A DNA stretch of 33,186 nt from an uncultured Bacilli bacterium (lineage in GTDB: Bacteria > Bacillota_I > Bacilli_A > RF39 > UBA660). Made by a program: the position numbers and the translations under genes. The DNA lies in contig CANQOR010000018.1 of assembly GCA_947625535.1 (NCBI GenBank), positions 1 through 33,186 of the forward strand, given 5' to 3'. The notes under the pieces are model-generated. The model made no database searches and had not been told where the DNA came from. It saw only the letters and a program-made list of their open reading frames with translations. Positions 1 through 33,186 of this stretch are shown here, piece after piece. Numbering within the stretch: position 1 is the stretch's first letter; each line of letters begins with the position of its first letter.

Positions 1-363
1 CACGCGGACACCCTTTATTGTGTCTTCATGAACATTGCCAGCATCCTTGTAAACTCCTTTCAGGACACTTGCATCAGTCTTGAAAACATACTTGCTTGCA
101 ATATCCTTGCCAAGCTTTTCAAATATGCTGTAAACATACTTGCAATAATTGGCAATCACTTCACCTGCCTTTTCCGCTGTCTTGCCTGGTGCATAAATGA
201 AGTCAAGCTTTTCAGAGGTCTTGTCGAAAGTGAAGTACACAAATTCATGTCCAAAATATACGTTCTTATTAACATATATATTCAAGTGCATACAAGCTGT
301 CAGAATGTCTCCCTTGAAATGAAAGCCCTCAAGAGTACCCTTTACTTTTACGTTGCTTTTCAT
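1..363 (-). CDS. Hypothetical protein, C-terminus outside window
   Basis: Reading leftward from the ATG at 363-361 the frame stays open to the window edge (121 codons, no stop), starting MKSNVKVKGTLEGFHFKG. The visible part is a soluble, lysine-rich protein with beta-like N-terminal sequence and a more helical second half (KTAEKAGEVIANYCKYVYSIFEKLG). I see no signal peptide, membrane segment or family motif. It lies 23 bases downstream of the 387-755 gene on the same strand, so the two are probably co-transcribed from the promoter at 922-950. The start is preceded by ggcaggc, a weak Shine-Dalgarno at best. Function unknown. Confidence 0.6.
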   Translation of the reverse strand, partial: MKSNVKVKGTLEGFHFKGDILTACMHLNIYVNKNVYFGHEFVYFTFDKTSEKLDFIYAPGKTAEKAGEVIANYCKYVYSIFEKLGKDIASKYVFKTDASVLKGVYKDAGNVHEDTIKGVRV

Positions 364-386
364 GCCTGCCAAGGGTTGAAAGTGAT

Positions 387-755
387 TTATGCTGCCTTTG
401 CCTTGTACTCCTTGTCGCAGACAATGCGAACGATTACCAGCTCAGTGACCTCTTCCAGGTAGTGCATTGTGGCTTCCTTGTACGCACAAGACAAAGCAAG
501 TTTGGCTGCCTTGTTTCCAAGTATCTTTGCAAGGAAGCTTTCAATCCTCTCTTCTGGCTTGGGAAGTTGTGCAACGATATGCAAAATGTCTTTGTACTCG
601 TTTTTATTGGCTCCTGGGGTGCTCTCCCAAGTGTAGTCAAACTCATCTGTACGAGCATCAAATACCTTGTTGTACTCGCTTTCAGTGACCTTCAACGCGC
701 GGAATTCCTCGTTGTAGTAGTTAGTCACAGTTTCGATGGTGTGTGTCTTTTTCAT
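387..755 (-). CDS. Hypothetical small acidic protein
   Basis: A 122-residue protein starting MKKTHTIETVTNYYNEEFRALK. I chose the ATG at 755 over the upstream in-frame ATG at 794 because the leader just before it (aactaacacaccaaacagcc) matches the A/C-rich leaders of other genes here. The middle is acidic (TDEFDYTWEST) and the C-terminal half helical (ILGNKAAKLALSCAYKEATMHYLEEVTELVIVRIV). No recognised domain. It is transcribed leftward from a strong sigma70-type promoter at 922-950, giving a leader of roughly 160 bases that is homologous to the leader starting near 2060. Likely an early or accessory phage protein; role unknown. Confidence 0.65.
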   Translation of the reverse strand: MKKTHTIETVTNYYNEEFRALKVTESEYNKVFDARTDEFDYTWESTPGANKNEYKDILHIVAQLPKPEERIESFLAKILGNKAAKLALSCAYKEATMHYLEEVTELVIVRIVCDKEYKAKAA

Positions 756-921
756 GGCTGTTTGGTGTGTTAGTTGTTTCAGGTGTCTTTGCAACTCCCT
801 TGTTGCTCTTGACGATTACTATATATCACATTTCATTCACGATTGCAAGAAAAAATTCTGTTATTGAAAAATATTTTTCACAGTACCCGCACAAAAGACT
901 TCCCCTTTAGTCCAGTCTCTG

Positions 922-950
922 ATTATACACCTTTGCATGGCTCTTGTCAA
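922..950 (-). promoter_or_regulatory. Sigma70-type promoter for 387-755
   Basis: On the minus strand TTGACA (950-945) and TATAAT (927-922) are separated by exactly 17 bases, both perfect consensus. Transcription would start near 915. A palindrome at 982-994 lies about 31 bases upstream of the -35 box. Confidence 0.8.
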
Positions 951-981
951 GATTAAATTCATTTATTGCAAACTTTTTCTG

Positions 982-994
982 AATAACTGTTATT
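982..994. promoter_or_regulatory. 13-bp palindromic candidate operator
   Basis: AATAACTGTTATT is a perfect odd palindrome upstream of the leftward promoter. The identical sequence occurs at 1975-1987 upstream of the rightward promoter at 2025-2053, at similar distance. A shared regulator site is the simplest reading; the regulator is unknown. Confidence 0.5.
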
Positions 995-1038
995 TGCGGG
1001 CTCTAAAAAAATAAATTGTCATAATGTAACTTTTTTTT

Positions 1039-1067
1039 CTTGCAATACCTGCCAACTTATGCTATAT
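1039..1067 (+). promoter_or_regulatory. Promoter for 1130-1918
   Basis: TTGCAA (1039-1044), 17 bases, TATATA (1062-1067). The same TTGCAA/N17 form occurs at 19173-19201. Predicted start near 1074 gives a leader of about 55 bases ending aactaacttattcacaccATG, with no Shine-Dalgarno. Confidence 0.6.
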
Positions 1068-1129
1068 ATGGAAGCGTCAAGAGGCAATGGGGCTTCAAGA
1101 CAACTTAAAACAACTAACTTATTCACACC

Positions 1130-1918
1130 ATGAAATACACAGTTACACCTCGTAGATTATATGTTGAGAGCTTCGACGAAAATCTCCTGCCATGCAAAGT
1201 GGCGTATCAAATCACAGACGAACTCGGAGAAATTACCGGTGAATTTTTATCTGTCTCTACTCCCAAGGGCAATTTGCAATTAAAGAATCAGAGTGTGAAA
1301 GACAAGGAGCTTTTGCAATCTATCCGCAAGGGCCGGAAAGAAGCCTTGCAAACGAACTTTGAACATGGACAATGGAAGTCTGCTCAAATCTTTGATGGAA
1401 AATACACATGGCAGATTGAAGATATACTTGCAACTTCTATTAACGGGTACTTTGCTCTGAAAATCCCCGTGCGTTTCTCTGATGGTATCTGCTTTGCAAA
1501 TCAGATGAAAGAGCTTGCCAAGGTCAAGGGGTACTTAAACTATAACAAAAAGGATGAAAAAGGAAATTATGGCCGGTATGACTTCGCAGATTCGAATGAA
1601 TTTTGGCTTGTACTTCGTTTAGCTTGCACCATTGACAGCTTGACGCGCGCTTTTTCTCAAGTCGATAGCATACCTACAAGGTACTATGTTTCCTTTGAGG
1701 GTGAGCATTCTAGCTTGATGTTGGCAAAGTTTGGAGGAAGCTCCCTTGAAATCTCAAATGATGCTGCATACAAATCCTATGATGACGGCAATTCCCTTGA
1801 AGAGAATAAAGAGTTATTTGAGCAACGTATTAAAGAGTTGCTTGAAAAGTACTACGTTTCACAGTTTGCGAAAGTATTTGCCAAGGCTGATTTGGATAGC
1901 TTCATGATAGAAGCCTGA
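1130..1918 (+). CDS. Hypothetical protein, 262 aa
   Basis: Starts MKYTVTPRRLYVESFDENLLPCKVAYQI and is preceded by an A/C-rich leader and its own promoter at 1039-1067; a strong terminator follows at once. The sequence alternates beta-rich stretches (GKYTWQIEDILATSINGYFALKIPVRF; IPTRYYVSFEGEHSSLMLAKF) with a helical, charged C-terminus (EENKELFEQRIKELLEKYYVSQFAKVFAKADLDSFMIEA). No signal peptide or membrane segment, and no motif I can assign to a family. It forms its own monocistronic unit between the two homologous outward-facing control regions. A cytoplasmic phage accessory protein of unknown role. Confidence 0.75.
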   Translation: MKYTVTPRRLYVESFDENLLPCKVAYQITDELGEITGEFLSVSTPKGNLQLKNQSVKDKELLQSIRKGRKEALQTNFEHGQWKSAQIFDGKYTWQIEDILATSINGYFALKIPVRFSDGICFANQMKELAKVKGYLNYNKKDEKGNYGRYDFADSNEFWLVLRLACTIDSLTRAFSQVDSIPTRYYVSFEGEHSSLMLAKFGGSSLEISNDAAYKSYDDGNSLEENKELFEQRIKELLEKYYVSQFAKVFAKADLDSFMIEA

Positions 1919-1926
1919 TTCACGAT

Positions 1927-1963
1927 TCCCGCAAGGCTTGCAACGGTCTTGCGGGATTCTTTT
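1927..1963 (+). terminator. Rho-independent terminator after 1130-1918
   Basis: Perfect 9-bp stem TCCCGCAAG (1927-1935) with CTTGCGGGA (1948-1956), then ttctttta. It lies 9 bases after the stop codon. Confidence 0.85.
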
Positions 1964-1974
1964 ACCCTCGTTTC

Positions 1975-2140
1975 AATAACTGTTATTCACGAAAAAAAAT
2001 AATTCATTTTAGATGAATTTAATCTTGACAGGAGGTATTAAAAGGTGTATAATGCAAGATGGACTGAAACGGGGAAGCTTTTATCTCCTACTTCTACAAA
2101 CTATTTTCAAATAACAAAAGATTTTTCTTGCAGATTCGCG
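1975..2140 (+). repeat. Control region copy B (inverted homologue of 837-994)
   Basis: The plus-strand counterpart of 837-994: palindrome at 1975-1987, gaatttaatcTTGACA, shared aaggtgTATAAT, then leader text tggactgaaacggggaag, tattttcaaataaca and tttttcttgca. The conservation runs from about 50 bases upstream of the promoter to about 80 bases into the transcript. Confidence 0.7.
2025..2053 (+). promoter_or_regulatory. Sigma70-type promoter for 2220-2585
   Basis: TTGACA (2025-2030), 17 bases, TATAAT (2048-2053), perfect consensus. The predicted leader of about 160 bases holds the sequence shared with the 387-755 leader and the first NECLDFLKAQL-coding copy. Confidence 0.8.
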
Positions 2141-2158
2141 CTTCTCAAGGCGTTGAAA

Positions 2159-2196
2159 TAAATGAATGCCTTGACTTCTTAAAAGCTCAACTGTAA
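2159..2196 (+). pseudogene. Remnant encoding C-terminal peptide NECLDFLKAQL, copy 1
   Basis: A 38-base segment repeated at 2579-2616 with three differences. In the shared frame both copies read NECLDFLKAQL then TAA, and all three differences are synonymous (tta/ctg and aaa/aag), so selection acted on the peptide. Upstream of copy 1 the frame runs back only to a TGA near 2067 and has no ATG; a TTG could start a 23-residue peptide. I read it as the tail of a decayed or duplicated small gene, but a real micropeptide is possible. Confidence 0.45.
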
Positions 2197-2219
2197 ACAA
2201 ACTAACCCATTAAAACATC

Positions 2220-2585
2220 ATGGAAAAGTATCACCATATAAAGACTCTTGAAGACTATCGCTATACTTGGTTCGCTCATGTTCAAGAGATAACTCCGGCT
2301 GAACTTCAAGATATGATTGAAGCCTCTAAGAATAACGATATGATAACTTATAAAAAGGTTGAAGTTGAACGTGGAAATTATAATTGTTATCATGAGTTTA
2401 CGGTCAACCGTTACCCCGGAAAAACTGAAATACTTGAAGACTTCTTGAAGGCTGCTAACTTTCCTCAACCTGCAATTGGCACGGCTTTACTCCTACGAGA
2501 CAATAGCGGTTCAGCAAGTGAGCGCGACCCATATATTCAGGATGTCATGTTCCTCCTTAAAGAAGAAAGGTGTCAAGTTAAATGA
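2220..2585 (+). CDS. Hypothetical protein, probably frameshifted at its 3' end
   Basis: A 121-residue frame starting MEKYHHIKTLEDYRYTWFAHVQEITPAELQDMIEASKNNDMITYKKVEVERGNY, preceded by the A/C-rich leader acccattaaaacatc. No family recognised. Its last codons (LLKEERCQVK) look like a frameshift product: from about 2551 another frame reads SLKKKGVKLNECLDFLKAQL and stops at 2616, and that tail repeats the peptide coded at 2159-2196. The original protein probably ended in NECLDFLKAQL, and an indel near the A-rich stretch at 2557-2568 moved the stop. A short stand-alone frame from the ATG at 2542 is the alternative. Transcribed from the promoter at 2025-2053. Confidence 0.55.
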   Translation: MEKYHHIKTLEDYRYTWFAHVQEITPAELQDMIEASKNNDMITYKKVEVERGNYNCYHEFTVNRYPGKTEILEDFLKAANFPQPAIGTALLLRDNSGSASERDPYIQDVMFLLKEERCQVK

Positions 2586-2616
2586 ATGCCTTGACTTCCT
2601 GAAGGCTCAACTGTAA
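2579..2616 (+). repeat. Copy 2 of the NECLDFLKAQL-coding repeat
   Basis: 38-base direct repeat of 2159-2196, differing only at synonymous positions. Here it overlaps the annotated end of 2220-2585 in a different frame. Confidence 0.6.
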
Positions 2617-2635
2617 TTACCTTTCAAATTAACTA

Positions 2636-2707
2636 ATGGACACTTTAAAAGCATGGCAATACACACTTGACAAGCTCTCTTCCTTGCGTCAGTTTGTCCA
2701 CGCCTAA
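2636..2707 (+). CDS. Possible 23-residue peptide
   Basis: A short frame reading MDTLKAWQYTLDKLSSLRQFVHA, 19 bases after the previous stop and 30 bases before a strong terminator, so it is the last frame of this transcript. The leader ctttcaaattaacta resembles those of other genes here. Length alone cannot prove coding; it could equally be the remnant of a decayed gene. Confidence 0.25.
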   Translation: MDTLKAWQYTLDKLSSLRQFVHA

Positions 2708-2737
2708 CTTTCCATAACTTCCAACTTCTCTCTTTCA

Positions 2738-2774
2738 GGGGACTTGCAAATTAAATGCAAGTCCCCTTCATTTT
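2738..2774 (+). terminator. Rho-independent terminator closing the 2220-2707 unit
   Basis: Perfect 11-bp stem GGGGACTTGCA (2738-2748) with TGCAAGTCCCC (2756-2766), 7-base loop, then ttcatttta. Confidence 0.85.
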
Positions 2775-3170
2775 ACCCTCTAATTGTTATTTCAGGCCTG
2801 CTCTATTTGTTAGAGACTTCTATATAACAATTTTTCTGTTATTAAAATCTCTATTAAAAAATGCTTTTCTCCGGGTGCTTGCATGTTTCACTGAATGGGG
2901 CTTAATACAAAAATTTTCCTTGTAAAATTTTCCTTATAAAAATTTCCTGAAAAAATTCTGCAAAAAAAATCTGGAAAATTTTGAAAGTGATTATTGAAAA
3001 TGAATTGAAGTTCCCTGTTGAAAATATTGTTGGTTCCCAAAGGAGTTTCGGATAGGCGGGTGAATTTTAGTTTCAATCTACTTTAAACAGTTCTTCTCGT
3101 CTTTTTTATTTCATCCACCATCTTTCTTGCAAGCAAATCAAACACTATGGCGGGGAAGAGCCAATGTTTT
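2775..3170. other. AT-rich gene-free stretch
   Basis: I see no convincing gene. The stretch is very AT-rich and holds two adjacent imperfect copies of aaaattttcctt at about 2915-2940. The one longer frame on the minus strand (2888-3076) has no leader or promoter and a phenylalanine/asparagine-heavy composition expected of AT-rich noncoding DNA. Confidence 0.5.
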
Positions 3171-3172
3171 TG

Positions 3173-3181
3173 TGTTATAAT
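3173..3181 (+). promoter_or_regulatory. Extended -10 box directly before 3190
   Basis: TGTTATAAT is an extended -10 element (TGn-TATAAT). No good -35 is visible. Only 8 bases separate it from the ATG at 3190, so a transcript from it would start within a base or two of the start codon. Confidence 0.45.
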
Positions 3182-3189
3182 GAGTTTAG

Positions 3190-3543
3190 ATGAACGAAGA
3201 AGAAGACTATTGGGAACATTTAGAAGATTTTGAAACGCTTTATGAATTATGTTGTTATTATTGTGAGGAAGCTTTAGCAAAAAGACTTGGTTATACCGAT
3301 GGAAGAGGATTGGAGTTAAAGGATTACGGAAAAGCTCTTAAAATCCTAGAAGACAATTGGGAAGAAATCGAAAATGAAATTTGTAAAGAACATTGGGAAG
3401 AGGAAAATAAGAGATTCCCTTGGGGGATAGTTGATGAGGATGATTTCAGACTCGAAGTTGTGGACGGTATGGAGGAGTGCCAGAATGAATTAAAAGGCCG
3501 TTGGAATAATTATTGTGATTATTCTATGAATGATAAGAAATGA
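3190..3543 (+). CDS. Hypothetical acidic protein, 117 aa
   Basis: Starts MNEEEDYWEHLEDFETLYELCCYYCEEALAKRLGY and is strongly acidic and tryptophan/tyrosine-rich throughout (EDNWEEIENEICKEHWEEENKRFPWGIVDEDDFRLEV). It has no basic patch, signal or membrane segment. Small, very acidic phage proteins are sometimes DNA mimics that block host DNA-binding enzymes, but nothing specific shows that here. The start sits 8 bases after an extended -10 box and there is no Shine-Dalgarno, so the message may be leaderless. A separate unit between a gene-free stretch and the late-type gene at 3621. Confidence 0.6.
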   Translation: MNEEEDYWEHLEDFETLYELCCYYCEEALAKRLGYTDGRGLELKDYGKALKILEDNWEEIENEICKEHWEEENKRFPWGIVDEDDFRLEVVDGMEECQNELKGRWNNYCDYSMNDKK

Positions 3544-3602
3544 CAAGAAGACTGAATTATAAATGATAAAATTGATAAAATGTTGAGCAAAAAAAACTTG
3601 CC

Positions 3603-3611
3603 TATTAAATA
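3603..3611 (+). promoter_or_regulatory. T4-late-like TAAATA box before 3621
   Basis: tattaaata ends 9 bases before the ATG. Equivalent boxes precede 6405, 21793, 22409, 24596 and 33109 (minus strand). T4 late promoters use TATAAATA at -10; whether this phage uses it the same way is inference. Confidence 0.45.
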
Positions 3612-3620
3612 ACCATAACA

Positions 3621-4250
3621 ATGAAAACAAGAATCATTAAAGGGCACAGTGTTTTGAGGGAAGCTTTTAAAGAGTCTTTAGGGAGGAAGCGGGAGAGTTT
3701 GGTTGAGGCGACAATGGATTCTTTTAGAAAGAAAGAGTTAAAGAATAATTCTCAGGGAAACAATACAGCAGAAGATAAGCTTTATGGTGACACAGATTTA
3801 ACCAAAGCTTTATCGTCTTATCAAAAATATATACAGTTTACACAAGAAGCAGACAAGAATGTGAAACTTGTGAATTACGCAAAACGTTACAACAGGCTGA
3901 TGGCTTTGATTGAATATCTCACATCAATTTACAAGGAAAAAGGTTATGATAAAATAACAAAAAAGGAAGCGGCAGAAGTTGTTAAAACATACCATGCTGT
4001 TGATAATGATTTAGAAGCAGTCCTAGAAATCATCGACAGAAATACTTATATAGATAGAAGTCATGAAGCTAGATGGTACAACGATTATGTAAGAAAAGAA
4101 ATATATAAAGCAGATAAAAACGCAAGAGAAATGTTCAATAAATTTCAAAAGGTTATTGATGCAGAGGATACAGATGAAGGTATGGAAAATCTTGCTAAAA
4201 AACGAAGACAAAGAATGAAAAGAGAAGAAAAATACAATTCTGCCACATAA
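3621..4250 (+). CDS. Probable packaged protein with capsid-targeting-like N-terminus
   Basis: A 209-residue, highly charged, mostly helical protein starting MKTRIIKGHSVLREAFKESLG. The segment RIIKGHSVLREAF (residues 4-16) is shared with the proteins starting at 21793, 22409 and 24596, which are otherwise unrelated. It contains L-R-E before A, matching the (I/L)-x-E rule of T4-type prohead protease, and resembles the T4 internal-protein signal MKTYQEFIAEA. The body (residues 50-205) is lysine-rich and helical (SSYQKYIQFTQEADKNVKLVNYAKRYNRLMALIEYL) and ends in a basic tail (KKRRQRMKREEKY) that could bind DNA. Its start follows a TAAATA box. Packaging is inference; the mature function is unknown. 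Confidence 0.65.
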   Translation: MKTRIIKGHSVLREAFKESLGRKRESLVEATMDSFRKKELKNNSQGNNTAEDKLYGDTDLTKALSSYQKYIQFTQEADKNVKLVNYAKRYNRLMALIEYLTSIYKEKGYDKITKKEAAEVVKTYHAVDNDLEAVLEIIDRNTYIDRSHEARWYNDYVRKEIYKADKNAREMFNKFQKVIDAEDTDEGMENLAKKRRQRMKREEKYNSAT

Positions 4251-4363
4251 GGGATAAAGCTCCCTGTTGGGGAGACAAATCTAGCTATGATAAACTTTAC
4301 ACTATTGGAGTCCTCTGATACTCCCTTAGGACTAACCTTAGCCATTATTAGTTTTGTGCTCAT
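4145..4363 (-). CDS. Doubtful small frame downstream of 4365-4709
   Basis: Begins MSTKLIMAKVSPKGVSEDSNSVKFIIARFVSPTGSFIPYVAEL one base after the stop of the preceding minus-strand gene, a spacing typical of an operon. The first 37 residues look protein-like, but the rest (YFSSLFILCLRFLARFSIPSSVSSASITF) is antisense to the end of 3621-4250 and has the composition of a shadow frame. The likeliest reading is the 5' remnant of a gene whose 3' part was replaced by the convergent gene. Confidence 0.3.
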   Translation of the reverse strand: MSTKLIMAKVSPKGVSEDSNSVKFIIARFVSPTGSFIPYVAELYFSSLFILCLRFLARFSIPSSVSSASITF

Positions 4364-4364
4364 A

Positions 4365-4709
4365 TTAGCGATAAATCTCAGCAGTGAAGGTCTCTTCCAA
4401 AAACATGGGCTTCTTAGTTTCCCAGATTTGTTCTATCATGGCATAAAGCTCCCCGGAGTCCTGACCAATTATTTTGAGTATGGCTAACACTATTCCCTCA
4501 AATACTAATCCATCCTCTCGATTAGTCCATTTATACTTCATATCACTATCCTCCCAGTCAAATTCCATAACACTGCTGTAATCCATTAGACTAGTAAGTT
4601 TCTCTCCCTCTTCCCCAAGTATATTCACTTCTAATCTAGCCTTAACACAGTTATTAGTCCCATTCACTGGTTCAGTACTCAGTACTATTTCTCTCTTCTT
4701 TGTCTTCAT
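4365..4709 (-). CDS. Hypothetical protein, 114 aa
   Basis: Starts MKTKKREIVLSTEPVNGTNNCVKARLEVNILGEEGEKLTSLMDYSSVMEFDWEDSDMKYKWTNREDGLVFEGIVLAILKIIGQDSGELYAMIEQIWETKK. The pattern (beta-rich, acidic N-terminal half; helical C-terminal third) resembles the 185-residue protein at 25422-25979, and the two could be distant relatives. No catalytic motif. Its leader contains, in antisense, the solo IS607-type right end at 4730-4783, so insertion of that element reshaped its 5' region. An extended -10 box lies at 4785-4793. Function unknown. Confidence 0.65.
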   Translation of the reverse strand: MKTKKREIVLSTEPVNGTNNCVKARLEVNILGEEGEKLTSLMDYSSVMEFDWEDSDMKYKWTNREDGLVFEGIVLAILKIIGQDSGELYAMIEQIWETKKPMFLEETFTAEIYR

Positions 4710-4729
4710 ATATTCAATTCTATTTGATG

Positions 4730-4783
4730 TATGTTTGATGTCAGAAAACTAACATTTCATCAATTTTCATGACTTTTAGTAAC
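4730..4783 (+). mobile_element. Solo IS607-type right end (omega-RNA 3' end remnant)
   Basis: About 54 bases match the 3' end of tnpB plus right end of the element at 8097-9927, from tatgtttgat through cagaaaactaacatttcatc to the terminal ttttagtaac, with a handful of differences. No tnpB or tnpA sequence remains upstream. The last 30 bases follow the 10+10+10 pattern seen at all four such ends here (4754-4783, 8097-8126, 10958-10987, 12291-12320). The following bases tattatatcacagtt would be its guide. Confidence 0.75.
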
Positions 4784-4784
4784 T

Positions 4785-4793
4785 ATTATATCA
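4785..4793 (-). promoter_or_regulatory. Extended -10 box for 4365-4709
   Basis: On the minus strand TGATATAAT fits the extended -10 form. No clear -35. It begins right where the solo right end stops, so the message would carry the antisense of that end in its leader. Confidence 0.4.
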
Positions 4794-4850
4794 CAGTTTT
4801 ATCAAAAATTATGGCAATTAGTTCACAAATCAATCGTAAACTTAAATTTC

Positions 4851-4985
4851 TTACCCTATCTCTTTTCCTGAAAACACTTGGCTATCTTCTATTTCTTCTA
4901 CTGCATTGTCTACTAATGCTTCTACCCATGCATCTGCCTCATTTAAGTTAGTTCCGAGATTGACATTGATAGATTTCTTTTTCAT
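4851..4985 (-). CDS. Small acidic protein, 44 aa
   Basis: Reads MKKKSINVNLGTNLNEADAWVEALVDNAVEEIEDSQVFSGKEIG. The leader gaagaggtaacacaccATG matches the cacaccATG pattern of well-supported genes here, and it is the fourth frame of a leftward series (6270 to 5950, 5953 to 5417, 5369 to 5004, 4985 to 4851) with short gaps. The sequence is acidic with one amphipathic helix (ADAWVEALVDNAVEEIED). No family recognised. Confidence 0.5.
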   Translation of the reverse strand: MKKKSINVNLGTNLNEADAWVEALVDNAVEEIEDSQVFSGKEIG

Positions 4986-5003
4986 GGTGTGTTACCTCTT
5001 CTT

Positions 5004-5369
5004 TCATGATTTGTTAGTTGTGATTTTTGTGATAATTGGCGTTGGAATAGACGAATAGGTGGTTTCAATAAACTCAAGCTCCTCGTGAAGTTTGAACATC
5101 TCAAAAGAAGCTTTCATAATTTCTTCTTTTGTCATGCCAACGACCATGAGAATCGTGTCAATTTTGTCATTTTGTGCGCATTCAAATTCGGAGAAAGCAT
5201 CTTCATCCAATGGAACAAACTCGTTTTCTTTCAGTTGCAAATTCATTCTTGCAACTGTTTCAAACTTGTCGTCTTGAAGTTTTGTTATAAATAAGAACCT
5301 TTCACCATTAAATCCGTGTTCTTTGTTGATTCGGGTGACGATTGTGAGTTGTCTTGTGTTATGTTTCAT
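5004..5369 (-). CDS. Hypothetical protein, 121 aa
   Basis: Starts MKHNTRQLTIVTRINKEHGFNGERFLFITKLQDDKFETVARMNLQLKENEFVPLDEDAFSEFECAQNDKIDTILMVVGMTKEEIMKASFEMFKLHEELEFIET. I chose the ATG at 5369 (leader cttaatcatcttgcc) over 5420, which would put the start inside the upstream gene. The N-terminal half is beta-rich; the C-terminal half (MTKEEIMKASFEMFKLHEELEF) is helical. The layout, beta domain then acidic stretch then helix, recalls 4365-4709 and 25422-25979. Third gene of a leftward operon. Function unknown. Confidence 0.6.
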   Translation of the reverse strand: MKHNTRQLTIVTRINKEHGFNGERFLFITKLQDDKFETVARMNLQLKENEFVPLDEDAFSEFECAQNDKIDTILMVVGMTKEEIMKASFEMFKLHEELEFIETTYSSIPTPIITKITTNKS

Positions 5370-5416
5370 GGCAAGATGATTAAGACAAATTTTTCTAAAT
5401 TTGTCAAGAAAAAAAA

Positions 5417-5953
5417 TCACAAACTCAAAAATTCAACAATGACAAGCTCTCTATCCTTTTTCCAAAAAGAAATACCTCCAATTCTATTCCTTAAATTTGA
5501 TTTCTCTACAGAATCAACAATCTTTTGAATTGACAGGCTGGATTCTATTGGACAAGACTCTAAATCGTTTTCATCTCCTAATCTCTTTCCTTTGAAAATA
5601 CTGTGGCCCTTATACCAATTATAATATTGAAGCTCATCTGTTTTGCCGCCTAAAGCAAATTCGTTCTTGCTGGTTTTTGCGGACACCACAGCTTCTTCTT
5701 CAAGAATACAGGTAAGTTGAATGAAAGATGCAAAACATTTCTCCTTCCAAAAATCTGTTTCCTTAATAAGATTGCAAAATGATTCTATCTCGTCCTTCAA
5801 TTCATCGGATATTGTTGGCGGATCAACTTCAACCATCTTCCCATGGTCTATACTATATTCGAACCACCTCCAAGGTTCATTTTGGGCACGGTAGACATAA
5901 CATTCTAAAATGGTGTGCGGTTCCATTTCACTGTTTTTAATATCCTCTTTCAT
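5417..5953 (-). CDS. Hypothetical protein, 178 aa
   Basis: Starts MKEDIKNSEMEPHTILECYVYRAQNEPWRWFEYSIDHGKMVEVDPPTISDELKDEIESFCNLIKETDFWKEKCFASFIQLTCILEEEAVVSAKTSKNEFALGG. Its ATG overlaps the stop of the upstream gene (ATGA at 5953-5950), a sign of translational coupling. It has no transmembrane segment, signal or metal-binding cluster, and no family I recognise. The last residues (RNRIGGISFWKKDRELVIVEFLSL) are beta-like. Middle gene of the leftward operon driven from 6312-6340. Confidence 0.65.
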   Translation of the reverse strand: MKEDIKNSEMEPHTILECYVYRAQNEPWRWFEYSIDHGKMVEVDPPTISDELKDEIESFCNLIKETDFWKEKCFASFIQLTCILEEEAVVSAKTSKNEFALGGKTDELQYYNWYKGHSIFKGKRLGDENDLESCPIESSLSIQKIVDSVEKSNLRNRIGGISFWKKDRELVIVEFLSL

Positions 5954-6270
5954 ATCTGATGTTCCTCTTCAAACTCTTCAAGATTTTCTTGTTGCATCTT
6001 CCATGAAAGGTCTATGAGGTGTAAAGCCCAATACTTTTTAGTGATAGCATCCAGCATATCTAAAACTCCGTAAGTATAACCATCGCATTGAGGTTCCTCT
6101 TGAAAGAACTCTCCGAGTTTGAATTTATAGAGACGGACTTTACACGTTGTTTGAATGCGGTCTTGTGGACGACCGTTTTCAACATATATTGTGAACAACA
6201 CATAGTCATGGGTCAACTTATGAAATGACTTGACCATGGTCCCCTTAATTGTTACAGTAATACCTGTCAT
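5950..6270 (-). CDS. Hypothetical protein, 106 aa, first gene of operon
   Basis: Starts MTGITVTIKGTMVKSFHKLTHDYVLFTIYVENGRPQDRIQTTCKVRLYKFKLGEFFQEEPQCDGYTYGVLDMLDAITKKYWALHLIDLSWKMQQENLEEFEEEH. The alternating first 60 residues suggest a beta-sheet fold and the acidic C-terminus is helical. It ends in a 4-base overlap with the next gene. The promoter at 6312-6340 gives a leader of about 35 bases without a Shine-Dalgarno. No family recognised. Confidence 0.65.
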   Translation of the reverse strand: MTGITVTIKGTMVKSFHKLTHDYVLFTIYVENGRPQDRIQTTCKVRLYKFKLGEFFQEEPQCDGYTYGVLDMLDAITKKYWALHLIDLSWKMQQENLEEFEEEHQI

Positions 6271-6311
6271 AGTTGTGATGAATTAGATTGTTTAAGAGAT
6301 TTAACGAGGCA

Positions 6312-6340
6312 ACCATATCACAGGATTGTCTCTTTGTCAA
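6312..6340 (-). promoter_or_regulatory. Promoter of the 6270-4851 operon
   Basis: Minus strand: TTGACA (6340-6335), 17 bases, TATGGT (6317-6312) with an upstream TGA extension. The text TATGGTTGCCTCGT at and after the -10 box nearly repeats at the promoter 19127-19155 (TATGGTTACCTCAT), suggesting one regulated class. Confidence 0.7.
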
Positions 6341-6390
6341 GGAAAATGTTTGGAAAGTTGAAAGATGGGTGGAAGAGGGGATTGAAGATT

Positions 6391-6398
6391 TCTAAATA
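6391..6398 (+). promoter_or_regulatory. T4-late-like TCTAAATA box before 6405
   Basis: tctaaata ends 6 bases before the ATG. The following atatgggggatg resembles ctaaatatgaggaATG before the related gene that starts at 33109 on the minus strand. Confidence 0.5.
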
Positions 6399-6404
6399 TG
6401 GGGG

Positions 6405-7340
6405 ATGCAGAGTAGTCAGCAAGAGGCTTATGATGAATTCATAGAATGGATCTTGGAGTCGAGGGAGATGGAGACACCTGAAGAATATTGGAAGAGGAAA
6501 GAGGTTGAAAGATTAGATGAGAGGTACAATTCAACGAGGGGAGAAATCAGGAAAGTAGCTAACAAGATTATTGCAGATTGGATCAACTCGATGGAATCAC
6601 ATATAAGACATGAAGCAGATTCGAAGGATTGGACATCTACAATCAAACACAATGGCAGGGAGATTATGATGAAGGATTTTACGGAGATGATAAAGAAGTC
6701 TCAGAAGTTACCTGACAAACTCTTGAGATACATAATAGCGGATTACAGAAAACCACGCATAAAGCTGCCTCCCTTCAGGGTGGCGGTAGTTCACATCAAA
6801 GATTATGAAATGGAAGCTATGTTCAACGAAGCTTATGCAACCTATAAGAGGCGTGGGAAATACGATTCAAATTCTAAAAGTGATAGGAGGGTAAAGAAGA
6901 AAAACTTTGTTGAAGTCTTGTTAGAGGATATATTGTCGTACAGATTTGGCCGTACTGACCTGTGGGAGAAATATAAGAATGGTGACATTGGTTGGGAAGG
7001 ACTTCTTAACAAGCTTTCAGCGTCTAACAGGTTATTGTTGTTGTGGTCAATTTTTTGCTATGGCATGAGAACAAATTTTAAGGATTTGATTTTGAGAGAT
7101 GATAAAGATGGGATAATGAAGTCTCTTGATCTGGAAGTTATCAATCAAAATGTGAACAACATAAGAAGTGCGTTTAGGGATGTTTTTGAACATAGAACTG
7201 TAACAAAGCTCTTTATAAGGAACATTGAAACATATGCAGATACTGATGATAAGCGCAATGAATTTCTTTCAGATTTGTTTTCAGTGACAAAAAGCAACAA
7301 CGAGCTGTTTCGTGGAATAATTGGGGAACTATCCACTTAA
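6405..7340 (+). CDS. Late-type protein, 311 aa, with embedded IS605-end sequence
   Basis: Starts MQSSQQEAYDEFIEWILESREMETPEEYWKRKE. Residues 5-19 (QQEAYDEFIEWILES) match the N-terminus of the 32417-33109 product (QQEAYDNFIEWLLES) while the rest differs. The peptide holds F-I-E and I-L-E, candidate prohead-protease sites. The body is charged and helical. Residues 120-131 (KLPPFRVAVVHI) are encoded by 6762-6797, which is nearly identical to the right end of the IS605 element at 21734-21769; the 36 bases keep the frame. The C-terminus GELST is echoed by a fragment at 26911-26934. Probably a late, possibly packaged protein; function unknown. Confidence 0.65.
   Translation: MQSSQQEAYDEFIEWILESREMETPEEYWKRKEVERLDERYNSTRGEIRKVANKIIADWINSMESHIRHEADSKDWTSTIKHNGREIMMKDFTEMIKKSQKLPDKLLRYIIADYRKPRIKLPPFRVAVVHIKDYEMEAMFNEAYATYKRRGKYDSNSKSDRRVKKKNFVEVLLEDILSYRFGRTDLWEKYKNGDIGWEGLLNKLSASNRLLLLWSIFCYGMRTNFKDLILRDDKDGIMKSLDLEVINQNVNNIRSAFRDVFEHRTVTKLFIRNIETYADTDDKRNEFLSDLFSVTKSNNELFRGIIGELST
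6762..6797 (+). repeat. IS200/IS605 right-end sequence inside a gene
   Basis: 35 of 36 bases match 21734-21769, the end of the TnpA/TnpB element: AAGCTGCCTCCCTT, then C or T, then AGGGTGGCGGTAG and TTCACATC. It includes the CCCTT-AGGG hairpin. It sits mid-gene in an open frame and no other IS sequence flanks it. Confidence 0.8.
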
Positions 7341-7357
7341 CTGCACAAGAAATGTGG

Positions 7358-7363
7358 TATAAT
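7358..7363 (+). promoter_or_regulatory. -10 box for the 7369-7545 RNA
   Basis: TATAAT preceded by TGG gives an extended -10. Predicted start near 7370 coincides with the first base of the first RNA hairpin. TTAACT at 7337-7342 is a possible -35 but only 15 bases away. Confidence 0.6.
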
Positions 7364-7368
7364 AAAAA

Positions 7369-7545
7369 AGATGGACGAGAGAAATATGCCCTCATCCATC
7401 TGCTACCTTAAATTAAGTTAAGGTATTCCAATCTGTGTATTAGAGAAGGCCAGTTCCACGCGCACACGTGGAAGTCGTTGGCGAACTCTATGCACAGATA
7501 ATACCCGAATATATGCTTCTTGAGCATTATCGGGTATGTTTTATT
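7369..7545 (+). ncRNA. Structured small RNA, about 175 nt, unknown family
   Basis: Four hairpins follow in tandem from a consensus -10 to a terminator with no credible frame between. H1: AGATGGACGAG (7369-7379) with CTCATCCATCT (7391-7401). H2: ACCTTAA (7405-7411) with TTAAGGT (7418-7424). H3: CTGTGTATTAGAG (7433-7445) with CTCTATGCACAG (7486-7497), enclosing GCCA/TGGC and TTCCACG/CGTGGAA. H4: a long terminator stem ATACCCGA..TCGGGTAT (7501-7537) followed by GTTTTATTGTT. It does not look like a tRNA, tmRNA or 6S RNA. A short frame from 7371 (MDERNMPSSICYLKLS) exists but lies in the paired regions. Confidence 0.65.
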
Positions 7546-7567
7546 GTTAATTTCTTATCATAATCTG

Positions 7568-7610
7568 AGAAGGGCTCTGGAGCAAAATTCTGGAGTCCTT
7601 CTTTTTGTTT
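7568..7610 (+). terminator. Second rho-independent terminator
   Basis: AGAAGGGCTCTGG (7568-7580) pairs, with G-U pairs, with CTGGAGTCCTTCT (7590-7602), followed by TTTTGTTT. It backs up the terminator of the small RNA. Confidence 0.7.
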
Positions 7611-7680
7611 CAAATATGCTCAAATTCTTGGACATTTTCATCAGATATGAGACAAAGTTGGAATTCTCTCAAAATTTTCC

Positions 7681-7708
7681 TTGACAAGAGTTGGAGAGTG
7701 TGCATAAT
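7681..7708 (+). promoter_or_regulatory. Promoter for 7735-8055
   Basis: TTGACA (7681-7686), 16 bases, CATAAT (7703-7708). The leader agccaccaacgaaactatc is short and A/C-rich, without a Shine-Dalgarno. Confidence 0.65.
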
Positions 7709-7734
7709 CGAATCCAGCCACCAACGAAACTATC

Positions 7735-8055
7735 ATGAACACAATTGAACCAGATCCAGAAGACTTGAAGAAGCTTGTCAAAGACTTGAAACGTCTTGGA
7801 AAGCTTAAATTGAAAGCCACAAGGAATTCAGAATATGAGCTGTTTTACTCTCCTTTCAATCATTGTTATTTCTTGAAAGCGGGCAATGAGGATATAGGAA
7901 TTGCAGTGTCTGATGGAAACGATTTTGTTGATGTTGCTCATGGTGTTTTAATAGGTTTTTGCAACAGGGAGACTTATAGGAAGAATCAACGAAAGATTGA
8001 CAAGGTTGTTAAGGACTTCTTGAAGAAATATGTTCCTGACGCAAAATTTATGTGA
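7735..8055 (+). CDS. Hypothetical basic protein, 106 aa
   Basis: Starts MNTIEPDPEDLKKLVKDLKRLGKLKLKATRNSEYELFYSPFNHCYFLKAGNEDIGIAVSDGNDFVDVAHGVLIGFCNRETYRKNQRKIDKVVKDFLKKY. A helix (residues 8-25), a beta-rich middle and a basic C-terminal helix; single domain, cytoplasmic. It has its own promoter at 7681-7708 and ends 41 bases before the inner edge of the IS607-type element. No family recognised. Confidence 0.6.
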   Translation: MNTIEPDPEDLKKLVKDLKRLGKLKLKATRNSEYELFYSPFNHCYFLKAGNEDIGIAVSDGNDFVDVAHGVLIGFCNRETYRKNQRKIDKVVKDFLKKYVPDAKFM

Positions 8056-8107
8056 GATTCAACTTATTCAAGAGAATTGAAGAAAGACTTTAGATAGTTA
8101 CTAAAAA

Positions 8108-9352
8108 TCATGCAAATTGATGAAATGTTAGTTTTCTGGTATCAAACATAGTCTCTACCAGTGGCGTACTACACACCTTTATTGAGTACTTAAATTCCCC
8201 AATTACTTTTCTTAGTATATTAAGCGAACCGTTCAGGTCTGCGTTGATTAGCTTACCGCTTGCGCTTCTAAACAGACCACGTTTGATTCGCTTTCCTGCG
8301 TATTCACCATCGGCATGCTTACATATCTTTTCGTTGTCCAAGAAAGAACATTTTGAGGTATAACTCTCTTCGGTTATAACTACATTTATTCCTTCTAGGT
8401 TACACTTATACGTAAGCATGTCGATGAAACGAGAATGTGGTATCTCCACAAAGTTTTGGTTGTTACGCCTGCCGATATTTGTCTCTTGTTTCCAGTCGTT
8501 GTTCTTCCCAACGATCAGAGTATGTATTTCATTGGAAACTAATTGATTAACAATAAATCGGCTTGCCTTGTGAAGATAATTGTTTACCTTGTTATCTCGC
8601 TTGTGAAAAATTTTGTGTTTTTGCTCTATTAGGTTATTCTTCCCGTTTCCCTCCTTTGTGGTGTCTATTTCCTGTTGAAGTTGTGCTGCTTTCTTGTTGG
8701 CGTATTGGTTTATGGATTTAAGTGGCCGGCCGTTGACAATGTATGGTTTTACCACATTAGAAGAAACAGTGGCAAGGTTGTTCACGCCAAGGTCAATTGC
8801 CGCATACCGCCCATTATCCTTCTTCTTCGGTTTTTCCGTGACGGTGTAAACCACCTCAACCTTGTAATACCCGTTTCTAGGAACGACTCTTGCTTGGTCA
8901 ATACAAAGTGGATTAACCTTGGTTTTAAATTCACAATCCACACCAGAAAGCTTAATAACTCCCTTGTTGAGTCCTTTCTTGGATATTGCCTGAATGGTGA
9001 AGGTCGCTGTGAATCTTCCCTTAACCTTGTCAAGATAATCAGGAATTGACTTCTTTTTGCCCTTTGCCTTCTCTGACTTTAGAGACCCAAAGAAGCCTTT
9101 AAAGTTCCTGTCAATAGACCGTAACACCTGCTGAGAAACCTTGGTCGGTAAGGCGTAGTATTCTTCCTTCTTTTCTGTATTAAACTTCTTATCAAGTGAG
9201 TTACAGTTCAGAAACTTCTTCGTTTCAAAGTAGTGTTGCCTTACTTCATAAAGACCTGAGTTATAGAGGTTCTTTGCACAAAAGCACAGGTCATCCAGCA
9301 ACGCGTATCGCGGGTCGCTCTTCTTTATGACTGTGCTTTCCACTAACTGCAT
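8108..9352 (-). CDS. tnpB: TnpB RNA-guided nuclease (IS607 type)
   Basis: TnpB family, about 414 residues from MQLVESTVIKKSDPRYALLDDLC. I chose the ATG at 9352 because it follows the tnpA stop directly; the upstream ATG at 9433 lies inside tnpA. RuvC-I is AAIDLGVNNLATVSSN (catalytic D), RuvC-III LINADLNGSLNILRKV (D). At the usual RuvC-II spot (I/V-x-E-D-L) it reads LIVGKNNDWKQ, and acidic residues appear later in FVEIPHSRF and VITEESYTSKCSF: the variant arrangement common in this TnpB branch. TnpB proteins cut DNA guided by an RNA made from the gene's 3' end and right end, which here overlap the last codons. It seems intact. Confidence 0.9.
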   Translation of the reverse strand: MQLVESTVIKKSDPRYALLDDLCFCAKNLYNSGLYEVRQHYFETKKFLNCNSLDKKFNTEKKEEYYALPTKVSQQVLRSIDRNFKGFFGSLKSEKAKGKKKSIPDYLDKVKGRFTATFTIQAISKKGLNKGVIKLSGVDCEFKTKVNPLCIDQARVVPRNGYYKVEVVYTVTEKPKKKDNGRYAAIDLGVNNLATVSSNVVKPYIVNGRPLKSINQYANKKAAQLQQEIDTTKEGNGKNNLIEQKHKIFHKRDNKVNNYLHKASRFIVNQLVSNEIHTLIVGKNNDWKQETNIGRRNNQNFVEIPHSRFIDMLTYKCNLEGINVVITEESYTSKCSFLDNEKICKHADGEYAGKRIKRGLFRSASGKLINADLNGSLNILRKVIGEFKYSIKVCSTPLVETMFDTRKLTFHQFA

Positions 9353-9354
9353 TA

Positions 9355-9927
9355 TTATTCTCCCTTCTCTAGCTGTTCTATGAGTTTTTCTGTTTTTCTC
9401 TTGCTCCGTCTCTGCCCATAAATTCTGGCACAAAATGATGTAATAATAGAAACAAAATCTTGTACAAGATCCTCCTTGTCGTCTTCAGCAGGATTTACTA
9501 TTTCAATTTCTCTGTTATTAAGAGATAGTAATTTCTGAATGTAGTTTAACCCGAATCTACACAAGCGGTCTTTATGTTCAACCACTATAACATCGATGCT
9601 TTTATCTTCTAAAAGTTTCTCTAACTTTGGCCTTTTGTCATTCAATCCAGAACCAACTTCTGTCACAATCTGTGCCACTTTGTATCCCTTGGCATTACAA
9701 AAGGAAACAAGCCTGTCCTTTTGCTTTTCAAGATTGTCTTTGTTTTCAGAAGAAGAAACACGCGCATATACAGCAACGGTTTTCTCTTTATAAGGATTAT
9801 CTATAACAATCTTAATTCTTCCTGTCGGTGTTTTACGTGTCTTTAATTCACCGTTATATATCCAGTTCCACACGGTCCTTGTACAAACATCGCGCATTCT
9901 GGCATATTCTGAAATTTTGTACTCCAT
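9355..9927 (-). CDS. tnpA: IS607-type serine recombinase TnpA
   Basis: 190 residues. N-terminal MerR-like helix-turn-helix (residues 1-40, YKISEYARMRDVCTRTVWNWIYNGELKTRKTPTGRIKI), then a resolvase fold with the catalytic serine in VAVYARVSSSENK (about residue 58), LEKQKDRL, SGLNDKRPKLEKLL and VVEHKDRLCRFGLNYI. Length and order are those of IS607 transposases, in which the DNA-binding domain precedes the catalytic one. It catalyses excision and insertion through a 5'-phosphoserine intermediate. It is co-directional with tnpB and appears intact. Confidence 0.93.
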   Translation of the reverse strand: MEYKISEYARMRDVCTRTVWNWIYNGELKTRKTPTGRIKIVIDNPYKEKTVAVYARVSSSENKDNLEKQKDRLVSFCNAKGYKVAQIVTEVGSGLNDKRPKLEKLLEDKSIDVIVVEHKDRLCRFGLNYIQKLLSLNNREIEIVNPAEDDKEDLVQDFVSIITSFCARIYGQRRSKRKTEKLIEQLEKGE

Positions 9928-10013
9928 TTATCTTATTATAACATTATTTATGGGAATACGTGTAAAATTGTTGTAAAAGTTCATTATTATGACACAAATT
10001 TGTTTTTTTTGTG

Positions 10014-10041
10014 TTGACTTTTTGAAAATTTCTTGTACACT
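10014..10041 (+). promoter_or_regulatory. Promoter for 10127-10936
   Basis: TTGACT (10014-10019), 16 bases, TACACT (10036-10041). A second TATAAT lies at about 10104-10109 near the gene. The mirror copy in the right arm (TTGACT, TATATT) reads toward the gene on the minus strand. Confidence 0.55.
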
Positions 10042-10108
10042 AAACCTGTTAAGTGAAACATTACACCAATTATTCATCAAATTTCATCATTATAAATGAC
10101 TTGTTATA
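10014..10108 (+). repeat. 95-bp inverted repeat, left arm
   Basis: Matches the reverse complement of 11051-11145 at 89 of 95 positions by eye, without gaps. It contains TTGACT-N16-TACACT reading toward 10127, then acctgttaagtgaaaca and caccaattattca. The two arms enclose the 10127-10936 gene and both promoter-like sequences point inward. Confidence 0.9.
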
Positions 10109-10126
10109 ATACAAAACAAAAACGCC

Positions 10127-10936
10127 ATGAATACAACAGAAACAGAAGAAAAAGTGCAACCTTCTTGGATGAGTTCTTGGGAAAGGATTCGTGCAAAGAT
10201 GGCTGCAAGACGGGCTGAAAAAGATGTCTTAAAAGACATGGGGATAATTTCAAATGAAGAAAATATCAAAACCGAACAACCAAAAACTTCAAAAGAACGA
10301 AAGAAGAACAGGCAGGAAAAGAGAGAAAAGAAACTTGCAAAACTAAAAGAGAAGAGAATTGAAGCTTCTAAACCAAAGGTTGTTCCTGTATTGGAAGATT
10401 CAAAGGCTTCTCTTTTGCGCGGAGCCAACATAGAAGACGATAATGAATGGCTGTCCAACAAAAGAGTTTCTGAAATTCTTGGTGTGAGGAATCCAAGTCA
10501 AAGTTCATATGACCTTAAAAAGAGAAACAAGTGGAAAAAAGGCCCTGTAGAATTTCTTAAAAGAAGTGTTAGAGAAGCTGTTGAAAAGAAAATCGACCAG
10601 TCTCTTTTAAGAAAGACAACAGCTTGGATTGCAGAATATTTGCAGGAACCAATTGTGGATTCTGTTCCAGATGGGTGGATTGAAATTCACGCGGCTGCCG
10701 AACAGGCTAAGGTTTCCATGCGAACTTTCATTAAGAGGAAGGAAAAGAATCATTGGACCTTTCGACATTTGCGAATTCGTCAGGAAGATGGAAGAGTTAA
10801 AATTTGCACTTTAATCAATGAAGGAACATTGAAGAAATATATTTATGACCGAGAAAAGCAGGTCTATGGAAAGAGTGATTGGGAATATAGGCTTGCAAGA
10901 CATGCGCAAGGAAGAAACAACCGACGCAGACGATGA
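10127..10936 (+). CDS. Putative DNA-binding protein, 269 aa
   Basis: Starts MNTTETEEKVQPSWMSSWERIRAKMAARRAEK after leader acaaaacaaaaacgcc. Residues 20-90 are lysine/arginine-rich and helical (ERKKNRQEKREKKLAKLKEKRIEASKPK). Two helix-turn-helix-like segments follow: EWLSNKRVSEILGVRNPSQSSYDLKKRNKW (about 105-135) and DGWIEIHAAAEQAKVSMRTFIKRKEKNHWTFRHLRIRQEDGRVKICTLI (about 181-230), the latter with a wing-like end and a layout similar to the repeat unit of the 13893-19107 paralogues. The C-terminus is basic (HAQGRNNRRRR). The gene fills a 95-bp inverted repeat whose arms contain its promoter, so autoregulation through the arms is plausible but unproven. Confidence 0.65.
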   Translation: MNTTETEEKVQPSWMSSWERIRAKMAARRAEKDVLKDMGIISNEENIKTEQPKTSKERKKNRQEKREKKLAKLKEKRIEASKPKVVPVLEDSKASLLRGANIEDDNEWLSNKRVSEILGVRNPSQSSYDLKKRNKWKKGPVEFLKRSVREAVEKKIDQSLLRKTTAWIAEYLQEPIVDSVPDGWIEIHAAAEQAKVSMRTFIKRKEKNHWTFRHLRIRQEDGRVKICTLINEGTLKKYIYDREKQVYGKSDWEYRLARHAQGRNNRRRR

Positions 10937-10957
10937 ATCCCACTGAAGACAAAGAAT

Positions 10958-10987
10958 CTTTCATGATTTTTCATGATTTTTAGTAAC
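10958..10987 (+). mobile_element. Solo IS607-type right-end remnant
   Basis: ctttcatgat, ttttcatgat, ttttagtaac: the same 30-base terminal pattern as 12291-12320. No tnpB precedes it; it starts 21 bases after the stop of the 10127 gene, inside the 95-bp inverted repeat. Following bases ggtcaagcaaatcttg would be a guide. Confidence 0.6.
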
Positions 10988-11050
10988 GGTCAAGCAAATC
11001 TTGAATGAACTTGCAGGAAGAGAAGACTGGAAGGAAATTGCGATCAGGAT

Positions 11051-11145
11051 TATAACTAGTCATTTATAATAATGAAATTTGGTGAATAATTGGTGTAGTG
11101 TTTCACTTAACAGGTTTAATATACAAGAAATTTTCAAAAAGTCAA
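11051..11145 (-). repeat. 95-bp inverted repeat, right arm
   Basis: Reverse-complement copy of 10014-10108 with six differences. Its promoter-like TTGACT (11145-11140) and TATATT read leftward into the 3' end of the 10127 gene, so it could drive antisense RNA; no minus-strand gene is evident there. Confidence 0.9.
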
Positions 11146-11207
11146 GAAAATTCACAAAAAATACGATTCTTTTGTCATGAAGCCCCTAAATAGGATAGAA
11201 GAGATAA

Positions 11208-12290
11208 ATGATTCTACGTACAACAAGCCACACCATGAAATATATGAACTCTGGAAAGGAGAGTTTGTACTGGCGAATTGTGCGTGATTACACTGAATTG
11301 GTACAGCTCTATATCGACATGATTCACAATAAAAAGCTTCCTCTTAAAACGTTCTTATCAAGCAAGCAGTTGCCAATCCTGAACGATATAGAGAGGTCAT
11401 CATGGAGAGCCGTGTGTTATAAAGAAGCCTCAATGGCTTATAGGAGTGTATTAAATCTGACTAAAGACAAGAAGAAGTTTACTAAACCCGTTGTTAAGGC
11501 TCATTCTATCAATTTAGAGTATCGTTTGTGGAACATTCAGAAGTGTGATAGTGGTGAGTTTAATTACTTCATTAAGATTGTTTCTCCTTATAAGAAGTCA
11601 GAATACAGATACTTGTCTTTTAATGTTCCTATCAAATTTCATAGGGTAAACCGAATCCTAATTGAACAGGGATTCAATATGAATTCTGCCACAATGATGC
11701 TTACTGATAAAGGAAACATTAAACTCTACTGGGAGAAAGAAGAGGTTGCAAAGAGGGAGGGAAAGCCCATTGGTGTGGATTGCGGTTACAAGAAGCTTTT
11801 AGCATGTTCTGATAATACAACTTACGGTGAAGAGTTAGAGCAGATTTATGAGAAGATTTCTAGGAAGAAACAAGGCTCAAAAGCTTTTAAGCGTGCCCTT
11901 ATAGAGCGTGACCAAGCTATCAATAAAACAGTAAAAGATTTCTACAACGACCACAAGGATTGTGGTTTAGTTGCTTGTGAGAACTTAAAGTGCGTAAAGC
12001 ACAAGTCTAAGTTTTCCAAAAAGTTTAACAATAAGTTACAGCGTTGGAGTTATCCTAAGGTACTTACTAAGCTTGAGCGTCTTAGCGAAACGGAAGGTTT
12101 CCGATTGGTTAAGATTCCTCCTGCTTACACATCTCAAAGATGCCATGTCTGTAATACTGTTGATAAGTCAAGTAGGCAAGGAGAGAAATTTCATTGCCAA
12201 ACTTGTGGAGCTGAGTGTGATGCCGACATCAACGCGGCCATCAACATTCTCCGCTTGGGAGTATATAGTCCCCAAGGCTTAATAAACTAA
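11208..12290 (+). CDS. tnpB: TnpB RNA-guided nuclease, stand-alone
   Basis: 360 residues, starting MILRTTSHTMKYMNSGKESLYWRIVRDYTELVQLYIDM. RuvC-I PIGVDCGYKKLLACSDN (D), RuvC-II CGLVACENLKCVKH (E), a four-cysteine zinc finger (CHVCNT and FHCQTCG) and RuvC-III CDADINAAINILRLG (D): all catalytic and zinc residues are present. No transposase gene accompanies it. Its right end (12291-12320) has the same pattern as the IS607-type element at 8097-9927, so it may have been moved by that serine recombinase. The 3' end of the gene and the right end should form the omega RNA. A CTAAATA at 11186-11192 lies 15 bases upstream of the ATG, probably by chance. Confidence 0.9.
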   Translation: MILRTTSHTMKYMNSGKESLYWRIVRDYTELVQLYIDMIHNKKLPLKTFLSSKQLPILNDIERSSWRAVCYKEASMAYRSVLNLTKDKKKFTKPVVKAHSINLEYRLWNIQKCDSGEFNYFIKIVSPYKKSEYRYLSFNVPIKFHRVNRILIEQGFNMNSATMMLTDKGNIKLYWEKEEVAKREGKPIGVDCGYKKLLACSDNTTYGEELEQIYEKISRKKQGSKAFKRALIERDQAINKTVKDFYNDHKDCGLVACENLKCVKHKSKFSKKFNNKLQRWSYPKVLTKLERLSETEGFRLVKIPPAYTSQRCHVCNTVDKSSRQGEKFHCQTCGAECDADINAAINILRLGVYSPQGLIN

Positions 12291-12320
12291 TTTTCATCGT
12301 TTTTCATGATTTTTAGTAAC
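12291..12320 (+). mobile_element. Right end of the 11208 tnpB element
   Basis: ttttcatcgt, ttttcatgat, ttttagtaac. Starts at the base after the tnpB stop codon and ends 26 bases before the hsdM ATG. The next bases (gattcacgcaagaagctg) would be the guide portion of the omega RNA. Confidence 0.75.
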
Positions 12321-12346
12321 GATTCACGCAAGAAGCTGCTAAAACA

Positions 12347-13891
12347 ATGACTGCTGCAACAATTTCTCAAAAGGACCGTGAAGAGCTGCACGGAACAATA
12401 TGGAAAATTTCCAACAAACTTCGTGGAGCTGTTTCAGGTTGGGACTTTAAGCAGTTTGTCCTAGGAACAATGTTTTATAGGTATATTTCAGAAAACATTG
12501 TAGAACATGTCAACAAGAAATTTGGATTAGATTATGCAAACCTGACTGACAAGGAAGCTGAAAACTTGAGGAAAGAAGTTCTGGAAGCAAAAGGATTTTT
12601 CATTCTTCCATCAGAGTTGTTTTGCAACGTGCTTAAGGACTCTGAAAGCAATGACATCAGCGAAAGGTTAGACACAATCTTAAAGAACATTGAAGAGTCT
12701 GCCAAAGAGACTGAAGAGGCAGAGAATTTTACAGGCTTGTTTTCAGATATAGACGTCAACTCCAGCAAGCTTGGCAAAGACTCGAAAGAAAGAAATGAAA
12801 GACTTTCACAATTGCTTCAAGGAATTGCAGAGATGAAGTTATCTTGCAAAAACAATTCTATTGATGCTTTTGGAGATGCTTATGAATTCTTGATGTCAAT
12901 GTACGCCTTCAACGCAGGTAAATCAGGCGGAGAATACTTTACTCCGTCAGAGGTTTCTGAACTTGTAGCGTGCATTGCAACAGTAGGAAAAACTGATGTC
13001 AAAAACGTGTATGATCCCACTTGCGGCTCAGGTTCACTTCTTTTAAAGGCAGCTAAAATTATTGGAAAGGACCATGTTAAGAATGGCTTTTATGGTCAGG
13101 AAATCAATTCAACGTCCTACAATCTCTGCCGAATGAACATGTTTCTCCATGACATCAGCTACAAGAAATTCAAAATTGCTTATGGAGACACCTTGTTAAA
13201 TCCCCAGCTTCAAAACGAGAAGCCGTTTGAAGTTATTGTTTCCAATCCTCCTTATTCTATTGAATGGGCATGTGATAAGAATTCGGAATTGATTAAAGAT
13301 TCGAGGTTTGCACCGGCCGGAGTTTTAGCACCAAGGTCAAAGGCTGATTTGGCTTTTGTAATGCACTGTGCTTCATGGTTGGCAGATAATGGAACAGCAG
13401 CTATTGTATGTTTTCCTGGAATCTTGTATAGAAGTGGAGCCGAAAAGAAGATTCGCAAGTACCTTGTAGATAGCAACTTCATTGATTGTATCATTTCTCT
13501 TCCTCAAAATCTCTTCTTTGGAACATCTGTTGCAACTGCTATCATGGTGTTGAAAAAGTCCAAGGAAGATAACAATGTGCTTTTCATTGACGCCTCCAAG
13601 GAATGCACTAAGGTGAAAAATAAGAACAAGCTCACAGAAAAGAACATTAACAACATCCTTCAGGCGTTCACTGAAAGAACTGACAAGGACTATTTTTGCA
13701 AGCTTGTTTCCAAGGAGGTTGTTGCTGAGAATGATTACAATCTTTCCGTTTCAACTTATGTCCAACAGGAAGATACAAGAGAAAAGATTGACATCAAAAA
13801 GTTGAACGCTGAAATCAAGAGAATGGAAGAGAGACGTAGATTCCTTTGCGCTGAACTTGACAAACTAATTGCAGAGATTGAAGGTGATTGA
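12347..13891 (+). CDS. hsdM: Type I restriction-modification methyltransferase subunit, orphan
   Basis: 514 residues, the normal length for HsdM. N-terminal helical domain (HGTIWKISNKLRGAVSGWDFKQFVLGTMFYRYISENI), then the N6-adenine methyltransferase core: motif I DPTCGSGSLLLKAA (about residue 223) binds S-adenosylmethionine and motif IV NPPYSIEW (about 298) is catalytic. C-terminal coiled segment (INIKKLNAEIKR-type, here KKLNAEIKRMEERRRFLCAELDKLIAEIE) is usual for HsdM. HsdM normally needs HsdS for target choice and pairs with HsdR for cutting; neither follows, as convergent genes begin 1 base after its stop. It could protect phage DNA with a host or distant HsdS, or be decayed. An omega-RNA end lies just upstream. 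Confidence 0.93.
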   Translation: MTAATISQKDREELHGTIWKISNKLRGAVSGWDFKQFVLGTMFYRYISENIVEHVNKKFGLDYANLTDKEAENLRKEVLEAKGFFILPSELFCNVLKDSESNDISERLDTILKNIEESAKETEEAENFTGLFSDIDVNSSKLGKDSKERNERLSQLLQGIAEMKLSCKNNSIDAFGDAYEFLMSMYAFNAGKSGGEYFTPSEVSELVACIATVGKTDVKNVYDPTCGSGSLLLKAAKIIGKDHVKNGFYGQEINSTSYNLCRMNMFLHDISYKKFKIAYGDTLLNPQLQNEKPFEVIVSNPPYSIEWACDKNSELIKDSRFAPAGVLAPRSKADLAFVMHCASWLADNGTAAIVCFPGILYRSGAEKKIRKYLVDSNFIDCIISLPQNLFFGTSVATAIMVLKKSKEDNNVLFIDASKECTKVKNKNKLTEKNINNILQAFTERTDKDYFCKLVSKEVVAENDYNLSVSTYVQQEDTREKIDIKKLNAEIKRMEERRRFLCAELDKLIAEIEGD

Positions 13892-13892
13892 A

Positions 13893-15188
13893 TCAATCTT
13901 GTTGCGGATGTGATTCGCGATAGATTCTTGCCCTCTCTTTCCAACTGTATTGCCAGTCATCATCTGTTTTGGCTTTCCAGCCTCCAATTTGTTCTTTATT
14001 GGGTTTCTGCTTATGAAGTGTGCATCCTTTAAAAATTCCTGGCCTTCGTTCCATTTCTGCTAAAGATTTCAAGAAAGGAATTGCGCGGTCTGCGTCAAAG
14101 ACAATGACGTTGTGAGTATCCCATCTTTTGAAACATCTCTCAGCAACATTCTCATCTCTTAGATATTCGCTTATTAAAGTAGTGGTATAAGGGAACCCGT
14201 GAACAAAATGCAGTTCAACAGGATGCACAAAATGAGGCCTACTCTTAAGTATTTTGGATGCTTTTTCTATTTTGACTATCGGAGTCACAACACCATCAAA
14301 ATAGCGAACGAGTTTAAAGGCTTTGTTTTTCTGGAGCTTTTTAACATGCTTTGTTAAAGGTTGACCAAAATGCTCTTCGGCATTTGTCAAGGTCTCCCAT
14401 CCTTGTGGAATTTCCTTTTCTTCCGGAAGTCTCTTTATTGCCTTTATAATCCTGTCAATTTCATCTTCTTTGCCAGTGTTAAGTTTGTTGCCGTCACTTG
14501 ACTTAAAGTTGAATAGAGATAGAATTAACCTGTGATTATACTTACTTCCTAACATATCACAAAGTTGTTCTCGCTTCCTGTTAGCTCTCCCCTTAGGAGA
14601 AAACCCGTCATTTAACCTTTTTCCATTATTGTTTATCTTAGAGCGCACGCTGTGTTTTCTAACATAGTTCTTCAGGATAGGAATACAAACCTTTTTATCG
14701 ACAACTCTCACGCAAGTTCCATTCCACATGCGAAAACGAATACTTGATATTTCCTCTCCCTGAAAGAATTTTTGTGGATCGTTTTTGTATTTTTTACTAA
14801 ATTCTCCAGTACACACGAAGTGCGGTTTTGTGCCTAAAATTTTAGAAACAATTTTTGTCTGCACAATAGGAGTTACAACATTTTGTGCATTTCTGACAAG
14901 CTTAAAGCCTCCAGCTTCATCAATCTTTTTAAGATGTTCTGACAAAGGTTGTCCAAAATGCTTTTCGGCATCTGATAATGTTTTCCAACCTGTTTTTGCT
15001 GTTACGGTCATTTTGGGAAGATTCTTAATAATTCCAAGAAGTCTATCTGCTTCTTGTGATCCACACTTACAGACTTGGTTGTTGTAAGACGTGTTTCCAA
15101 GGTACTTCAAAATGAGATGGGTACCATTGGAAACACCAAGATATTTCCGCAATTCAGCGCGTTTCTGTTGTAGTTGCTCTATGCTCAT
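13893..15188 (-). CDS. Tandem paralogue 4 (last in operon), internally duplicated
   Basis: 431 residues of two similar halves. Each half has a short helical start (ELRKYLGVSNGTHLILKYLGN; QLCDMLGSKYNHRLILSLFNF), a D-R-(L/I)-(L/I)-x-I segment, then the core GW-x-TL-x-AE-x-HFGQPL-x-x-H-x-KK (residues about 65-90 and 265-290), a strand FKLVR, TPIV, and PHFV. The second half adds FDADRAIPFL and the tail GGWKAKTDDDWQYSWKERARIYRESHPQQD (split here: residues about 400-431). The AE-x-HFG-x-PL region reads like a winged helix-turn-helix. No nuclease motif seen. 3 bases separate it from the next paralogue; all four are one leftward unit. The family is unknown to me. Confidence 0.75.
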   Translation of the reverse strand: MSIEQLQQKRAELRKYLGVSNGTHLILKYLGNTSYNNQVCKCGSQEADRLLGIIKNLPKMTVTAKTGWKTLSDAEKHFGQPLSEHLKKIDEAGGFKLVRNAQNVVTPIVQTKIVSKILGTKPHFVCTGEFSKKYKNDPQKFFQGEEISSIRFRMWNGTCVRVVDKKVCIPILKNYVRKHSVRSKINNNGKRLNDGFSPKGRANRKREQLCDMLGSKYNHRLILSLFNFKSSDGNKLNTGKEDEIDRIIKAIKRLPEEKEIPQGWETLTNAEEHFGQPLTKHVKKLQKNKAFKLVRYFDGVVTPIVKIEKASKILKSRPHFVHPVELHFVHGFPYTTTLISEYLRDENVAERCFKRWDTHNVIVFDADRAIPFLKSLAEMERRPGIFKGCTLHKQKPNKEQIGGWKAKTDDDWQYSWKERARIYRESHPQQD

Positions 15189-15191
15189 GGT

Positions 15192-16484
15192 TTAATCTTG
15201 TTGAGGGTGTGACTCACGATAGATTTTTGCTTTCTCTCTCCAACTGTATTGCCAGTCATCATCTGTTTTGGCTTTCCAGCCTCCAATTTGTTCTTTATTG
15301 GGTTTCTGCTTGTTGAGTAATGTCCCCTTAAAAACACCAGGACGATGGTTCATTTCTCTTAAAGATTGCAAGAATGGAATTGCTCGGTCAGCATCGAACA
15401 CAACAATTTCAAAACCATCCCATCTTTTAAAACGTCTCTCAAAAACATTCTCTTCCCTCAGGTACTTCCTTATTAAACTGATTGCATAAGGAAAACCGTG
15501 AACAAAACGCAATTCAAATGGATGTACAAAATGCGGTTTGATTTTGAGTGCTTTAGAAGCTCTTTCTATGTTGACTATTATAGTTACAACACCATCAAAA
15601 TATCGAATCAGCTTGAAAGCTTTATCCTTTTTCAGCTTTTTAATGTGTGGGATAAGAGGTATAGCAAAATGAGCCTCAGCATCTGTCAGTGGCTCCCAAC
15701 CTTGAGGAATTTCTTTTTCTTCTGGAAGTTTCTCGATCGCCGTTATTACCCTATCGACTTCATCTTCTTTACCTTTGCAAAGCTTATTTCCTGGTGATTT
15801 GAATTCAAACAAAGAAAGAATTAGCCTCTGATTATATTTGCTTCCTAACATGTCACGGAGTTGTTCTCGCTTCCTGTTAGCTCTACCCTTAGGAGAAAAT
15901 CCATCATTTAACCTTTTACAATTGTTGTTAGTTTTGGACCGCTTGCCAGAGTTTCTAACGTATTTTTTAAGACGAGCGACAAAAACATTCTTGTCAATTG
16001 CACGAACTGTAACGTCATTCCATGCACGAAAACGAATATCTGGAATTTCTTCATCTCTAAGAAATTTATATGGATTGTCCTTATACTTCATGCGAAGTTC
16101 TGTAAGGCTTATGAAATGTGGGTTAATGCCCAAAAGTTCAGAAACTATTTTTGTTCGCACAATAGGAGTGACAACATCTTTTGAATTTCTCACAAGCTTA
16201 AAACCACCTGCTTTATCAAGATTTTTTACATATGCTGACAAAGGTTGTCCAAAATGTTTTTCTGCATCTGACAATGTTTGCCAGCCAGTTTTAATCATTC
16301 TTGTCATTTTGGGGAGTTTCTTAAAAATTCCAAGAAGCCTATCTGTTTCTTGCCAACCACACTGACAAATGTTGTTGTTATAAGCAGTGTTGCCCAGATA
16401 TTTTAGAATGAGCTTAGCACCATTTGAGGCACCAAGATATTTCCGTAATTCCGAACGTTTTTGTTGCAGTTTTTCCTTGTCCAT
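15192..16484 (-). CDS. Tandem paralogue 3, internally duplicated
   Basis: 430 residues from MDKEKLQQKRSELRKYLGASNG; the ATG at 16484 is 4 bases after the previous stop, while the longer frame from 16556 would overlap it. It is the closest relative of 13893-15188, for example LNDGFSPKGRANRKREQL in the linker and the same SHPQQD end. Both halves keep the GW-x-x-L-x-AE-x-HF core, and the second has LIPHIKKLKKDKAFKLIRYFDG. The near identity of the two suggests a recent duplication. Function unknown; DNA or RNA binding is an inference from the helix-turn-helix-like core and basic linker. Confidence 0.75.
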   Translation of the reverse strand: MDKEKLQQKRSELRKYLGASNGAKLILKYLGNTAYNNNICQCGWQETDRLLGIFKKLPKMTRMIKTGWQTLSDAEKHFGQPLSAYVKNLDKAGGFKLVRNSKDVVTPIVRTKIVSELLGINPHFISLTELRMKYKDNPYKFLRDEEIPDIRFRAWNDVTVRAIDKNVFVARLKKYVRNSGKRSKTNNNCKRLNDGFSPKGRANRKREQLRDMLGSKYNQRLILSLFEFKSPGNKLCKGKEDEVDRVITAIEKLPEEKEIPQGWEPLTDAEAHFAIPLIPHIKKLKKDKAFKLIRYFDGVVTIIVNIERASKALKIKPHFVHPFELRFVHGFPYAISLIRKYLREENVFERRFKRWDGFEIVVFDADRAIPFLQSLREMNHRPGVFKGTLLNKQKPNKEQIGGWKAKTDDDWQYSWREKAKIYRESHPQQD

Positions 16485-16488
16485 GAAC

Positions 16489-17790
16489 TCAATCTTGTTT
16501 GGGGTGCAATTTTCTATATTGCTTGGCTCCCTCTCGCCAATTATATTTCCAGTCATCTTCGCATTTAATTTTCCACCCTCCGAGCTGATCCTGTGGATTT
16601 TTGCTGTTAAGTTTACGACCCTTGAAAACTCCTGGCCTCCGTTCCATTTCTGTCAAAGATTGAAGAAAAGGAATTGCAAAATCAGCATCAAAAGTAATGA
16701 CGTTGTGAGCATCCCACCTTTTGAAACGCTTTTTTGGTACATTGCCTTTTATAAGATATTTCATCATGCAGTCGGGGGCATAAGGGAATTGATTAACGAA
16801 ATGAAGTTCGTGAATAGATGTGAAATGTGGGTTAATCTTCAGTATGCTTGATGCTCTTTCTATATTGACTATCGGAGTTACAACGCCATCAAAATAACGG
16901 ATAAGTTTAAATGCGTTGCCCTTCTTGAGCTTTTTAACATGCTTTGTTAAAGGTTCACCAAAATGAACCTCGGCCATTGAAAGAGTTTCCCAGCCTTGAG
17001 GAATTTCCTTTTCTTCAGGAAGTCTATTAAGAACTTTAATCATTCTGTCGAGTTCATCTTCTGTTGCCCTGCAAATCACGTTGCCAGCTGCTCTGCAATT
17101 AAATAGAGAAAGAATGAACTTGTGCTGATACGAAGAACCAAACATTTCCCTGAGTTCTTTTTGTTTCTTGTATATTCTTCCTTCTGGAGATAACCAATCA
17201 TCCAACCTCTTTTTGTTATTATTTGACTTGCTCCGTGTTTTCGTTTCTATAACATATTTCTTGAGATATGGAAGAAAGATGTTTTTGTCGTAAACGCGCG
17301 CATACTTGTTTGTCCATAAGAGAACACGAACATATTGAAAACCTGCTTCTCGAAGGAATTTTTGAGGCTGGTTTTTATAGTTTATGTCTATTTCAGAACT
17401 GCTTATGAAATGAGGTTTGATCCCCAAAATTTCAGAAACCGTTTTTGTCCGTACAATAGGTGTCACCACATTGTTCTCATTTCTAACCATCTTAAAACCT
17501 CCTGCCTCATCAATTCTTGTAACATAATCAGACAAAGGTTGACCAAAATGAATTTCTGCATTTGTTAAGGTCTGCCATCCTGTTCTGTCTGTTGGGCTCA
17601 TTTTAGGTAACTTATTAAAAATTTCAAGAAGCCTATCCGTTTCACGAAGTCGACATCCACTAATTTGGTTTCTGTAAGAGTTGTTGCCAAAGTACTTCAG
17701 AATGAGTTTAGCACCAGTGGTTGCTCCAAGATACTTTCGAAGCTCTGCTTGCTTCTGTTTGTATTTCTCCTTATAGGTACTAGTAATCAT
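16489..17790 (-). CDS. Tandem paralogue 2, internally duplicated
   Basis: 433 residues starting MITSTYKEKYKQKQAELRKYLGATTGAKLILKYFGN. The two halves show GWQTLTNAEIHFGQPLSDYVTRI and GWETLSMAEVHFGEPLTKHVKKL, each followed by FKMVR or FKLIR, VVTPIV and PHF. The linker is SPEGRIYKKQKELREMFGS, and the tail NWREGAKQYRKLHPKQD is a diverged version of the shared ending. Gaps of 4 and 6 bases separate it from its neighbours. It is intermediate in divergence between the 15192 and 17797 genes, so the array seems to have grown by stepwise duplication. Confidence 0.75.
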   Translation of the reverse strand: MITSTYKEKYKQKQAELRKYLGATTGAKLILKYFGNNSYRNQISGCRLRETDRLLEIFNKLPKMSPTDRTGWQTLTNAEIHFGQPLSDYVTRIDEAGGFKMVRNENNVVTPIVRTKTVSEILGIKPHFISSSEIDINYKNQPQKFLREAGFQYVRVLLWTNKYARVYDKNIFLPYLKKYVIETKTRSKSNNNKKRLDDWLSPEGRIYKKQKELREMFGSSYQHKFILSLFNCRAAGNVICRATEDELDRMIKVLNRLPEEKEIPQGWETLSMAEVHFGEPLTKHVKKLKKGNAFKLIRYFDGVVTPIVNIERASSILKINPHFTSIHELHFVNQFPYAPDCMMKYLIKGNVPKKRFKRWDAHNVITFDADFAIPFLQSLTEMERRPGVFKGRKLNSKNPQDQLGGWKIKCEDDWKYNWREGAKQYRKLHPKQD

Positions 17791-17796
17791 AGTTCA

Positions 17797-19107
17797 CTAA
17801 TCTTGTTGTGGGTGAGACTCACGATAGATTTTTGCTTTCTCTCTCCAACTATGCCCTTCTTCATCTCCTATCACAGCCTTCCATCCCCCAATCTTGGACG
17901 TTGGCTTCTTTTTATTCAAGAGACCTCCATTCTTTTTACCGGGACGACAAGTCATTTCCATTAGCTCTTGAAGAAAAGGAATTGAAAGGGTAGCATCAAA
18001 CACACAAATCTTTTGAAAGTCCCATCTAGTGAATTTCTTGTCTTTAATTCCTGCTTCTCTTAGGTACTTTTTGCAAATATGGTAATAAGGAAAATTGTAA
18101 ACATGTTCAAGCTCGAAAGCATCTGTGAAGTGAGGTTTTATCCCAAGAATTTCAGAGGTCTTTTCAGTGTGTACTATTGGAGTAATAACCTTGTCAAAAT
18201 TAAGAACAAGCTTAAATGCTTTGTTCTTCTTAAGCCTATTGACATGACGTGACAAAGATTTTCCAAAATGAGTTTCAGCAGAAGATAAAGTTTCCCAACC
18301 AGATGGAATATCTAATTCAACAGGAAGCTTGTCAATAATGCGGATAATTCTGTCAAGTTCCTTCTCCTTTCCTCTGCTGATGAAGTTTCTATAGCTTTTG
18401 AAACCTAATTGAGCCAAGATGAATGGCCGGTGTTTTTTAGGTCCGACCGCGTGGTAAATCTTCACTCTTTTCTTGTCAATCCGTGCAGCAGGTGTCACTT
18501 CATGTTCTAAAAGTGTTGGCTTTTTCTTCTTTTTGGCCTCTTTTGCTTTCTCTTTTTGCTGTTCCAATTTCACAATCTCTTTCCAACAAGATATGGATAA
18601 TTTCTTGTCAAATGAGCAGCCATGACAATTATCCCATCTGGTGAATTTGTGTTCTGGAACTCCTTTCTTTCTGAGAGAATTTTTAATGTTGGACTCGTCT
18701 CTTTCAAACTTATATTTGTGCTTGAGTTCATAAGTGTCAGTGAAAACAGGAAGAACACCAAGCGACTTGGAAGCCTTATCCATGTGAATAATTGGAACAA
18801 GAATTCCATCCAAGTTTTTAATCAGCTTCAAAGCTCCACCAGACTTCAGCTTGTCTATGTGTTGGAACAATGCCATTCCAAAATGTGTCTCAGCGTCTGA
18901 AATACTTTCCCACCCTTTGTGGATTTTCTTTTCAACTGGTGTTGACCTGACGATTTCAACGACCCTTGCAATTTCTTCTGACGTCCCCCGTGAAATATAC
19001 CCTTTATAGCCCTTGTATCCTAAACATGCAAGGATGAATTTGTGACGTCTCTCCTGCCCGCAGCTATATTGCAGCTCCTCTCTTTTCGTTTTGAAAGTTT
19101 GTTTCAT
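17797..19107 (-). CDS. Tandem paralogue 1 (first in operon), internally duplicated
   Basis: 436 residues from MKQTFKTKREELQYSCGQERRHKFILACLGYKGYKG. I chose the ATG at 19107 because a promoter with its -35 at 19150-19155 and -10 at 19127-19132 would start transcription near 19120; the longer frame from 19155 begins inside the promoter. It is the most diverged member: halves read GWESISDAETHFGMALFQHIDKL and GWETLSSAETHFGKSLSRHVNRLKKNKAFKLVLNFDKVITPIV, with a long basic linker KLEQQKEKAKEAKKKKKPT. It keeps the shared tail SWREKAKIYRESHPQQD. Likely nucleic-acid binding; role unknown. Confidence 0.75.
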   Translation of the reverse strand: MKQTFKTKREELQYSCGQERRHKFILACLGYKGYKGYISRGTSEEIARVVEIVRSTPVEKKIHKGWESISDAETHFGMALFQHIDKLKSGGALKLIKNLDGILVPIIHMDKASKSLGVLPVFTDTYELKHKYKFERDESNIKNSLRKKGVPEHKFTRWDNCHGCSFDKKLSISCWKEIVKLEQQKEKAKEAKKKKKPTLLEHEVTPAARIDKKRVKIYHAVGPKKHRPFILAQLGFKSYRNFISRGKEKELDRIIRIIDKLPVELDIPSGWETLSSAETHFGKSLSRHVNRLKKNKAFKLVLNFDKVITPIVHTEKTSEILGIKPHFTDAFELEHVYNFPYYHICKKYLREAGIKDKKFTRWDFQKICVFDATLSIPFLQELMEMTCRPGKKNGGLLNKKKPTSKIGGWKAVIGDEEGHSWREKAKIYRESHPQQD

Positions 19108-19126
19108 GGTTCGTTTTGATGAGGTA

Positions 19127-19155
19127 ACCATAACAACAAATTTAAATTCTGTCAA
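19127..19155 (-). promoter_or_regulatory. Promoter of the four-paralogue operon
   Basis: Minus strand TTGACA (19155-19150), 17 bases, TATGGT (19132-19127). The text TATGGTTACCTCAT matches TATGGTTGCCTCGT at the 6312-6340 promoter. No other promoter is evident inside the array, whose gaps are 3-6 bases. Confidence 0.75.
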
Positions 19156-19172
19156 CCCAAAAAGAAAATTTC

Positions 19173-19201
19173 TTGCAATTTTTCTGAAATTTTCTTATAA
19201 T
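19173..19201 (+). promoter_or_regulatory. Promoter for 19215-19910
   Basis: TTGCAA (19173-19178), 17 bases, TATAAT (19196-19201). Divergent from the paralogue operon, with the two -35 boxes about 18 bases apart. Start expected near 19208, leaving a leader under 10 bases before the ATG at 19215. Confidence 0.65.
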
Positions 19202-19214
19202 ATAGGCAACCACA

Positions 19215-19910
19215 ATGAAACGACCTACTGATTTATACGATGATTTAATGAAGCGAGAAGGAGCTTCAAAGTTTTCAAGAGAGGGAATTTTTGGAATTGC
19301 AAACTATATCTACGACGTCTATAAGAGGGAATTGACAGAAGATGAAATGGATGACCTACTTGCAAGAAGTCATGAAATCATTGACAGGAACTACAAAGAG
19401 AAACTTCCGCATATGAATGGCTATCAAAACTGGAATGACTTTAAAGAAGCTTTCCATGTGGTTGGAATTCCATCATGGAACTGGGTTCTAGCAATCAGAA
19501 TGAATGAATTTGAAAAGCAGTTTGATTGGGATGAGTTTTTATATTCAAAGAGCGGGAGTCTTGCGAAGCTCAAGGAAGAATCAGATAAATGGAAGAAAGA
19601 ACAGAAGAAGATGGATATTGAAAATCTCGAACATGTTGGGTATATCCGTTTCACATCAGTTGGAAAAGATAACCAAGGTGTTACAATTCTCAACTTTGAA
19701 TGGATAATTAGAGACGGTCATCAAACAGGCTATGTTATGTTTCGTGGAGGAGAAATCTTAGACCGTACTTTAAATTGTCCAGCGGATGAACATCGGATTA
19801 AAAGCCTTCCATGGGTCCACAGTGTTAGTTTTAAAAAATTCTTAGATCAAGTTGCGGTTCATCCTGAAAGCTATATCAATCGGATTTACAAAATTGTCTC
19901 AGAAAGATGA
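19215..19910 (+). CDS. Hypothetical protein, 231 aa
   Basis: Starts MKRPTDLYDDLMKREGASKFSREGIFGIANYIYDVYKRELTEDEMDDLLARSHEIIDRNYKEKLPHM. The N-terminal third is helical; a coiled, charged segment follows (LAKLKEESDKWKKEQKKMDIENLE, about 120-143), then a beta-rich domain (GYIRFTSVGKDNQGVTILNFEWIIRDGHQTGYVMFRGGEIL). No motif assigns it to a family. It is divergent from the four-paralogue operon and has its own promoter with a very short leader. The IS605-type element begins at its stop codon, so the natural 3' region is lost. Confidence 0.65.
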   Translation: MKRPTDLYDDLMKREGASKFSREGIFGIANYIYDVYKRELTEDEMDDLLARSHEIIDRNYKEKLPHMNGYQNWNDFKEAFHVVGIPSWNWVLAIRMNEFEKQFDWDEFLYSKSGSLAKLKEESDKWKKEQKKMDIENLEHVGYIRFTSVGKDNQGVTILNFEWIIRDGHQTGYVMFRGGEILDRTLNCPADEHRIKSLPWVHSVSFKKFLDQVAVHPESYINRIYKIVSER

Positions 19911-19926
19911 CACCTTTCAAGGTGTC
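19909..19926. repeat. Left-end hairpin of the IS605 element
   Basis: GACACC-tttcaa-GGTGTC, a perfect 6-bp stem overlapping the stop of 19215-19910. It could also serve as a weak terminator for that gene, although no T-run follows. Confidence 0.5.
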
Positions 19927-19953
19927 GTATAAATTAGACCTACAAAGCTCTGT

Positions 19954-20373
19954 TCATCCTTGATTTTCAATATATCTAGTTAATGTTTCTTCGGAGACTT
20001 CACCAATAGAAGTACAGAAATATCCACGTGTCCACAAATAATGCTTTCCACTCCAATAGAGACGTCTCATGTAGGAATTGTGTTTCTGCCACACATTGTA
20101 TGTGGAAACCTGCTTAAGTTTGTGGATGATGTCAAAGACACGCGCCTTGGGAGTGGCACGAATCAGAAAATGAATGTGGTCAGCCTTTTCTTTGTCTATC
20201 TCCATAACCTCGATCGACCAATCTTTCGTCATCGACGCCGCCTGTTCCATGCTGGATGTGACGGTCTCGGCAATCGGACCAAGCAATCGCTTCCTGTATT
20301 TCGTGGACAATATGATGTGATAACGAATCTTAAATTTCTCATGGTTACACCTCTCGTATCGATTTTTCTTCAC
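19954..20373 (-). CDS. tnpA: IS200/IS605 Y1 transposase TnpA
   Basis: 139 residues from a GTG at 20373 (VKKNRYERCNHEKFKIRYHIILSTKYRKRLL). The frame extends upstream to 20451, but that extension covers the palindrome at 20408-20436 and is not TnpA-like. HUH motif ADHIHFLI provides metal binding, and the nucleophilic tyrosine is in EETLTRYIENQ near the C-terminus, the usual place for this family. It cuts and rejoins single-stranded ends. Complete. Confidence 0.9.
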   Translation of the reverse strand: MKKNRYERCNHEKFKIRYHIILSTKYRKRLLGPIAETVTSSMEQAASMTKDWSIEVMEIDKEKADHIHFLIRATPKARVFDIIHKLKQVSTYNVWQKHNSYMRRLYWSGKHYLWTRGYFCTSIGEVSEETLTRYIENQG

Positions 20374-20407
20374 TACGTGTATATTTATTTTAGAATTTTG
20401 CAAATTT

Positions 20408-20436
20408 TTAGCACGTCTTGTACATGTACGTGCTAA
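20408..20436. promoter_or_regulatory. Palindrome between tnpA and tnpB
   Basis: TTAGCACGT and ACGTGCTAA flank an 11-base centre (cttgtacatgt). This 9-bp dyad lies between the divergent genes and may be an operator or a transcript-start hairpin. Confidence 0.5.
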
Positions 20437-20451
20437 ATAAGAATAGAGCAA

Positions 20452-21750
20452 ATGGACGAAGAAAGACGTTTGGCAAAGAACAAGCTAATCTCCCTCAGCA
20501 AGAAGGAGACGCTTCTTCGTCACGAGAACATGGTCACCAAGACCTATGAAGTCAAGATACAGGAAAATAAGCTAAGGAAGAGACAACGCGAAGATATAGA
20601 GAGAATTTTTCTCGAGGCAAAGTGGTACAAGAACTACATCCTGAACTGGATGAACGAGAGCAAAGACAATAAACTCTCCAAATTCAACACGAAGCAGACC
20701 GAGATTACCAAGAAGGACAAGGATATGAATGACGTGGCGGTTGAGATTAAGAGGCTCCCCGCCCAATCGCGCCAGTGTCTCATTTCCCGCATGGTTGCCA
20801 ACCTGAGAACTATGGCTGCTCTTCGCAAGAGGGGTCTGCAAAAGTCAGGGAAACTAAAGTTTTCCAAAGAAGAAACAGCCATTGATTACAAACAGATCGG
20901 CAATAGCCACAAAATCATCAACAAGAAACGTATCCGTTTGCAGGGGATTAAGGGTGATTTGTTAGTCAATGGTCTTGAGCAGTTTTATAATATCCCGGGT
21001 GTAGAGGTTGCCAACGCAAGGCTGCTGCACCGAGCAACGGGATATTTCGTACAATTTGTTTGTTTTCTCCCGAAGGCGTGTTCGCAAGAGCAACCGGGTG
21101 AGGAGAAGAAAATAGTAGGTGTAGATTTTGGATGCTCCACCGCATTCACCCTGTCAACAGGGGAAAAGATCCAAGCCACGGTTCCAGAAAGTGAGCGATT
21201 GAAAAGGGTGCAACGTGATTTATCACGGAAGCAGAAAGGCTCAAAGAATCGGGTTAGGGCGGTGTGGAAGGTCCGAAAAGAACACCAGAAGATAACCAAT
21301 CGTAAGAATGACATGGCTAACAAGATTGTTCGTAACCTGACCAAGAATTATCTTGTAATAATTCAGGATGAACAGCTTGCATCGTGGCATAAGGGTAACC
21401 ACAGCAAGGCAGTGCAATACGGTGTTTTAGGCAGGGTGAAAGCCAAGCTTAAACAACACAGTAACGTGATTGTGCTTCCGAAGAATTACCCAACCACGAA
21501 GCTGTGTACGAAGTGTGGCCGGTGGCACGATGAACTCAAGCTCTGGAACAGGACATTTAAGTGTCAGTGTGGAGTGGAAGAGGATCGTGACGTCCACGCT
21601 ACACAGAACATGATTTGGTTATACGAGCATCTTAAAGTAGGTACGGAACATACCAAACTAACGCGTGTGGAGATGGAGTCCCTAGTCAAAGGAATAATTC
21701 ATTCCAATGGTCAAACACCGTCAGTGAAGCACGAAGCTGCCTCCCTTTAG
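20452..21750 (+). CDS. tnpB: TnpB RNA-guided nuclease (IS605 type)
   Basis: 432 residues, starting MDEERRLAKNKLISLSKKETLLRHENMVTKTYEVKIQENKLRKRQRE; the core may begin at the internal MVTKTYEVKI. RuvC-I KIVGVDFGCSTAF (D), RuvC-II YLVIIQDEQLASW (E), zinc finger CTKCGRWH and FKCQCG, RuvC-III EDRDVHATQNMIW (D): all key residues are present. Its composition (more G and C) differs from the phage genes. The omega RNA should be formed by the gene's end and the hairpin at 21734-21769, and the following bases (gttcaaacctctaaata) would be its guide, covering the TAAATA box of the next gene. Confidence 0.93.
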   Translation: MDEERRLAKNKLISLSKKETLLRHENMVTKTYEVKIQENKLRKRQREDIERIFLEAKWYKNYILNWMNESKDNKLSKFNTKQTEITKKDKDMNDVAVEIKRLPAQSRQCLISRMVANLRTMAALRKRGLQKSGKLKFSKEETAIDYKQIGNSHKIINKKRIRLQGIKGDLLVNGLEQFYNIPGVEVANARLLHRATGYFVQFVCFLPKACSQEQPGEEKKIVGVDFGCSTAFTLSTGEKIQATVPESERLKRVQRDLSRKQKGSKNRVRAVWKVRKEHQKITNRKNDMANKIVRNLTKNYLVIIQDEQLASWHKGNHSKAVQYGVLGRVKAKLKQHSNVIVLPKNYPTTKLCTKCGRWHDELKLWNRTFKCQCGVEEDRDVHATQNMIWLYEHLKVGTEHTKLTRVEMESLVKGIIHSNGQTPSVKHEAASL

Positions 21751-21769
21751 GGTGGCGGTAGTTCACATC
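21734..21769 (+). mobile_element. Right end / omega-RNA hairpin of the IS605 element
   Basis: GCC-T-CCCTTTAGGG-T-GGC hairpin within 36 bases also found at 6762-6797. It overlaps the last codons of tnpB and ends TTCACATC. Confidence 0.8.
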
Positions 21770-21778
21770 GTTCAAACC

Positions 21779-21786
21779 TCTAAATA
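21779..21786 (+). promoter_or_regulatory. T4-late-like TCTAAATA box before 21793
   Basis: tctaaata ends 6 bases before the ATG and begins 9 bases after the right end of the IS605 element, so the insertion left the box intact. Confidence 0.5.
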
Positions 21787-21792
21787 ATTGCG

Positions 21793-22209
21793 ATGAAAAT
21801 AAAATGTAGAATTATTTCTGGACACAGAATCTTGAAAGAAGCTTTCAAGGCAGGTTATAAAAAGGCACTCAAAGAATCGAGCAAATACCCTCCTTATGAA
21901 TATGTTCCAGAAGAACCAGATTTCTATGTGAATGGCGAACCATGTACTGCCGGAACTCGACCAGAAAGTGTGATAGGAGATAAAGTGTTGAAACACTTTC
22001 ATTATGACTACAACGCATTCCAAGCTCTTTTTCAACTTCTTTCATCAGAGACATTTGAAGGGGTTTCTCCAAAGGAACTTCAAATCACAGATGAAGACAT
22101 CTTGAACAATTTGCAAGTACACGATCAAGAGCCAGGAGCTGAGGAAGGGGAATCGTTGGAGTGGAAGACTTCAGATGGCCGTTGGATTTCTTGGCCATGG
22201 AATTGGTGA
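21793..22209 (+). CDS. Probable packaged protein with capsid-targeting-like N-terminus
   Basis: 138 residues. Residues 6-18 (RIISGHRILKEAF) match the shared peptide, with L-K-E before A as the candidate cleavage site; AGYKKALKESSKYP follows. The mature part is acidic and proline-rich (PPYEYVPEEPDFYVNGEPC), with a helical middle (VIGDKVLKHFHYDYNAFQALFQLLS) and a tryptophan-rich end (LEWKTSDGRWISWPWNW). No catalytic motif. The start has no Shine-Dalgarno and lies 6 bases after a TAAATA box. It would be a small late head-associated protein; the mature function is unknown. Confidence 0.65.
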   Translation: MKIKCRIISGHRILKEAFKAGYKKALKESSKYPPYEYVPEEPDFYVNGEPCTAGTRPESVIGDKVLKHFHYDYNAFQALFQLLSSETFEGVSPKELQITDEDILNNLQVHDQEPGAEEGESLEWKTSDGRWISWPWNW

Positions 22210-22293
22210 AGAACTAACTTGAAAACAGAATAAAATTCAAGAAAATTGAAAATAAATCTTGACTTTTGAATGAATCTTTGCTAGTTTCTGTCT

Positions 22294-22368
22294 GTCGCCT
22301 CTGAGGTTCTTAATGGGGTTGTGACCGTCAGAGCGGCCCCATCCCGTGATACGGTTTCACGGGATGGG
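22294..22368 (+). ncRNA. Candidate pseudoknotted RNA or 5' UTR element
   Basis: CTCTGAGGT (22299-22307) pairs with ACCGTCAGAG (22324-22333). The loop holds ATGGGG (22313-22318), able to pair with CCCCAT (22337-22342) as an H-type pseudoknot. That CCCCAT overlaps an 11-bp perfect hairpin, CCCATCCCGTG (22338-22348) with CACGGGATGGG (22358-22368), so pseudoknot and hairpin exclude each other. TTGACT (22259-22264), 17 bases, TAGTTT gives a weak promoter just upstream. No T-run follows, so it is not a standard terminator. It may be a switch in the leader of 22409 or a separate RNA. Confidence 0.5.
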
Positions 22369-22387
22369 CTTAACAAAAACTGCCAAC

Positions 22388-22395
22388 TCTAAATA
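22388..22395 (+). promoter_or_regulatory. T4-late-like TCTAAATA box before 22409
   Basis: tctaaata ends 13 bases before the ATG at 22409, supporting that start over the ATG at 22346, which lies inside the strong hairpin at 22338-22368. Confidence 0.5.
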
Positions 22396-22408
22396 CAAGA
22401 AACTTATT

Positions 22409-24121
22409 ATGGCAATAAGAGTGATTTCAGGGAATAGTGTTTTGCAAGAGGCTTTTGAATTCTCAGCAAGAAAGAACGCTGAAAGAAGAAGGAAACTTTT
22501 AAGAGAATCACAAGGGGATGACAGTGAAGTTAGAAAAACAGATGACATCATTAAAGGAACTGCAACAGCGAGCAGCTTTGAGAAATTTGAAAAAGCTGTG
22601 AAGCTACTGAACCGTAGATTAGAGGAAGAAGGAAAGCCTAAAGTTCTTTGCAAAGCCTCAAAACGCAGATATGAAAAACTAGGAAAGTTGCTTCCTAAAC
22701 TAGTCACTAAAGATAGCCCTTATTACAGTTATTATGTCGAGGTGGTGGATTATGAAATTTCATCAGGAATTGGAAGTTACCTTGAAGATTCTGGATATGA
22801 GGTTGTGGCAGTTGTGGATCACAAGGAAAATATCATTCATAATATCAGCAATTATCCCGGTGTGGAGAAGTTCCGCAACAGAACAGACTGCGATTTTTGC
22901 CACAAACCCAGGTATCGTATAACAACATTCATTTTAAGAGATTTAAAGACAGATGAACTGACTCAAATTGGTTCAAATTGTGTCAAAGCTTTCACTGGAA
23001 TTGACCCAAAGACTTTATTGAAAGAAGTTGATGTTGTTTATCACGAACTCAAAAACCTTGAAGAATTAGAAGCAATACCAGAAGGGGAAGGATGGGGAGG
23101 ATTGATACCATCTAATGATATTCAACCATCTACTAGGACGGCAATCAGAAACATCATTCTTATCATCAATCGTTGGGGATTTGTTCCGCAATCAAAGGAA
23201 GATGTAATAGCTGGAGTAATCCCAACAAAATCCAAGGCAATTGATTCATTTATTCCTCCTCCAAAGGGAATGCCAGAAAAGGGATTTTTTAACAAATATG
23301 AGATAACAGATGAAGAAATAGAACAGGCAGAAAAATATGTTGATGATGTTCTTGATTGGATGAAGAACCTTTATGTTGGTGACGACGACTTTAAGGGTAA
23401 CTTAAAGCAAATGGCACAAAACAAATTTGTGACCAACAAGTCTATTGGATATTTGTGTGCAGGTGTGAACCTATACTTCAGATCAAAGAAATTTGAAGAA
23501 GATACAAAAGAAGAAGGACAAGAATTCTACGGAAATGTAGGTGAAAGAGTTGAACTCAAGTCTCTGGACGTTCTTTCAATAAGAGGATATGACAATGCCT
23601 ACGGTGGCGGATTTGTTATAACAATGAAAGACCCGCAGCAGAGATTGTTTGTTTGGTTCTGCTCAACGAATAACCATCCCGGAATTGGTGATAAGGTTGA
23701 CCTTGTTGGAACTATTAAAGACCACAAAGAGTTCCGCGGTAAGAAACAGACTTACTTGAGTCGTTGCAAGATTGTTAAAACAATAGAAAAGCCAAAAGAA
23801 GAAGCTTATTTTCCATGGCGGAGTCCAGAAGCTTATAGACTTCATCTTAATGATGAAATACTCGATAAAATTGCAAAAAATGTAGATGAATTATACATAA
23901 CAAAATGCAAAGGAGATCAAGACAAAATTAACAATTTAGCTTTTATTAAAAAGGCCGCTTTCATTAAATATAAATCGCGTGTGAAGCAAAAAATTTTGCA
24001 CATGAAGGAGGACGACCTAACACTAAACAAGGTAGAAACTATTATCGATTATTATAAAGAAGGCATTGGAGAATTTATTGAAGATGAGATTGAACATGGG
24101 TATAAGCAGGCAACCAACTGA
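22409..24121 (+). CDS. Zinc-finger / OB-like protein with capsid-targeting-like N-terminus
   Basis: 570 residues from the ATG at 22409, chosen because residues 4-16 (RVISGNSVLQEAF) then align with the shared peptide and a TAAATA box lies just upstream. Residues 161-197 (CDFCHKPRYRITTFILRDLKTDELTQIGSNCVKAF, read in two parts: CDFC and GSNCVKAFTG) look like the treble-clef module of uncharacterised phage and mobile-element proteins. Residues about 385-470 (FYGNVGERVELKSL, VDLVGTIKDHKEF, QTYLSRCKI) read as an OB-fold, suggesting single-stranded DNA or RNA binding. The C-terminus is helical. Candidate L-Q-E site at 12-14. If packaged, it would be a large nucleic-acid-binding protein delivered with the genome. 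Confidence 0.7.
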   Translation: MAIRVISGNSVLQEAFEFSARKNAERRRKLLRESQGDDSEVRKTDDIIKGTATASSFEKFEKAVKLLNRRLEEEGKPKVLCKASKRRYEKLGKLLPKLVTKDSPYYSYYVEVVDYEISSGIGSYLEDSGYEVVAVVDHKENIIHNISNYPGVEKFRNRTDCDFCHKPRYRITTFILRDLKTDELTQIGSNCVKAFTGIDPKTLLKEVDVVYHELKNLEELEAIPEGEGWGGLIPSNDIQPSTRTAIRNIILIINRWGFVPQSKEDVIAGVIPTKSKAIDSFIPPPKGMPEKGFFNKYEITDEEIEQAEKYVDDVLDWMKNLYVGDDDFKGNLKQMAQNKFVTNKSIGYLCAGVNLYFRSKKFEEDTKEEGQEFYGNVGERVELKSLDVLSIRGYDNAYGGGFVITMKDPQQRLFVWFCSTNNHPGIGDKVDLVGTIKDHKEFRGKKQTYLSRCKIVKTIEKPKEEAYFPWRSPEAYRLHLNDEILDKIAKNVDELYITKCKGDQDKINNLAFIKKAAFIKYKSRVKQKILHMKEDDLTLNKVETIIDYYKEGIGEFIEDEIEHGYKQATN

Positions 24122-24128
24122 ACTCAGT

Positions 24129-24503
24129 TTAATCAATATCAAGTTTCTCCACTTCTTCCATCTTTTCAACAAGCCACTTCCCACGCACCCAAATTGGTTT
24201 GATAGGAGTTGAAAGGAGTGCAAGGCAGACGTTTAGGTCATCATCATAGTGAGTTTTAATGGGGAACGGAATGTACTTCCTCAAGCAGAAAACCTTGTCA
24301 AAACCATTGGTTGCAAAGACTTGAACTTCAGGAAACAACTCTCTGATGATTTCTGTTTCATTTGTGCCCCTCAAAGTTGTGATGCAGACATTTTCCTCCT
24401 CTTCAATCAACTTGCGGAGGATTTTTGAAGTTTCTTGAATGATTTCTCTTGTTTCAGGATTATAGAGCGTGTAATCGAAGTCAAATGAGACATATGGTTT
24501 CAT
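24129..24503 (-). CDS. HAD-like hydrolase, small
   Basis: 124 residues starting MKPYVSFDFDYTLYNPETREI. FDFDYTLYN (D8 and D10) is HAD motif I, in which the first aspartate forms the phospho-enzyme. ITTLRG (about 41-46) fits motif II, a lysine (PFPIKTHYD) motif III and DDD near residue 88 motif IV. The family hydrolyses phosphate esters with magnesium; small phage members often act on nucleotides or nucleic-acid ends, but the substrate cannot be told here. It is on the minus strand, convergent with 22409-24121, with only 7 bases between. TATAAT-like text ttataatg lies about 20 bases upstream of its start. Confidence 0.75.
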   Translation of the reverse strand: MKPYVSFDFDYTLYNPETREIIQETSKILRKLIEEEENVCITTLRGTNETEIIRELFPEVQVFATNGFDKVFCLRKYIPFPIKTHYDDDLNVCLALLSTPIKPIWVRGKWLVEKMEEVEKLDID

Positions 24504-24580
24504 GGTGCTTTATTTAGCATTATAAACAAACTTGAATTCTGCGCTTGACTTCTCTTCAAAGGTGTGGTTCAATTTCCTCA

Positions 24581-24588
24581 TCTAAATA
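24581..24588 (+). promoter_or_regulatory. T4-late-like TCTAAATA box before 24596
   Basis: tctaaata ends 7 bases before the ATG. A TTGACT (24545-24550) lies upstream but its 17-base partner (TTCAAT) is poor. Confidence 0.5.
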
Positions 24589-24595
24589 GTTCAGT

Positions 24596-25381
24596 ATGAC
24601 AAGAGTTATCAAAGGTCACAGGTTTTTAAGAGAGGCATTTCAACCACAGCAACAGCTTAATGTGAACATGCAAGATGTCTATGATTCAATACTCATACAT
24701 TGTGAATTTAGTGATGACATGCTTCTACCAAAAACTACAAAAAGATATGAATTCTATGTTCCTTGTTCTAAGTCAACAATAGAAAGTTCGGTTGAGGATT
24801 ACATCGGAGAAGATACACCTTTGCCTGAAATTATCAAACTTGCAAAGAAGTTTGATAGAGATGTTGTGGAATTTTATCTGAAGAAAGTGAAGGAAAATGG
24901 GAGGAAGAATCAAACAATCAACCTGTATTTCCAAATTTCCAATAACAGGTTGTATTCCTTGTATATGGATGCCGTAAAAAATGCCCTTGATAAAGTTTCT
25001 CCCAATGGAAATGTTGGCCAAATTTGGACGATTGAACAACATGGAAGCAATGAAGCTATTGCTTGCGTCTTAGAGAATGGTGGTGACAGTGTTCTTGAAT
25101 TTCTTGAAACGAATGTGAAAGAAACCGAAATGTTCAGATATCTTGCAGAAGCATTGGACATCTGGGGGCCACGTCTTGAAGACCCAAAATTCCTATTGCA
25201 AATTGCTGTGTATATAGGAGCCGCAAGACTCCTTGGACACAATGTCTATGATGTGAGAGAAGAAGAGGTTGATGGCATTATGGGAGAAGTCAATGACTGG
25301 CTTGAGGAAGAATTTAAGAAAAAACTCAAAGAGACCGGCCTCACCATCGTTAAAGGAGTCACTCTTCCTGTGAGGCAATGA
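24596..25381 (+). CDS. Probable packaged protein with capsid-targeting-like N-terminus
   Basis: 261 residues starting MTRVIKGHRFLREAFQPQQQL. RVIKGHRFLREAF (residues 3-15) is the shared peptide with L-R-E before A. A glutamine-rich joint (QPQQQ) follows, then a soluble domain (VYDSILIHCEFSDDMLLPKTTKRYEFYVPCSK, about 26-57) and a mostly helical C-terminal half (LEFLETNVKETEMFRYLAEALDIWG; VDGIMGEVNDWLEEEFKKKLKE). No catalytic motif. Preceded by a TAAATA box and no Shine-Dalgarno. The break between the peptide and the rest looks like a leader joined to an unrelated cargo. Confidence 0.65.
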   Translation: MTRVIKGHRFLREAFQPQQQLNVNMQDVYDSILIHCEFSDDMLLPKTTKRYEFYVPCSKSTIESSVEDYIGEDTPLPEIIKLAKKFDRDVVEFYLKKVKENGRKNQTINLYFQISNNRLYSLYMDAVKNALDKVSPNGNVGQIWTIEQHGSNEAIACVLENGGDSVLEFLETNVKETEMFRYLAEALDIWGPRLEDPKFLLQIAVYIGAARLLGHNVYDVREEEVDGIMGEVNDWLEEEFKKKLKETGLTIVKGVTLPVRQ

Positions 25382-25421
25382 TCACTGAAGAAATCTGACT
25401 CTCATCTGGAGTGGAGGAATT

Positions 25422-25979
25422 TCATTCTTCTTCATCATCGATAGAGGCTGAAAGAATTTCTCCATCTTTTCCAATTAGCATAACCAGCATCCTGTCTTCT
25501 GAAATAATAATGGAACCTATATCATTGAAAACGGATTCGGGAAGGTTTTCTTTTCCTTCAGGATTCAGTGAAAGAAAATCTTGCAAGCTCACCTCAAGAC
25601 CAATAGTTGTGAAAGATTCAGCCAAGACAACATAAGCCAGCGTCGACCATTTTGGTGGAAGTGTTCCCATATCTTCTTCAATATGTTCAACTGTTGCCAA
25701 GACTCGTTGGATGATAGATTTCAAACCATTGAGAATTCCTGTTTCAATCTGTTCGTCTGTGATTGGGACGTCTTTCAAATCGGTCAAAGCGATATATTCC
25801 GTGGCACTGAAAATGTTATCCAACTTGCAGGATTTGATTTCACCTTCTTTTGTGAGTTTGATGACATCTTTGAGAATCTTCCCGTTGAATTCATTTTTGA
25901 TTGTCATCTTCCAAGTCTTGGTTGAGAGACTCACATCGATTGGGATTCGGATGATGTTTTCAGTTTCAATGTATTTCAT
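25422..25979 (-). CDS. Hypothetical protein, 185 aa
   Basis: Starts MKYIETENIIRIPIDVSLSTKTWKMTIKNEFNGKILKDVIKLTKEGEIKSCKLDNIFSATEYIALTDLKDVPITDEQIETGILNGLKSIIQRVLATVEHIEEDMG. Layout: a beta-rich N-terminal half, an acidic helical middle and a beta-like end (MLVMLIGKDGEILSASIDDEEE). It shares composition and layout with 4365-4709, but I cannot show homology. It is transcribed leftward from a promoter at 25990-26019 with a leader of only about a dozen bases. Function unknown. Confidence 0.65.
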   Translation of the reverse strand: MKYIETENIIRIPIDVSLSTKTWKMTIKNEFNGKILKDVIKLTKEGEIKSCKLDNIFSATEYIALTDLKDVPITDEQIETGILNGLKSIIQRVLATVEHIEEDMGTLPPKWSTLAYVVLAESFTTIGLEVSLQDFLSLNPEGKENLPESVFNDIGSIIISEDRMLVMLIGKDGEILSASIDDEEE

Positions 25980-25989
25980 GGCCGATTTG

Positions 25990-26019
25990 ACAATATCACA
26001 ATATGCTCGGCTTTGTCAA
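25990..26019 (-). promoter_or_regulatory. Promoter for 25422-25979
   Basis: Minus strand TTGACA (26019-26014), 18 bases, TATTGT (25995-25990) preceded by TGA (extended -10). Divergent from the promoter at about 26068. Confidence 0.65.
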
Positions 26020-26067
26020 GGTGAAAATTCCAACAAATAAAAATTTAAGAATTTTTGAATTTTCTTC

Positions 26068-26096
26068 TTGACGAACGTTCAAAAATGTGATATGAA
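26068..26096 (+). promoter_or_regulatory. Promoter for 26122-26415
   Basis: TTGACG, 17 bases, TATGAA preceded by TGA. aacgttc directly after the -35 is a short palindrome. The -10 overlaps the in-frame ATG near 26092, which rules that start out for this transcript. Positions may be off by a base or two. Confidence 0.5.
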
Positions 26097-26121
26097 GGAC
26101 TTGTTCAAACCAAAACACACC

Positions 26122-26415
26122 ATGACAAACCTATACAAATTGCTTAAACGGCAAAACATCACATTCTCCCTATTCGTGATTTTGAATCTCTTAGAGAAAA
26201 ATGGAAGTCGAACCATTGACCAAATTGCAAAAGCTATGGGAACATCAAGGACGCCAGTTCATAACAAGTTGCACAGACTTCGTCTTTTGAATTTGATCAA
26301 GACTTCAAAATCAAAGAAGTTGTCGGATTCAAGAAAAGTTCGAGTTTCCCTTAGTGAAAACGGCCTGATTCTTGTAGGAAGGTCAAAGGAAATTTTAGAA
26401 ATCATTAACCAGTGA
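26122..26415 (+). CDS. Winged helix-turn-helix regulator, MarR-like
   Basis: 97 residues from MTNLYKLLKRQNITFSLFVILNLLEKNG; the start is set by the promoter and by the leader ccaaaacacacc. SRTIDQIAKAMGTSRTPVHNKLHRLRLLNLIKTSKSKKLSDSRKVRVSLSENGLILV is a classic winged helix: recognition helix SRTPVHNKLHRL, then a charged wing and a VSLSENGLILV strand-helix as in MarR/ArsR-type proteins. A small DNA-binding transcription regulator, probably a dimer. It is directly upstream (6-base gap) of the integrase remnant, as regulators of temperate-phage integrases often are. It may also act on its own divergent promoter region. Confidence 0.75.
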   Translation: MTNLYKLLKRQNITFSLFVILNLLEKNGSRTIDQIAKAMGTSRTPVHNKLHRLRLLNLIKTSKSKKLSDSRKVRVSLSENGLILVGRSKEILEIINQ

Positions 26416-26421
26416 AGCAAC

Positions 26422-26859
26422 ATGAAACTGTTCACCGATATATATAACATTGTTTATTTTGGACGGTTGGTCTGGAAATTAGGCAAAACTGTTGAAGGCT
26501 CATTTGACATTGTTCAAATTCTTCGGAAACAATTGGAAAAGCTCTCAAATTCGGTGACTTTTAAGCAGGCCGTGGAAGCAGCTTTAAAAGAAAGGGAAGG
26601 TCGTTCAACGCGGACTATTCAAGATTTTAAGTGGCTTTCTAATCGTTTCCTGAAGAATTGTGAAGGCTTAGCCGACAAGAAGATTAGAACTCTGACAAAG
26701 GAAGACTGTGAGATGATGATTAAAAAATCGTTCAACACTCCTGTTTAAAGGAATAAGGGACGTCTTGTTTTAAGTGGCATATTCTCCACGGCTTTCAAGA
26801 ATGGCTGGGTTGATGGAAACATCATCCGACTCATCCATCCCTCAAAGATTTAAAAAAAA
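26422..26859 (+). pseudogene. Tyrosine integrase, N-terminal remnant with in-frame stop
   Basis: The frame from 26422 encodes a linker helix, then SVTFKQAVEAALKEREGRSTRTIQDFKWLSNRFLKNCEGLADKKIRTLTKEDCEMMIKKSFNTPV, the start of a core-binding (SAM-like) domain, and stops at TAA 26746-26748. The same frame continues past the stop as RNKGRLVLSGIFSTAFKNGWVDGNIIRLIHPSKI, the second half of that domain. Where related integrases have a glutamine codon (CAA) the sequence has TAA. It then runs into the inverted repeat at 26862, and the catalytic domain with its R-H-R-Y residues is missing from the window. It was broken twice, by the stop and by the insertion. Confidence 0.75.
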
Positions 26860-26861
26860 TT

Positions 26862-26890
26862 GGCTCTGTCCTACCAAAGTGTTGATTTTT
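26862..26890 (+). repeat. Terminal inverted repeat, left (of 6.3-kb segment)
   Basis: GGCTCTGTCCTACC then AAAGTGTTGATTTTT, matching the reverse complement of 33156-33184 with one difference in 29. Its outer edge coincides with the point where the integrase remnant ends. Confidence 0.85.
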
Positions 26891-26910
26891 TTGAATTTGG
26901 TGCATTTTTT

Positions 26911-26934
26911 GGGGAACTATCCACTTGACTGCAC
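26911..26934 (+). pseudogene. C-terminal remnant of a 6405-type gene
   Basis: 23 of 24 bases match 7323-7346, the last codons and stop of the 6405 gene: in frame it reads FFGELST then TGA against IIGELST then TAA. It lies just inside the left inverted repeat. Confidence 0.6.
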
Positions 26935-27039
26935 CAACAGGTTTTTTGGAGGGGGTTAGGATTTTGTTAGTTGTGATTTTTTTCTTGTCGTAGGTAGTGA
27001 GGTGGGGTATATTACGCTTGAGGTATACTATATATAGTT

Positions 27040-30000
27040 ATGCAAAGTACTGAAATCAACATATCGGGGGGGGGTGGTAACCCATTAAGGAAGAATAAGT
27101 TAGGAAGTTGGTGTGAAATTTGCACGCAGCGGGAGGAGGTTGAAAATGAGCCGCTGCAACAGGGGGAATGTTTTGAGAGGAAGGTAACGCTTCGCCAGCT
27201 CCTTGATCAAATAAGGGAGGCGACGAAGGATTTGTCGGAGCGAGAAAAGGGGACACGTTTTGAGGAGCTGATTTGTCGATTCCTTCAGGATGATCCGATA
27301 TACAAGGAGCGTTTTTCGGAGGTTTGGCTTTGGGGGGATTGGCCTTATGCAGATGGGCCTGATCGTGGCATTGACTTAGTAGCCAAGGAGGCTGATTCTG
27401 ACCGTTATGTAGCCATTCAATGCAAGTTCTACGAGCCAAACCATCTCATGAGTCTCCCTGATGTTGGGACTTTTTTCGCTGCTCTTAATACTACGATCAA
27501 GACAGAGCACAGCAAGATGGATTCATTCGTGCAGGGAATTATCATAGCCACGACTAACCATTGGAATGGGGTGCTGCTGGGAACGATGCATGATCAGAAT
27601 ATCCCCTGCCAACGCGTCGGGCTGGCTGAGTTGGAAAGATCAGCCGTGGATTGGAATGCTCTCGCCAAGGGGAAATTAAGCGAAGTAACCAAGCATCCTA
27701 TTAAGGAGCATCAGCGCGAAGCCATCAATGCAGTGTTGGAGGGGTTCAAGTCGGCAGACCGTGGTAAGCTCATCATGGCTTGCGGCACGGGTAAGACTTT
27801 CACTGCTCTGCGATTGACGGAGGAATACACAAAGGGCGTAGGTTGTGTCCTGTTTCTTGCTCCGAGCATCGCTCTCGTGGCTCAAAGTCTTCGCGAGTGG
27901 ATGGCTCAAACCAACTGCCGTATTCATCCCATTGCCGTGTGCTCTGATGGTTCAGCATCTTCCATAGGGGATTTGGCGGATTTGTCCGCTCGTGACCTCC
28001 CTGCTCGTGCTACCACAGACCCCGCGACCATTGCTCAACTCTACTCCAAGTTCAAGGACTCCCGCTTGACCGTCATTTTCTCCACCTATCAATCCATCGA
28101 GAAGCTGCATGAGGCCCAAAAGGTCGGTGCTCTGCCCGAATTCGACCTCTGCATTTGTGATGAAGCCCACCGTACGACCGGTGTCTCCCTGTATGATGAG
28201 AAAGAGGGTAAGCACATCGAATCCCATTTCGTGAAGGTTCACGATCAGAACTACATCGCTTGTCGTAAGCGAGTCTATATGACCGCCACTCCCAAGATTT
28301 ATGCAGAATCCGCCCGTAAAAAAGTGAAGGACGCCAATGCTGAGCTGGCTTCCATGGATAACCGTGAGCAATTCGGCGATGAATTCTTCCGTCTGCCTTT
28401 CTCTCGTGCTGTTCGTGAAGGATTGCTCACAGATTACAAGGTCCTTGTACTCTGCGTTGATGAGGAGTACGTGAAGGAAATCATGAAAGAACACCTCACT
28501 CAGGATGAGACAGGTGCCATTGAACTTGATGATGCCGTCCGTCTTGTCGGCTGCTACAATGGTTTGCGCAAGAAAGTATTATTGCCCGTTAAACCCGATG
28601 CAGGCAACTCGGATGACGACTCATACGATCCCACTCTACCGGATACGTCGGATCAGGATGAGGATTTTCTCACCTCCGATCCGGGGCCAATGAGGCGCGC
28701 CGTGTCCTTTGCTAATATCATCGCGGCTTCCAAGAACTACACGGCCATGTGGAAAGAGGTTGTAAACGCGATCCGCAAGGATGAGGGAGACGCCCCTGAC
28801 TTCCTTGACAGCGAGATGCAACACGTGGACGGGAACATGGACATGGGGGAGCGTGCCGCTCTCCTTAGTTGGCTCAAGGACAACTCGGACACAAATGCTT
28901 CACAAGGCGCGAAAGGGTGTCGTATTCTCTCCAACGCTCGCTGTCTATCCGAAGGTGTGGATGTTCCGTCGCTGGATGCCGTCATGTTCCTTGCCCCTCG
29001 TAAATCACAAGTGGACGTGGTACAATCTGTGGGGCGTGTGATGCGAAAATCACCGGGTAAAAAGTTCGGGTACATCATTCTCCCCATCGGTGTATCTCCC
29101 AAGGATGACCCCAAAGAGGTCCTCGACAAAGACGAAAAATACAAGGTTGTGTGGGATGTTCTCCAAGCCCTGCGTTCTCACGATGACCGATTCAATGCAG
29201 AAATCAACTCCATTGAACTCAACAACGGCCGTGGTAAGCGTATCGTAGTGGGAGGCATTACACGTCCCACCAAGGGAAAGAAACGCCCCTTCAAAGATAA
29301 AGGAGACGAGAAAGAAAACCCAGACATAGGCATCCCAATCCAGGGCACCTTCGATTTTGATAAAGAACTTTCTTCCTGGACGGACGGAATTCTCGTAAGA
29401 ACCGTTCAAAAATGTGGCGACAGGCGATATTGGGATATTTGGGCAAAGAACATTGGCGAAATTGCAAAGCGTCAGATAGCCTCTATCAATGAGTTCCTTG
29501 ATAAAGGCATTGGCTCGGAGGAATTTGACCTCTTCCTGTCTGGTTTGCAAAAGAATACAAATCCCGCTATTGAAAGGCAAGATGCCATTGAAATGTTGGC
29601 ACAGCAGTACATCTCTCGTCCTGTATTCAATGCCCTGTTTGAGAAATATCAGTTCGCCGAGAGCAACCCTGTCTCCCAGACGATGAACCGTATGCTTGAC
29701 ATCGTGCAGCAGAACACCGATGCCAATGACTTGCGAGAACTGCAACGCTTCTACGACTCAGTGAAAGACCGCGCGCAGAGCATTGATAACGCCGCCGGTC
29801 GTCAACAGGTGATTGTGGAACTCTACGATAAATTCTTCAAGATGGCATTCCCCCGCTTGGCAGAGAAACTGGGCATCGTCTATACACCCCTTCCTGTGGT
29901 GGACTTCATTATCCATTCCGTCCACAAGGTGCTGCAAAAGGAGTTCGGCGTGAAAGATGGTCTCGGAGCGCAAGGTGTTAAAATTCTCGACCCCTTCACA

Positions 30001-32097
30001 GGCACGGGCACCTTCATCGTCCGCGCTATCCAGAGCGGGCTGATCAAACGCAGCCAACTGCCATACAAGTACCACAATGAACTCTTTGCTTGTGAAATCG
30101 TGCTGCTCGCTTACTACATCGCTTGTGTGAACATCGAAGTCGCCTACCACGGCGTGATGAAGCAGGAAGAATACGACCCATTCAAAGGCATTTGCCTGAC
30201 CGATACGTTCCGAATGGACGGCAGCAAAGCGAATGACGGCCAACTCCCCCTGAACTTTGGAGACAACGGAAAGCGGGTGAAAGACCTTTGCGAACAGGAC
30301 ATCCGCGTCATCATCAGCAACCCGCCGTATTCTGCTGGGCAAAAATCTGCCAACGACAACAACCAGAATGAAAAATATCCAGAGCTTGATAAGAAAATCA
30401 CGGAGACGTATGTCGCTCGAAGCACGGCAGAACTAAATAAAGGCCTCTACGATTCCTACATCCGTGCGTTCCGTTGGGCATCTGATCGAATCACGGATGA
30501 TGGCATTATCTCTTTCATAACCAACAGTTCCTACATCGATGGCAATGCTATGGCAGGCTTCCGCAAGTGCCTCATGGAAGAATTTGATTCCATCTATTGC
30601 TTCAATCTCCGTGGAGCAATTCGTGGAAAAAGCGGTGATGCCGCGAAGAAAGAGGGGCAAAATGTGTTCGACATCATGACTGGCGTGGCAATTATACTCC
30701 TCGTCAAGAAAAAGACTCACACCGCAGGGGAACAAGCCACACTTCATTATTACGACATCGGCGATTATTTGTCTCGTGAGGATAAATTTGAAGAGCTCCA
30801 TAAATTCGAAGATTTCACCAACATACCCTGGCAAATCCTTACTCCTGATGAACACGGTGATTGGATTAACCACCGTACCGAGGGATATGAGCAATTTATG
30901 CCGATTGGCGACAAAAAGGCAAAAGGTAAGGGAACAGCAAAGGCTTTGTTTGATATCTTTTCTCCTGGTGTTTCGACCAATCGCGATGCTTGGTGCTACA
31001 ATTTTTCGGAGAAAGAATTGGTTAAGATCATGTCTGATCAAATACAGCAGTACAATGAGTACGTCGAAAAATACGCAAGTTATGGCAATGGACAGGATGC
31101 CGCAGATTTTGTTGATGATGGGAAAAATTCCGTGAAGTGGACTCGTGCGCTCAGAAATGATTTGAGTAAAGGGAGAAAAGCAAATTTCGGCAATGGCAAA
31201 CTGCGCATGGCTACTTATAGACCTTTTCAGAAAGAATGGCTATATTTCTCCGCTCAGTTCAATGAAGCTGCTGGGTTAAGCTATTTATTTTTCCCGACAC
31301 CGAAGCTGAAGAATCTTGTGATTCATCTGACGGGAGTTGGATCGTCTAAAGATTTCTCCTGCCTTATCTGTGATACTATTCCAGATATTCAGAGATTATT
31401 TAACGGTCAATGCTTCCCGCTTTACTGGTACGAGGAAAGGAACGCCGATTCACCCATGCTTGATCTCGATCTAGAAGCTGATACTGGTGATTACATCCGT
31501 CACGATGGCATCACGGATTGGGGTCACAAGGAATTCAAGCAAGCCTATGGCGACCCGAAGATCGGCAAGGAGGACATCTTCTACTACGTGTACGGACTGC
31601 TGCACAGCGAAGAATACCGCACCAAGTACGCCAACGACTTGAAAAAGGAACTGCCGCGCATACCTTTCGCCAAGGACTTCTGGGGCTTCAGCAAAGCCGG
31701 GCGCGAGCTCGCCGCGCTACATCTCAATTACGAAACGGTAACCCCCTATCCGTTGGAAGAGGAACACAACGGCGGGGACTACCGCATCGAGGGCAAAATG
31801 CGCTTTCCCGAGAAAGGCGAAAAGGACGCCATCATCTACAACAGCAGCACCATCCTGCGCGGCATACCGGAAGAAGCTTACGAGTACATCGTGAACGGCA
31901 AATCCGCTATCGAATGGCTGATGGACCGTTACGCCGTCACCACGGACAAGGATAGTGGCATTGTGAACGACCCGAACGACTGGTGTACGGAACACAACAA
32001 CCCGCGCTACATCATCGACCTCATCAAACGCATCGTCACCGTCAGCGTAGAAACCGTCAAAATCACCCGCGCCCTCCCCAAACTGGAAGAGTTATGA
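27040..32097 (+). CDS. Type ISP restriction-modification enzyme, single chain
   Basis: 1685 residues, close to known Type ISP enzymes (LlaGI, LlaBIII). In order: Mrr-like nuclease (GIDLVAKE and YVAIQCKFY, about 107-135); superfamily 2 helicase-translocase with Walker A ACGTGKTFTALR (about 247), CDEAHR (about 373), MTATPK and QSVGRVMRK; methyltransferase with DPFTGTGTFIV (about 983) and NPPYSAGQ (about 1094); C-terminal target recognition. It would methylate adenine in its site and cut unmodified DNA after translocation. The only ATG is at 27040, ahead of a G9 tract; the conserved part begins near TLRQLLDQI (about residue 49). GC is higher than around it, with a more AT-rich part at 30.6-31.4 kb. 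The gene appears intact. Confidence 0.93.
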   Translation: MQSTEINISGGGGNPLRKNKLGSWCEICTQREEVENEPLQQGECFERKVTLRQLLDQIREATKDLSEREKGTRFEELICRFLQDDPIYKERFSEVWLWGDWPYADGPDRGIDLVAKEADSDRYVAIQCKFYEPNHLMSLPDVGTFFAALNTTIKTEHSKMDSFVQGIIIATTNHWNGVLLGTMHDQNIPCQRVGLAELERSAVDWNALAKGKLSEVTKHPIKEHQREAINAVLEGFKSADRGKLIMACGTGKTFTALRLTEEYTKGVGCVLFLAPSIALVAQSLREWMAQTNCRIHPIAVCSDGSASSIGDLADLSARDLPARATTDPATIAQLYSKFKDSRLTVIFSTYQSIEKLHEAQKVGALPEFDLCICDEAHRTTGVSLYDEKEGKHIESHFVKVHDQNYIACRKRVYMTATPKIYAESARKKVKDANAELASMDNREQFGDEFFRLPFSRAVREGLLTDYKVLVLCVDEEYVKEIMKEHLTQDETGAIELDDAVRLVGCYNGLRKKVLLPVKPDAGNSDDDSYDPTLPDTSDQDEDFLTSDPGPMRRAVSFANIIAASKNYTAMWKEVVNAIRKDEGDAPDFLDSEMQHVDGNMDMGERAALLSWLKDNSDTNASQGAKGCRILSNARCLSEGVDVPSLDAVMFLAPRKSQVDVVQSVGRVMRKSPGKKFGYIILPIGVSPKDDPKEVLDKDEKYKVVWDVLQALRSHDDRFNAEINSIELNNGRGKRIVVGGITRPTKGKKRPFKDKGDEKENPDIGIPIQGTFDFDKELSSWTDGILVRTVQKCGDRRYWDIWAKNIGEIAKRQIASINEFLDKGIGSEEFDLFLSGLQKNTNPAIERQDAIEMLAQQYISRPVFNALFEKYQFAESNPVSQTMNRMLDIVQQNTDANDLRELQRFYDSVKDRAQSIDNAAGRQQVIVELYDKFFKMAFPRLAEKLGIVYTPLPVVDFIIHSVHKVLQKEFGVKDGLGAQGVKILDPFTGTGTFIVRAIQSGLIKRSQLPYKYHNELFACEIVLLAYYIACVNIEVAYHGVMKQEEYDPFKGICLTDTFRMDGSKANDGQLPLNFGDNGKRVKDLCEQDIRVIISNPPYSAGQKSANDNNQNEKYPELDKKITETYVARSTAELNKGLYDSYIRAFRWASDRITDDGIISFITNSSYIDGNAMAGFRKCLMEEFDSIYCFNLRGAIRGKSGDAAKKEGQNVFDIMTGVAIILLVKKKTHTAGEQATLHYYDIGDYLSREDKFEELHKFEDFTNIPWQILTPDEHGDWINHRTEGYEQFMPIGDKKAKGKGTAKALFDIFSPGVSTNRDAWCYNFSEKELVKIMSDQIQQYNEYVEKYASYGNGQDAADFVDDGKNSVKWTRALRNDLSKGRKANFGNGKLRMATYRPFQKEWLYFSAQFNEAAGLSYLFFPTPKLKNLVIHLTGVGSSKDFSCLICDTIPDIQRLFNGQCFPLYWYEERNADSPMLDLDLEADTGDYIRHDGITDWGHKEFKQAYGDPKIGKEDIFYYVYGLLHSEEYRTKYANDLKKELPRIPFAKDFWGFSKAGRELAALHLNYETVTPYPLEEEHNGGDYRIEGKMRFPEKGEKDAIIYNSSTILRGIPEEAYEYIVNGKSAIEWLMDRYAVTTDKDSGIVNDPNDWCTEHNNPRYIIDLIKRIVTVSVETVKITRALPKLEEL
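27066..27074 (+). repeat. G9 tract near the start of the ISP gene
   Basis: Nine consecutive G, coding for Gly residues in ISGGGGNP, only 26 bases after the start codon. A gain or loss of one G would shift the frame of the whole 1685-codon gene. Confidence 0.85.
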
Positions 32098-32136
32098 ACA
32101 GCGCAAAACTTTCCTCACAAAATTCAATTTTTGTGC

Positions 32137-32164
32137 TTGACATCGGTGGGAAGTGTGGTAAACT
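32137..32164 (+). promoter_or_regulatory. Promoter upstream of the 32204-32390 RNA
   Basis: TTGACA (32137-32142), 16 bases, TAAACT (32159-32164). Start expected near 32171, about 33 bases before the structured region. Confidence 0.6.
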
Positions 32165-32203
32165 GCACTCAAGTTTGCAAGGGGTGTACATGCCTTTAAC
32201 CTT

Positions 32204-32390
32204 GTGAGCGTAGTCCTTCAGCGATGATACCGCTGTTGGAAGTGATTAAAACCTAGGTTATAGATGGGGCGGGGAGTTCATACTCCTTGCTCCCGCAAAC
32301 CCAAGAATACGGGGGCTGGGTCTCTGTGAAACTAAAAAGAATTGTCGCTTTTAGTGGAGAGTCCTTGTGCAGGAATTCTTTTCCTGCACC
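32204..32390 (+). ncRNA. Structured RNA, possibly HEARO / IscB-type omega RNA
   Basis: Successive hairpins: TCC-tt-CAGCG (32214-32223) with CGCTG-tt-GGA (32231-32240); GGAGT with ACTCC inside GCGG...CCGC (about 32270-32296); ACCCA with TGGGT (about 32300-32322); ACTAAAA (32331-32337) with TTTTAGT enclosed by CTCT and AGAG; and a 9-bp terminal hairpin GTGCAGGAA with TTCCTGCAC (32367-32389). Few frames and a good promoter upstream. The arrangement and phrases such as aacctaggttatagatggg remind me of HEARO RNAs, the guide scaffolds of IscB nucleases, whose guide lies 5' of the scaffold. No IscB gene is present, so this would be a stand-alone copy. The family call is tentative; the structure is clear. 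Confidence 0.5.
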
Positions 32391-32416
32391 TTACCCTGAG
32401 TTCTTGGGCTTTTGCT

Positions 32417-33109
32417 TTATCCTTGGAAATATACACCCATTTTAGCGGCAAGACTCATCAGCGCGTTGGTTTCTCCCTGAGTTTTAAGTCTAAAGTATGT
32501 CGTGACGCAGTTTGCGTGTTCTCCATCTAGTGCAATGATTATTTTCCCGTAACGGGAAGGACCTGTTCTTTCTGGGTTGTACGTGTAACAGGTCAAAACA
32601 GGTTCTTGTGTCGTGTGATTTTTCTCTCTAGTCGCTAAGATGATGTTGTGTAAATCTGCACGTAAACCACTAAGAACATTGGCGGAATTGGCTCTATAAC
32701 GCGATACTAATTTTTTGATAACTTGACCTTTAATATACACCTCACCATTCGTAATTCCGTATTTCTCTAAATTCTTGTTAATCAATAAGAAAAATACTTC
32801 TTTATCAGGAAAGACTTGGTTCAATTTTGCTTTCCTTAACTCTTCGTTTGACAGTATCGGTTTGTATTTTGCCTCAGGATACACCTGCGTCTTTACTTTC
32901 GGCTTCCAATACTCTACACCACTTACGCCAACTACTCTTTCCCTATTATCTGGTTTTACCCTCTTTACCTTCTTTTTCTCCGCCAGAATGCCGTATTCGC
33001 GCTGCTTCCTCCCGACATACTCTTCATACGCCTCCTGTGCTTCTGACTCCAATAACCATTCAATAAAATTGTCATAGGCTTCCTGCTGTCCTGCTACGCT
33101 TCGTACCAT
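32417..33109 (-). CDS. Late-type protein, 230 aa, sharing N-terminus with 6405-7340
   Basis: Starts MVRSVAGQQEAYDNFIEWLLESEAQEAYEEYVGRKQREYG. Residues 8-22 match the 6405 product; the rest is different, with a basic linker (LAEKKKVKRVKPDNRERV) and a C-terminal domain (NKNLEKYGITNGEVYIKGQVIKKLVSRYRANSANVLSGLRADLHNIILATREKN) of unknown family. F-I-E and L-L-E in the shared peptide are candidate prohead-protease sites. The start lies 6 bases after a CTAAATA box on the minus strand. It lies inside the inverted-repeat-bounded segment, near its right end. Confidence 0.6.
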   Translation of the reverse strand: MVRSVAGQQEAYDNFIEWLLESEAQEAYEEYVGRKQREYGILAEKKKVKRVKPDNRERVVGVSGVEYWKPKVKTQVYPEAKYKPILSNEELRKAKLNQVFPDKEVFFLLINKNLEKYGITNGEVYIKGQVIKKLVSRYRANSANVLSGLRADLHNIILATREKNHTTQEPVLTCYTYNPERTGPSRYGKIIIALDGEHANCVTTYFRLKTQGETNALMSLAAKMGVYFQG

Positions 33110-33115
33110 TCCTCA

Positions 33116-33122
33116 TATTTAG
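33116..33122 (-). promoter_or_regulatory. T4-late-like CTAAATA box before 33109
   Basis: Minus-strand ctaaata followed by tgaggaATG, the counterpart of ctaaatatgggggATG at 6392-6407. Confidence 0.5.
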
Positions 33123-33155
33123 CGACCCAACCACTTCAATTCACACCGATTTCTC

Positions 33156-33184
33156 AAAAATCAACACTGTGGTAGGACAGAGCC
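33156..33184 (-). repeat. Terminal inverted repeat, right (of 6.3-kb segment)
   Basis: Reverse complement of 26862-26890 with one difference. Only two bases of flank are visible beyond it, so a target duplication cannot be checked. Confidence 0.85.
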
Positions 33185-33186
33185 TT

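Follow-up and report, generated by a model that had tools for sequence, protein, structure and literature searches.

The 33,186-nucleotide window analyzed here, a metagenomic contig that appears to derive from a large T4-type phage, contains an operon of four tandem paralogous genes (A to D). These genes probably encode early, basic DNA-binding proteins with multiple winged helix-turn-helix (wHTH) domains, which were duplicated and diversified and may act as regulators or as DNA organizers binding side by side. The predicted fold is a known one; the architecture and the family are new.

Organization of the Array

The four genes are located on the minus strand (19107 to 13893, about 5.2 kb), a strand left unstated in the first-pass annotation, and encode proteins of 430-436 aa with spacings of 6, 4, and 3 bases between successive genes. 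Each protein consists of two repeat units of about 185 residues, giving eight units in the array (Table 1). A profile built from these eight units matched exactly those eight in the whole assembly. The motifs GW..[LI]..AE.HF, FKLVR, and TPIV are found in the array proteins, which end in the tail YRESHPQQD (three proteins) or YRKLHPKQD. The tandem order, small gaps, paired repeats, motifs, and tails had been annotated before and were all confirmed on the sequence. All four proteins are strongly basic, with a net charge of +31 to +36 and a pI of 9.7-9.9. TnpB and IS607-type genes are present near the array, and a TnpB gene precedes hsdM. A short open reading frame remote from the array (26422-26748) resembles the N-terminal part of an integrase.

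Table 1. Features of the array, its upstream region, and its neighbors in the window.
Feature	Position	Strand	Remarks
Paralogue A	17797..19107	-	436 aa, pI 9.7; opens the operon and is the most diverged copy; AlphaFold2 model pLDDT 78
Paralogue B	16489..17790	-	433 aa, pI 9.8; tail YRKLHPKQD
Paralogue C	15192..16484	-	430 aa, pI 9.9
Paralogue D	13893..15188	-	431 aa, pI 9.8; stop codon 1 base from end of convergent hsdM
Unit A1	18544..19098	-	helical N-part and two predicted wHTH; profile match E 1.1e-82
Unit A2	17929..18483	-	profile match; modelled alone: pLDDT 90.9, pTM 0.84
Unit B1	17221..17766	-	profile match; second wHTH 5 residues shorter
Unit B2	16621..17178	-	profile match
Unit C1	15927..16472	-	profile match; second wHTH 5 residues shorter
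Unit C2	15327..15884	-	profile match
Unit D1	14631..15176	-	profile match; second wHTH 5 residues shorter
Unit D2	14028..14588	-	profile match
Second wHTH of unit 1 (A residues 119-184)	18556..18753	-	where the family diverges most; C/D identity 48% within this stretch and 76% outside it
Conserved C-terminal tail of A (residues 387-436)	17800..17949	-	mostly unstructured in model; present in all four genes
Probable promoter TTGACA-17-TATGGT	19127..19155	-	sigma70/early type, TG before -10; consensus match; 19 nt before ATG
Perfect inverted repeat GAAAATTTC-N13-GAAATTTTC	19164..19194	.	candidate operator; between divergent promoters of the array and 19215
hsdM, orphan methylase	12347-13891	convergent with array	domains complete; no hsdS/hsdR adjoining
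Single-chain RM protein	27040-32097

Predicted Fold

The high-confidence AlphaFold2 model of a single unit (A2) predicts a helical N-terminal part followed by two wHTH domains of excisionase/MerR topology. Both are predicted to form a b-a-a-b-b-a winged helix with a recognition helix and a two-stranded wing, at residues 64-114 (wHTH1: E64-66, H67-74, H79-87, E91-95, E101-106, H107-114) and 120-180 (wHTH2: E120-122, H123-128, H135-144, E149-153, E159-164, H165-180). The full-length model of A shows essentially the same elements in both units. Should every unit fold in this way, each protein would carry four wHTH domains and the whole array 16. Profile comparison detected no homology between wHTH1 and wHTH2 within a unit.

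The fold search returned excisionases, TraN of pIP501, CbpM, BldC, and MtaN as top matches, all with Z scores of 3-4. The best VIA-align rows for the unit model are almost all Xis/MerR-type domains and are weak (Z at most 4; 2kvv 4.0, 3ucs 3.7, TraN 4pm3/4p0y 3.3-3.4, BldC 3.2, MtaN-DNA 3.2, Pukovnik Xis 3.2), and Foldseek searches of the models against PDB and BFVD gave no E-value below 0.001. Small wHTH domains resemble many structures. Matches to aspartate kinase, IMPDH, and ribosomal uL30 were judged to be chance. The winged-helix core read earlier from the sequence is supported by the models and, weakly, by the excisionase, TraN, BldC, and MtaN matches, but with two winged helices per unit instead of one.

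Search for Sequence Relatives

No relatives of the array proteins were found in Pfam, PHROGs, NCBIfam, PADLOC, PDB sequences, or IMG/VR viral contigs (single protein and alignments). The same holds for GenBank phages (tblastn with D), plasmids (tblastn with A), one pattern scan of 84,980 GTDB species genomes (alignment A1), and profile searches covering some 540 genomes, of which 146 were relatives and 392 came from the phylum. This agrees with the first-pass view that no described system looks like the array. Neither proteins nor units match HTH families (HTH_17, MerR, others) in Pfam, NCBIfam, or PHROGs, and hhalign against HTH_17 members, a crude comparison in which half of the members were lost or misread, gave no match. 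A homing-endonuclease DNA-binding module had been named as the finding that would make the array ordinary; the proteins have no NUMOD, HNH, GIY-YIG, or other Pfam match. Two weak profile matches, in an mfd-like helicase and an Rrf2-like regulator, were judged by eye to be chance. A 269-aa protein (10127-10936) has a similar-looking PDGW...A pattern, with homology unsupported (hhalign probability 8%).

Divergence Among the Copies

Pairwise protein identity is 72% for C/D, 60% for B/C, 59% for B/D, and 38-42% for A versus the others, in line with the expanding family of graded divergence proposed earlier. Units at the same position share 26-74% identity, and first and second units mostly 29-40%. 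With a dN of 0.18 and a dS of 1.2 for C/D, the array genes are under purifying selection. With dN much lower than dS and frames that remain open over 5.2 kb, the array is far from chance.

The divergence between C and D clusters in one wHTH (scan p 0.001). Of the ‘conserved ends, diverged middles’ described before, the conserved tail stands, but the most diverged part is the second wHTH of unit 1 and not the middles in general. Per-site comparison of the copies revealed low entropy (0.6-0.8) in the conserved strands and helix 1 of wHTH1 and higher entropy (1.4) in its variable recognition helix and wing tip. The recognition or decoy role suggested from the divergence found no firm support: the divergence is focused in one wHTH, yet no dN>dS was seen among the copies, whose synonymous sites are saturated. 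For this reason, relaxed constraint would account for the focused divergence as well as diversifying selection does.

Phage Origin and Promoters

The contig is foreign to the MAG bin and not the host's, because its GC content is 40% versus 25% for the host. The motif CTAAATA, the late promoter of the T4-like phage Aeh1 (PMC1524935), is located 13-22 nt before start codons at eight of nine sites (0.17 expected). Six contig proteins have capsid-targeting-like N-terminal tags, and the genes with such tags carry CTAAATA or TAAATA. Judged by these signals, the contig appears to belong to a large T4-type phage as a fragment of its genome, and the phage origin assumed in the first-pass annotation is upheld. 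No match to gp20 or gp23 was found in the assembly, where a control search also matched nothing; the rest of the phage seemingly lies outside the bin, with the contig as a 33-kb fragment. This assigns an orphan metagenomic contig to those T4-type phages whose late promoter resembles that of Aeh1.

The array carries neither the late promoter nor the tag. Its probable promoter is of the early type; taken solely as a match to the consensus, it does not reach significance, with 14 such sites present where 12.6 are expected. A promoter at 6341(-) has TTGACA-17-TATGGTTRCCTCRT in common with it. A repeat search yielded no iterated site to which the array proteins might bind. AAATTTTC and GGTTRCC occur near early-type promoters, which is suggestive only.

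Possible Roles of the Array Proteins

The reading we favor is that of an early-type operon driven by sigma70 in a large T4-type phage, whose products A-D would bind phage and/or host DNA in early infection, acting either as transcription regulators or as DNA organizers that bind side by side. As each protein has two units, each with a helical N-part and two predicted wHTH domains, it could contact DNA through up to four wHTH domains. Duplication may have led to differing DNA preferences among the copies, and the conserved flexible tail may dock to a shared partner. The confidence of the unit model, the Xis/MerR-type matches, the charge, the conserved wHTH1 core with its variable recognition helix, the purifying selection, and the promoter type argue for this reading. 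The weak structural matches and the lack of a sequence link to any wHTH family count against it, as do an upstream inverted repeat that is no more than a candidate target and an early timing read solely from the promoter consensus. The four proteins and this inverted repeat are defined targets for DNA-binding tests.

More speculatively, and with considerable doubt, the four wHTH domains of a protein might read one long composite site as a modular DNA reader. The tandem operon would then evolve specificities via single-domain duplication and divergence, with the second wHTH of unit 1 as hot spot, a logic comparable to that of zinc-finger arrays. To our knowledge, modular winged-helix DNA reading is not described in phages.

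The strong basic charge, the early-type promoter, the dosage suggested by four copies, and the restriction-modification neighbors (hsdM and the single-chain RM protein) would also fit an unlikely but credible alternative, a DNA shield or anti-defense system. Soon after entry, the proteins would coat phage DNA with low specificity or mask promoters or restriction sites, protecting DNA or stopping transcription, which lies within the abilities of small, basic wHTH-like proteins from phages. One precedent is the wHTH-like T7 Gp5.7, which represses the host RNAP where it acts on phage promoters (PMC5569994); another is RdfS, a wHTH protein that forms filaments and binds many sites without apparent consensus (PMC11963761). 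However, simple coating needs neither diverged recognition helices nor 38-72% identity between copies, and there is no PADLOC or PHROGs match.

wHTH folds serve as protein-protein modules too. Second among the structural matches (Z 3.7) is CbpM, whose MerR-like fold binds a J-domain and whose structure was determined as a complex with one. The array proteins might likewise be scaffolds for host or phage proteins, with a conserved tail suggesting partner binding and the basic charge being incidental. We consider this improbable, since every copy carries a charge of +31 to +36 over its roughly 430 residues and DNA-binding proteins make up most of the other top matches.

It is very unlikely that A-D are alternative HsdS-like specificity subunits for the neighboring orphan hsdM, although the two repeats with a helical linker, the four variants, the complete hsdM ending 1 base from the array, and a related hsdM (52% identity) directly followed by an hsdS-like gene would fit. 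The predicted wHTH domains differ from HsdS target-recognition domains, no Methylase_S or target-recognition match was found in Pfam or PADLOC, and array and hsdM are convergent, not co-transcribed, with the TnpB gene preceding hsdM. That the array consists of decayed DNA-binding modules, remnants of homing endonucleases or transposon proteins with no present role, would fit the nearby TnpB and IS607-type genes but is the least plausible reading, disfavored by purifying selection (dN well below dS), four intact frames, the conserved tail, and the absence of a nuclease or NUMOD domain.

Comparison With Known Systems

Small excisionase/MerR-type wHTH domains normally occur singly or in pairs. 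If the prediction of the DNA-binding proteins holds, the array represents a family absent from the collections searched, whose chains each repeat such a domain four times, for a total of sixteen across the operon. The family would then illustrate how long-site DNA recognition is built up and diversified in a large phage. Excisionases/RDFs of phages and ICEs (Pukovnik Xis, 4j2n; RdfS, 8dgl; the putative K. pneumoniae excisionase, 2kvv) share the b-a-a-b-b-a wHTH predicted for the array, and Pukovnik Xis aligns with wHTH1 of unit 1 in the full-length model over 46 residues at 1.8 A. They are, however, single-domain proteins (PDB chains of 54-78 residues), whereas an array protein would have four wHTH domains in 430 aa plus helical N-parts and a tail. 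No sequence similarity was detected between them, and no integrase adjoins the array.

TraN of pIP501 (4p0y, 4pm3, 4p0z; matched three times, Z 3.1-3.4) contains two MerR-like wHTH domains and binds DNA specifically (PMC4981023). Two wHTH domains in one chain are likewise predicted in the array unit models; each TraN alignment matched essentially a single wHTH. Unlike the array unit (about 185 aa, present twice in each of four tandem genes), TraN is a 14.4-kDa internal dimer around central antiparallel sheets without a comparable helical N-part, and there is no sequence similarity. BldC/MerR-family DNA-binding domains (6ama, 6amk; MtaN, 1r8d) align with the second wHTH of the unit (52-59 residues, 3.0-3.6 A, Z 2.9-3.2), but the array proteins contain no MerR-type effector domain or Pfam match. 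T7 Gp5.7 is also a phage-encoded, wHTH-like DNA-binding protein and is a functional analogy only: it is a MarR-like single domain of 7 kDa, whereas the predicted wHTH domains of the array are Xis-like.

The four paralogous genes and their repeat units

The first-pass annotation described four tandem paralogues with two internal repeats each, and both claims held. A, B, C and D are real consecutive genes on the minus strand, separated by 6, 4 and 3 bases, and each protein contains two units, each some 185 residues long. All eight can be aligned end to end with conserved GW..[LI]..AE.HF, [FL]K[LM][VI] and I[VI] motifs, and a unit profile searched against the 1.8-Mb assembly matched exactly these eight. 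All four proteins are strongly basic (computed pI 9.7-9.9, charge +31 to +36). Pairwise protein identity is 72% for C/D, 60% for B/C, 59% for B/D and 38-42% for A against the others; the oldest split is that of A and the youngest that of C and D. The C/D pair has a dN of 0.18 and a dS of 1.2, while in the remaining gene pairs dS is far above dN or saturated, and all copies have thus been retained as working proteins. Over their final 53 nt A and C share 96% identity, against only 54% for the whole genes, probably reflecting a short gene-conversion tract within the conserved tail.

Coordinates of the genes and sequence features in the window.
Feature	Position	Strand	Size
A	19107-17797	minus	436 residues
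B	17790-16489	minus	433 residues
C	16484-15192	minus	430 residues
D	15188-13893	minus	431 residues
3' ends of A and C	17798-17850, 15193-15245	minus	53 nt
Tagged genes	3621, 6405, 21793, 22409, 24596	plus	
Tagged gene	33109	minus	
CTAAATA sites before start codons (examples)	6392, 20433, 21780, 22389, 24582	plus	
CTAAATA site before start codon (example)	33122	minus	
GGTTRCC sites	19129, 19211		
GGTTRCC site	6314	minus	
hsdM	12347-13891	plus	
TnpB gene	11208-12290		
Inverted repeats	10009-10110, 11049-11150		102 nt
Gene between inverted repeats	10127-10936		269 aa
TTTCATGATTTTTCATGATTTTTAGTAACG-like repeats	4755-4784, 10959-10988, 12292-12321		30 nt
TTTCATGATTTTTCATGATTTTTAGTAACG-like repeat	8094-8125	minus	30 nt
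Restriction-modification gene	27040-32097	plus	1685 aa

Predicted fold and variation between copies

One unit was modelled with AlphaFold2, using the eight units as alignment, with a confident result (pLDDT 90.9, pTM 0.84). Three N-terminal helices (2-14, 17-26, 41-53) precede a strand-helix-helix-strand-strand-helix arrangement that occurs twice (64-114 and 120-180). The full-length model of A has essentially the same elements in both units, and a C-terminal tail that is mostly unstructured though conserved. Both halves of the unit are predicted winged helix-turn-helix (wHTH) domains with the topology of excisionases and MerR. Structure comparison of the unit bears this out; its top rows, with low Z values, are a putative excisionase (2kvv, 4.0), CbpM (3.7), TraN (3.3-3.4), BldC, MtaN and Pukovnik Xis (3.2 each); the latter fits residues 64-117 of the full-length model at 1.8 A across 46 residues. 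Since Z values are low and Foldseek with the models returned no match below E 0.001, the assignment draws on topology and the consistent match list, not on one strong match. At the sequence level, nothing connected the proteins to an HTH family (Pfam, PHROGs, NCBIfam, PDB sequences, a crude hhalign against HTH_17).

No relatives of A-D were found in the collections searched (Pfam, PHROGs, NCBIfam, PADLOC, PDB sequences, IMG/VR, GenBank phages, plasmids and GTDB genomes), a result valid for these collections only, because pattern-based scans can miss diverged relatives. The modelled fold is a known one. Neither the family nor the four-wHTH chain nor the tandem array occurs in these collections.

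In the first wHTH of the eight units, the strands and helix 1 are kept (mean entropy 0.6-0.8) and the recognition helix and wing tip are variable (1.4); apart from its turn, the second wHTH has higher values all along (1.6-1.7). C and D differ at 32 of 61 positions in the second wHTH of unit 1, versus 88 of 369 in the rest of the protein (Fisher p 1e-5, scan p 0.001). The pairs B/D and B/C tend the same way, and in B, C and D this domain has lost five residues. It may be free to drift or may be changing its target; the pattern fits either, and saturated synonymous sites make the two indistinguishable here.

Probable phage origin and late genes

The window, one of 113 contigs in its parent MAG, has a GC content of 40% versus 24-27% in eight other contigs. 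Its tetranucleotide correlation with these is 0.25-0.37, while theirs with contig C1 is 0.80-0.89. By both measures it is foreign to the MAG bacterium; it looks like a portion of a large T4-type phage. CTAAATA, the late promoter described for the T4-like phage Aeh1 (PMC1524935), is present at nine sites in 33 kb; at eight of these a start codon follows after 13-22 nt (0.17 expected). The protein encoded at 22346-24121 has its best phage relatives in Aeromonas phages phiWae14, phiAS5 and Aeh1 (29-33% identity). Shine-Dalgarno-like sequences are rare (any 4-base match at 5 of 29 gene starts), which suggests a host using other initiation signals.

Six otherwise unrelated proteins share one of two short N-terminal tags (RxIxGxxxL[RKQ]EAF or QQEAYDxFIEW[IL]LES), each terminating in [LI]xE and then A or S, the form of T4 prohead-protease sites. 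All six genes have the late-promoter motif directly upstream, as CTAAATA or, for 3621, TAAATA. Tags and motif together indicate that these are probably late virion proteins. The tags resemble sequences that target packaged, possibly injected, proteins to the capsid. In T4, the core proteins IPII and IPIII bear an N-terminal capsid-targeting sequence of roughly 10 residues, and gp21 removes short N-terminal peptides of internal proteins by cleavage (PMC9958956).

Expression of the array

The array has neither a capsid-targeting-like tag nor a late promoter. A promoter match precedes A (TTGACA-17-TATGGT, with TG before the -10 box) and another the divergent gene 19215 (TTGCAA-17-TATAAT); taken by itself, a consensus match carries no significance (14 sites observed, 12.6 expected). 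A near-copy of the array promoter, TTGACA-17-TATGGTTRCCTCRT, lies at 6341 on the minus strand. Given this near-copy and the contrast with the late genes, the array is best read as a sigma70/early-type operon, and would be expressed early. The interval between the array promoter and that of 19215 contains a perfect inverted repeat, GAAAATTTC-N13-GAAATTTTC, a candidate operator. Three early-type promoters, those of the array, of 19215 (in opposite orientation) and of the minus-strand operon from 6270, have GGTTRCC at their -10 box or just past it.

Neighbouring genes and repeats

The type I methylase gene hsdM, preceded by a TnpB gene, lacks hsdS or hsdR and ends 1 base from the convergent array. 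The 102-nt inverted repeats (92% complementary) that surround the 269-aa gene resemble the termini of a small mobile unit; GAAAATTTCTTG is present in each arm and also upstream of the array. Two copies of the TTTCATGATTTTTCATGATTTTTAGTAACG-like sequence lie at ends of TnpB/IS607-type genes, and these repeats are perhaps element ends or guide-RNA ends. The single-chain restriction-modification protein has type IIG and type I REase-MTase fusions as best PADLOC matches; its gene (GC 48-52% versus 34-41% over most of the contig) is probably a recent acquisition.

Proposed role and comparison with known systems

The best supported reading is that A-D are basic multi-wHTH proteins binding DNA early in infection. 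Each protein would make up to four DNA contacts, the copies would differ in DNA preference, and they would serve to regulate or to order DNA. A role as DNA shield or anti-defence proteins is unlikely, and one as protein-binding scaffolds is more doubtful still. That they are specificity partners for the adjoining orphan hsdM is very improbable, and that they are relics hardly credible.

Three comparisons serve as analogies and do not imply membership. TraN binds a specific DNA site with two such wHTH domains within one chain (PMC4981023). RdfS is an example of such domains polymerising and recognising long stretches that have little consensus (PMC11963761), and T7 Gp5.7, a phage wHTH-like protein, acts at phage promoters to shut down host RNA polymerase (PMC5569994).
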